Shown here piece by piece: positions 1 to 64,000 of a DNA stretch of 64,000 nt; position 1 is the first letter of the stretch; every line of letters begins with the position of its first letter. The notes beneath the pieces are model-generated. The model saw only the letters and a list, made by a program, of their open reading frames with translations, was not told where the DNA came from and did no database searches. The stretch covers positions 3,038,001 to 3,102,000 of the forward strand of contig OX344752.2 in the NCBI GenBank assembly GCA_947034885.2, in the 5' to 3' direction. A program made the translations under genes and the position numbers. Source of the DNA: Thuidium tamariscinum (lineage: Eukaryota; Streptophyta; Bryopsida; Hypnales; Thuidiaceae).

Positions 1-181
1 TTTGTAGATGCATTCAGAGCAGTGCCAGATTTCAATTGTACTCTAGGGTGAGAGAAATTGACCTTATCTAGGCGGTGGGAATCACCTTCGGATCCAATAG
101 GCTCATCATGCTTGCGCTTTGTGGAGCCGAAGACTTCCTCCCCTTCTAAATGGGGTACACGTGTGCACAGTTCCTCCGCAC
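1..181 (-). pseudogene. Distal coding part of the split transposase gene (continues off the left edge)
   Basis: Read on the minus strand, 181 to 1 stays open in the frame that ends at the other side of the hAT-like insertion. Upstream of the insertion the codons read M-L-G-A-E; here they resume G-A-E-E-L-C-T-R-V-P, the shared GGT GCG GAG lying in and beside the duplicated target site. The segment is charged and has no recognisable domain. The gene continues beyond the window, so its C-terminus is unknown. Confidence 0.6.
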
Positions 182-432
182 CAGGGTTGTCATACCGGGC
201 GGACGTCCGGTTCGCCCGTCCGTCCGTCCGAGACGTCCGATAGAGCTCTCGCCCGTCCGATAGGGTCAACACATAGTTGACTTTTTTAAAAGGTAATAAA
301 AAATCCACGTGGATTTAAATTCATGCCACCTAGACACCACGGGCGCGGACACGACTAAACAAGGCGGGGACGTGAGACAGGGCGGGGACGTGAAAAATGA
401 CAAGGAGCGGACGTCAACTTCTTTCTGCTTTT

Positions 433-542
433 GCAATTGGAGTTCTCAGAATTTGGAGGCATGCAATATACCATTGGAAAGGTATTCAAAATACCTTTCC
501 AATGGTATATTACACGCCTCTAAATTCTCAAAACTCCAATCA
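433..542. repeat. Long palindrome 1 of 5 in the hAT-like element
   Basis: The arms contain ATATACCATTGGAAAGGTAT and its complement, extended on both sides by the CAATTGGAGTT block. The spacer is only a few bases. Confidence 0.75.
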
Positions 543-690
543 CAAATTGGAAAACAAATCTACTACTAAAATCCACTATGCAGAGAGTCCATGAGCAGGC
601 GCGGACGCAAGTCTGGGCGGGGACGCTAGGGCGGGGACGCAAAGACGGGCGCGGACGCTAGGGCGCAGACGTCAACTTTCTTCTGCTTTT

Positions 691-801
691 GCGATTGGAG
701 TTTTGGGAATCTGGGGGCGTGTAATATACCATTGGAAAGATATTTTGAATACCTTTCCAATGGTATATTACACGCCCCCAGATTCTCAAAACTCCAATCG
801 C
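691..801. repeat. Long palindrome 2 of 5
   Basis: Arms of about 53 bp run from GCGATTGGAGTTTTGGGAAT to its near-complement and meet around TATTTTGAATA. Confidence 0.8.
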
Positions 802-1899
802 AAATTGAAAAACAAATCTGCTGCCAACATCCAGGGCGTGGACGCGAGCCAGGGCGGGGACGTCAGGGCGCGGACGTCAGGCAGGGCGGGGACGTCAGGG
901 CGCGGACGCGAGGCAAGGCGGGACCACAAACTGCGTGGGTGTTTTCAAATGGCCTTGGCCTTGGGATTCCTCTTCTTCACTAAACCCGCCCCCCCAAAAG
1001 GCCACATTAATTACTGTCAACTCATTTGTGCACGGTTGACTAGATCTCCAAGTACATGGAGGTCAAATGGACACATTAAGAACTCCACCTACCAACTACA
1101 ACTTGCACAAGGGTGGAGGCCTTTGAGAGCTAAGTGCATTTCTCTTTCTTGTGGCCTAATTCCTCAAATCTTCTTTCTCACAAGACCATGGATTCTTCAT
1201 TCTTGAATTGAATCTTTGGGAACTTGGAGGGTAAAATAGTTCTTTGTTTGTATTTGTTTTCCTCAATTTGATTCTTGAAGGCTTTGGATGGGGTTATTAG
1301 AGGGTGATGTAGCCCTTGCTATTTATTTATACCAAAGCTTGGATATGTAGGTTATTTTTTGACTTTCTCTTATAGTAGTTTTACTTAATTATTTATTGTG
1401 TAAATTCTAAAGAAGGGATTTAGTGAAGGGCGCGTCTTTTTCCATTGCTTTTTTAAGTAATTTGAATGAATGGTTTTTTTTCCCTTACCATTTCTTTATT
1501 TTACTTTAGAAAGTGTGAAGAATTAATTAATAATAGTGGAGGCCCTTGTCCTTCATTTATTTTAGGGCGGTGTACAATTGAGTTCCCCTAGGGATTGTTC
1601 ATTTAGTTATTGAATGCATGAAGGAGGGATTTGGAAGAGAGGAGGAGGTGACTTTGTTGTATTTCTTAAAATCTTGAAGTAGAGTTTTTAGTTCTTGAGG
1701 AATTTTTGTGTTTTTTGATGAATGTCTTAAAAAATGATACAATGGGGACCAAGGGCACTCTCTCCCCATTTTTCTTTCCATATAGCATTTATATTGTTGA
1801 AGGGAATTTAGAATTTAATTTTTTAATGATTGAATGAAGGATTAATCACACAATTTTATTATCTCAATCCTTGAAGATCACAATGGATATAATTGGTAG

Positions 1900-2160
1900 G
1901 GACGCTAGGGCGGGGGCCTTACGGCTAGAACAACAATGGAGTGGAACCTTGGTAGGCCTTTCAAATGGACTTGGGGTCATATGATTATTCTTCTCTCTAA
2001 AATTGAGGGATTACCTCAATGTTGTCAACCCATTTTTGTACTACAAACTAAATCTACAAGTTCATGATGGTGAAATGGTCACATTAATTACTTCACCTAC
2101 CTCAATTTGCAAAAGAGTTGAAGAATGAATGCATTCTTATTTTTGGGGGCCTACATTTAA
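1900..2160 (+). repeat. Inner inverted repeat (partner 3370-3610, third copy 4600-4860)
   Basis: The sequence from GGTAGGCCTTTCAAATGGAC to the GGGGGCCTAC end matches the reverse complement of 3370-3610 with scattered differences. A more diverged copy, in the orientation of 3370-3610, lies at ~4600-4860. The fold-back organisation therefore exists at two scales. Confidence 0.65.
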
Positions 2161-2274
2161 TAGAGCAAATGATTGAGGAGTCGTAACCTTTTTAGATTCG
2201 TCCAAAAGAATATGAAAATGAAGTGCATATATAGTTATATATGAACATTACTCATTTATTTTCTTTTTCAATAT

Positions 2275-3310
2275 TCCTACATTTAATTGCTTAGGCAAAA
2301 AATAACCTTTGTCTCTATTGGGAAAAAGAAATCATAATAAATCAAATACCTTTGTTGCTTTTGTATTTGTACAACTAAATGTTGATCCAAACTTAGGCAA
2401 GGAATATCCTTGGCTTCTATCATAGATAAAAAAAAATTAAATGGTTCAAGTGCCTCCCTTTTAATCCTTTCTTTTCTATTGCAACAACTAAATGTTAAAA
2501 CAAGTTTAGGAAAGAAATAGCCTTTCTATCTATTAGGCAAATAGAAATATTAACAAATCAAAACCCTCCTTTTTAATTCCATTTATGCTATTTTCACAAT
2601 CAAATATTAAACCAATATTAGGCTAAAAATAATCTTTCTCTTTATTAGAGAATTTTTTTCAATGATTCAAGTACCTCTTCTTCTTTTCAATTTCTACAAT
2701 TCCACAATCCTAGCTTAGTCAAGATTCAAAAACTAACCTTTACTCCTATGGTGAAAAGAAGTGTAAAGGATTCAAGTGTCCCCCTTCTTTTTCCATTTTT
2801 GCAATTAAATGATCCAAACTTGGGTAAGGAAACAACCTTGACTCTTATTTTAAATAAAATAAAATAAAATGATTTAAGAGTTCCCTTTCATTCCTATTCC
2901 TATAATAAAATGTTGAATCAACTTCACACAAAACATAACATTGACTGGTATTTTAAAAGAGAAAAAAAATATTCAAGTGTTCTCCGTTCTTTTCCATTAC
3001 CACAATTCAATGATCCAAGTTTGGGCAAGAAATAACCTTGACTTATATTGTAAGAAAAAATTCAATGAATCAAATGCTTTCTTGGAATTCCCTCTTTCTA
3101 TAATTCCCACAATTAAATGTTAGACCAAACTTAGGCAAAAAAAAACTTGATTTCTATTGTAGGAAAATAAAATAAAATAATTCAAGTGCCTCCCCTTTTG
3201 TTCCTTCTTTCCTATTCCAACAATAACTTGAACCAAACTAAGCAAGAAATAACCTCAACCTCCAATGGACAAAATTTTTTATTATTCAAAGTGTCTCTTT
3301 AAAATTTTTG
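2275..3310 (+). repeat. Degenerate ~110-120-bp tandem array
   Basis: About nine diverged units recur, each with a 'caattaaatgttgaaccaa' block, a 'cttaggcaagaaataacctt' block and a 'attcaagtgcctccc' block. Units are heavily mutated and have small indels, so the array is old. It forms the AT-rich loop centre of the fold-back element. Confidence 0.6.
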
Positions 3311-3644
3311 GTGTTTAATTGAAGGTTGAAGTGGCAAGGTGCCTTGAGAGGAAACAAGACATAGAAAGGTAGGCCTCTAAAAATAAGAATGCATTCCTTC
3401 TTCAACTCCTTTGCAAATTGGGGTACGTGAAGTATTTAATGTAGCCATTTGACCATCATGTACTTGTGGATTTGGTTCATAGTACAAAAATGAGTTGACA
3501 ACATTCAAGTGATCCCCCAATTTTAGGGAGAAGAAGAATCCTATGACCCCAAGATCATTTGAAAGGCCCGCCAAAGTTCCCTCTCCATTCTTGTCCAAGC
3601 TGTAATGTCCACACCATAGCGTCCACGCCCTGTCGCGGACGTTG

Positions 3645-4560
3645 GGGCGCAGACGTCAATTTTCTTCTGCTTTTGCGATTGGAGTTTTGGGAATCTGGGG
3701 GCGTGTAATATACCATTGGAAAGATATTTTGAATACCTTTCCAATGGTATATTACACGCCCCCAGATTCTCAAAACTCCAATCGCAAATTGAAAAACAAA
3801 TCTGCTGCCAACATCCAGGGCGTGGACGCAAGGCAGGGCGGGGACGTCAGGGCGCGGACGTCAGGCAGGGCGGGGACGTCAGGGCGCGGACGCGAGGCAG
3901 GGCGGGGACGTCAGGGCGCGGACGCGAGGCAGGGCGCGGACTTCAGGGCGCGGACGCGAGGCAGGGCGCGGACTTCAGGGCGCGGACGCGAGGCAAGGCG
4001 GGACCACAAACTGCGTGGGTGTTTTCAAATGGCCTTGGCCTTGGGATTCCTCTTCTTCACTAAACCCGCCCCCCCAAAAGGCCACATTAATTACTGTCAA
4101 CTCATTTGTGCACGGTTGACTAGATCTCCAAGTACATGGAGGTCAAATGGACACATTAAGAACTCCACCTACCAACTACAACTTGCACAAGGGTGGAGGC
4201 CTTTGAGAGCTAAGTGCATTTCTCTTTCTTGTGGCCTAATTCCTCAAATCTTCTTTCTCACAAGACCATGGATTCTTCATTCTTGAATTGAATCTTTGGG
4301 AACTTGGAGGGTAAAATAGTTCTTTGTTTGTATTTGTTTTCCTCAATTTGATTCTTGAAGGCTTTGGATGGGGTTATTAGAGGGTGATGTAGCCCTTGCT
4401 ATTTATTTATACCAAAGCTTGGATATGTAGGTTATTTTTTGACTTTCTCTTATAGTAGTTTTACTTAATTATTTATTGTGTAAATTCTAAAGAAGGGATT
4501 TAGTGAAGGGCGCGTCTTTTTTCATTGCTTTTTTAAGTAATTTGAATGAATGGTTTTTTT
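3645..4560 (+). repeat. Third, direct copy of the arm sequence with an expanded minisatellite
   Basis: It matches 666-1488 in the same orientation. The GGGCGCGGACG-type array at ~3820-3995 has several more units than the corresponding ~835-915 of the left arm. Identity stops abruptly at ~4560 after a run of T, where the left arm continues differently. Confidence 0.8.
3675..3785. repeat. Long palindrome 3 of 5
   Basis: This is a copy of palindrome 2 in the third repeat copy. Confidence 0.8.
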
Positions 4561-6441
4561 AAAGTGTCCCTTTAAAAGTTTTGGTATTGAGTTGAATATT
4601 GAAGTAGCAAGGTGCTTGGATAGAAACAAGACATAGAAAGGTAGGCCCCAAAATTAAGAATGCATGCCTTTTCCAATCCTTTTAAAGATTGAGGTAGGCG
4701 AATTATTTAATATGGCCATTTCAACATCATGGACTTCTAGATTTGGTCTCTAGTACAAATATTACCTCGCAACATGAAAGTAATTTTTTGATTTTAGGGA
4801 GAAGAAGAATCTCATTGCCCCAAGTCCATTGAAAAGGATTGTGAAGGTTTCTTCTATACTTTTATCCATTAATGCTGAAGCTTATACCTAGCTTTGCTTG
4901 ATTCAAGTTATTGTTTGAATAGAAAAGAAGGAACAAGACGAGAGGCACTTGAATTATTTTATTTAATGGATTGAATTCATTTAAATTTTTCTTTGAATGG
5001 AAAGAAAGATTATATGTTGCCTAAGTTTGGTTCAACATCTAATTGTGAATATAAAAAGGATGAAACTAAAGTGGAGGCATTTTAATCATTTAAATTTATT
5101 TCTTTGTATCATAGAAATCAATGTTATTTCATATTCTAGATAACTATACAATTAATTGTGTCAATAGGATAAATGGAAAATATTAGTTTTACCTAATTTT
5201 TATCTTTCTTCTTGCAATTGGGAGAAAGGTTGTCTTTTATTCAAGCTAAACTCAACTCTCAATAGAATTTTATTGAAAAGAAAGAAAAGAGCTATTGAAT
5301 TTAAGTTAAGAGTATCTAAGACTTTCCTTTGAAAATTTGGAAAAAAAATTATATCCATTGTGACCTTCAAGGATTGAGATATACTAAAATTGTGTGATTA
5401 ATCCTTCATTCAATCATTAAAAAATTAAATTCTAAATTCCCTTCAACAATATAAATGCTACATGGAAAGAAAAATGGGGAGAGAGTGCCCTTGGTCCCCA
5501 TTGTATCATTTTTTAAGACATTCATCCAAAAACACAAAAATTCCTCAAGAACTAAAAACTCTACTTCAAGATTTTAAGAAATACAACAAAGTCACCTCCT
5601 CCTCTCTTCCAAATCCCTCCTTCATGCATTCAATAACTAAATGAACAATCCCTAGGGGAACTCAATTGTACACCGCCCTAAAATAAATGAAGGACAAGGG
5701 CCTCCACTATTATTAATTAATTCTTCACACTTTCTAAAGTAAAATAAAGAAATGGTAAGGGAAAAAAAACCATTCATTCAAATTACTTAAAAAAGCAATG
5801 GAAAAAGACGCGCCCTTCACTAAATCCCTTCTTTAGAATTTACACAATAAATAATTAAGTAAAACTACTATAAGAGAAAGTCAAAAAATAACCTACATAT
5901 CCAAGCTTTGGTATAAATAAATAGCAAGGGCTACATCACCCTCTAATAACCCCATCCAAAGCCTTCAAGAATCAAATTGAGGAAAACAAATACAAACAAA
6001 GAACTATTTTACCCTCCAAGTTCCCAAAGATTCAATTCAAGAATGAAGAATCCATGGTCTTGTGAGAAAGAAGATTTGAGGAATTAGGCCACAAGAAAGA
6101 GAAATGCACTTAGCTCTCAAAGGCCTCCACCCTTGTGCAAGTTGTAGTTGGTAGGTGGAGTTCTTAATGTGTCCATTTGACCTCCATGTACTTGGAGATC
6201 TAGTCAACCGTGCACAAATGAGTTGACAGTAATTAATGTGGCCTTTTGGGGGGGCGGGTTTAGTGAAGAAGAGGAATCCCAAGGCCAAGGCCATTTGAAA
6301 ACACCCACGCAGTTTGTGGTCCCGCCTTGCCTCGCGTCCGCGCCCTGACGTCCCCGCCCTGCCTGACGTCCGCGCCCTGACGTCCCCGCCCTGCCTCGCG
6401 TCCACGCCCTGGATGTTGGCAGCAGATTTGTTTTTCAATTT

Positions 6442-6551
6442 GCGATTGGAGTTTTGAGAATCTGGGGGCGTGTAATATACCATTGGAAAGGTATTCAAAT
6501 ATCTTTCCAATGGTATATTACACGCCCCCAGATTCCCAAAACTCCAATCGC
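6442..6551. repeat. Long palindrome 4 of 5
   Basis: This is the counterpart of palindrome 2 in the right arm, with a slightly shorter centre. Confidence 0.8.
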
Positions 6552-6715
6552 AAAAGCAGAAGAAAGTTGACGTCTGCGCCCTAGCGTCCGCGCCCGTCTT
6601 TGCGTCCCCGCCCTAGCGTCCCCGCCCAGACTTGCGTCCCCGCCCGGCCTTGCGTCCGCGCCTGCTCATGGACTCTCTGCATAGTGGATTTTAGTAGTAG
6701 ATTTGTTTTCCAATT

Positions 6716-6828
6716 TGTGATTGGAGTTTTGAGAATTTAGAGGCGTGTAATATACCATTGGAAAGGTATTTTGAATACCTTTCCAATGGTATATTGCATG
6801 CCTCCAAATTCTGAGAACTCCAATTGCA
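6716..6828. repeat. Long palindrome 5 of 5
   Basis: This is the counterpart of palindrome 1 in the right arm. Confidence 0.75.
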
Positions 6829-7135
6829 AAAGCAGAAAGAAGTTGACGTCCGTGCCTTGTCATTTTTCACGTCCCCGCCCTGTCTCACGTCCCCGCCCTG
6901 AAGTTGACGTTGAAGTCCACGCCCTTCCTATACGCGTCCACGCCTTGACACTATTACGGTGAAGTCCGCGCCCTGATGGAGACGTCCGTGCCCTGGATCT
7001 CGTTTTCGAAGCTGACGTGTCAACCCAAAAAAATCCCACTACTTTGAAAAATGGAGCCGTCCGGTCCGTCCGGACACGTCCGTCCGTCCGTCCGGGACGT
7101 CCGGTGACCCTGACTCGTCCGTTATGACAACCCTG

Positions 7136-10064
7136 CTCCGCACCAAGCATACTGCACAATGCATCAATAATCTTCTTCCCGTCCATAGATGCTACTGCTC
7201 GCTTTAACTTTAGATCATGTCGGGACGGTCCAGTTCCAGAAGGTCCACCATTCAGATACACTCGATAATTAGTCATTTGTATAAATGTTCGAATCCAATC
7301 GTCACAAGTGGCAACATATAAGTCGGTACCACGTTTCCCAGATGCTTGAAGCCACTTGTTGTGAATCATTTCCGATAGGTTGCAGGATGGAATATCTGCT
7401 TCTTCGTTTGCTGACAAACTCTGGAAGTACAGAAATAGGACATGTCAATAAGAGTGGCAAATGAGAATAATATAACACAACCAAAATATCCAATTTAAAG
7501 AAGGGACGATCATTCAGCCAATACCAAGAAAGGACTATACCGAGACATCGTAGATACTTTTGACTATAGATACAGGAAAAACCAAATCCACCGAGTACAT
7601 ATAAGTATTTTAGTTTAGAGATGAGGTTGAGGGGGGGGGCCCAGGCCGCGACGTCAATCAATCACAAAGGGCTTAAGGGTCCTTTTCATAAGACGAGAGT
7701 TGTATACTACCTACAAAATGGGCAACCAAAACCCTATAGCGACGGCCTCTCGGTGGCGAGACAAGATTCAGATGAAGATCCCAGATGCAACTGAGGGACA
7801 ATTTCACTAAGTAAGAATAGTTAATGTGTGAAAATCTAGAAACTAAGGTTGTGATAAAGACAAAATGGACATTGAAAAATAAATAAAAAATAAAAGAAAT
7901 TACTTACTGTCTCCATGAATCCACCCCATTGGCGATAACGGAAGTGCCATAAAGATAACCAAAGCTCTAGCTCTCTCAGCGACTCTTCAGAGGCTGCACC
8001 AGACGAATACCACCATGCCTTGATTTGAAGATACCTACTCTCCGCTTCGTCTAGAGTCTTTGCATCTTTGTAATCTCTACACAACCTCACGTGTTGAGCT
8101 TGCATATCTCTCTTGATGAGTCGTTCCGTGTGCTGCTTCAAAGAAGTTGCCCAGTGGAAAAGGCACGTGCGTTCTCTATCAACCATTTTGATGGATGCAT
8201 CACCTGAACCATAAACGATCCTAATGGCATTCCAATTTGCTTGAGCACTATCTGCCATGAAGCCTTTGAAGTTGGGATTGTCCAATCCATTTTTCTCCAT
8301 AACTCGATTCAAGCATCTCTACATGATGGCTTAGCCCTCCGTGTCCTCAGATTGCATGTCGCAAACCGCTATAGTCATCACCTTGCAATAAATTGAATCA
8401 TAAACATGGCAAGCGATTGTAGTCCAACCTTTGACACGCTTCACATGGTCAAACATAAGCCAACAATTCTCCAGATCCCCACCTGGTTGCATGCGCTTCA
8501 CAAGATCGACTCCACTTCCAGGGCCGTCCACAAGCATCTTGAAGAGGTACACCTTTTCTTGTCCTTGTCCGGGAAATATACTGTCGTGAATGAACTCGAT
8601 CTTGGCCTACCTCTTCATTGCAAGTAAGCGGTCGATTTCACCTCCCCCGCTTCCATTGCTTCGGAAAGAGGCAATGATGTTCCGAACGTTTGGAGAACTT
8701 AAGACTTGGAACTTGTCCATCACTGCATCCAAGGCAAGGCCTTTCAACATTTCTTTCGGAGAATCACCTGAATGAACCAAAAACGTATCCAAGAATTCCT
8801 TGCTAGCAGCTAAAGCTATGGCGGAGGCTTTAGCTGTAGGTGTTTTTGCAACCTCTTTTGCTAGAAGGCTAGAAACGGTGTCCACTGAATCTCTACAAAG
8901 ACCATCTGGAACTAGGTGGTTATGATTGCCTAGATGAATGCAAGCCCGGGTCATATGAGATGATCCTACAACATAGTAGATCCTAGCATCACAGAAACTG
9001 ACACAGGTAGGTGAAGTTTTACAAACTCTACAAGCTAAAGTGGAATCTCGTGGTGGAATCGACCCTATGAGGAACGGAGTACTAGTATTACCCAACCACT
9101 CAATCTCGTTTCTCTTAGAGCACCTAGATATGTAATCGCAAGATGTGTTGGTACATATAAGGTGACCAACGCATGAAGACTTCCTAAATTTGAGGCCAAG
9201 ATTGTTGTGAATGTTTGAGGTCATCATGCGACACCACGTATGACCATCGTAGCGTTTGTCCATACCAGCCATACTCTTCGAAGAGCTCGACGAAGGTAAT
9301 GAATGGCAAGGTGGCAATTCTAGGACAATATCACCGTCAAATGATGTTGGAAGAAATGGAACTGTCTTGTGCTCAATCGAATCAAAATCAATCTGGGCGA
9401 GCTCGTTTCTGCATCCTCGAATAGTCCGTAGCTTCTTCAGAGAGTCTATAACACTCGAACTGCCTTGTTCTTGTGGATACAACGGCGGTCGAGAGAACAC
9501 TGAACTACCAACACTACTATCTCGCATACCAACGGATTCAGGTGTTCCAAAGTGCACATAAGTGCCAATGGTTTGTGATTCGGATACGAGACAATTGTAC
9601 TTCACTGGGTCTTCCTCTGAATCACTAGACAACACAACAACAGGACAGGGGAAGCTTCCTTCATCATCCTTTGATGAAGGAAGACCGTAATGAAGAGAAG
9701 AGGGGGAGAGTCCATCAGGCTCCAACTTGACGTCTCGCAACGTAGGAATAGAAGCTGCGTCGGCCACAGGCACTAGCATCAAAACCTCTGTTGAAGCATC
9801 CATGACTTCTGTTGCTAATCCATAAGCCCTATAATGTCCAGCACCTAAGCTCCAGAAAGAGCCTTCCTCACTTCTAATTCTATGGATAAGAATCGAGTGG
9901 AGAAGCGTCCCGGATTCCGACTGTACTTCTTTCTCTACATAGATTGAAGACTCAACAAAACTATAACGCACATGAAGCAAGTGGCTTGAAACATCAGCTA
10001 AGCCAGAGGAATCAAGACAAAGAAGAAGTGGGACCTCGTGTCCATTTGCTCTGATAGAAGCCAT
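7136..10064 (-). pseudogene. MULE-like transposase pseudogene, main part (two exons)
   Basis: This is the remnant of a DNA-transposon transposase or a gene derived from one. The start ATG is at 10062-10064. Exon 1 runs from 10064 to 7908 in one frame but carries three nonsense codons: TAG at 8607-8609, TAA at 8331-8333 and TAG at 8319-8321. A GTAAGT donor and an AG acceptor define a 487-bp intron (7421-7907). Exon 2 continues in phase 0 from 7420 until the hAT-like insertion. Residues 298-383 hold a Cys/His cluster (Cys298, 304, 309, 345, 348, 375; His381 and 383 in GNHNHLV) resembling the WRKY/GCM1-type zinc fingers of MULE transposases. Further on, KGWTTIACHVYDS and GFMADSAQANW resemble the DDE-fold strands of MULE transposases. 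Seen: the intact frame apart from three stops. Inferred: the superfamily, from motif resemblance only. It diverges head-to-head from the ParB/methyltransferase-like gene. Confidence 0.7.
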
Positions 10065-10922
10065 TGCATCAACACAGTGTTGGAAAATAAAAACTAAATG
10101 AAGTCTTCTATGTGATACAGCATGACTTGAAGTTGAGATGGTCTGGTTTTAAGCTCATGATATTCTAGAATGTCTCCAAAATATTCTAACATGGAACTCT
10201 CAAAAGATATTCTGGGAAAGGTGACATTAAATGGATCAAACTCCCATGAAAATAGTATTGACGAGCATTAAAGAATGGATGAATATCATGCTATAAAATC
10301 TTGTTATATTGGGCTTGTCAGCAAGGTATGTGCTAATAGGCCAGTTAAGCTTGTTGAGTTCTATATCCAAGTAGGTCACCGAACTTACCATAATGAATAT
10401 ATGTACCTGCATAGACCGTCAGAATTACCTAGAATAAAATCACATCGAGTGGATCCGAAATACATACAAATCCAGAAAAGAATCTGATAATATTTCTCCT
10501 CCTAGAGCAATAGAAAATCAACATATAAGTAACTAAAATATATATAGTAATATCATAATAGATCAACTAATCCGTTGGGAAATTCTTAGGAATCAAGAAA
10601 CCAAAAATCATAAACAAGATTGTCTTTTGAAAAGAAAGATCAATAAATATGTCTGTTTAATACTATAACAATGGTGATTTTTGAATCTACACCCCAAACG
10701 ACTCGTACCGTAAATATAAGATCAAATGAAATCCGGAGCTCAATAATTAGTACTTGGAGCACTAACGGGTAACATTAATTTGCATACATATAAATCATAG
10801 TCACAAACTATGGAATGATTCATTTTCAAGATCCTAGACACAGGCTACAATAGACATGTATCCAACACTACGTCACGAGTTATTCACTACCTACGTGAGT
10901 GTAGCTTTTATTGAGAGGCCAG
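10065..10922. other. Divergent intergenic spacer
   Basis: This AT-rich spacer lies between the transposase pseudogene (-) and the ParB/methyltransferase-like gene (+). I see no transposon ends, RNA gene or convincing open frame. If both genes belonged to one element, their promoters would lie here. Confidence 0.5.
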
Positions 10923-11219
10923 ATGATAGTTGAATCCAATGCCGAATGCAGTAGAAAAAGTGTAGGTAAGAAAAGGAAGAGGGGAATGAGCCGCTGCTTC
11001 AGTAGTCTGAAGTCCTTGAAAATGTCTCGTGAAAATAGGCGCAGACACCTCGTACTGGCTCAGACAACACCGACTGCTGGACAAGATATCATTGGAAATC
11101 CGGAGGATACTTCTATTGATGGAAACATTGACAATGATCAACTCCCTCGATTCAGTAGTCTTCCCGAATTCCTCTCTCCTAGAAAGGATGACAACGGCAA
11201 CAACACTGAACCATGCAAT
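10923..11219 (+). CDS. Possible 5' coding exon of the ParB/methyltransferase-like gene
   Basis: It opens with ATG at 10923, stays open for 99 codons and ends at a good donor (AAT|GTAAGTTT) in phase 0. The next acceptor, at 11757-11758, also enters in phase 0, so it could be joined and would give a protein of about 1,212 residues. The peptide is basic near its start (GKKRKRG, possibly nuclear) and Ser/Asn-rich later, with no domain. Against it: a GC-rich stretch at ~11,440-11,560 looks like a promoter or 5' leader, which would put the start at the internal ATG 11777. Confidence 0.35.
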
Positions 11220-11776
11220 GTAAGTTTCCTTTCTCACCAATTCCACATTACTGAATTCCAAATATGCATGTACTGCCTCATGCTATTGAACATGGTCTAA
11301 TTTCTATCTACATTGCAAATTCATATTTAAGTCGGTCTTGACAGTGTTTAGGGTATATTAAACTAGCGTGATAATATCATTTAGAAGCAATGATTATTTC
11401 TTCTTGAAATATTAAAATTAAAAAATTAAAAAAAAATGGACCCCCGCCGGCCCGAGCCAGACGGGACCCCGATTAGGGTTTGGAGGACAGACTCCTCCAT
11501 TCGCAGTCCACCGCTCGCCTCCGACCCTCCGAGCCCCGTCCCTCCAGCTTCCCCTCAGGAAAGCTACTGATTTTGAGAATTGAATGTCATCTCACCCTCA
11601 CGTCGTCCATCTCTCCTCCTTGTGTGGATTTTCATTCTGTAGTTCTGTAACTCCCCCATTCAAACTGTTTGAGACATTGTGAAATTCTCATTTCCGAAAG
11701 CACTCTTCCCGATTGATGTTTTTGTGCGTCTTTCTAACGAGACAATCACATCTTGCAGATTGACGGCGTAGCTACA

Positions 11777-14700
11777 ATGGAGACACGGAGTGGAGCTATT
11801 GCAAGGACGAAGGCCACGGTTGCTCCCCCCATTGAGAAAGAGCCTCCCGATCTCGAGGTATGAGAATTGAACCTCAAACCCTTGCTTTTTTTTAGAATCA
11901 GCTCGTAATCAGGCTCAGGTGGGTTGTCAAACCCCACCCGTCTCGCACCGCGCACCCTGGGGGGGCCCTGTCGCCACCGAGAGCCCCCCAAGCGGAGACA
12001 AATTGTTGCGAAATTTTTCATTTAGAATCAACTCGTGCTCGGGTCGGGTGGGTTGTCAAACCCCACCCGCCTCGCACCGCGCACCCTGGGGGGGCCCTGT
12101 CGCCACCGAGAGCCCCCCAAGCGGAGACAAATTGTTGCGAAATTTTTCATTTAGAATCAACTCGTGCTCGGGTCGGGTGGGTTGTCAAACCCCACCCGCC
12201 TCGCACCGCGCACCCTAGGGGGGCCCTCTCGCCACCAAGAGCCCCCCAAGCGGAGACAAATTGTTGCGAAATTTTTTCTTTAGAATCAGCTCGTGCTCGG
12301 GTCGGGTGGGTTGTCAAACCCCACCCGCCTCGCACCGAGTACCACGGGGGGCCCTCTCGCCACCGAGAGCCCCCAGCGGAGACAGATTGTTGCGAAATTT
12401 TTTCTTTTAGAATCAGCTCGTGCTCGGCCAGGGTGGGCAGTCACACCCCACCCGCCTCGCACCGAGCACCACGGGGGGCCCTCTCGCCACCGAGAGCCCC
12501 CCAGCGGAGACAGATTGTTGCGAAATTCTTTCTTTTAGAATCAGCTCATGCTCGGCCGGGGTGGGCAGTCACACCCCACCCGCCTCGCACCGAGCACCAC
12601 GGGGGGCCCTCTCGCCACCGAGAGCCCCCCAGCGGAGACAAATTGTTGATTTTATTTTCTTTTTGAATCAGCTCGTGATCAGTTGGGGTGGGCAGTCACA
12701 CCCCACCCCTTGTCTCGCGACGCGCAACCAGGGGCCCTCTCGCCACCGAGAGCCCCTTCTCGGAGGCAGGGCCTTGCCATCTCTTACACTCTGCTGATTT
12801 GGGCATTACCCATCTATTTGAATTGTCAGGTGGACACTACTTGCAATACGTCCTCGGGTCCTTCCTCCACCGTTGCTGGAGCACAGGATACAATAGAATG
12901 TAGCGATCAATTGCCCCCAGTGCCGGCCCCCGCCATTGAAGATGAGGACCACATTCGCAGGTCCCAGAACGTTGATTCAATTTCAACAATAGCTAGTATG
13001 CGAATCTCCCCTAATCGCCTCTCCCGAATGGCGATCCCGTTGTGTCGTATGGTCCCCATGCCGATGGTAAGACCTACCCTGGATTCTGATGTAGACGAGT
13101 TGGAGACGAAATTCGTTCACGGGTACGAAGACGGAGCCAGAGTATTCTATGTTTCTGTCTCAAATGAAGAGGGCGAGGCAGGTGTGTTCTCTGAAGAGGA
13201 GAAGCTCGGATGGGGACCGATTTGGAATGACGTGAATGCTGAGTTTAACAAGGAACTCAGTAGTCACATTGAGTTGCAGCACTTGGTTGATGCCAAGTTT
13301 TACATTTGCGACGGCAATCACAGATATGCTGCTTGGATGCGGCATATCAAAAGGCTTCACAGTGGAGAAGCTAAGTGGCACGTTCGGGTGGACTCCATCA
13401 TTTTGGACACGAAAGATAGGCTTGGGGCAGCAATGCAAGTCATGCATGATGTGAACAAGTGAGTTTTCTTATCTTATTATCACTTGTTTGAATTGAGATA
13501 TACTTTATCCATTTGGAATACTTATAGTGTGTTTGTTTTTGAAGGCACATGGAGAATTCCTTCGTGAAGACGAATCTTGTCCATACACTCTATCATGTTC
13601 GTAAGTATGGAACAATGTCCATTGAAAAGTTTTCAGAGATTTTGAGCTCAGAGGACGTTAAACTTTGGGGCGGCCATGCCCAAAAGAAGACTTGGTATAC
13701 GATGCCGTTGGAGGTGTTCACCACATTTATCTTTTAGGTTCGACATAACACACTGTGTTTTCTGGGTTTGTTGTCTAGTTTGTACAGTCATTGGTGTTTG
13801 AATTTACATCATTTCTTGGCATTCATTTGACCCAGGACTTCTTTGTTTGGCAGCAAGAGATATCTATTGCCTCAGATGCTGGAGTTCGCAAGTATCGTGA
13901 GGACACGGCCCCGGAGGATGTTACTAATACTGGTATTGCAAATGCAATGAGAAATGCAACCAAGAATGCCACGGACAAGCTTTACAAGAAGCTTTCAAAA
14001 ATTGTGTCCGTTGCTAATCCTGCATTGGGAGATGACTGGCTGAAGGAGGTTCGTTTCTTTTCGCTTTACAATTCGTGTAACCTTTTAGGCTTCTTTGTAT
14101 TTATTTTTGTTCTCTTATGTGTGGGCTTATGCTTGCAGATTGAGAGGCACTGGAGTTTGTACAGTGTCCAGGAGTTGACGCTAGACAAACTTCAACTTAT
14201 TGCTACTGCCAATGCTAGCCCACAGCACAAGGTCAAGTGGTTGAAGTGGATAAATTCATCCGCCCCTACTCGTGAAGCTCGTCGTGTTCCACCCAGACCA
14301 GCTAATGACGACAAGATTGGTTCCTTCTTATCCAAGGCGGTTTGGTTTGCTGGGGTAAGTAAGCATATTTGATTCATTGCTTTTGTTTCTTAAATAATTG
14401 GCCTAGTAACATTGATTTCCCTAGAGGTCCTGATCTGATTCGAATTTGTGTTCAATTGGAGGATGCAGCTCTTGAGTTGTATGAGACCATACTGAAGTCT
14501 GACAACATCGAAGTGAACATGGACGTACTCGCTGAGCCAATGTCTCTTTCCGACTACATCGAGTCTTGGAGGATGAAGTTGTGGGAACACTCATATCCTG
14601 GAGTTTTTAAAGGAGTTGAGGCATTCAAGAAATCTGAGTCCTTTAAGGACTATAAGGGCTCCCTTCTTGCCGTGAGACGGGTCTTATACAGGTACTTCTT

Positions 14701-17160
14701 TTACATCATTTTCATCTACAAAGTCAGTTATTTTCCCTAGTCTCTATTTGGAATTTGATATGTAGGCAGTGTCTTTGGAATCTAATGTACGTATTCACTA
14801 AACCGAAGATAACAAAAGCATCATTGTTTATTGATTCCATCACAAGTTCTAATTAATGTCTAATTCTTTTTGCTCTTCTTCACTGTCTAGTATGGGCATA
14901 GTATGAGGTTTGATGCTATGGTCTTTATTTGAGTATGATCTTGACTTATGCGTTGGGTTACTTCTTTAGGTACTTCACATTCGAATTATATGGAAAGCAA
15001 GCTATCTCCAAGTCCGATTTACCGCCATTCTTGCGTTCGTGGCGTGACTCGACATCATCGGATTGTATATTTTCTCCCACTCAACTGAAGTTTTGGCCAA
15101 TCGGCCATCTTCAACTGGGTACTTGGTACCTGGATTGTACCAAGGGTTTTACGGCACCGGAAGAAGTAGCCCTATTCCAGAGCGTCAAGGACTGTGTTGT
15201 TGTGCAGTCAGAGGTGGATGAGTTCTCAGGATTGGAAGGTGAGGCTCGTGACAAGGCCATCAAGAAGCGGGAGTTGGAGAATAAGAAGAAGGAGGAGAAG
15301 TTGGAGTCAGCCAAGAAGAAGCTTGAGGACACCGCGGTGAGAAAGAGAGACAAGTTGGCTGAGACAGTGAAGAACGACGGCAAAGAGAAGAAGAAGGGGA
15401 AGAAGCGCAAGGCGGAGGCTGCCCCAGTGGAGCATGCAACAAGTGATTTGGCCGCCAACCCCACTTCCTCGGGTTTCTCGCTTACGAAATCTCAGATGCA
15501 ACAGGGAAATCTGACTTTGGCTCCGGTTGCGATTGTGGATGCCAATGTGGATGAATGCATTCTAAATGAGTCTCTCACCAATTTGCTTGGTTCAGATGAT
15601 GGCCCTATCCCCGCTTCATTCACGAAGGTTCTCTCCCTTCTGGAAAAGGTAATTCTCTATGTACTCATTGCTTTGAACTATGAACATGTTGTTTCTTTAT
15701 AGTATAAGGGTGAGTGTGGAGAAATTCTTTGTGTTTGGTCTTGAACTTGTATGAAATTATTAATAAAAGTGTCCCTTGTTTTCTCTTATCTGCAGCATGC
15801 TTTGGACAAGGATCGTTTCTTCGATGGTGAGATTACTAAGCAGGCCTTAGTTGATCTCATTATAGTGGATGTTCCTGAGGACTTACCTGTCCCTAACATC
15901 TCTATTCCGCCATCCTCTGTTCCAAATTGGAACAAGTTTTCAGAAGAGTGGCTACAGACGATTTTTGATTTCGCAGAGAACTACCTCCATGATGGTGGTG
16001 GCCTTGTTCTCATGTACTCTCTGAGTCGTGAGATTCGATCTTATGTTTTGGATTTCTCTCGGAAGTATGGATTTACATCGAAAATGGAGTGGATGGTGTG
16101 GAACAGACTACGTCTTACCAATCCACTAGACCATTCTTCCACGGTAAGTTCTTCTGGCCTTTTCAAATAGACTATTTTTTTTCCATTTGAAAATGTTACA
16201 TTGATTCTAATGTATTGGAGTGGATTTGCAGACTGTGCGCTTCAAAATGAACTTGTATGTGAAGTCTGAGAAGTCCCGCTTTACATTTCGTCATGTTCTA
16301 GCGCACCAGGCTATCGACCTTGACATTGGCAGAGATGATCTTGTCCTGAATTGTTGTGAGATGGAGGATTTGGCAATGAATGGTACCATTCCATGGCGTG
16401 ATTCTCGTGAAAAGGCACAATCTTTCATGCAAATGATCATTGAGGGAACTACCTCGCCTGGTGACATCATCATGGATTGCACAGCCTCTACAGGTTCTAT
16501 TCTTTACTGTATATCACCTTATTTAGTGTTCTAGCACATGTCTTTTGCATTTGATCTTTGAACTTCATATCTTATTTTTTTTAATGTGATTGGGATTTTG
16601 CAGGAGTCAGCATCTACGCTTGTCGGGCTACTGGCCGCCACATTGTGGCGTTGGAGGCTGACAAGAGCATTTTTGATGCACTTTTAGCTCCGCTCTCACA
16701 TCCCATTTCAGCTCCTGAGCCAACTCCACAAAGCTCTACACCTGTCCCGATTGCTGACGATGAGGAGGTGGTCCCAATTCGTCAATTGCAGAAGACTTCG
16801 CGCTTTAGTAAGTAAGTTATTTTTTTTTCAATACTTTGACAATGTGAGTTCCCATTGTTTAGTATCTGACATTTGGTGTCATGATTTTGTAGGCAGGCAG
16901 CGGAAATGAAGATGCAGACATCCCGACCATTCTTTGCTAAACCGACGTTTTTCCCTAGCCCTCCTAAACCTTTTATGTTACCCGTGTATGCTGAGGCAGT
17001 AGCCACGCATTCTCAAACCATAGATACTCAACCTTCTTTTAGATCTCGTAGAACGGATCCACGAGTATCATTGTTTGTAGATGAGTCTGCTATAGAGTCA
17101 GACAGTGATCTATCGTTCAGTGGTGAGAGCTCTACATCAGGGTCTTCTAGTAGTACCTAG
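11777..17160 (+). CDS. ParB-like plus beta-class DNA-methyltransferase-like protein (11 coding exons)
   Basis: Exons read from splice sites and phase: 11777-11857, 12830-13458, 13545-13713, 13854-14048, 14139-14358, 14427-14691, 14970-15648, 15796-16143, 16232-16493, 16604-16811, 16893-17160. All junctions keep frame, giving 1,107 residues with no stop. Residues ~180-230 hold FYICDGNHRYAAWM, resembling the DGxHR motif of ParB/sulfiredoxin-like domains. Residues ~611-670 are Lys/Glu-rich (coiled coil or nuclear signal). Residues ~765-990 follow the beta-class order of N6/N4 methyltransferases: motif IV position first (LIIVDVPEDL, 767-776), then LHDGGGLVLMYS, then the cofactor motif (GDIIMDCTASTG, 939-950, followed by GRHIVALEADK). 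The usual DPPY is DVPE and FAGSGTT is CTASTGVS, so catalysis is doubtful. The Ser-rich tail ends at TAG 17158-17160. Donor 14359 with acceptor 14426 was chosen because neighbouring sites bring a stop. Function not assigned; a transposon-derived or domesticated gene is possible. Confidence 0.75.
11891..12770 (+). repeat. Intronic minisatellite, ~129-bp unit, about 6.8 copies
   Basis: Units start with TTTAGAATCAGCTCGTG at 11891, 12021, 12150, 12279, 12406, 12534 and (variant) 12662, a spacing of 127-130 bp. Each is GC-rich in the middle (CCCCACCCGCCTCGCACCG, GGGGGGCCCT, CCACCGAGAGCCCCC) and AT-rich at the end. The array fills most of the intron 11858-12829 of the ParB/methyltransferase-like gene. 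Confidence 0.9.
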
Positions 17161-18559
17161 ACCCACCTAGACTCTCTGATTTTGAACCCACTTTACTCGT
17201 ATATGATATTTTGTGTTGCTATCTACTTGCTTCTATCAGCCATCGCTATACTGATTGTAAAACCGCTATTTTCTTACTTCCAAAGCTTTCTATGCCCTTT
17301 GCTGGTCTTTGGTGTTCTAACTTCATCTGTTCCCTATTTCTTAACCGCCCTAAAACTTTCTCCACGGTCTTAGGCCCCACTTTCAAAAATTCCAAAAAAA
17401 ATTGAAAAATTCCTAGGCTCCTAGGCTCTTGGGCTCTTGGGCTCATGCTCCTGAGCTCGCAATATAGCAACCCCGGCTTGGTCTTTCAAGGATTAACAAA
17501 TTCTTTACCTTTGTCTACCTTTTGATTAGAGAAATTGTGGCTAGCTTACCAAAGCTTGCAATAGAGCAAGATTGTTCGATCCAAAAGTAACAACAAAAAC
17601 TCAATACATCCATTTCCAAATTTATAACAATTTTTGCTTTAAGAAATTATTCAATTTATGTTGAATTTTGCTAATCCCTTCCTTTGTCAAAGCTTACAAG
17701 CCGTATAGTTTTCAAGGGGCAAGAAGAAGATAAGTTCTTTAGATAAGTGAGGTGACCATAGAAAATACAACAATCCATGTAGAATATGTATATTCAGATT
17801 TATAAGAGTTCGATTCCTCACAATCAAGTCAAAAGCAAAAATTGTTTTCAAAGCAAAGTTTTAAACCTAATTTGGATATAGTAGATTAAATTTTTGCTTA
17901 ATACTTTAACTAAGAAAATATAGAAAATCAAGCCACCTTTCAAGTCCAAAAGAATTTCTATGATTTTTATAAATTAATTTATTCTAATAATAAAACAAAT
18001 ATGGAAAAAGTTCAATGAGGAGGTTTGAAAATGTAAGAAAAATGTCCATCCCAACCCTTTCCTAAATCTTTTCCATGACTGTTTATAGGAAGCTTTAAAT
18101 CACAAACAAGTTTTGTTGACTTAAATTTAGCTTCATTTCCAACATTTTCTTGGTTAAAAGTTTTTTCGAAAAGAATGATTCTACTATACTTAATTTAGTT
18201 TGAAGGTTTACTTCAAACACAAATTCTACATCTTATCTTATCTTTAAGTTATCTGATATCTTTTAAGGATTGATGAAAGACTAATAATGGATTTCACAAT
18301 AAAATCAACCTATCCACCTTGATTATCTTGAGGTGTCTATGATGAATCTCATCCATTTTGCCATCCTCAATTTCCTTAATGATAGATGGTGGATTGATAT
18401 ATTTTTCGAAAATATTAAATTTTTAACACTATTTGACTTTAGTTTCCCTTATTTCTAACTTCTATAGTCATTGATGTCTAAAAACAATTGGTTGTACTTT
18501 TTATAAATATTTTTTGTTGAACTAAATATATGCCTTTGAGACATTTATGGTGAATTTTA
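17161..18559. other. AT-rich intergenic DNA
   Basis: This follows the 3' end of the ParB/methyltransferase-like gene. A short stutter of 'ctaggctcctaggctcttgg' type lies near 17,415-17,450. I see no gene or delimitable element otherwise. Confidence 0.4.
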
Positions 18560-19330
18560 TTAACCCCTAAAGGACCACAACTATGTTTCCACCAAAACCA
18601 CTCTAAAACTGTCATTTCTAGGATAGCTACTGAATTTTAGAAAAAAAATATTTTTGGAATAATGTAAGCATAGGATCTTTTAGTTCTTTAATTTCAAAAG
18701 ATGGAGAACAAATTTCAGAAAATTCCGCCGTGTAGATTGCAAGATATTAGTGTATGAAGTTACAAAAATTCTTTTTTTTGCTACTATGAAAATCCAGGCA
18801 GTTGCACTTCAGACGGCCTTATTTGTATGAAAAAATGTTCAAAATGGTTGAAACTCTTTGTATTCATTCTTAAATTCAAGTTGGCTGTATGCTTGAAAAT
18901 TTTCAAATTATTTGGAATTGTACAATATGTACCAAAAAAATAGTAAATAGAAAGAAGTAGAGAATGATTTAAAACACTAAATTGTTAAGAACTTATTTTT
19001 TAAGCTTGCCAACTTCCAATGGTTCAAATGTTGTAATAAACAATCTACATCTAATATTTTTTTTTTTTCCAAAAATATTGAAAATTGAGTAAAATAAAGG
19101 ACTTCAAAGTTTATTTTAGAATTGGGAAACCGTAACTACCTGCAAACTAAAACTCTTCATAACTTTTGACTCATTAATCCAAATGGAATGATTCAAAGCT
19201 TTCCACATATATCTAAATCTATAATATCAATTTCAAATTTTTATTTTCAAAAAAAATGATTTTTTTTATCTGCCCGAGCTAATCAAGTTGAGAATGAAAC
19301 AACATATTATGCAATAACTTTTTAACCAGA
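18560..19330 (-). mobile_element. Partial TTAA-family element
   Basis: It starts with TTAACCCCTAAAGGACCAC at 18560 and matches, in opposite orientation, the complete element at 34876-35826. Shared blocks include the terminus, the 'ccactctaaaactgtcatttctag' region and 'caataactttttaacc' near 19,311-19,326. Similarity then fades and I cannot find the other end. Confidence 0.6.
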
Positions 19331-19640
19331 AACACCCAAAACCGTCCCAATAAGGAATTCAGTATAGCTAGAGGCACCATTTTCTAAAAATGATATTTTT
19401 CTAGTATTAGCGAGTGAAAATCATGAATATTAAAAAAAAATAGATTTTTCGGATCCAGTATGAAATTTCTACAAATTTTCAAAGTGTTGGTTCCCTAGAC
19501 CTGTGGAACCATCTTGTAGGTGCCCCCAAAATTGAATCCTACGAAAATGAGCACTCAGCCAACCAAATTTTCCTATGTGTCCTTCAGTTGTGTCATCAAA
19601 TTACAATCATACATGTGGCAAACACATTAAGGGAAGTCTA
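19331..19640. other. AT-rich sequence, nothing recognised
   Basis: This is probably the eroded end of the element on its left. No open frame or terminal repeat was found. Confidence 0.3.
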
Positions 19641-20069
19641 CTGACGCATTTGGGTGAATCTACGATCCATTGCAAGGAGCGGGAATGGGTGTTTTACCCT
19701 TAGTCCAGCATTTCCATAGGTACCTTACCTCATCTGTCCACAATGAGGCTTTTCATTTCATTGATAAATTAATTACATCAGAAGAACGTGGTGACCACTC
19801 AAACATGAATGCGCGGACTCCACAAAGGAACTGGCGAAGGCATGGTGATGCATATCATATGCAAGACTTTGGACACAGATCAAAGTGCAAATGTGCAGAT
19901 AAAGTTCTTTTAAGAGTCTGGGAGGAGAAAGCTAGGAAGGAGAAAACTTTACCTCTTCCCAAAGAGCTGGCTTCACTTCACCACATGCAAGGAAGAAGAA
20001 CACAACCACGAAGATTCAATACAAATGCCAAATCGAGCTCTCTGCTCTGCACTTGTATGGAACTAGTGC

Positions 20070-20346
20070 TAAGGTGGGTACATCTAAAAGTGCCACTTTT
20101 TGGTACTGTGCCTAGTAACTATTACTGGTCTAATCAAATTTACATATAGTCTTCTTGGCAAGTGAAAGCACGTTCCAATGCACCAAAAAACGCAACATTT
20201 GAATATAGTATGCAAAAGTTATTAAGGTTCAAAGTCTGTTTCTAAAAGTGGTCCAGCCAAATAGGTACATAATGGAATTCAGAAATGTACAGCAACTATA
20301 GATGGCACTTTTAGGTGAGGTGCAATTTTAGGTGTATCCACCTTAG
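20070..20346. mobile_element. TA-flanked MITE
   Basis: The left end, TAAGGTGGGTACATCTAAAA, is complementary to the right end, which carries CACTTTTAGGTG and TTTTAGGTGTATCCACCTTA. Both ends are bounded by TA, as in Tc1/mariner-derived MITEs. It is 277 bp and non-coding. Confidence 0.6.
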
Positions 20347-20378
20347 AAGCAGAATTTGTCAAGGCGCTGGATAATCAT

Positions 20379-21283
20379 TTAACCCCTCAAGGACTAAGAG
20401 GACACAATGTGTCCTCTCCAAAGTTTTTAATGGCAATTTCTTGGAAGGGTGAAATAAATCTCAATATTTGGGGAACTAAGATCTTGTACAAAAAGAAGTT
20501 TACGTACTTTTTGCATTTTTCGATTCTCTAATTTTGAATGTCAGAAGTAGTTAAAAATTCATTTATAAAATGTAGTCGAGAATGTACTCTAGTAGGAAAA
20601 GAGAGCAAGTATAATGTTTTTTTCATGAAAATAATAGTAGAGATGGAAAAAAAAACATTTTCTTACCCAATTCTATTCTATAATCTACACAAACAAAAAG
20701 AAATTGAAATTCTTGTTTTAAAAAAAAATTGAATAAAAGGTTCAATCAAGTGTAATTAATGACGCAAAATAATTAAAATAATTTCAAATTTTTTAAAGAT
20801 ATTCCAAACAATATGATGATAAAATTCTTTGTAAAATTTCAAAAATTTATCCATGTATAAATTTTAAAGAATTTTGTAGGATTCAATTTGCTTGGAATTG
20901 ACTTCATATTTGAAAATGTGTACAAATTTGAGAGATTTTTTTTTCCTTCAAATTTTCAAATTTTCAAATTAAACATTTACTTTAGATTCCAAATAATTTT
21001 TTCCAAAGGCTTAAAAAATATTTCTTCATCTTTTTATTAATTTTTTTCTCCAAAACCTGAGGTTTAGGCCTATGAAGTTAATCATCCAAAATTGTTATTA
21101 TCTAAAGATTTAACGGTTCAAATTTCCTAAAATTCATTCTATGCATACTAAATAAAGTAATATTCACTTTTGTATGGTGAAAATTAAAAAATTTATTCCC
21201 ATCTATGTGCAAAAAAATATCAAAGTACTAGAATTCATTGAGAACCTCCATTGTCAAAACCGTGTTAATCCTTAAGGGGTTAA
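20379..21283. mobile_element. TTAA-family element, complete (905 bp)
   Basis: The ends are TTAACCCCTCAAGGACTAA and, on the other side, TTAATCCTTAAGGGGTTAA. TTAA directly repeated at both borders fits piggyBac-type or Sola-type target duplications. The interior is AT-rich and non-coding. Confidence 0.65.
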
Positions 21284-21460
21284 ACATCTTGCGGATTGAT
21301 ACTGGAGCTGCACCCACCTCACAGATCGAAAGAATTCAAGATATGATATGGACGTCCCGCGACCGCAACGAAAATCCACAACAGCTAGCCACAAAATGCA
21401 AAGCAGTGATTATGTTCAAAGGAAATATGAAGCCGAAGTGCGGCTAATTGCAGGACCATT

Positions 21461-23160
21461 TCAAGGCACAAAACTTCATGAAAAAACACAATTTTGACAT
21501 CATTTCAAGGTAGAAGTTCACTACTCAGTATATGTCATAGTATAGGTAATAAATCAATTTCGTATATTTTGAATTTCATTGAAAAAAAGAGTCCTTTCAT
21601 AAAAAAGCATGGATTGTGGCAGTCCATAGAGAGTGAATAATCAACTCCTTTCTTGGCATAATACTTTGTTTTTTCTTCATTACCTTGTAAGGTCATTTTA
21701 TATATTAAATTTACAATGCTAAAATGAGTCCCTTTCATTAATTGTATTTTTAAAATTTATAAAATTCAATGTTTTATTTTATAAATGCCTAAAACTATGG
21801 ACTGTGACAGTCCATAGTGGATCACCGTAGTGTGCATTTGCCCTATACATTGCAATTATTAATTGAGACATGTCAGGGTAAGCCCCAACTGCATTTCACG
21901 AAATTCACCTCATCTAACCCTCCATTCCCCCAATTTTGACATATTCCATACACCCCCTACCACTCTTATAATAGTCGTGTTTGTTACTTTGGAGCGACCT
22001 TCTACTGGCCTTATATTTTCTCTCATATTGTACTCTACTGTACTGGGAACAATATTAGGGAACAACCCTAAAACAATCTCTTGGAGATCCTAAACTCCTC
22101 TTACAAAACTATCTTTAGACTTCAAGAATTCATAATTAATTTTAAAAAGGTCTCAAAAAACTAAAACCAATTGGTTAAGATACCAATTCCATTTTTCTTC
22201 CTATGAAAATCTAGTAAAACTTGTTTCAAAGACTTGAGCTTCCCAAAAGGCAATCAGCTCTCAAATGATTGCTATAAGAGCACACTACCGCTTATACCCC
22301 ACCCATCCAATTAAGTCAAGATTGAATGCTAATCACCTTGCACTGTTTCCATGAGCGTTTCTCAAAGCCAAAATTGCTTCCATTTGATTCAAAAGAAAAA
22401 AAAAAAAAAAAAAAGTCTCAATTGCAACCGCTTTCCTGATCGTTACTCTAAAACCACATCAAGTAATGGAGCACATGCGCAATTACCGGCTGCCACTCTG
22501 TCAAGTACTCCGTAATTCAATGGTCTGAGCCCACGCGCGCTCATCCCAGGTCAAACCCTTCCCACAACGTAGCAGTTAACGTAAGAAGAGAATCTCTTCT
22601 CTCAAATTCTGAGCGAAAACAAAGAGAACTGCTTCCTCTCGAAAGCCCCTCTCGCGTCCCAACAAGTCCCTCCTCAGTTCCCCACCAATACTTTCTCGCA
22701 CACTCCACGACGGAAACATAATTTACTAACTTCTATAAACAATATCCAAAGTAAACACTCCCGGATAGCACTCAGGAAAGGGGCTTGAAAATCGCATTGT
22801 CAACGCTGTCGCCCGGAATAACTGGATTCCCAGTAAAATATTCAGTTCCGTGGAAGTAAATGACCAATTACGCGAAAATCTGAGTCGGCAGAGAAAATTT
22901 GGCGCGGATCGACGGTGGAGATCGACTGCTGCAACTCGCCAACTGGGTGTAGTGTAGATTTGTTACTCCGTACTAGACAAATTCAACGGGAGTGGAATAG
23001 CCGTAATGAAGGTTACCCCTGGTATAGCAAATCAAGGATAACTCTGTGAAGGCAACCAAAAGTTCGTTAAGGCTTTCAGTTCTCACTCGGAGAGCCTGGT
23101 GACTTTATTCAGCGTGCGTGTGGAAACTGTTCGACTGATTGACTGCGGGCGGGACTGAGC
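21461..23160. other. Intergenic DNA upstream of the peroxidase
   Basis: 21,461-22,300 is AT-rich and contains, at ~22,120-22,260, a diverged relative of the MITE at 44135-44434. A poly(A) run of about 20 lies at ~22,395-22,414. 22,420-23,160 is less AT-rich and probably holds the peroxidase promoter. Confidence 0.4.
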
Positions 23161-23168
23161 CATGCAAG

Positions 23169-23175
23169 TATAAAT
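23169..23175 (+). promoter_or_regulatory. Candidate TATA box of the peroxidase gene
   Basis: TATAAAT lies 218 bp upstream of the chosen ATG in otherwise mixed sequence, allowing a leader of roughly 190 bp. It is a motif match only. Confidence 0.45.
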
Positions 23176-23392
23176 CCGTGGTTGATGCTTCGGCTTCCTC
23201 ATCGATCAACCTCTCCGTCTCTCAGCAGCTGCAGGCTTTCAGTTCAAGGTACATCATATTGCAGGGACTCCTCAATTCTATTGAGATCGAGTGATCGAGC
23301 TCTTGTATATTCAGCACTAGCTGCATCACTTACAGGTCTTTCAATTTTAGCAAGTGCACTCTCGGATCCTCCATCTTTGGCGTCGTGGAACC

Positions 23393-24388
23393 ATGGCTGC
23401 TTCGAGGTCTGCAATCGCAGGCTGCGTGGCCGTGTTGGCCATTCTCAGCTTGATAAACGCACCCGTGTCCGCTAGTCGAAGCCTCTCCAGTTACAGTCAC
23501 AGCTATGGCGGATGCCAAGAAGGCTTCTACCAGCACTCGTGCCCCAACGTAGAAACCATCATCTACGAGTCTATGCTCAAGTCGTTCCAAAAGGACCCCA
23601 CCATCGCGCCCGGCGTCCTTCGCCTCGCCTACCACGATTGCTTCGTCCGCGGCTGCGACGCATCCTTGCTCCTCGACGGATCCAGCTCCGAGAAAAGCAA
23701 CATCATCAACACCAAACTCCACGGCTTCGACGCCATCGACGCCGCCAAGGCCGCCGTGGAAGAGGCCTGTCCCGGCACCGTTTCGTGCTCCGACGTGCTG
23801 CAGTTCGCCGTGCGCGACACAGTGAAGTTGACGGGAGGCCAAGGCTGGACGGTGCCCGCTGGCCGTCGCGACGGCACGGTTTCCAGGTCTTCCGAGGTCG
23901 CCGCCAATCTCATGACTCCCAACAACACGGCCCCCGTGCTGCTGAACGCTTTCCAGAAGAAGGGTCTGAACGCCGCGCAGATGGTGGCCCTGGCTGGCGC
24001 ACACACCATCGGCGTCGCACCTTGCTTGACGTTCGATGACCGTATCCACGGGGAGAAGGTGGATCCCACCCTCCCGTCCTCGTTCGCGAAATCGTTGTTG
24101 AAGAAGTGCCCTGTGTCTGGCATCACTGACGTGGACGTGAACCTGGACAAGGTTTCTCCGAAGAAGTTCGACTCGCAGTACTTCAAGAACATCGTGAACA
24201 AACTGGGTTTGTTGACTTCCGACCAGAGCATGTGGGTGGACTCGCGCACGAAAGGATCCGTGCGTGCAAACACCGACCGGGCGACGTTCAACTCGAACTT
24301 CGCGAAGGCGATGGTGGCGATGAGCCAGATCGACGTGTTGACGGGCAGCTCCGGCGAGATCAGGCGAGTGTGCACCGCCGTGAACTAA
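23393..24388 (+). CDS. Class III (secretory plant) peroxidase, intronless
   Basis: This haem enzyme oxidises phenolics and other donors with hydrogen peroxide in the apoplast or cell wall, with roles in lignin-like polymer formation, wall cross-linking and defence. The ATG at 23393 (context AACCATGGCT) gives 331 residues and is preferred to an in-frame ATG at 23354 because it begins directly with a signal peptide (residues 1-~28, hydrophobic GCVAVLAILSLINAP). Distal site: RLAYHDCFVRGCDASLLLDG with Arg77 and His81. Proximal haem ligand: His204 in ALAGAHTIGVAPC. The eight conserved disulfide cysteines are present (50/126, 83/88, 132/327, 211/239 by family pairing), plus an extra Cys41. It is much richer in GC than its surroundings. 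Many seed-plant members have three introns; none interrupts this one. Substrate cannot be told from sequence. Confidence 0.95.
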   Translation: MAASRSAIAGCVAVLAILSLINAPVSASRSLSSYSHSYGGCQEGFYQHSCPNVETIIYESMLKSFQKDPTIAPGVLRLAYHDCFVRGCDASLLLDGSSSEKSNIINTKLHGFDAIDAAKAAVEEACPGTVSCSDVLQFAVRDTVKLTGGQGWTVPAGRRDGTVSRSSEVAANLMTPNNTAPVLLNAFQKKGLNAAQMVALAGAHTIGVAPCLTFDDRIHGEKVDPTLPSSFAKSLLKKCPVSGITDVDVNLDKVSPKKFDSQYFKNIVNKLGLLTSDQSMWVDSRTKGSVRANTDRATFNSNFAKAMVAMSQIDVLTGSSGEIRRVCTAVN

Positions 24389-25951
24389 GTGAGCAGTTGA
24401 TTTGGTACTCGGCCAGGAGCCAGCTACATATATGGCGGGCACCCATCAGTACAGTATTCATGCTAGCTCTTTGGACCATCAGTTAGAAGTAGCAACCATT
24501 TATTCCATGTCACGGTATGTTGGTTTTCGACCCGACTATTTGAGGAGGGCGTTCTCCACTGGGTGGCTGCATTCGTGGTTAGTTAGTTAGTTTGATTCAT
24601 GCCCCCACCTCAATTGAGTGGTGACGAAATTCATGTAATTATCTAAATAATTCATGGGCTACCGGTGATGTATGTCTGCGCAAGTAGCACATCTCGATCC
24701 AGGCACGTCTTCATGATACACAATTCAATAATCAATTGACTTGCGGTACTTCGATTAATTGTTCGCTTCTAGCTGGATAGTCTCCAGTGCCGGTACCCCT
24801 AATCTGTTCCTAAATAATTAAGAATCGAGTGATTTAATTTATGGAGAAGTGAGATCTTTGTTTGGAGGCGCTGGAGGTTTCCCTGAATGACTGTCCCAGA
24901 TCAGACGATTTCAAGCTAGCTAGCTTTTCTGATTGCGTTTGAAGCTGGAGTCACAGCTCGGAGTGAAGTCATGAATTAGCCTCACGCCCTCACCCTGACC
25001 TACGTAGTTCCAACTGAAATATGCATGAATGTGCTTCAAAGTTACGTTGATTCGCTGCCCCGAATTGAGGTGAAATGATCAAAGAACGGGTCAGAACTGT
25101 TGCATGTGAACTCCTCGTCACCATTCTAGGAAACAATTTGTGCAGCTTATCCTAGCCTTTAAATGTTTGCCGAGTGGTACATTTGAGGCATTTTTTGTGA
25201 ACGTAAATTTTGTTAATTAAATGGGGGATATGCCACAAAAATTGTGACATATATCTTCACAAATTCACAAGTTTTTATTTTCAGTGCATAAACGAGGGCA
25301 TTTATAGATTTTGGGTTCAGGCCACGCGCCAAACGTATGGAATATCGCTAGTTTCACGAAATTAACGCCCTTGGTAGTTTGTTTCATTTGTAACGGTAAT
25401 GGATACGAATCCCACCGGAAACACTTCGTAGTTGTCGTCTTCATTTTGCAATTTATTGTTCAAATTCTGGCTACTACGACGTATATCATATGAAAATCTG
25501 GCTTCCGTACTCTTCAGCGTCACCCACTCAGGCACTCACCCGGGCCCTAGTGCTGTCGAGAACGGAGCAACGTTTGCTCCCAAGAAAAAGCAACGTCTGG
25601 CAAAGGATCCCCGGCTTCCCTCTTCATCAACCCTGAATTTTTTATTTTTTATTTTTTAAACAAACGAAAAATCAACCTTGAGTTTCAATGCACATCTGTT
25701 TTCTTCTGTGGTTGCCAGTGATCTCACAACGGATGTCCAGATGTTCATTTTTGGAAGTTTTTTTTTGTATTTACACCAAGGGCATGAAGAAATTAAATAG
25801 CAACCGAGTGAAATTTAGCCAGTTTAGGCCTTTCGGGATCACTGGTGGTTGCTATCAAGCGGCAGGCTAGGGCTTCAGTTCTAAGAGTTGGACAGGATTT
25901 TTCTTCTCTATAGACTGAGAATCATCTTTGTCAGGGTCGGCTGCCTTATCT
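24389..25951. other. Peroxidase 3' region and intergenic DNA
   Basis: The first few hundred bases probably include the 3' untranslated region. No further gene, RNA or transposon end was recognised. Confidence 0.4.
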
Positions 25952-26222
25952 GGCAGGACGTCAAATCCTACCATCAAAGGTGGGCCCAGCAAGATCAATT
26001 TTGGGTTCTCCAGCTAAGAGTGAAAAAAAAAAACATTTTGTGCCATGTCTAGGGTGTGTTGAAGACCTCCCCTAGCTAATTTGGGTCTTGTGATCAGCAA
26101 GAAAAAAAATATGGTTTCGCAATTTGAAAAAAAAAATCACAAGAAAAAAAAATTCCTGCATTTTCCCGAGGTAAATCCATCTGCTGGGCCCACCTTCGAT
26201 GGTAGGATTTAACGTCTTGCCC
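25952..26222. mobile_element. MITE with ~40-bp inverted ends
   Basis: The left arm (GGCAGGACGTCAAATCCTAC... to GGTGGGCCCAGC) and the right arm (GCTGGGCCCACC... to GACGTTAAATCC on the other strand) pair over about 40 bp with few mismatches. TTAT occurs next to both borders and may be a target duplication. The centre is poly(A)-rich. Confidence 0.6.
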
Positions 26223-27688
26223 TTATTTGGATCAATTGGGTGAGCAGTTCCTGCTGCGGTTGCTAAGCGACTAGGAGGGCCTAGGTTGAGAGGTGGACTT
26301 ACCAGAGAAATCCAAACTAGAACTCGCTGACCATAACGATCAGTTTCATTATCATACTTGGTCTAAACATGCCCAATTACAAATAGAAATTCTGCAGCAG
26401 CGTGAAGAGCACCACCAGGCACCGCATGGCCAGAAAAAGTTGCAAAAGAATTTGATAAGCTCAAGTTCAAGCGAGCGATACAGTAACTGGGGCAGCAAGT
26501 GTCTACGGCTTGGAGGTGGTGGGTTCTTCAACAATGAACCTAGCACGTGCCCTAACTCGGACACCTCTCTGGCGCGTCATTCCTAACGCGAAGCTCTAAC
26601 CCGACAGACGCTTCCAATTGCGATGTTGCACACAATAAGAGGCTTCCAAATTGTTTACTACCCATAAGAAGCTCTTAGTTGTGTTAACTATTGACCAGCT
26701 GATGCTTTCAAGTTGGAGCAGACCGGCCCGACGCAGTTACGGCAAGTTGCTCTTGAGTTCTTCAAAAAAGAGCTAATGCACCTTGCAAGCTCTTATTAGG
26801 GAATAACCGAACTCAGAAAGTTAGCCTCCCTCCACGACTTCCGTGTTTAGAAGTCTAAATTTCTACAGCGTCTTATCTCCCCAGGAATTCACCCGGGGAT
26901 ACAGTTCGACAACCTCCTGACGAAAATCAATTTGTCGAACGGAGCAACTGGAGTACCGCAAATCGGTAAACAACCTGTCGGGTTGAATACATGGTATACA
27001 TTCAAATGGCCTGATCAAGAAAGTTTAAGCACTAACGCTTTCACTTATCGGAGACCATAGCTTGGAACTGAGTCAGTTCGTAAAAAAAGCGTGGTGAGTA
27101 CCCCGCCCTTCTCTTCGCTCGAGAGCAACCTAGTCACGAACTCATCTGTTAATTCAAGTGCCCAGCTCTCTCTCCCAGCCTCTCAAGTACAGTACTGATA
27201 GACTCTCACTTAATAAGTCTCACAGAATCGTCCGTTCAATTCGAAGACCCGGACTGTCAAGATGATGCCGGCCATACAATTTAAGTTCCGAGACGTCTAA
27301 GACTCTAAGTGCAGCCTATGCATTCAGTTAAGGAACTGAAAGAAATATACATTTATATGTAACACAAGAGGTTGACCGAATTAAGTATTTTTTAGGGGAA
27401 TATAAAGACCCATACAGAACGAAGCAGCCTCCAGTAGAGAGATATATACAAAGCCCCCTGAGATACAAAATTCAATGTTGCATATCCATTACAAACCCGA
27501 CATAACGTCCTAAATCGAAGTGACGCCGATACAAAAATGATAAAGCAAGAAGAGACCAAACCTCCAGTACACAGCATATTCACACACAGCTTCAGATTCA
27601 ACGCCCAACGGACTTGACAAAAACTTATGCAAGGATGGTATTAAGCAACACCATTTAGTGACGAACAGAAGCCCAAAGTAACCGAAAC
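26223..27688. other. Intergenic DNA between the MITE and histone H4
   Basis: Moderate GC and no recognisable gene. Open stretches such as 26293-26586 lack an ATG at their start and resemble nothing known. The last ~80 bases probably include the H4 3' untranslated region. Confidence 0.4.
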
Positions 27689-28009
<321 letters not shown>

Positions 28010-28177
28010 TCACAAGAGCGGAGTAACAAATCTAAGATACGTGAGAAACGCAATGGAATCGAACACAGGAAAGAGAAGCGGAGAAGATGGAGTTGCATCT
28101 GATAGGAGACCTGGAAGTGCGAGGGAACCATATGGTGCCTCCAAGAGCGGGAAGAAAGGGGATTTGAATTCAATCGA

Positions 28178-28187
28178 TTTGGCGCCA
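28178..28187 (-). promoter_or_regulatory. E2F-type site upstream of histone H4
   Basis: TTTGGCGCCA contains TTTGGCGC, matching the E2F consensus TTTSSCGC, 178 bp upstream of the H4 start codon. E2F sites are known in S-phase genes. Binding here is inferred. Confidence 0.5.
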
Positions 28188-28329
28188 GATTTTTCGTTTT
28201 TGAAAGATTTCTGACTGAGTTCGCCGTTCACTAGCACCTCTCTATTATCACTTTGTACTGTATAGTCGGAGAGCTTTTTTCCCTTAAGTAAACATGCTTG
28301 AACTTCAAGGTGAAGTCCCATGAATCACG

Positions 28330-30080
28330 GCTTCTTTTGTGGTCAAATTTTGGAATGCAAGTTTTGTTCATCTATAGTAGGCCATTGATAACAAATAATA
28401 ATTGCTTGCTCCAAACAGCTCAAGGGCTTTGAATTTTTACCCTTCAAACTAATAATTTAGGCACAATGTAATGATCCTTCAACTTGCTTCCCTACATGAC
28501 CATTGTTTTTCATTTTGTAGAAAAACTTCAGCAAATTTGCCAATTTTGACCATTGTAGCTTCATCCCTCCCAAAACTAGCCTTTGTAGTAAGGCCAATTG
28601 GAGGGACATTGGTCAAATAAATGTTGTACACAACCATGGAGATTGAAACTCCCTATCCTCAAAAGGACAAATTCTAAAAGCCAAAAGTATACCTCAAAGC
28701 CTTAGAAGCATTCTAAAAAGAATTTAATGTTCAAAGTAGTAGATTTGCATTAGAAAGTAGTTGCGGATAGAAGTACCAAATTGGCTACAGACTCTATTGC
28801 ATGTTTTCCATTTGACATTGTTGGGCATATATCATATGTTTGGATTACAAATGCTCTTATACAAATACATTTATATTGTAGTTGTATTGTTGAAGGATGA
28901 TTATCCCTTTTTTCCCATTCAAAAATGTTATGTCCATTAAAGCCTATAATTTTTATGTAAAACTCCCTTTATATTTTGACTATCACTTTATTATTTTACA
29001 AGGTGTTGCATATACATACACTAAAACCATATTCAATGGTTAGGGTTGATAAAAGTTATTTCTAAAATTAAATACACAAATTGGGAGGATATGATTTTGT
29101 CATCAAACTTCTAGATAGAAAAAACAAATTTTTTGGAAAGGAATGCATACACCTTGACTACCAAAAAATGAGAATAAAAGATATTGACAAGTGTGAAGGA
29201 TTATGAAGGCTACTTTTCAATTTTTGTAATTGTTAGTACTTCTTAAACACTATATATCTTACATCTTAATGGTCTTTCAAAATTCTATATAATCATCTTC
29301 ATTGAAGGCACTTAGATTGTAACATTTTTTAATCCTTTACAAAGCTACTATAAATATTCGAATGATGAATGGATTTTCCAGGATTCACAATTTTCAAATA
29401 TATATTCAACACTTAATGATCTACAAGCCAAATTATGACCCAAATTTTAACACTCACTTTATACTTTGGCACATTTTGAAAAAGAAATGTTGAAAAGTAT
29501 GATTATAAATTCTATTCGGATCCATTGCTCTCAAATTTAAAAGAATTTTTTACTTATTTTTAAATGAATGTGAAGCTTCTAACTTAAATGTTTATCAAAA
29601 TATGATTTTCAATTTTAGCTTCTGTTTTATTTATGATAATCAGCTAAATTTTAATTATACATTAATTGGTAAAATCAAGTAAAAGATTTGATGGTAGAAA
29701 ACTTATAAGTTTCTCCATTAATAATAAATGTATTTCTTCTAAAACTATATTAGATGTTTTAGCTATATTAAATTTTATATAATTATCACAAAGTGAGTGT
29801 TAAAATATTCCTTAACCAACAATAAGATAATTGTTTAGAAAAAATTGTATATTGGTATAGGTGGAGTTGTTTATATAATGGAATGAAATAGAGGAAGATT
29901 TCATCAACTAAAAGAGAATGGATAATTTAAAAGAGCTATAAACACGTCTTTTTGGACAATAGCAGATACGATAACTTCTAAAAGAGTTGACATCCAATGG
30001 ATGAGGTCATGGACATTTTCAAAAATTTAGTCTAGGATCTATATAAAATGAACTACACAATATAGTGAAATTAGGTTGCT
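28330..30080. other. AT-rich intergenic DNA
   Basis: No open frame, RNA gene or clear transposon end was recognised in this stretch. Confidence 0.4.
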
Positions 30081-30981
30081 TTAACCTCTAAAAGACCATT
30101 GCCCATTCAAGAGACAAATTGGATTTTAGGCAAGTACTCATGGTCTTGATTTTTGTCATGATTTTTTAAAACTCTTTTGGAAGATAGACAAATTGATTAG
30201 CTTCATAGGAATATGCCAATTGGTACCCAAGAACAAAAGTTATCCCCAAATAAGCTCTAAATAAGAAAGATTACGAAACAAAAAATTCAAAATTTTCAAA
30301 ATTTTTATAAATGTTTATTTTTCCTCATAGGTAATATTTTTGTCTACATGGAAAGATTTTATTCATTTCATTTGAATAAACTTTGTGAAAGTTATAAACA
30401 ATTTTGTTTGGGGGATAATCCTAGCATCTTTTTGAAAAAATAACTTGTAGAATTCATTTTTGAAGGCAATTTTTTTCTTAAATCCATTTTTTTGGAATGG
30501 TTTAGTTTTTTTTTCTAGAATAATTTTACCATTGAAATTAGTGAGTTTTAGTTTCATCTTAGAGATATTAATAATTTAGATTTCCCTTCTATCTTATACC
30601 GCTACTTCTACTTAGCAATTTTTTTTTTAAAATTAAGTTTTTTTTATTTCATTTTTTTTCTAGACTTTCAATTGAATTAACCTCAATAAAGATCTAAAGT
30701 TCAAAACTTTGCAAAGCAAAAAATTTGAATTAAGAAGTTTCAAAGTCAAATAATCTAGTCTTGCACACTTATTTTTTCACTTTAAACACTTATATCTTGC
30801 AGTGTATGGTGTCACAAATTTTGGAGCTAATTCCTCACATTTTCATGCTAATTAAGTGAAAGATCTTATAGTTAGGTGTCAAAAAATAATAGTTTTCAAG
30901 TTTTTTTACTATTTACCATTAAAATGATAAATTTTAGTGTCTTTTGGCAAAAAAACAAGGCCTTGGTCCTTTAGGGGTTAA
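30081..30981. mobile_element. TTAA-family element, complete (901 bp)
   Basis: The ends are TTAACCTCTAAAAGACCA and TGGTCCTTTAGGGGTTAA. The interior, near 30,780-30,960, shares organisation with the element at 34876-35826 (a 'cacttatatcttgcagt' block followed by ~150 bp to the end). Non-coding. Confidence 0.7.
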
Positions 30982-31162
30982 CATTTAGGTTGCCTTACAT
31001 CAAGAAATTCCCTTTACTAGCCATCAAATTCAACAAATATTTCCAAAAATATTTCTATTTGTATACATAGAGGTTCATAAATCCAATTACAATAAAAATG
31101 TACTACTTTTGTATACAATAACTAGAAATATTTATATAGTGCTAAATGTTAAGAAATTAGAG

Positions 31163-31882
31163 TGGGGTGATTCCAAGAAACACTTGTACTATTTTGTGTC
31201 ACACGTTGCATGTTGATTTGTTTTTTGGTTATAACTTTTGTGTTTTGACCAATTGACTCAAGATTTGTAGGAAAGGTACTCATAACTATTATAAACCTTC
31301 CCTAATTTTTTTGATCATTTTTAAAAATAATTTACTATCCAAAAATAAACCCCAATTGGATGTCATCGGAGATGTCATACTTTGCAGTTTAGGGGTTTTT
31401 AGTACTATGGAGTACCTTTTCTTAAAATTATCTTGAGATGGTCTTCTAGTAAACTTCTAGCTTTCCAGAGAAGGATTTTAAGAAATAGTTAATTTTATGT
31501 AGTGTAGACATCTACAAAAAGAGGTCCTTTTTGTTTGTAATTTGAAACATATAAAATATTATTTTGGTGTTTTTTTTGGTGAATGACCATCTCTACAAAG
31601 TTGTTGCAAATGGATACTTTTTTTTTTGTAAATACCTATTTTTACTATTTTTCCCTAATTAAAACATAAAGGTATGTATTTTCTTGGGGTTTGGCACTTT
31701 TCAAGTTCTCCTACTTTGAGAATTTTCCTGTGCAATTCCTTCCTTGGGTACCTTTGTCTAAAAAGTGTATATATAAGTCATGTTTTTCAAATTTTTCAAA
31801 TTAGTTTTCAAATTTTAAAGTACTCCCAAAAATATCATGAAATTGCAACAATTAGTACAGGTGTTTCTTACAATCACCCAGT
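31163..31882. mobile_element. Non-autonomous element with GGGTGATTNNAAGAAACAC ends (copy 1)
   Basis: The left end is GGGGTGATTCCAAGAAACAC; the right end, on the other strand, is GGGTGATTGTAAGAAACACC. AGT abuts both borders (3-bp duplication possible). Interior similarity to the copy at 60111-60826 is visible in inverted orientation. Confidence 0.6.
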
Positions 31883-34364
31883 GAATGAACCTTATTTCAA
31901 TATTTTGTATATATACATTGACCTCCAATAATTATACAACATACCTATTTGTGCCATTCAAAGAAACTTGCATAATTTGGAATATAATTAGGCAAGCATA
32001 AGAAAAGAAGTAGGGGTCAAAAGGGCCACAAAGGAAATTTGTTCCACTCAAAGTGTGATAGAAATAGGAGATAGGTTGTATGAGGCCATTAAAAAGAATG
32101 ATCCCATTCAATTAAGGCAATATGTGGCTTCCTTTTGTGACATCATTCCCATCATTTCATTACAGATTCAAACTCAACCAATGCATTGTAATGGAGAAAA
32201 GGAGATTGAAAAAGAAAACAATAAGCAACACACTAATTGTCATAATTGCAAGAGACTCTACAAAATATAACTTTGAACTTTAAGACTATTAGACTCTATA
32301 CAAATAGAGGCTCAACAACAATGCTTTTGGATATTCTCCGTATACTCTACAAGGTCCAAGAGTGGGATTTTCATGGTTTGAAGCTAGAAAAACTAATAAC
32401 AATTAAGGATTATGGTTTGTAAGCTCATTACAAAAGCAAAAAAATAAAAGGTTAAAACTACAAAAAGAATGAAACTACTTTTATAGATATTAGGGAGAGC
32501 AATATGATTTAGAGAAAGGCAACAAGTCTTGGATGATTTTGACATGTGTCAATGAAGGATTGTAGATCTTATGATAGAACTACAAGATTTAGAGAAGAGT
32601 TGTAGGGTTTATTAGAAAGTAGTGGGGCTTGGAAGACATTTACAATTGCAAGGGTCATTAGAGAGTGGTTGGTGTTGATAGAAATTGGGATGGAACAATA
32701 TTGAGTTCTATTAAGTGCCAAGGACATAGCAAAGACTGCCTACATGGTAGTATTTAATGCTCCTAGAAGCTTGCATTGGTGAAAAGACAAGAAAAAAAAG
32801 TGTAGTGATCTAATATTGAGAGTATACAATCTTATGTGGCATTGGCAAAATAGAAGTGCAAACAAATGGAAAGAAAAGGCATGATAATATTGATCCAATT
32901 AATGAGTAAAGAAGACTCAAATGTAGTGTGGGAATAATTGAGGGACTCACCTACAAGAAAGAAGGTAGCCAAAAAGGGTAGTTATAAGACCTCATAGTGG
33001 TAGGCAAAAGAACCACAAGTAGAAAAATGGTTGAGAAAAACAATATTTGGATGACTCATTTGTATTTTCTATAATATAAAAAATGCCAAATGCAACACAA
33101 ATTTATATTGAATTTAATGTTTTTATGTCATACAAAATACAAATGTTGCCTAAATATTGATTTTTGCAACATAATTTTCTACTAATTGTGAAATTTTATT
33201 TGTAGAGAGGGTAATGTTCATCAAATCACAATAAAAATGGCATTTATAGAATTGGTACAAAAGATGTAAGATTAGAATACAAACTAAAGGAACTATATGA
33301 GGTTGTGAAGTCATCTACAAAGAATTACACAAAGGTGTTGAACTTGAAAAGACTACAATGTCAAATGAAGAACATCATCATGAAGATTGTTGATCAATAA
33401 AGTAGAAGACAATTGAAGCTTACTTTGAGGGGATTTGATACATCAACAATTGTAGTCAATTTGGGAGGTGGAGAACTTGTCTTTCATTTGCAACTAATAA
33501 ATAAAAATAACTAGAAAAGGAAATTGATTCCTAGAGATTTGATTGTACTAAAATATACTTGTTTTGTGGTACTTCTACCAACACAATGAATTTATTAGCA
33601 AAATTTTGGTCATCAATGGAATTTTAATCATAATGAATCTTTGTGCTCGTATGTATTTAGCTAAGAGTTATACATGTGATCTACATCTTTGGAGTGTATC
33701 TTCTTAAAGAATTCTTTTTTGTTCTTACATAGTAACATGTCTTATCTTTTAGTGTCATGGTGGTGAGCATGAAAATCCCAAACTCAATACTATGCAAGAA
33801 TGGAATTCTCCCCAAAAGACAACTAGACTCTAAATGCCAAATTGAGAGTACATATGGATTCAAGTAAAATTTAGTGGTTGTAAGACTATGCAACCAAGAA
33901 GAACAAAACTACAAAATCAATAATTAGCTACCAAATTCAATATGCCACATAATGAATGCAAATCAAGTTCAGAAAGCAATGAGAGACAAAAGAAAGCTCC
34001 AAAAGAACTAAGAAGGAAAAAAACTAGAATAACTTCTTTTCACCATGACCAACAACAATCTTTTGTTTGCATGGTTTGCAACACAAGAATAGGAACTAAA
34101 TAACACAATGACATTAGAAAGTGTCACAATGAGAGTTGGCATCACTAAAACACAATTCAATATTCAAATGCCATTGACATAAACTATGTGTATTGCTACC
34201 TGAAAGAGTTCAAAATTGGTGCTAGCTCTTTTGCTAAAATACACCAAGTTCTTCCATGATAGTTTTATACTCTAAAATTCAACATACATTGAACTACAAC
34301 ACACACACAAACTATTGTTCAATGAATCTCTACACCAACAATCTCACAAAAATGGTTCTATAAA
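31883..34364. other. AT-rich intergenic DNA with possible gene relics
   Basis: A short open stretch at 32055-32270 (IEIGDRLYEAIKKNDPIQL) is exon-like but ends quickly, and I could not assign it. The rest shows no gene or clear element boundary. Confidence 0.35.
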
Positions 34365-34662
34365 CATTAGGAGGGATTTGAGGCCAGCAAAGGGCCGTTT
34401 CGGGACTGTTCCCGAAACAAGGTCTGGGAACAGCTGGCTGCTGGTCAGCATTTTCAAAATAAATAAATAAATAAAATTTGGGTCCTGAAATATGAAAAAA
34501 AGTCCAAAAAAAAATTTATTTTTTTCGGAAAAAAAAAGTCGATGACGTGGCAGTCGCTCGACCACGTTGGATTCCTGCGGGAACTACGTTCCCGCGGCTG
34601 TTTTCGGGATTTCGGGCTGTGGGAACTCACAGGCTCCCATTGCCCTCAAATCCCTCCTAATG
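34365..34662. mobile_element. MITE of the GACGTGGCA-motif family (copy 1, 298 bp)
   Basis: It has perfect 19-bp inverted ends CATTAGGAGGGATTTGAGG. Internal GACGTGGCAGTCGCTCGACC lies near the right end and is conserved in copies at 44748-45089 and 62849-63172. Confidence 0.75.
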
Positions 34663-34779
34663 CAAGTTGACTACACTCCCTATGAACACCCTACTTTGTT
34701 GACATGCACTGTTCGCCATGTTTTCTACCCACCTACATGACTAATAGTCTAAGTCCAATGTAATAGAACCTTAATTTTA

Positions 34780-34781
<2 letters not shown>

Positions 34782-34842
<61 letters not shown>
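34782..34842. repeat. (AT)n microsatellite
   Basis: An uninterrupted run of about 30 AT units. Confidence 0.95.
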
Positions 34843-34843
<1 letters not shown>

Positions 34844-34875
34844 GCTTGCCAATATCAAACAAGGTGTACTAATGG

Positions 34876-35826
34876 TTAACCCCTAAAGGACCAAATTGTG
34901 TTTTTTGGCACCATAGCAATTTGGAGCAGCTCACTATGAATGGAGTTTTTATTTTTTTTCTTTGAAATTTTCACAAAACATGTGTCTGAGGAGTAGCTTT
35001 AAGGCCCAACAATTTTCATAACTTTTGACTACATGGTGAAAAAGTTATTGTATGATATGTAATTTTCTTTACTTGGCGGACAGCCCAGAAGCAAAAAAAA
35101 CTTCTTCAAAAATCACTTTTTTTTAATTTTTAATTTTGAAATTTGTTCTTTAGATTTTTATCTACTTGGAAAGCTTTGAATCATTCCATTTTAATTAATG
35201 AAATGAAAGTTATAGGAGTTTTAGTTTGTGGGTAGTTTATGGGTAGTTGTGGAATCTTTACTAAAATAAACTTTGAAGTCATTTATTTTATTCAATTTTT
35301 TAATATTTTTGAATAAAAACCATAATATTGGGTGTATATTGTTTATTAAAACATTACAACCATTGGGATTGGCATTTTTCAATCCCATAAAAAAATAGTT
35401 AACAATTTAGTATTTTAGATCATTTTCTACTTCTTTCTATTTACTTATTTTTTCCTACATCTTGTACAATTCCAAATCATTTGAAAGTTTTCAAGCATGT
35501 AGCCAACTTGATTTGAAGAATGAATTCAAAGAGTTACAAACATTTTGTACATTTTTTCATATAAATGTGAGCTACTGAAGTGCAGCTGCCCTGATTTTTA
35601 CAGGGTCAAAAAATGGTTCTTTGACAATTCAAACACTAATATCTTGTAATCTACATGGTGAAAATTTCTGAAATTTTTTTCCACATCTTCTTGAACTAGT
35701 TTATTTTAAGATCCTATGGTTACAAATATTCAAAGATGTTTTTTTCTGAGATTTTGTACTTGTTTTAGAAATGGCAGTTTTGGAGCGTTTTTGGTGAAAA
35801 CATAGTCAAAAACCTTTAGACGTTAA
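34876..35826. mobile_element. TTAA-family element, complete (951 bp)
   Basis: It starts TTAACCCCTAAAGGACCA. The other end is diverged (AACCTTTAGACGTTAA) but its subterminal sequence matches the intact terminus of the copy at 18560. Non-coding. Confidence 0.65.
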
Positions 35827-37790
35827 ATTGGAAAGTGGGCACATACAAAGAAGATACCAAATGTACATTTGAAATAGACCTTATGTATTATGTTCATAGA
35901 GCACAAAAAAATCAAAAACATGTCTAGTTGTCCTCAATTGATGCAATTTTCATTGTACCAACAAATGCCCATCTTCTATATAGAAGAACATTACAATCAA
36001 ACATAATAATAATCCATTTTATCACACTCTGATTGATAGACTTAGCATGTATCACAACTTGATACTTACAAATTGTACACAAGAATTCTCTTTCCAAAAG
36101 AACCACATATTAAACAAGAACACATAGTTGAATGAATTACTTACATCCATGTGCATAGTAATCTTTGTTTAATCACTATGTAGCAATTCTTGAAGGCATA
36201 ATAAGAACAAACACAAAAATTGTCTTCAATTGCCAATTGGACCCCATATTGTATTTAGATTGTATTTCCACCACAATGTAGCAAACAACAAAAACAAATC
36301 CTGTACCCATCCACACAGCTTCTTGCAAAACTAGAAAAAATAGGGGATAAAAACACCAACATTTCAACAAAATTGGCAACCTTGGGGAATGTCTCCACTA
36401 TGCAGTTGTCCAATATGCACAGTCCCGTACCATAGTTTTCACCAAATAGAACATCCCACCAATTTTTCCATCTCAAATATCATTCACCATGAGAGACAAA
36501 ATTGTGGTGCCACTCCAATAATGGATGTGAATCCTACATGCAAGGTTCATTACAAAATGTAAAGCATAGCAACACAACTAACTCAATCAAAGTGCAATAT
36601 AAGCTTGATACATTGAAGATGTTACACATTGTGAGCTCCCACCTTGGATGTGCTTTGGCAATTGCAAAGCTTCCCCTTGATGATGAAAGGACCTTGGATT
36701 TGTCATTCCATTGTCTGTGTGACAAGTATACTTTTGATACCTAGATAGACAGCCAATAAAAACTTTGTCATTCGTAGACCAAGTTTGTAGTTCCCATTAA
36801 GCCAATCTATAAATACCAAATGACTTGTTAACACATACATCATACTATCTCCTTTGCATTTTTATCCATCTTGCACCATTTATTGTCTTTTTTACAACCA
36901 TCTCTACATTGGTTTTTTCAATTCTATTTTAACATGTAAACTCATATTGGTGTGGTCTTGGTCTACAAAATGTGGTTTTCAATTCCCAACAACTATTTCC
37001 TTTAATCATTCTCCTAATTTTGGGTTGAAACCTACCTACCTATAAAAAAATGTCAATTTAGACTACAAAATGGTTGACTAGTCTTCAATGGGTTAAGAGC
37101 TAGAAGATGTTTGAAAGAGCTTAAGATTAGAAGCATGTTGCAATGGTGTGGGAGGGGAATGCATGGAGCAATTGCATTTGTGGGGCACAATGCACCAAGG
37201 GAGTGGATTTCTATGGTACATTTAAAATGGTGCAAAGGCCAATCTATAGAGGAGTGAATGAGTGATGGCATGTCACAATAAGGTATTAAAGAAGATGGTT
37301 GAAGTCCACCTTGTGAGGATTTAGCATATGGCCTATTAGCTTCACCTATAAGTAAAGATACTTGAATAGGAAAGGCCTTTTTCAATGAATAGAATGATTT
37401 TATTCAATTTTAATGAAAACAAAGGTCAACCCCAAATTAAGCCTAGGTCTTTTTCAAACATTAATGGAGTTAATTGAATAGGCAAGTAGGCTAGTTTTTC
37501 AAGGTAATGGAGCATCTATGCATGTTGGACTTGCCTAAATCTCATTAGGTCATTTTTGGAATGTATAAAGACCTATTTTAAATTAAGTAGCCTACCTAGA
37601 TAGGAGACTACTTCTACAAAACTTCCAAAATTCATAACTATTCGAAAATAGGTCCAAAAAATATGCAACAAAAATCTATGGTCACAATTTCAATGTCTTC
37701 CTTACAAAATTATCCTATACGTTTTTGGACAAGTCAAGCACATCCAACCAACTAGAAGGAAAGTAAGATAAAAGTAAAGGACAAATGTTC
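35827..37790. other. AT-rich intergenic DNA upstream of the ALDH gene
   Basis: No convincing gene was found; open stretches are short and composition-driven. Confidence 0.4.
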
Positions 37791-38164
37791 TCATCCAAGG
37801 GGAGGATGAAGCCAGCTCACCAACAATGATAGTTGTACCGGATAAAGCACAGGTATGGTTGCCTCCGTCATTCGCGCGTCCGATGACACCTCCGCCTGCC
37901 ACCACCAGCACGAGCAAAACCCCGTCAACGTCACGCCCATCATCACCCCCAACAACTTGCACTCGATCCGCAAGTTCCCGATTTGATCTCTTCAGATCAA
38001 TCTCCATCATATCCTCTACCACCGCCGCAGCACGTTTCTGTGTAAATCTAGCCAACTGGGTCGCACGGGAGTTGCCGCGATTTCACCGCTGCAGGTCGCA
38101 ATTCAAATTTTTTCTCGCTGAAATCGCTTGAAACTGTTGAAATTAAGTTAATTTGGGTGTGGCC
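37791..38164 (+). promoter_or_regulatory. Probable promoter and 5' leader region of the ALDH gene
   Basis: A sharp rise in GC begins at ~37,790 and leads into the ALDH start. Overlapping open stretches occur on both strands here (for example minus-strand codons from ~38,055 down to ~37,850) but have no recognisable domain. No TATA box was identified. Confidence 0.4.
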
Positions 38165-41100
38165 ATGGCGGCGATGGCGATGAGCAGGAGCAGGAGCGCC
38201 GTGACGACGCTCCTGACGCGAGCGCTGCGAGGGACGTCGAGTCTGCGCAATTACGGAGCCGCGGCAGCCGCGGAGCAGTTGGAGACTCCGTCCGAGGCGC
38301 CCGTGGAAGTGAAGCTCACGAAGCTGTTGATTGATGGAGAGTTCGTGGACGCCGCGTCCGGGAAGACGTTCCCCACTGTCGACCCGAGAAGCGAGCGGGT
38401 GATCGCGCAGGTGGCTGAGGGCGATGCGGAAGATATTAACCGCGCCGTGCGCGCCGCGAGGAAGGCTTTTGATACGGGCCCGTGGCCGAAACTGCCTGCG
38501 CACAGGCGAAGCGAAATCCTACACAAGTGCGTATCTGTTCGGTCTTCCTTGTTATTCCATGCTTGATTACTTGCTTGTTTTGTAGGGTTCAGAGTAGCCA
38601 CTTCCGCTGTTGGAGATTCTCACTTGGGCACTTTTGTTTTTCAATTAACCTTCCGTCGTTGGAAAGTGGCTAACGTTTTCAATGTGATTTGAAGTCTCAT
38701 TGGTCGTGGTACCAACTTTAGAGACTCATCTGCCTCTAATTGGTCTGTCTGTCTTGTGAGAGACCTACCACTCTTCCCGGACGCCATGCAAGCGCTACGT
38801 GCAGCCAATGAAATCTATGCGCTTACCATCGTGCGCTTGATATTCTGTACGATATCTTTGTGGTTAGGGTTGATATTCTTAATCTGAGTATGATTAGAAG
38901 ATGGAGAGAACATGGGGTTCCAAAGACGCCTAGCCATTTGTCCCACGCTCCTATTAAGCTCACAGTAGTCGCCCCCGCACTACTCTGAAATCCACTATTG
39001 ACTGATACATCGCGGAATTGGGGTTCCAAATTCGCCAACCCTTTTGTCCCCTGGTGGCTCCTATCAAGCTCAAATTATTCGCCTCCCAAACTACTCCGAA
39101 TCCCACTATGAATTGATACATTGCAGACCGATTCAATCCAGACCGCGAGGATTACATTCACCGCATCCCTAATTCAGAATATCTAGATTTCTCATGTCAC
39201 TCTGTTTGTTAGGGTTTGCTGAGGTTGTTGCTGTTGTGGGTTGCCCATGCACGCTGATTCATCACGTTCCTAATTAGGAATGCGTTTCAATTGTGCTCCG
39301 TACTGCGCAATTACTAGATTTCTGTTGTCACTCTATGCTTCGGGTTTGCTGAGCCTGTAGTGATGGTTTGCACTGATTTGCCATATTCTTAATTAGGAAT
39401 GTATTTCAATTGTGCTCCATACTGCGCAATTTCTAGATTTATGTTGTCACTCTGTATGCTTCGGGTTTGCTGAGCCTGTAGTGATGGTTTGCGCTGATTT
39501 GTCACTTTCCTAATTAGGAATGTATTTCAATTGTGCTCCATACCGTGCAATTTCTAGATTTCTGTTGTCACTCTGTATGCCTCGGGTTTGCTGAGCGTGT
39601 AGTGGGGGTTTGGTTTCCAGGTACGCTGATCTGTTGGACCAGCACGCGGACGAGCTCGCGGCCTTGGAGACCCTCGACTCCGGCAAACCCTACGAGCAAG
39701 CTCGCTTCGCGGAGTTGCCTATTGTGTCTCGTCAGTTCCGCTACTATGCGGGGTGGGCGGACAAGATCTTCGGCACTACGGGCCCTTCTGATGGCGCGCA
39801 CGCCGTGCAGACGCTCCACGAACCCATCGGCGTGGTGGGACAGATTATCCCCTGGAACTTCCCCATCGTCATGTACTGCTGGAAGGTGGCGCCGGCGTTG
39901 GCGGCGGGCAACACCGTGGTGCTGAAGACGGCGGAGCAGACGCCACTCTCGGCGATCTTGGCGGGGAAACTGGCGCTGGAGGCCGGGATTCCGCCTGGGG
40001 TGCTCAATATTGTATCGGGGTATGGGCCTACTGCCGGGGCTGCCTTGGCGGAGCACATGGATGTCGACAAAGTCGCCTTCACAGGTACACCTCTATCACA
40101 GCATTGTTACCATCGGTTTGCTGAATCTATATCTGCAGAAAAATCAGTTCAAGACGTTGCCAGATTTTCGGATTTCAAGGTTTCAGAACTGAATGTGATT
40201 ACTGCAAGAAATCTTCACACTGTCAGATTTTAGGTTTTCAGATTTGGGCCATCCTCCGTCTTTCCAACCGCATTGTGACCATGAAATGCAGGAGAGTTTT
40301 ATAAAGTACTGTCATTACCACATGCCACATTGCGGTTGGAAACTATTTAGACTTACAGGAGAGGGTTGTATGTATCCAATTCATGATCTTGAGCATTAGT
40401 AGTCCATGAACGATCACTATCTACATAGATCTTACGTTCAAGGATAGCCAAGGGGCAATGAAGTCTCGCCTTTTTAGTGTTCGCTGCTAATGAGTTACGT
40501 TCCCATGGTTTGCATCGAATTCATGCTTTGAATTGTGTTTGGTTGTCACTGATGAGCTAGGATCCTCTGCTATGCAGGCTCCACAGAGGTAGGCAAGCTG
40601 GTGATGGGCGCCGCAGCTCGCAGCAACTTGAAGCCCGTGACTTTGGAGCTGGGCGGCAAGTCTCCCATGATCATCTGCGAGGACGCGGACATCGACGCGG
40701 CCGTGGAGCTCGCGCACTTCGCGCTCTTCTTCAACATGGGCCAGTGCTGCTGCGCAGGCTCGCGCACCTTCGTGCACGAGAGCATCTACGACGAGTTCGT
40801 GGAGAAGTCCAAAGTGCGCGCGCTCAAGCGTGTTGTGGGCGACCCGTTCATAACGGGCGTGGAGCAGGGCCCGCAGGTGGACAAGGAGCAGTTTCACAAG
40901 GTGCTCAGTTATATTGAGAGTGGACGCGACCAGGGGGCCAACCTCCTTACTGGTAACAGCATTCTCTACCAAGCATTGATAATAATAAGAGTTCAAATCC
41001 ATGTGCTACTGTGGTTTCTTCTTCATCCAATCGATTCATAACACGTCTATATTGAGGTCTCACAGTAACAGGTCAAACTAATCTTAGCATTGGCTCTTTG

Positions 41101-42469
41101 TTTTTGTTTAGAACATGCTTTAAGAAGATGAGAAAAGGCCTCGGGCGTGTAGGGGTTAACATCTGAACATATGCGTTAACGAGATTCTGTATTATCGCAA
41201 CATAAGTTCGAGATTCGTGAATATTGCATTAGTGGATCTGTTAAATCTTTGTGAAGTTCTGGAGGATCCTCAGTTCCCGGCTCTGAACTGGCGTGGAAGA
41301 GAAATCTTTAACACATGAAAAGGAATCTGTGACACCTAGTTTTGCGAAGTTAAGCTCAGTTTTACGTGTGATTAAGTTAGAGATTTGCTTTTGCAATGAT
41401 TTGGCATGACTTTGGTCTGATCAACTCTTGGTACCGTTGTCAAGAAGTGCCGTGCCGCTACAACTTAGAGTGTTGTATTGGGATTAAAATAATTATCAAT
41501 TGATGAATATTGAATATTGTATTGGGAGTAAACTAATTGTTCTTTAACACTGTTCTGGATAATCTGTAGGTGGAGGTCGTTTGGGGAAAACGGGTTACTA
41601 CATCAAGCCCACCATTTTCACTGACGTGAAAGAAGGCATGAAGATTTTCGACGAAGAGATTTTTGGGCCTGTGCAATCTATCACTAAATTCAAGACTCTG
41701 GAAGAAGTAAGTGGTTCTTGACTGACAATCACCGTTACCGATGTCATTCGTGAATACTTGATTGCTCGCTTGATTATTCCCGAAGTGCCTAAGGTACTAA
41801 CAATAGAAACTCCACTTTGGAAACATATTTCTGCTGATCAGAAATGGAGGGTGGTACCGTTCGATGTCTTCTTTTAATTGCGACATTTTGTCGCCACTTC
41901 TTGAAGCTTCAATTTTATTTATTTTAACACCGATAGATATGGAAACGGCCAGTCGGCCATTCGGGTTACGGTTTTAGGTTTATACAAACTCTGGTTGTGA
42001 ATCTTCATTGTGGTGTGGACAGGTATGATGCCTTCTACTTCTGGGTTCATTTTTGTCGCCATTCTTGAAGCTCCCTAAGTTTTTGTCTTAGTGCTAATAG
42101 ATATGTTGACCATTCGAGTGTTCTGGTTTACGGATGAGGGTTTTTAGAGCTTTGGGTCTAGGTTAACAAGTGCGCTGATTGTGAATTCTGCATTGCGGGG
42201 GTGAGCAGGTGGTGCACCGGGCCAACAACACAGTATACGGATTGGCAGCAGGGATTTTCAGCAACAACCTCAACACAGTGAACACACTGAGCCGCGCCTT
42301 GCGAGCAGGCACCATTTGGGTGAACTGCTTCGACGTTTTCGATGCGACCATCCCGTTCGGTGGCTACAAGCAGAGCGGCATTGGCCGTGAGAAGGGCAAA
42401 TACGCTTTGGAGAACTACACCCAAGTCAAGGCTGTGGTCACCCCTCTCCACAACCCCGCCTGGTTGTAA
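38165..42469 (+). CDS. Mitochondrial-type NAD-dependent aldehyde dehydrogenase, ALDH2 family (5 exons)
   Basis: It oxidises aldehydes such as acetaldehyde to carboxylic acids with NAD+, probably in mitochondria. Exons: 38165-38526, 39621-40084, 40578-40952, 41570-41706, 42209-42469, all in phase, giving 532 residues, the usual ALDH2B length. The ATG in GGCCATGGCG starts an Arg/Ser/Ala-rich presequence ([17 protein letters not shown]...). Seen in order: IIPWNFP in exon 2; NAD-fold GSTEVGK (276-282); catalytic Glu299 in LELGGKSP; catalytic Cys333 in [12 protein letters not shown], 34 residues after the Glu as in the family; and the C-terminal [13 protein letters not shown]. Coding exons are GC-rich, introns carry tandem repeats. 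Some plant family members also act as restorer or pyruvate-bypass enzymes; that cannot be told here. Mitochondrial location is inferred from the presequence. Confidence 0.95.
38905..39130 (+). repeat. Diverged ~107-bp tandem pair in ALDH intron 1
   Basis: Two successive units share GGGGTTCCAAA, CCTAT(T/C)AAGCTCA and ACTACTC(T/C)GAA(A/T)CCACTAT blocks. Confidence 0.6.
39165..39612 (+). repeat. ~120-bp tandem repeat at the end of ALDH intron 1 (about 3.7 copies)
   Basis: TAATTAGGAA recurs at 39271, 39390 and 39511, each followed by CAATTGTGCTCC, TAGATTT, GTTGTCACTCT and GGGTTTGCTGAG. A shortened first unit begins near 39165. The array ends just before the acceptor of exon 2 (39621), so repeat sequence forms part of the 3' splice region. 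Confidence 0.85.
41130..41158. repeat. Solo TTAA-family terminus in ALDH intron 3
   Basis: GTGTAGGGGTTAAC matches the right end of TTAA-family elements, but no partner end is found within the intron 40953-41569. Confidence 0.35.
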
Positions 42470-42472
42470 GCC

Positions 42473-42650
42473 AACTACACACCCCACTTCTTCCCCTTTT
42501 AGGGTTTGGGGTTACACCCCACTTCTTCCCTCCTCTCCCTGGGTTTTAGGGTTTGGGGTTACACGCCACTTCTTCCCTTTTCTCCCTGGGTAGGGATCGC
42601 GGTTACACCCCACTTCTTCCCCCCCCTTCCTGGGTTTTAGGGTTTGGGTT
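42473..42650 (+). repeat. ~46-bp repeat with TTTAGGG-like segments downstream of the ALDH stop
   Basis: GTTACACCCCACTTCTTCCC-type units begin at ~42473, 42511, 42558 and 42602. Three of the four carry GGGTTTTAGGGTTTGGG or similar, resembling plant telomere repeats. They begin four bases after the stop codon and probably lie in the 3' untranslated region. Confidence 0.75.
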
Positions 42651-43031
42651 TTTTAGGGTGTAGGGCATAGGGTATAGTGGGTTTTTTGAGCATCTGGATA
42701 ATGACGGTAAAACGGACGAGTTGCACCTCGTGGCTTGGTTAGTACTAGTTTGTAATTAGTGTGTAATACTGGCTTTAAGTGTGTTCGCTCAATAGTTGAG
42801 TTGTCAATCAAGAGTCTTACCCGCTCCTCCTCTACCTTTGGTGCCCACCTCCGCATCTGGTGTGTTCCTCGGGCGCTTCCCGACCTTCGGGTGTGTATCT
42901 GCCTTCGGGTGTCTTTTCTGCCTCTGGCTTTTTCAGTAAAGCTTCACCCTTGATGGGTTTTGTTGAGTATAATAAACAAAACAAAAGCTGAAAACATAAA
43001 CACCAAAGAATGTAAGGGAAAAATACCCATG
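42651..43031. other. ALDH 3' flank
   Basis: Mixed-composition DNA with a TAGGGT-like run at 42653-42680 and no gene. Confidence 0.35.
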
Positions 43032-43680
43032 TTAACCCCTAAATGCCCAGGGCTTGTTTTGAGTGTCTTGGAATTTGCTCTAAATTGAACAAAATGCCAA
43101 CATTTTGATAAGTTGTATCAAATTCTTTTGAATTGTAATTGTACAAATTCAAACTAGACATGTTAGAGATCTCATGGAAAAAGAAAACACAAGAATATCA
43201 CTTATGGAGTGAAAGATTATAATGTTTGACCATGAGGGTGTTAAAATTACAAAAATCTTTCAATTTTCTTTTCACAAGTCAAATTTAAAACAATAGTGAC
43301 CAAAAAATTATGAGGTTAAAGAACCTAACATGTATAACCCCAATCAATTTATGGCTTCTAAAAAACTACTTTGTAATTTTTTTAAATGAATTTAGAATGT
43401 GATTTTTGATCCAAGATCTAGTGTACTTGAGGTTCATTTCCAAGAGCTCTTAACACTACGAGAAGGTTAGTCAAGATTGCAATGGGTACCCTTCCATAAA
43501 AACTTGTATAGAAAAATCACTATCATTCATTTTCCAAATCAAATTTTTGATACTAAAACTAGATTTCTAGAAGAACTTTTCAAAATATAAACTACTAAAA
43601 ATAGCAATTTGGTTAGGTTTTATTTAACTTGAAAGTTTTGCAAATAGTAGATTCTAGAACCTTGGGCAGTTAGAGGTTAA
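43032..43680. mobile_element. TTAA-family element, short form (649 bp)
   Basis: The left end is TTAACCCCTAAATGCCCAGG; the right end, on the other strand, is TTAACCTCTAACTGCCCAAG. The terminal block differs slightly from the GGACCA copies, suggesting a subfamily. Non-coding. Confidence 0.65.
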
Positions 43681-44134
43681 CATTGAAGAATAGAAGTATA
43701 TACAAAGGGAGAGAGACAATCAATAGTACTCTCTCCCTATTGGCTAAGAAATACTTTGTTGATTAATTCACCATGCCTTATGGGGAGCGTTCACACTACA
43801 GTTCTCAACCAATTCTCAACAGGTTTCATCAATAGTTGAGTTGTCTTCACATGAAGCTTGTTAGAGAGGACCAGTATAACTTTTTCATCGTGCATGGGAC
43901 CATGTGCCTGTTGCAATGCGGCTTGGAATGTAATCCTTGCTTCTTCTTCTTTTTGGTTTGAAACAAATGAAACCGAATTTCATTGCAAAGGGTAATCCTT
44001 GCTTTGGGGCTGGCAATCTGATGGTTTGACTTGTGCATAGCTCTTTATGAGTGGCTGTAGAATCCTTGAATTGAGATGAAGTTGTATTTTGTTTCCGGGG
44101 AATTCTTTAGAAATTTTACTTCAGTTGCAATTGT
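43681..44134. other. AT-rich intergenic DNA
   Basis: Nothing recognised. Confidence 0.3.
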
Positions 44135-44434
44135 GTAAGGTAGGGGGCTGTAATTGCAACCCTATTTCTAAAAGCGATTTGGTAGATTTTGACTCTAACA
44201 TGTACCAGAAGTGTACATTTCAGGAGGGGATCGCTTTTAAAAACCACCGTGTTTTCAACTTCAAAAATTTATAACTAATTCCATGAAGGTCTAAAAAATA
44301 TGAAACGACTTGGTTTAGATGCTAATTCCATTTTTCTTACCATGAAAATTTACTAAAAATTGTTTTAAGGAGTTTATCTTCTCCAAAATGCAAATCAGAT
44401 GGTAAAAGGTCGCTTTTACAGCCCCCTACCTTAC
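44135..44434. mobile_element. TA-flanked MITE (300 bp)
   Basis: The ends GTAAGGTAGGGGGCTGTAA and the complement of TTACAGCCCCCTACCTTAC pair perfectly. The interior block 'atgaaacgacttggtttagatgc' recurs, diverged, at ~46,520 and ~22,160. Confidence 0.7.
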
Positions 44435-44747
44435 TCGTCTAAGTGCTACTGTACAAAGGTTTTTCTAAGATATTCACAGTCATGACACAATTGAAATCTA
44501 GAAAGAGTTGGTTCGCTAGATACGGTAGAACCTCTCTAATCCAATCGGTCCCGGACCACTTTGACATATTGAGTTACAGAGGTCTATTTACTTAGAGGTA
44601 GCCCTTTTTTTTACTTTTTGAGAAAGTGCCAAGATGGCATTCACTTCAAATTTGGTGAAGTATTGTATTTCTACATTCATTAATCTTTTGGACTTAAAAA
44701 CACTTTTCCATCATATTCATACACTTTTCATTCAAATTTAGCAACTT
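44435..44747. other. AT-rich intergenic DNA
   Basis: No gene or element boundary recognised. Confidence 0.3.
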
Positions 44748-45089
44748 CATAAGAGGATTTCTGGGCCCCCAGAAGACCGTTTCAGGGGTGTTCCCCGAAA
44801 TTGTTCCCACTGCTGCAGACTAGTCCCCTGCTGGTCTGAATTTTTGAATTTTGAAAAAAAAAAATTAAAATTTTTTTTTCCAAAAAACTTCAGAATGTAT
44901 TAAAGAGGAAAAAAATGATTTAAAAAAATATTTTAAAAATATTTAATATTTAATTAAAATTTAAAAAAAAAATTATTTTTTGACGTGGCAATCGCTCGAC
45001 CACATCAGCATCGCGTTCCCAGAGTTCCCAATGCGTTCCCAGCGTTTGGGAACTCGCAGTCTTGTACAGCAGTTGAAAATCCTCTTATG
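44748..45089. mobile_element. MITE of the GACGTGGCA-motif family (copy 2, 342 bp)
   Basis: The ends are CATAAGAGGATTT and its complement. It contains GACGTGGCAATCGCTCGACC followed by ACATCAGCATCGCGTTCCC, shared with copies 1 and 3. The left half carries GAAGACCGTTTCAGGG, also shared in variant form. Confidence 0.75.
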
Positions 45090-45945
45090 CATCCATACTT
45101 TAAAGAAAAATTTAAAAAATTTGGCAAAAAAAGATTATTTTTTTCTAGTGAAAAAAAGACATTTATCTTGAATTGGTGCAATTTGGCTCCACGGTGCCCC
45201 CCCAAAAAGGGTTGTTTAGAGGGGTCACATTTACTCACATCCTTTGTAATTTGGCTTAGTCTGGGATTGGTTTGACACATTGATTTAAAGAGGTTTATCA
45301 ACCTAAAGAGGGTTTAATAAGAGAGGTTCTACTATATGTTTATCTGTCGTAGTGCTGCATTCAAACATTTGTAGTTTTGTTCAATAGAATTGACTCAGAT
45401 TTCCACACTTGAGGTTCTACCATTATATGGGAATTTTTTTTCCATACCTTTGTAATGCCTATTGTTGAGGAGGACAAGAGTTGAATGTCCAATGAACGAC
45501 TTTTAGGATTTATGAAGAACTGAAGGATTCACCCATGGTATTCATTTTTAACCCTTCAATGACATGGCCCCAATGATCAAGGTAGTCACCATAAATCCTC
45601 TTATTGAATCAGTAGGTGTATTCTTTGTTTCTACATTGAACAATGAAGTCATCCACTGACCACATTTTGGCCTTAGTGTCCATTTAGGATTAAAGATTCC
45701 AACAATGTACATCATTCCAAATTCAAATCATTCTTGCATCCATTACATGTATGAAAAGCTACAAATTGCATGTGGTTGTGAATGAGTAAATTGCATGAAT
45801 AAATTATTATAAATTGCATGAATGAAATTTTGTGTGTACTACTTTGAAGCCCTTGAATTGTACACATAACAATTTGTAACTTATTCCACTAAAGTAGGAA
45901 CATCTAAAAACATCCCTATATCCATTCATGCATAGTAGATTTTCC
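45090..45945. other. AT-rich intergenic DNA
   Basis: No gene or element boundary recognised. Confidence 0.3.
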
Positions 45946-46834
45946 TTAACCCTTTAGTGCCCGGTTGACCACTTTTGGGGTGATTTTTGCACTTTTGGTC
46001 TAATATTGTTCAAAATACATTTGATCACAAAAATATCAAAGAGCAACACAATTAGAGTATCTTCATGGGCTTCAAACAAACCCAATTTCAAGAGAATTGG
46101 AGCACTAATGCATTAGCTATGAGGTTGCAAACTCAAATGGCCTGAACCTTCAAATGGAAAGTATTCAACAAAAATATGAAACAATATCAACCAATTTGTG
46201 AGATTTTTTGTATCTTGATGTTTTGACAAGGCATAAGTATTGCTTTGTACTCTCATGAATTCCCAAAGTAAACTTATGCATTGAAATTTATGTAGCACAA
46301 ATTCTAAAGGATCATTCAGGTCATTAATTTTTTAGTATTAAACAAAACAATTTCTAATTCCAACAAGGCTCTAAGAGCAAACATGATTTAGAGGTACATT
46401 TTTCTTTCTTCAATGTACCAAATCTGCACATTTTAGAAGGGTATTGCTTTTGATGACCACAAATGACCATTTTTTGTGAATTTCAAAAATTTGTAACTAA
46501 TTTCAAAAAGCTTCAAAAAATATGAAACAACTTGGATTAGATGCATATTCTACTTGCCTCTCAAGAAAAATTTACTAAAAAATATTTAAAGATGTTCCAC
46601 CTCCCCCAAAATTCAATTCTAACCCTTAAAAGGTTGATTTATGGACCTTTTACCTTATTTATAGCAATTTGTACCGTTGGATGAGTTTGATTTTTTGTTA
46701 GGTTGAAGAATCTCCCTTATGAAAATATTTTATACGGTTCGATTTAAGATTACATCCTTAGAGTGGCTACAAAATTCACTTTCTTGAAGAACTACGCTCG
46801 CCCTCCAAATCAACTAAGGGCACTAAAGGGTTAA
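45946..46834. mobile_element. TTAA-family element, complete (889 bp)
   Basis: The ends are perfectly complementary over 17 bp: TTAACCCTTTAGTGCCC and GGGCACTAAAGGGTTAA. The part at ~46,400-46,650 resembles the interior of the MITE at 44135-44434, so it either shares or has captured that sequence. Confidence 0.75.
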
Positions 46835-49454
46835 AGTGTCCCTAGACTTCTATTAAAGTGTCATTAAATTTTCCCTTATTTAAATGTGATTAATTGATTG
46901 CTGATTTTTTGAGATTTTGGTTTTAAATCAAGCTATATAACAGTTTCAATGGTCTAGGGAGCTTCTTCTTTGAAATTTCATTGACATTACAAGTCATATT
47001 TGAAAACTAAAACCCTTTTATTTTTTAAATTTATGATTTTCAAATGCTAATACTACAAAAATATCATTTTAAAAGAAGGTTCCTTTAACCAAGCTTAATT
47101 GTTTGTATTGATAGTTTTAGGTGTTTATATTGTATTGAAATATAAGTTAAATGTCACCAAGAAAGTGACCATTTTTTCAATTTCATTTTTTAATAGTTTT
47201 GCTGTAGTGTTTTGGCCATTAGTAGCAAGTTTATATATTTTTAAATTCTTTGAGTATGAAAGAGAATATCGCTATAGATCTATAATTTTTTTTGTTAGTC
47301 TAGGGACAAATGGATGTCAAATAGATGGAGATGTCTCAAGATATAAAATAAAGCATGTCCATCTATAACATTGTTTTATATCTTTAGAACATCATTGTCC
47401 ATGCTCCCTATACCTAGTGAGGGCTTGAAGGGCCAAATCTAAGAGCTAAGAATAACCATGATTAAGACACTAGGTGTAGTTTGTGAAGAGCCAAGTGCAC
47501 TAAATTTTAAAGGAAATACCCTCATTTTTAAGGGGAAGTTTTGAGAGAGTCCAAAGTTGAGTGATTTTTTTAATGTGAGATGCTATTCTTCATAATCGCA
47601 AGGCACGTTGGTTTGGAGAACAAGCATGTTGATTACAAATTGCCAAGTGCTGTACTTTAAATTCATTTTTTGCTTCAAATTAGAATAGGACCATTAATGT
47701 GCTACAAAGAGTCCTAGAGTTTTAGTTACTATACAAAGTACTTTGGACAACCCATGGTAGAGAAGGATGTAGTTGTAGTGTTTATTTTTTGAATACATTA
47801 GATGTTCTTTTAGGCCATTAGGAGATTGTTTCAAGGCTATTCCCTGAAGCTTTGAACCACTATATTGCTAATCAAATTTTTAAATAATAAAATAATAATA
47901 ATAGATTATCAAAAAATTATCAAAAAATTAATTTAAATTAATTAAAAATATTATCTATTGTGGCAACTGCTTGATAATGTCAATTTTTGATGTGGCAAAG
48001 TTCACAATCAATTGTAAACAAAGGGTTTTTTCCCACCATTTAAAGCATTTTTTAAAGTTATGAAACTACCTTGTGTAATTTAGGCCTTGAAATTTCTTGA
48101 ATTTTTCTATTTTAAAAGAAAAAAAAAGTTTGCATTCAAGGGTTAGATGGAACCTTGAGAGGCCCATAATCTAATATTATCATATTTTTTTTTCATCTTT
48201 CATGAAATGCCAAAATGGAAATATTAAACACAATCCATGTTTCTCCAATAAAAACAAATATCCTTATTTGGAAGCTTTGTGATGCTCCAAATTTCAACAT
48301 CCATCCACACATTGCATAGAAAATATCACATTAATAGATACTCCTTATGTCCCATTAAAAAACCTTCAAAAATCTTCTCCATGAGGAATTAACTGTATTT
48401 TTAGCCATTGTGCCAACAATATATGCATTCAAAATCTGGTAACCTACCCCTTGAATCTATGCAAAATCTCCAACTTGTACATTGTTGTTAAAACATCCAA
48501 AATTCATGCAAAAAATATCATATTTGAACATAACTTGTGAATGTTGCAAGCTCCATCATCTTAGGTGATTTAAAACTTGGTGAAAACAATGGGATTCTAT
48601 AAACATATTCTCCACCTATATAATTAGAACAAGGAAGCCAAGTCCACTTCATGAACAAATCTTCGTAGTGCCAAAGTAGACACTGAATCTATAGTGAACA
48701 CTATTGATTGAGGAAGCAACATGTATATAATGCCTCATATGGCTAAGGCTAAGCTTGCCAAGCCATAGGAATGCTCCTAGATCATTTCACTTGCCTCCAC
48801 GAGGTTGTTCAACATTGCAAATACTTCTTCAACAAATGAAATCAAGAAATGGAACTTTTTAAAGGGACCAATACTATGCCTCATTTGGAGTTTTTTAGTA
48901 GAACAAAAGACAATATCACATATCCATAATTTTGATTTCATCCACAATTTGGCAATTTCATCTAAATTTTTTTCAATTTGAAGTTTTTTGGTGATTTCAT
49001 CTAAGATTTTACTCTATATGTTCAAAGAGCTTGGTGTAGAGGCCTTTACCTTGATGCAAATTGACAGTAAATTAACAAAAAAAGTACTAATAAAGAGAGC
49101 AATTGATGGGGTGGTTTTTTCTTGGAATTTTGTGTGAAAATTGGGAGGTTTTGCACAATATTTTGACCTCCAATGAGTATTTGTGAATTTTTTAAGCAAA
49201 TAATTCACATAGTAACAAAAAAAGATGATTTGCACAGTGACAAGTAAATAATCCAGTGTTACTCATTTTTCTCTTGCTTTGATTATGTGATACACCACAA
49301 AAAAGAAGTTGCCTAAGGAAGTTAAACCCTCATCACCTAAAGTCCAAATGTGCCTAAAAGTATCCTTTCTTTTCAAGCTTTATAAGTCTACATGTCACTA
49401 AGGTATGAAAATCTCAATTGTACAATCTTGTAGTGTAGATGTTGTAGAAGATGT
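46835..49454. other. AT-rich intergenic DNA
   Basis: A degenerate relative of the GACGTGGCA-motif MITE is visible at ~47,815-48,010. No gene was found. Confidence 0.4.
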
Positions 49455-49669
49455 CACTATAAGAAACCTATGTTTTAGGTGACAAGTTTGAATTTTTCTT
49501 GATGGATTTTGTTAGACATCAAATGTAACAACCCATGTTTTTATATGAACAAAAACGTTCAACATAACATCAATGTTGACATAAAAACATGGTTGTTACA
49601 TTTGATATCTAACAAAATCCATCAAAAAAAATTCAAACTTGTCACCTAAAATGTAGGTTTCTTATAGTG
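49455..49669. mobile_element. CACTA-ended hairpin MITE (215 bp)
   Basis: It starts CACTATAAGAAACCTA and ends with the complement. The two halves pair almost perfectly over about 100 bp each. The flanking triplets TGT and GGT differ by one base, compatible with a decayed 3-bp duplication of CACTA-type elements. Confidence 0.75.
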
Positions 49670-50446
49670 GGTCATTGCAAGAAACACTTCACATTTTTCT
49701 TTCAAAAACACAATTTTTTGGCATAGGACTGGCAATCCTACGCGATCCTACCTGTACTACGCGTCTGCACTGCACCTGTCAATGTCAACCGTTGATTTCA
49801 AGCGCCTGTAAATCTGGGTCATCAATTTAGTACTATGTAGTACTATGCAATACTACAGAGTGCTATGAAGTACTACTTAGGCCACCGGGAGCAAAAAATA
49901 GCAAAAAGGGGTTTGTGGACCTTTTCATTTTTAGTAATTAAAAAAAAATTCAAAAAATTATTTTAAAATATTTTTTTTTCTAAACAAAATTGTGCATACA
50001 TTGCAACAAAAAAATTCCTTGAGGAAATTTTTTCCGTCTTCATAGTCTTTGTGCAAAAGAAGGTCACTTTGACCCCATGTATACAATAGATATGTTACTA
50101 TTTTCATAAAAACTCATTGCCAATCCTTAAAATGTTAGTAGACCTCTAACTTGTCCAATTTGTGGCTTCAAATTTGGATTTCTAAGTAAAAAATAGGACT
50201 AAAAACCTCCAAAATGGCTAAGATAGACACCCAATTGGGGGCAATTTAAAAATAGGAAACTAATTTTAAAAATTTTGAAAAAATATTGGAAAGTGTAAAC
50301 TTTTTTGTGCACCTTCATTCTAAATTTCAAGTAAAAAAGACAAAAGGTGAAAAAGTTATGAGCAAAAAACTATGTGTTCTCGTATGTGTTGGAGGTCAAG
50401 GGGATAGAAAAAAGGACAAGTGTTTCTTGCAATCACTCTAGTGTGT
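49667..50446. mobile_element. Non-autonomous element with GGGTNATTGCAAGAAACAC ends (copy 2)
   Basis: The left end GTGGGTCATTGCAAGAAACA starts exactly where the CACTA-ended hairpin stops. The right end, on the other strand, is GAGTGATTGCAAGAAACACT. TAGT abuts both borders. Near the right end 'aaaagttatgagcaaaaaa' is shared with copy 3. Confidence 0.55.
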
Positions 50447-52169
50447 AGACCACATTTGGAGGTGAAATTTAATTTCTAAACCTATTCAAATGAAAAAAAT
50501 TTAAACTAGAAAGTGCTTTGAAATCAACATTCAAACATATTGGTGAAAAAGAATATCATTCAATTGATTCATTGTGTTTGCAAAATGACTTTGAAATGTC
50601 AAAAAAATAGCATAAGAGGGTGTAAAAAACACATCTACAATTAAACCTCTTCCTCCTAAAATGCTTCTTAGTCACTCATAACTTTTTGGATTCATATTTG
50701 AAATTTTAGCCGCACAAACTAGATAGAATGTACAATTATTTCTAAAAATGATTGAAAATTGACATTGTATGAGGAAGAAATAAGCCACAAAAATTCATTG
50801 AATCCAAAAATGTCTAGTTTTAGAACTGTAAATTACTCCTAAACATTCGAAGCAACTTAGATTGCTATAAAAATTTGTTGACAATAACTAGAATTCTAGA
50901 TGAAGATAATACAACAAATTTTATTTTAAAAAATCCCATTGAATGAAGGATATGCAAGCCCAACTTTGCCACTCTCACCTTAAAAAATCCATGTAGCATG
51001 TTCAAATCAAGAAGTTTGTAGGGGATGCTCTTAGGTGTAGAGGTGCGCATGATACGTTAAGCATATAATGGCAATTGGTTATTTGAATCTTTCATTGCAA
51101 TACAATTTTGTTGACGTTGATGTTGAAAAAAATCCCTAGTTGAAGTTCAATTGTCCATTTTTTTAATTTCATATTTTGAAGAATTTGTCTTGTCCCCTAA
51201 ACCATCTGTTTGTCCATCTACCTGCTTGTCTATCCATCCGCTTGTCTGATTGTTTGCATGTCCATTGTTTGCTATCTGTTGCATTCACTACATTTGGACA
51301 TTTAGATTTTGGATTTGATTTTGTCAAGGACATTCAAATTCATTAATGAGGAAATATACCCTTCGTGAAAGTCAAATTTGTCAAAATTCAAGTCATTTTG
51401 GGAGAAGAAGAAAGACCAAATATCATCAAATTTGTCAAAATTCAAGTCATTGTGGGAGAAGAAAAAAGACCACATATCATCATGTGAGTGGTTTGAAGTG
51501 ACATGGACTTGAGAATTTGACGTGCCAATTCAATTTTGGCACTCAAGTGCCAAATCAAACCTTTGCAAACAACAATTCCAACCATACCTGTCCTAGTTTG
51601 TGGCTTGAAATGAGACCTATATGTCGCAATTTTTGACATCAGCATCGCACCAATTTAACAAAATTGAAGTTGCAGACAATTTAGGGTCATCATTTTAAAG
51701 AGTAATCGTGAGCACAATGGCAACATTCTCATTATTTTCTACAACAGCAAGCAAGAGTATTCGGCAGATGTCCTGACACTTCTGGCTAGATTGGGCGTGG
51801 TTGTACTCTAGCTCCGGTCCTTTCCTTTGCAATGAATTTCCTCTTTCTTCTGCACACGAAACATATAAATAATCATAACTGGCTAATATAAGAGGCGTAT
51901 ATCAAACTTGTTATTATTATTAAATATATATAAGGCAGACCGATCCACTTGTGTTTTACAGTGGCCGCAGCTAAGCATGGCAGTTCGGCATGCATCCATT
52001 CAGTCATCTGTCTGTTCAACATACTTAGAGCCTTACACTTCGGCCAAAACCTCGCAATCTATATCGAGGGCTCTATGTACTCTACGTTTCATGTACGTTT
52101 CAATTCACCCTAGCTAATTGGCACCCTAATTGGCATACTTGCAACATTGCAGGAACAATCAAAGGCTCG
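50447..52169. other. AT-rich intergenic DNA
   Basis: A direct duplication of ~45 bp around 'caaatttgtcaaaattcaag' lies at 51,370-51,465. No gene was found. The part near 52,100 probably includes the 3' flank of the next gene. Confidence 0.35.
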
Positions 52170-55100
52170 TCATTTCGCTGCGAGCAGCTGGTGCTCGTCT
52201 GCGGCCTCTGGATTCAAGTTCCGGATGACAGCCGATGCTTTGGCCTCATGTTTCTCAAAGTAAAGCTCCGTGAACAGCGTGCTCTGCTCGATGTTGGATG
52301 ACCTGGCGTACAACACGACTTCATTCACTTCCAGGAGGTTGATGATGTGAATCGACACCATGAGGGCGTCGCCTACGATCTCGGAAGCGCACTCGCCATA
52401 CTCCACCTTTAAATACCAACGTCAAGTTCGTTCAATCGGATTCATTTGGCGGTCAATTCCAATACTTTGACACCTTTTCAAGAAAATAATACCCATAAGT
52501 TCTATCCTTGATTTTAGACCTTCAAGTGCAAATGTATGTCACTGTTTTTGGCTCTACAATGGCGTCATTTGAACGAAATTCACGGTAGTACCTGCAGCAT
52601 CATGTTGGGTTCGTCCGCGTCGTGGCAGCGCTCATCGGGGTCTCGCCAGGTGCCCAGGGCGCCCACCTAATGCCAATTTCCATCAAATTAGATGGCGCAA
52701 TTCATTCCATTGAAATGATGTGGCACGTGACTTTCAATCAGGTAGGGGAATCAAATGATTTCGTGAGGGGGAGGGCGATGAGGTGGAAATGAAATCCTAG
52801 CTTAGAGGTGCACAATGTTGTGATGAAATGCAATTTGCATACTGGAGATCTAAGATCTGTACAACAAGCTAACGTGAATGTCGAAATGGCGCAGGGAATG
52901 CCGCCGATTTCAACTAACGAAAATCCTTGTCATTACCTCCGTGACCGCCTGGAAGAAGTTGAACACGAAGGCTTTTCGTCCAGGGATGGTGATCACCAGC
53001 AGCTCCCGCTCCACGCGCGGGATCTTTACGTTCGACTCCGGGGAGCCGTACAGAGCGGCCCAGAGGATGTCCTTGGCGTTGTTCAGGAGCTCTATCCCCT
53101 TGGGAGTGCGGTCCGAGTCCGTCATCACGGAGCCAGAGCCTGGAGTGCACGATTTGGAACAAGTTAGATGGAGAAACAGATACTTAAATAGAACGAACTT
53201 AATTAATATTGATAGCAACATATTAGAGAATGAAGATATAACTAATTACACTTGGTCCACAATAAATCTCACGCCCTTGGAGGTGATGACTCTCACTTTT
53301 CTGAGACGGGCCTCTTTCACTCAGGTCATTGCTCAGGAGAAATCCAACATGGGAATTGGACAATTGAGAAACCGTACCCTAATCTATATTAGTCTTCGTT
53401 TTTACAGCTTTGGGTAGTTTCTACGTGGGCGTCTTGAATTGAATCCTTAATGACATACGTATATTAGTCTTCGTGTTGAGAGCTTTGTGTAGTTGAGATT
53501 CGCAATCGGCAGAGTCCGCGTTTTGAGAGCTTTGTGAGCTTGCAAAATTCTAACATGGAGAACATGTATGGCAAAGTGCACATTTCACGCCATGTAATTT
53601 TCCATTTCGCTGTGCAACCACCGGATTGTACCAGCTAGGTTATACTTCGCTCTCTTCGGATGAGATTTTCCGCCTACCCGTCTCATTAGATGTGTATCAC
53701 TCTCATCACTCATTTCAGTCACGCTAGTTTCACCTAAATTCCAAATGAAAATTAGATTACTGAAAGTATGTGGCCTGAATTTCCTCCCTGTACTAAATAA
53801 ATTTAGATGATTGAATAATTTGCATTTCATTCAACACCGGACGTACCTGGAAGTGGCGCCGAGGGCGAGAGGTACCCCTGGTCCTGGAGCGCTTTCCGAG
53901 TACAGAGCGGCCAGGCCGTCTTCGTCCACAGCAGGAGCTTCACCTCGTCAACGTGAAGCGTCTGCACACGCTCGATAATCACCGACTGCGCCTCCGCCGC
54001 AATCTTGCTGAACATGCGAGCGATCGGAGGGTTGCTCTTGTTGCGCCGGATATGCTTGTTCTTCTGGCTCAGGATGAGCAGTCGGTCCTTGGCGCTGTCC
54101 ACGCCGATGCTGCGCAGGAGGTCGTGGTCGAAGTGCACGATGTCCGACTCCTCCAAGTGGTTTATCACCATGAGGTGCCCGTGTTTTTGCATGCCAACTT
54201 CCGACAGCCACGAGAACCACTCGATGGGCATTGTTGCTGTCCTGCACTTGGTTTCCACGTCGATTTCTAGAGTTGCTCCTGAACACCTGGAGTAAAATTC
54301 AACCAGTCGGTCATTAGCAACAGCTACAGACTGTATCCCCAGATCGATTTCACTGAATCCCAAAGCAAAATTTAATTTCAATCAGTAGCGTACATCAGCA
54401 ACACTGAAGCCCCAGACTCTTAAATAACTTGCGGAACATCAATCCAGTCACACATAACAACGCTGCATCCCCAGATTTCACTAAATCCCAAATTAAAGCA
54501 AAAATTCAACATTCACATCAGCAACACTACATCCCCAGTTTTCACTGATTCCCAAACCAAAACTTGAAGCAGTCATTTGAGCAACGCTGCATCCCCAGTT
54601 TTTACTGATTCCCAAACCAAAACTAGGGTAGTTTTAGTCACGCATCACCCAACTGAATCCTTAGATCTATTCCTTGCACCAGTTTGCAAGCTCTGGGCGC
54701 TTGAAAGTCAGAATTTTGGTGCTTTGAAACCGACGCTACTTCCACGACTATCCAGGAATATGCAAAACCAGTACGAAGACACACAATCAATCGGCCTCTT
54801 CGACACTAGCTATATAGCCAACTAGCTAGATAGAGACTGGCTAGAGGCCTAGATCGAAGTGGAGATATTAAGTTAACTGATTACAATAAATGATATTTTC
54901 CACTACCGAAATCTCCAAGCATGATCGGTCTCTTAAAACACCCGAGCGCTAGAACTGGATACAACCACATATGCGTCCTCATTTTAGACAGGACAGGTCG
55001 ATTAATTAAGCAATTGTAGGGAATTCATAGAAATAAATTGATTTTAACTAATCAATGCAAGAGTTCGGTACTACCGTAATCTACAGACAGCGCTGCATTT

Positions 55101-57123
55101 CTAGAGTTAGTTCTAACAGTACTTGTACAGTGCGTTCTAGAGCAATAGGTCAATGGACTGGAGTTATAAAATTGCACAGTCGATTTATCGAAGCTGAACC
55201 TGCTTGCGAGTCATTGGACCTGAAGATTTGTTTGCTTCCGAATATGGAATTTGTAGGTTCAGTTAGCTTGCAACAAATCTTCAGTGCTGATGATGTGGAC
55301 GAATGGGAAAAAGCCAAAAGGAGTACCTGACTGATTCTTCTTTTGAAGAAGTTGTTGCCCTTTTGGAAAGGTCTTTAAAAGCTTAAAAGGATGACTGGTG
55401 AGAGAAATTCCGGCACAAAAATAATCAAATCATAAGTTACCACTCCTTTTCTTTCTCTAAACCACCTTCAGTTTTTCGAATCGACCTGCACTTGGTACAT
55501 AATTGAGTGGAATGGAGGAACTCGGTCACATCTCCATATATGCACGGCTCTTCTGTTTGTCCTATTCCTTAGTTTCGGAAACAAAAAGTGGTAGTTCAGA
55601 TCGAACGCAACAAATATCTAGACTTGTCTTATGGTGCTTGGACTGATTCTCGTGGAGTGAAACTATAGCCATCAGAGCCTTTAGGATGTGCACTGACTTC
55701 AATTCTACAGTATGTGCACTGGGTAGTTTCGTTCACCGACAACAACTTCACGATACATGAAGTTTGTTATGGACGACTGGATAATATATGTCAAGTTTTT
55801 CTACTCATTCAAGAAAGTCTAGGTTGATTTGTTCTTTCTGGTAGGTCACAGAATTTGTACTGTGGAAAATGAAGGATTAATTATTGACTGAGTTGTAATT
55901 ACAAATAAATAGCAAAGGGACAATACATCTCATCCTTGATATCCTGGACATTATTGAGGGCTTAGGATTCCGAAGTTAGGTCAAGACTAAACCTACACAA
56001 CATATCAAACCTTTCCGCTATCTGATCGACATTATTAACACTAAATTAACAACGGAAGCCCGAGCTTAATTAAGGCATACGACCTCTCCCTGGGAGTACC
56101 GTACATACCCTGGGCTTGAGCATCGATTGCCTTGCTAGTCACTTCGGAAATCGGAATCCATTTCAAAACGTATCCCAGACAGTTTCTGCTTTGGACATGA
56201 GATCGAGAGAGCTTGGCCCGAGGCAAACTGGAGAAAAAACAGACTTGACAGAATTTCTAGGCTATGCAACGCTTCAGAAAATTATGAATCTAAAGCAGTT
56301 TTCTGTAATGAAATGTCGACGAAGCCCAGTTACCCTACTTAATGGATTAGGCCACGAGAAAGTAGAGTCTTTGATATGCATATATGAGAAGAATGACATC
56401 CCTCAGTCCCAGGTGATGTCACTTCCATAAATTAAAAGGACCTACTTTCACATGCTCAAATATATTCCTGAGCATAGCCAACCTCAATGGTCCAAGCGCA
56501 ATAGTATAACCAACCTCAGTGGTCCAATCGTGTTCAATCATGCTCCGTCAAGAGTCTAAGATGACACCACGTAACACTAATTAAACGCTTGGGAAGGACA
56601 GGATGAAACATTAGTTTCAACCACGCTCTCCATTCTCAATGCTACAAGAATACCACCTCTACAGAGGTAGACGCTATTAATTGCATTGAGGTTATGCGTG
56701 CTTTCAAGCACTTCATTCTCTGAAAGTCTAACTTAACTTATTACTTACGCAAGAGAGGCACCAGAGAAATTCAGAAAGTCCCAGTGTATATATTCCACAG
56801 TCCAACGAGTACTGAATTTCGCAGCTTGCGTACATGGAATATGAAGAAGAGCCCAAAAGTCCATTCACAAGTTGCAAAACTCCACGTATTGTTGCACCAT
56901 GGAATTGAACAAACTGGCTCTGGACACGCTTTTTGGACACGCTTCGCTTCGCAGGTTTGGTAACGAGATATTAAGCAGTCAGAGATCGAGAGAGTACTGT
57001 GGGTACGTACCTGTGCTGAAACGGGCCGACTCTCATTGCCACCAGCTTGACCAAAGACAGAAGCAACAAGGCCACCATGAAGCATCGGTACCGGTAGCTA
57101 CTCCACGATTGCCCCATCATCAT
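52170..57123 (-). CDS. Uncharacterised protein: N-terminal membrane segment plus SAM-like domain (5 exons)
   Basis: Exons on the minus strand: 57123-57011, 54286-53847, 53139-52937, 52666-52592, 52406-52170. Every junction has GT/AG and matching phase, giving 355 residues. The start is the first ATG after an in-frame stop (MMMGQSW). Residues 15-30 (FMVALLLLSLVKLVAM) form a hydrophobic anchor or signal. Residues ~60-115 (IEWFSWLSEVGM...LLRSIGVDSAKDRLLILSQ) have the spacing of a SAM domain (W-L-x-x-V-G ... L-x-x-I-G-V ... D-R-x-x-I-L), a protein- or RNA-binding fold. The rest has no domain I recognise; it includes GRKAFVFNFFQAVTE and a 25-residue acidic exon. The first intron is 2.7 kb, so further small exons could be missing. 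Function unknown. Confidence 0.65.
54300..54620. repeat. Diverged ~75-bp repeats in the first intron of the SAM-like gene
   Basis: About four units share 'agcaac(g/a)ctgcatccccag', 'tttcactgattccca' and 'aaagcaaaa' blocks. The last two are the most alike. Confidence 0.6.
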
Positions 57124-60110
57124 CTCTGTTAATGAATGTACGTTGCAGCCGCGGCCGGAACAAGCACTAGATCCGAATGCTAGCTCGTCGACATTTAATG
57201 TAGCCGCCACTCCATTTAATCCCTCCTAAGTCATCAGTGAGAGACCGTTACGGTGCCTCCACGAATAAAACCAACTGATCGAATTCATTTGCAACTTGTT
57301 GCTGGTTGAATTTGAGTCCCTTGCCGACTGAACTCGAAGCAAGTGGCCAGCAACACTACATTGGGTTGAAGGAGTTCTAGTGATCATAGCACGCGTCTCA
57401 AATCTATCAAAGTATCAAGGAATCCATAGCCTGAAACTAACCAGAGACGATTTATGTAAGGCTGGATCGAAAACGTACGTCAGAATGATCTAGAATGATC
57501 CAACTTGAGCAACTTGAGCAGATGAGAACAAAAATATTATTTGAAGAACTAGGCCGTACTCGTTCGATCTAACTCATTGCCTTCGATCACTACAACAACT
57601 GCAAGTGGAAACACGAACAAGCAAGCCACACGAATTATATATTCGCAACTAAAAGGTGGATTGCAGTTGGTAATGCTGCTGATTTAGGTCACGCACCGAT
57701 CGAAATGAGGTCAAGGTCAAAGCATATTCGCTCGAAATGGAGGGTCTGTCACTCACTAATTAATTGTCGTGGCCCGGAGTGGGCGGTCGTCGATCTGATC
57801 TTACGGACAACGACTCCGCGGTCTGGCCGGATAGGGAAGATTCTTCTTATGGTAATTAAGGTGCACTTCCTTCAGTTATTTGTTCCGTGGAATCGTGGAT
57901 TGGTCTAATTAGTAGTAATCGCTCTAGTCTAGGTTCAACACTGTGTAACGGCGTTTCACTCGGATTTTCGATCACTAATCAGTCAGAGTCCAGGGAGTAC
58001 CCTAAAATTGTTCCTTGAATTTTCTTTTCTGATGATTTTCGGCTAAGGGTCTGCAAAGAATCGGATATGCTTTGTAATCTGGCTGCGCAGGAGCTGTCAA
58101 TCTGAGGTTCACTGTCAAAGAGGTTCAGGAATCTTGATTTTTTTCAAAGCGATCATGGATAGACCTCAAGTCATGTCACATGACTCAGAAGGATTAGTTA
58201 TATTTCCGACTAGAACCCCTGGAAATCCCAAATCCCTGATTTAACGGATAAGGCCCTCCCAGGTATCAAGCAAAGCATAATACTGCACCTATCCAAGATA
58301 CACAAATGTCATGAGTGAACAACACATGCTTAGAACAGATATTCCGCTAGGATGGCGGTATGCCTTAAATTTGGCATTTTTAGGTTTAAACCATGTGGTC
58401 TAAAATGTATACCGCTCCAAATCTTTCAAGGCCCGAGGTCTGAAATGAATGAAATCTTCACCTCTCCTAGAGAATGAAAGAAAAAATGGCATATGAATAC
58501 TGCCATATTATTGAAATATTTGTTCTAGTTGTTAAGAGTTGTGAAACTGGCTTACTGGAATTGCAAACTCGCATGAGAAGCTTAGACATCTCAATTCTTC
58601 ACTACGTCAAGCTTCTCATGGAAGGGATAAATTGTTAAAATGGTGGTATTCCACAAACTTGGCGCTTTTTAGTTGAGACCTTACAGTTTGAAATGTCCAC
58701 CTGTGTTAGATTTTAGATTGCACGGTCTGAAATCTATATGAGTCCTAGAAATTGAATGGAAAAATTAATGGTATCTGAAACTTGCCATTTCAACAAAATA
58801 TATGAAATCTTATGGGTTTTCACAATCCCAGTTCCACAAATCCTAACAACTAAGCATGCATTTCATACAACTTCATTGAATTCAAGGATCACAAATACAG
58901 TATAACCACCACATTGAGCACGGAGTTTGTTCAGTATATCTCATTGAATAAGCATTAATTAGAATTTTGGACTTTCCATTATCTAGATTGGATCTTACTA
59001 ACAGATCGATGGAGTGTGAATTGGGCGTGCAATTCCAATCGGCGCAATCCACTCTTGGCCGGGTGATCGAGTCCCATTTGATATCAATCAATCTCCGCGG
59101 CCTGGCCCCATCCACTGAGGGTGACCACCGAGTGATCTGGTTGTTACTGAAAACTTGTCTCATTTGCAACTGAAAGATGAGGCTCTTCCGGCGGTGACGG
59201 AGTGGTGTTGAATTGCAAGGGAGACCGGTTTCCTTTTCGTCGTGGAATGCTGAATAATATACTTCGCTCATGTTTTTCTCCACCGAAAGCTGACGAGTTC
59301 TTTGGATTCGATTCCCTTGTTCTGAGCCAGGAAATTACACACGCAGGGCTTGTAAGGTATTAAAGATTTCGGTTCTTCATTGATAAGTTTCGATTATTAA
59401 TTTCTTGGAATTTTAATGGAATATAGAATGATTGTTTCATGGAAAAAATTTAGCTCAAGAATATGGATTAGATAACCTTCGAGCCGCAGTAGCAGCTCGA
59501 AGGTTATCTAATACGTAACCGGTTGTTCACTTTTCAATCACAATCATTGATCTTCATGATCCAAGGGTGTAGGGTGTTGAAAGGAGAGAAGGTTATGAGA
59601 TACAACTTTTGATGGTGATAGTGATGGGTAGCCCATGGCGTAGAGCCACATTAGCATTGAGAAGTCAACAACCGGTTATATGAGTGAAGTTTTGATTTTG
59701 AATTGGCTATTTGGAAAAATGAATGCCGTTGGGTGATGAAGGACTAGTTTCCATTTTTTGAACACATTATACACACCTCCATTTCAATCATTCATTAGAG
59801 AGATTTTGGACTCTCCATATGTCCTAAGTATGCAATTCCCATATTATATAGCCTTGATTATAATCACTTTTAATGCATTTCAATCTATTCTCAAAGTATA
59901 CAATTTGTTTTAATGTAGGAAATAGGGTAGAAAATTCTTGTAGCCCTTTAAATGAGGAATCCAAAAATTGGCTGAGCTACCCAACTTTTTAGGGCTTTTT
60001 AATAGAAATCTAATTTTAATTAGAAAGAACTTCTTGTATGGATTCTAAAAAACTATATATAGGTGTTTCAATTCTTCATATATATAGTGAATTTTTTTCT
60101 AAAATGTATG
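57124..60110. other. Intergenic DNA
   Basis: 58,340-58,800 holds two diverged copies of a block with 'ggcggtatgcc...ttaaatttggc' and 'ctgaaatg' elements. A 133-codon open stretch at 58882-59283 (-) lacks an ATG at its start and resembles nothing known. A perfect hairpin lies at 59467-59512. Confidence 0.4.
59467..59512. repeat. Perfect 18-bp inverted repeat with 10-base loop
   Basis: ATTAGATAACCTTCGAGC and its exact complement flank CGCAGTAGCA. It lies outside any recognised transposon end. Confidence 0.9.
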
Positions 60111-60826
60111 TGGGTGAACGCAAGAAACACTTATACTATTTGTTGCGTTTGGCTAATTTTTTGGGGATGAATTTAAAATTAGAAAAATAATTTTTTTTAA
60201 ATTTAAAAAATATGACTAATGTAAAGACCTTTAAGATGAATAAAATCACTTAAGGAAATTTGTTAAAAAAATCTCTATGTAGGAGAACTTGAAAAGTACC
60301 AAACCTCAAGAAAATACATATTTTGATGTTTTAATTAGTAAAAAATTTTAAAAATAAAAATTGTCCATTTGCAACAACTTTATGGAGATGGTTATTAATC
60401 AAAAAAATCACCAAAATCATTTTTTACATGTTTTCAAAAAAATGTAGGAAGCTCATTTTGTGGACTTGTACACTACATAAAAATAATTTTAAAAAAAATC
60501 CCTTTCCTAGAAAACTACTGACAATTCTACTAAAAGATCATTTTGTCTAAATTTGAGCTCAAAATCATTAAAAAAAAGGTACTCAATGGTACTAAAAAAC
60601 TCCAAATTGGCATTTGTGACATTCAATCACTAGTTTTATTTTTAAAATAAATCATTTTTAAAATTATGAAAATATTACATAAGGTGTATGATAGTCATGA
60701 ATACCTTCCCTATAAATTTTGAGACATTTAGAGTTAAAATGAAAAAGTTATGGCCAAAAAATAAATCAGCACATGGTGTGTGACACAAAATAGTATAAGT
60801 GTTTCTTGCATTCATCCATGAAATGC
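60111..60826. mobile_element. Non-autonomous element with GGGTGAANGCAAGAAACAC ends (copy 3)
   Basis: The left end is GGGTGAACGCAAGAAACACT; the right end, on the other strand, is GGATGAATGCAAGAAACACT. Both are followed inward by TATACTATTT. The interior resembles copy 1 in inverted orientation. Non-coding. Confidence 0.65.
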
Positions 60827-61337
60827 AGCATCTTTTTACATACAATTTTCTTTTAATTTTGCCTTCACTTAACTTTTTGGTCTTTTTAATTTGATATAAT
60901 TTTAACAAAAGCCATCCCTTTTAAGCCATTTTAATGACGATGATTGTTGTATATAATACAAAAGTTGCATATGCGAGCGACATGCCTGCAAGAATGTAAT
61001 AAACTAATCTATTTTGGAGGCCCTACTAAGTTCGGTGATGTAAGAAACACTTATACTAATTTTTGTCCCCTTGCCCTTGGATAGGTGATTTTTTGCTCCT
61101 AACTTTTGTAGTCTTCTTCCATTTGCTATGAAATTTGAAGTATTAAAGGTAAATGAGATTGCTTCAAATCCCACTTCAAATGTTGTGTACATTTTTTGTA
61201 TTTTTAAGAAATAATTTTACTATTTTTAAATAGCTCCATTGGGTTAGCTAGTATCTACCTTGGCCATTGGAGTCTTAGAACGGGGTAGCACTAATTTTGA
61301 ATCAAATATGTGAATGACTAAATTTGAAGCTCAAAAT
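60827..61337. other. AT-rich DNA with a lone end of the same family
   Basis: GGTGATGTAAGAAACACTTA at ~61,034 matches the terminus of the GGGTGATT family, but no partner end was found. No gene. Confidence 0.35.
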
Positions 61338-62110
61338 TGGAATAAAAGGGCTTATACTAAAGTTATGCAATCCGATAAAATCTTTCTTTTTTAATAATAA
61401 GTTTTCTACCTTCCACATATGCTCAAAGTGTACCATCTTTGCGCAAGTGATGAAAATAAAATTTTATTTTTATAGGAATGAAAATGGTTGAAAAGAAGCA
61501 ACTTCAAGTTCAAAAAAATGAATATTTTTTAGAGAATTTTTTGAATTTTATTACTATTTAAAAAAATTCAAACATCAAAGTGTCCATTTTCATGGTATTT
61601 CCCATAATTGTTTGAATGTACATAACTTTTAAAGATAAATATTTTTAGGCTCAAATTTTCACACATGTACTTTTTTTAATACTTTACAAATTATCCATAT
61701 TTTGGATGCCTACCTTACAATATTGTAGTGCTTCCAAGTGCTACTTGAAATGCCACAACATTTTGAAAATACTATATAAGTAAAATTGTTCAACCATTTA
61801 GGAAGGACAAATAATAGAACAATGTAAAAAGCATTCATGCAAGTTGATGTGTACAAAGAGTATCCAAAGTAAAATTACATGTTATTCATTACTTGGAGAT
61901 TGACTTATTTTATATATATATGGGTCATTTCAAAAAATGATTAACAATTTTGGCTTAAAATGGCTTTAATACTAGATTACTATGACTTTTGGAATTAATT
62001 TTTGAAAATAAAACAAAATATGGATAATTTATAAAGCATTCAAAAAAATATATCATGGGGGGACACTTCTCGCATTTTAGCAACCCACGTGCAGCGAAAT
62101 ATAGGGTGGA
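61338..62110 (+). repeat. Left copy of an inverted repeat, itself interrupted by a MITE
   Basis: 61338-61676 pairs with 63677-64000 on the opposite strand. Similarity resumes weakly at ~62,055-62,110 (GGGGACACTT...CCACGTGCA) matching ~63,620-63,676. The intervening ~365 bp is an insertion. Confidence 0.6.
61679..62041. mobile_element. MITE (~363 bp) inserted in the left inverted-repeat copy
   Basis: Its ends, ACTTTACAAATTATCCATAT and the complement of ATATGGATAATTTATAAAGC, pair with few mismatches. It is absent from the other copy near 63,677. Confidence 0.55.
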
Positions 62111-62848
62111 TTTAATTCATCTTGGGTAATATTTATAATTATTTATAAAAAAATTACATATAAAGTAGGGGACATGAAAAATGGCAAGTTCTTTATAAGT
62201 AATGTAGGTAGCCAAAAAATATGGTCCATTAATTTTTAGGCACATATAATTTAGGGGCAAGAAAATTCAATCTAAAGAATTTTATTTAATAGGGTCAATT
62301 TGTACTATGTTAAAGTTCCAATAGTATAGTATTTGTACATTAGAGTTACAATATAGTAAATTTAGAGATGAAGATGCAATTTCAATACAAATCAAAGTGC
62401 AATTTCAGGGTTTAGATACTTAGGGTTTTTAAAGGTAGCCGTTGTGCGTTTTGACTTCTCGAAGGTGTAAGTGCATGCAATGTGTTACGACAGTTTTTGA
62501 TTAGAACAAAGTTTGACAGATTTGGAGGTGCTCAGGTTGGGGTGAATCCTACTAGGTTTTTGGCAAATTCTCTAAGGTTTAGGGATGAATTCTACAAGAT
62601 TTCTAGGCAAAGTCAAAATCAAGAACCTGCAGCTTCATTTTGGTTTTTGGTAAGCTTTCTGTGTGCTCTGTTCTTTCCATTCTATAGCTTTAGGTTTAGC
62701 ATTTTTCTAAACCCTTTATATGCTTAGGGTTGGATTGTAATAGGTGTCTGAACTCGTTACATATTTTTGAATTCTAAGTGCAAAAGTTTTGCATAGCGAA
62801 TGGTAGATTGGATGTCTTTTCTTTTGATTCTAAGAATATACCATAAAT
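62111..62848. other. AT-rich DNA with a possible orphan exon
   Basis: An open stretch at 62482-62727 has no ATG in frame at its start. It contains a donor-like TTTTG|GTAAGC at ~62,648. I cannot assign it and found no partner exon. Confidence 0.3.
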
Positions 62849-63172
62849 ATAAGAGGGTTTCTGGGCCCCTAGAAGACTGTTTTAGGGCTGTTCCTTGAAA
62901 CTGTTTCCACTACTGTAGAACAGTCCTCTACTTATCTGAATTTTTGTATTTTGAAAAAAGAATTACATTTTTTTCCCAAAAAACTTTAGAATGTATTTAA
63001 AAGCAAAAAAATGATTCAAAAAAATATTTAAAAATTAATTAAAATTAATACATAATTAGTATTTTCTGACATGGCAATCGCTCGACCACATCAGCATCGC
63101 GTTCCCAGCATTCCCAATGCGTTCCTAGCGTTTGGGAACTCGCAGTCTTGTAAACCTAAAAATCCTCTTATG
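62849..63172. mobile_element. MITE of the GACGTGGCA-motif family (copy 3, ~324 bp)
   Basis: The left end is TATAAGAGGGTTTCTGGG; the right end reads AAATCCTCTTATG. Internal GACATGGCAATCGCTCGACC and CGTTCCCAGC...AATGCGTTCC closely match copy 2. Confidence 0.7.
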
Positions 63173-63676
63173 TACAGAGGATGTTGTTATAGTTTTTCCA
63201 TTTGCTAGCAAGCATTTCTTCTTGTCTACATTTTGACATTGAGGCACATTTTTAGTACTTTGCATATTTTGTACTTTCATTGACTTCAGCTTTTTGTTTT
63301 TAAGCACATTCTTCATATGACTTCTAATTGTTGAGTACGGCTTTCAATTCTAATGTTTTATATTTGATTCATTCATGCTAATTGGTGTTTAGAAATTGAA
63401 TATTTTTTCTATGAACTTTTTCCTTCTCACTTTTACTTTTTCATCAGTTTTTTATTTAATTTTTTTACTTACAAAAAACATAGGCTAAAATAAATTGCAT
63501 TGACCTACATATTACAAGTAATGATATAGGGGATTTTATAAGAAATTTTTCTTCATTAGGTTATGATAGGCCAATAGGGCCCCTCTTAATGTTGCCTAGG
63601 AGGTAAATAGGTCCCTAAAAAATACCCCTACGTTGCACGTGGTCCCCCAAATGTAGTGAAAGTGTCCCCCCTGTGA

Positions 63677-64000
63677 AGTACATGTATGAAAATTTGAGCC
63701 TAAAAAATTTATCTTTAAAAGTTATGCACTTATGGGAAATACTATGAAAATGGACACTTTGATGTTTGAATTTTAAAATTTATTAAGAAAACTCATAAAC
63801 AATATGTAGAAAACAATTATTTTTTTTAACTTGAAATTGCTTCTTCTCAACCATTTTCATCCCTAGGAAAATAAATTTGTATTCTCATCACTTGTGCAAA
63901 GGTAGTGTACTTTGAGCAAATGTGGAAGGTGGAAAATTTATTATTTAAAAAAAATATTTTGTGGGATTGTATAACTTTAGTATAAGTCCTTTTATTCTAA
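63677..64000 (-). repeat. Right copy of the inverted repeat (runs off the window)
   Basis: This is the reverse complement of 61338-61676 at moderate identity. The stretch 63173-63676 before it is AT-rich and holds no gene. Confidence 0.6.

Follow-up and report, generated by a model that had tools for sequence, protein, structure and literature searches.

A gene joining a ParB-like segment to a methyltransferase-like fold is carried by a multi-copy, probably Mutator-like transposon in the moss Thuidium tamariscinum

Introduction

The VANC proteins of the Arabidopsis VANDAL Mutator-like elements are anti-silencing proteins, encoded beside a Mutator-type transposase, which bind the tandem repeats of their own element; we know of no ParB or methyltransferase domain in these proteins. 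In the brown alga Ectocarpus, the giant DNA transposon Sola1-1_Ec32 is described as encoding, opposite in strand to its transposase, a ParB-like/methyltransferase accessory protein of 1,104 aa, and the same source proposes that algal relatives mark their own element by writing N4-methylcytosine or N6-methyladenine (PMC12477816). Our search of the literature found no eukaryotic ParB-methyltransferase transposon protein beyond this report. In phages, a ParB-CTPase fold occurs fused to an N6_N4 methyltransferase (PF01555), with DUF1015 among the architectures named in that account (PMC12704722).

Here, we analyze a gene in a 64,000-nucleotide stretch of the moss genome (the window) that, as far as the phage fusions are described, shares with them the putative domain pairing and a GxxR box II, and differs from these bacterial and phage genes in being long, intron-rich, and eukaryotic, with a non-canonical motif IV. 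A preliminary description of the window set this pairing apart from standard plant epigenetic enzymes, a statement that needs a caveat, since Marchantia polymorpha is reported to have acquired a bacterial 4mC methyltransferase (PMC12344493). That case, likened here by its description only, is likewise one of a land plant with an N4 methyltransferase of bacterial type, there described as acquired.

Results

The gene model was first assessed from its reading frame and from its copies (Table 1). An intact gene of eleven in-frame exons had been proposed, and this was borne out, with 1,094 stop-free codons in place of the approximately 1,107 residues first given, and with the DGNHR motif, the Lys-rich middle, the GGGL loop, and GDIIMDCTASTG all found in the protein. 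By inspection, 10 of 10 introns are GT-AG, with 14462 taken as the frame-compatible acceptor of exon 6. The spliced frame contains a terminal stop only, the other two forward frames containing 40 and 85 stops, and it shows strong codon periodicity, i.e., a codon-position information of 40.2 where shuffles reach 5.1 at most; for introns 2-10 the value is 5.8, inside the null (maximum 11.5). Elsewhere in the genome, four near-identical copies keep all 11 exons in order and without stops, and a fifth carries two stops. Eight divergent loci show the same exon order among the exons detected, with some exons missing per locus, in part due to the short stretch fetched. This retention of exon order in both near-identical and divergent copies provides independent support for one gene, and we regard the predicted gene as real, with its exons belonging together. 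A further in-frame upstream exon is possible, which would add a KKRKRG basic stretch, and the start of the gene is therefore uncertain.

Table 1. Features of the transposon copy and of the genes within it (window positions)
Feature	Position	Strand	Remark
Transposon copy carrying the gene (part within the window)	1-17475		Sharp boundaries, terminal inverted repeats, 9-bp TSD GCTTGGTCT
hAT-like insert, 6,954 bp, inside partner gene	182-7135		Ends CAGGGTTGTCAT; TSD CTCCGCAC, 8/8
Partner gene, second exon piece	7136-7420	-	Splice site placed by eye (inferred)
Partner gene, exon 1 (probable transposase, divergent orientation)	7908-10064	-	Three in-frame stops in window copy
Possible extra upstream exon	10923-11219	+	Inferred; joins in frame to 11759, protein then 1,199 aa
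ParB-like/methyltransferase-like gene	11777-17160	+	11 exons, 1,094 aa
Exons 1-4	11777-11857, 12830-13458, 13545-13713, 13854-14048	+	
Exons 5-8	14139-14354, 14462-14691, 14970-15648, 15796-16143	+	
Exons 9-11	16232-16493, 16604-16811, 16893-17160	+	
Intron-1 tandem array	11886-12756	+	Unit ~129 bp, 7 units
ParB-like segment, exon 2	12938-13456	+	DGNHR box-II-like motif; weak library matches
Exon 8: motif IV region and GGGL strand	15796-16143	+	DVPE in place of usual DPPY
Exons 9-10: motif X position and motif I/II	16232-16811	+	DCTASTG ... ALEAD
Right terminal inverted repeat	17433-17475	-	43 bp compared
Right copy of target-site duplication	17476-17484		9 bp, GCTTGGTCT

Mutator-like (MULE) transposons generate a target-site duplication (TSD) of about 9 bp. 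The gene under study is cargo of a large transposon that is Mutator-like by its ends and TSDs, and the earlier suggestion that it might be transposon-borne is shown directly by five copies with common sharp ends and different TSDs of 9, 9, 9, 10, and 10 bp. The alignment boundaries of the window element are shared by four copies with different flanks. Membership of Sola1 was considered from the Ectocarpus precedent and set aside, as Sola1 transposons produce a 4-bp TSD and the TSDs here are 9-10 bp. The left end of the copy is at contig position C4:3036224, 1,777 bp before the window starts, which is why a search restricted to the window found no terminal repeats; the whole copy measures 19,252 bp including a hAT-like insert, or ~12.3 kb without it. 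The terminal inverted repeats are degenerate, with 30 of 43 positions identical compared to a mean of 11.1 and a maximum of 23 of 43 for a shuffled left end, this pair of ends being from C6-type copies, from which the window right end differs at one further base.

The preliminary description made no mention of the partner gene, the element ends, or the hAT-like insert. Exon 1 of the partner gene is an open 770-aa frame in four other copies. Its second exon piece is broken by the insert and resumes at 181-1 and past the window edge, and the insert is missing at the matching place of the aligned C6 copy. The intact 770-aa frame gave no match in Pfam, so that naming it a transposase rests on the TSD, the ends, the mobility of the element, and a motif pattern that resembles RNase H on visual inspection; we class it as the probable transposase.

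Three gene pieces each gave at least 150 scored matches in the genome, and the exon order of the ParB-methyltransferase gene is retained at ~40% protein identity. Of the 150 exon-8 matches listed, 85 are preceded, at up to 30 kb upstream (median 9.3 kb), by a match to the partner gene on the opposite strand, compared to a mean of 1.5 and a maximum of 6 under random placement, and to 1, 4, and 0 for wrong geometries. A domesticated host gene of transposon origin, as the preliminary description had suggested, would suit the window copy, where a decayed partner gene lies beside an intact ParB-methyltransferase gene. This gene is nevertheless part of a multi-copy element of which near-identical, complete copies exist, four combining stop-free ParB-methyltransferase exons with an open 770-aa partner frame (exon 1 checked), and its whole-gene dN/dS of ~0.26 against near copies is explicable by selection on the family and not on the locus, making domestication very unlikely.

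Over exons 2-11, comparison with the four near copies gives a dN/dS of 0.25-0.28, these copies being mutually near-identical and not counting as independent, whereas two divergent copies give 0.13 and 0.12, with dS saturated for 6 of the 8 divergent loci; copy c3, which has two stops, gives 0.64 overall. Values for the methyltransferase part among near copies are higher (0.41-0.58 in four, 0.95 in c3). The gene is under purifying selection overall, which is weaker on the methyltransferase part among near copies; this conservation would also fit an enzyme of changed chemistry. The weaker selection, together with a methyltransferase domain of prokaryotic or phage type, could point to a passenger, i.e., a captured prokaryotic or viral gene that is useless to the element and kept by hitchhiking, but the family is still recognizable with the same exon order at ~40% protein identity, its partner arrangement is constant across the identity range, and two divergent comparisons give a dN/dS of 0.12-0.13, making a passenger very unlikely.

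The C-terminus had been likened to a beta-class N6/N4 DNA-methyltransferase fold, and this assignment is well supported by profile matches to the CcrM model (1.8e-6) and DpnA (3.3e-6) and by hhalign (98%). Similarity extends across most of the domain, and the predicted motif order IV-X-I is that of CcrM and DpnA (PDB 6pbd, 5hfj); these enzymes have DPPY, HPTQKP, and a motif I GSG, whereas the moss protein does not. The catalytic motif of beta-class methyltransferases is (D/N/S)PP(Y/F/W). In the moss family, the motif-IV aromatic (position 4) occurs in 0 of 14 sequences (the window copy and 13 fetched copies), with D(V/M)PEGL where DPPY is usual in 10 of the 14, D(V/M/C)PE in 12, and DMPK and EYPN in the remaining two. 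The preliminary description, in noting a motif-IV-like strand, overlooked its non-canonical DVPE. Across the family, a PWRGxREK-type stretch replaces HPTQKP at the motif X position and the GSG of motif I becomes (S/A)TG; the motif I Asp and last Gly and the motif II Glu are retained. An active self-marking enzyme, whose ParB-like part loads on the transposon while the methyltransferase writes N4-methylcytosine or N6-methyladenine on the element, would be consistent with the beta-class fold and motif order, these retained residues, and purifying selection overall. Several phage methyltransferases in the alignment also carry a hydrophobic residue in place of the first Pro of DPPY (DIPY, DLPY, DLPF). 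Given an aromatic missing in 14 of 14 sequences and the altered motifs X and I, we nevertheless consider such an enzyme rather unlikely.

Against Pfam PF01555, the domain piece scored 23.6 bits and the whole protein 16.8, below the curated cut-off of 26.7 bits. A six-frame, unspliced scan of the whole genome with PF01555 left 0 of 44 candidates at E <= 0.001, with the control positive in 11 of 14 genomes, so that this model alone would miss the transposon family; it could equally overlook a spliced canonical plant enzyme. Methyltransferase-type matches in phages comprised 198 records at E <= 10 (best ~1e-4), none covering 80% of the query, and single-protein queries of IMG/VR found no relative.

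The ParB-like segment proposed earlier finds weak matches on the DGNHR stretch in three libraries (DUF1015, E 0.0046; PHROG ParB-like, 0.012; DndB, 0.13), other weak Pfam matches of similar size being to zf-Di19 and DERM. The GxxR of box II reads GNHR in the window copy and in 11 of the 11 fetched copies covering the segment. PADLOC reported nothing for this part, a PDB sequence search with its family profile gave no convincing match, and phage and plasmid records held no relative. The structure prediction and fold search that had been suggested as a check yielded poor models, i.e., a single-sequence model with pLDDT 38 (discarded) and a seven-sequence model with pLDDT 52, for which the fold search against the PDB found nothing at E <= 0.001. 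The ParB assignment is plausible but unproven, the evidence being only suggestive.

Each unit of the intron-1 tandem array contains two inverted-repeat cores, and five other copies have arrays of 6-16 units. The array motif is missing from the eight divergent loci, whose stretches start near exon 2, mostly without intron 1. Covariation in these inverted repeats was an idea that we dropped on viewing the copies by eye.

Discussion

We favor, with a probability of roughly 0.6, an accessory gene of a Mutator-like element in which the methyltransferase fold has lost or changed its catalysis, the protein acting mainly as a DNA-binding reader or as a helper in anti-silencing or transposition. It would be the accessory (non-transposase) gene of a ~12.3-13.5-kb family with more than 100 matched places in the genome. 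The ParB-like segment would serve as an NTP- or DNA-binding clamp, and the methyltransferase fold may still bind SAM, since the motif I Asp and last Gly and the motif II Glu are retained; a loss or change of catalysis would thus leave mainly a reader or helper function on the element. As motif IV is altered in every examined copy, the protein may bind element DNA rather than methylate it, and its target on its own element is possibly the tandem array in its first intron. The more specific proposal of a non-methylating clamp that loads on the array in its own gene, i.e., a former methylation writer reused for anti-silencing self-recognition, is speculative and in our judgment unlikely.

With our analysis, the ParB-methyltransferase accessory proteins described from algal transposons come to include a high-copy family in a plant genome, carried by a Mutator-type element and having a conserved yet catalytically unusual motif. 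The role of these proteins for the transposon, whether in marking it, concealing it from silencing, or aiding its movement, becomes testable with near-identical copies in which both genes are open. Such a role may be analogous to that of VANC, a likeness drawn from the general description of those proteins. Compared with Sola1-1_Ec32, and likened by the description of that element only, the moss protein has the same two putative domain types, a similar length (1,094 vs 1,104 aa), and a gene likewise opposite in strand to the (here probable) transposase of a large element; the Ectocarpus element is an algal Sola-1 transposon, whereas the moss element has TSDs of 9-10 bp and GAGC-rich, degenerate ends, and resides in a plant genome.

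The ParB-MTase gene is carried by a mobile element

Our analysis demonstrated that the ParB-MTase gene (11777-17160, forward strand), which joins a putative ParB-like segment to a beta-class DNA-methyltransferase-like (MTase) domain, belongs to a transposon, as the preliminary description had suspected. Aligning the window copy with four other copies from the same genome, we observe a single common segment that ends sharply and is flanked by unrelated sequence, and the direct repeats bounding five copies are different in each case (GCTTGGTCT, CACGCACTC, CTATTGAAG, TATTTAGCCT and GCCATGGAGT); of a sixth copy (C3), part of the sequence was covered. The element ends read CAACGACGCTAAATTG... and, reversed, CGGGGTTGCTATATTG..., and in C6-type copies these ends agree at 30 of 43 positions (one-end shuffles, mean 11, maximum 23), with the right end of the window copy carrying one more difference from this end pair. 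Four other copies measure 12.6-13.5 kb, and the window copy 19.3 kb with the hAT-like insert that interrupts it and about 12.3 kb without.

Searching the genome (363 Mb, 19 contigs), we identified at least 150 matches to exon 8 at E<=1e-6 (150 of 150 scored, from 565 first-look candidates), at least 150 to a partner-gene fragment (150 of 150; 686 candidates) and at least 150 to the ParB exon (150 of 150; 611 candidates), numbers that are not exact copy numbers since a few copies account for two matches each. Of the 150 exon-8 matches listed, 28 fall on contig C11, where positions among the matches listed reach only about 17.3 Mb; as a guess, this contig could be rich in repeats or represent a sex chromosome.

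Features of the window, by position
Feature	Position	Strand	Remarks
hAT-like insert, 6,954 bp	182-7135		TSD CTCCGCAC, 8-bp duplication; sub-terminal GC-rich tandem repeats
Inverted arms of the hAT-like insert	360-1894 / 5347-6900		long, nearly perfect (98%)
Intron 1 tandem array	11886-12756		units of about 129 bp, two inverted-repeat cores each
Inverted repeat pair	18580-19264 and 35108-35806		78% identity, about 700 bp; either side of the peroxidase frame
Peroxidase-domain open frame, 345 aa	23351-24385		PF00141, 1.4e-75
121-bp tandem repeat	39252-39612		adjoins the aldehyde dehydrogenase exon
Aldehyde dehydrogenase exon	39595-40230		PF00171, 1.6e-57
SAM-domain open frame	53830-54381	minus	PF07647, 8.4e-5

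A probable transposase gene lies on the opposite strand

The partner gene is arranged head to head with the ParB-MTase gene on the opposite strand, the two starts being 0.9 or 1.7 kb apart depending on which ParB-MTase start is right. In four other copies, exon 1 of this gene has an uninterrupted frame of 770 aa; the window copy of the gene contains three in-frame stops and is interrupted by the hAT-like insert. Comparison with Pfam gave no convincing match for this gene; we class it as a probable transposase given the gene it accompanies, the mobility of the element and an RNase-H-like pattern, judged by eye (Asp, Asp then Cys-x-x-His, Glu). At least 85 of the 150 listed exon-8 matches have a partner match upstream on the opposite strand within 30 kb (39 of 45, 9 of 22, 19 of 36 and 18 of 47 by descending similarity), compared with a mean of 1.5 and a maximum of 6 under random placement, for which the sizes of three contigs were guessed, and with 1, 4 and 0 for wrong geometries.

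The gene is intact and its copies are under constraint

The eleven exons and the span given in the preliminary description are borne out, in that the exons join in frame with a terminal stop only; the product, put there at about 1,107 residues, is 13 residues off, the joined exons amounting to 1,094 codons. Read in the remaining two forward frames, the spliced sequence contains 40 and 85 stops, and codon-position information reaches 40.2 units (maximum of 200 shuffles, 5.1), with introns 2-10 falling inside their own null. An extra 5′ exon further upstream can be joined in frame, so the gene may start earlier.

All eleven exons are present in the same order in five near copies, one of which has two stops. 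Eight divergent loci, picked to span the identity range, contain five to ten exons each in the same order; for every one of them, the beginning of exon 1 either fell beyond the retrieved sequence or was not found. Seven carry one or more stops within matched exons, and one (L048) has none. Over exons 2-11, comparison with four near copies, themselves almost the same sequence, gives a dN/dS of 0.25-0.28, and comparison with the near copy with stops gives 0.64. Among the eight divergent copies, dS was saturated for six, and the remaining two yield a dN/dS of 0.13 and 0.12 (dS 1.1 and 2.5). Among near copies, the MTase exons are under less constraint (0.41-0.58, and 0.95 for the stop-bearing copy) than the ParB exons (0.13-0.16, and 0.43 for that copy), and against the 77% copy the MTase exons give 0.17.

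An MTase domain with an altered motif IV and a weaker ParB-like segment

Of the pairing of ParB and beta-class MTase that had been proposed, the MTase half is well supported and the ParB half is suggestive. Searching with a C-terminal piece of 247 residues (roughly positions 724-970 of the spliced protein), we found matches to the NCBIfam CcrM model (1.8e-6), by sequence to the DpnA and CcrM structures (3.3e-6 and 9.9e-6), to PHROG DNA methyltransferases (2e-5) and, under the curated cut-off, to Pfam PF01555 (5.7e-5), and hhalign scored 98.2% against a profile of eight phage-collection methyltransferases, over residues 27-240 of the piece. Ten alignment columns are invariant with the window protein added, and sixteen among the eight comparators alone. 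The motifs, which we take to be IV, X and I, follow that order, as in the beta class.

Motif IV of beta-class MTases usually has an aromatic residue, and this is absent in all 14 sequences: the window and eight fetched copies have DVPE, and the others DMPE (two), DCPE, DMPK and EYPN (one each), followed throughout by GL except in the window (DL) and one copy (NL). A conserved PWRGxREK-type stretch stands in place of HPTQKP, and motif I takes a D(C)TA(S/A)TG-like form. The altered motif recurs across the family and is thus a trait of it, not decay of the window copy. On our reading, catalysis would be lost or changed, with the SAM pocket possibly retained.

The ParB assignment is weaker. The DGNHR segment matches DUF1015 at 0.0046-0.037, varying with the piece supplied (4 of 7 family members at E<=1), a PHROG ParB-like partition protein at 0.012 and DndB at 0.13; unrelated families score similarly weakly on the ParB-like part (zf-Di19 in 3 of 7, DERM at 0.022 in 1 of 7), a PADLOC search returned nothing, and a profile search of PDB sequences gave no convincing match. 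A seven-sequence structure model (strand, helices, strand, DGNHR, helix, strand; mean pLDDT 52) was compared with PDB folds; at E<=10 there were 104 matches and at 0.001 none, with no ParB or sulfiredoxin among the best 50 of the 104. GNHR is kept in all 11 fetched copies covering that stretch, one having NGNHR instead of DGNHR.

Proposed role and published relatives

The protein is encoded by the element and kept by selection. It joins a putative module for ParB-like binding to a DNA-methyltransferase scaffold, and its simplest use would be the recognition of its own element's DNA. VANC proteins of Arabidopsis Mutator-like elements are reportedly accessory proteins that bind such tandem arrays and counter silencing; on this model, the intron 1 array, with 7 units in the window and 16, 9, 10, 11 and 6 in other copies, is a candidate target.

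In Ectocarpus, a 21.5-kb Sola1 element is described that encodes, opposite its transposase, a protein of 1,104 aa with ParB-like and DNA-methyltransferase parts; relatives in green and red algae are mentioned as well (PMC12477816). Phage fusions of the ParB-CTPase fold with PF01555 (PMC12704722) and the acquisition of a bacterial 4mC methyltransferase by Marchantia (cited in PMC12344493) are also described. The assignment of the host to plants draws on the preliminary description and on the strong PF00141 match in the window, this peroxidase family being typical of plants. Within the literature searched, what is new is a plant as host, TSDs of the 9-10-bp type, how many matches there are, and a non-canonical motif IV shared across the family.
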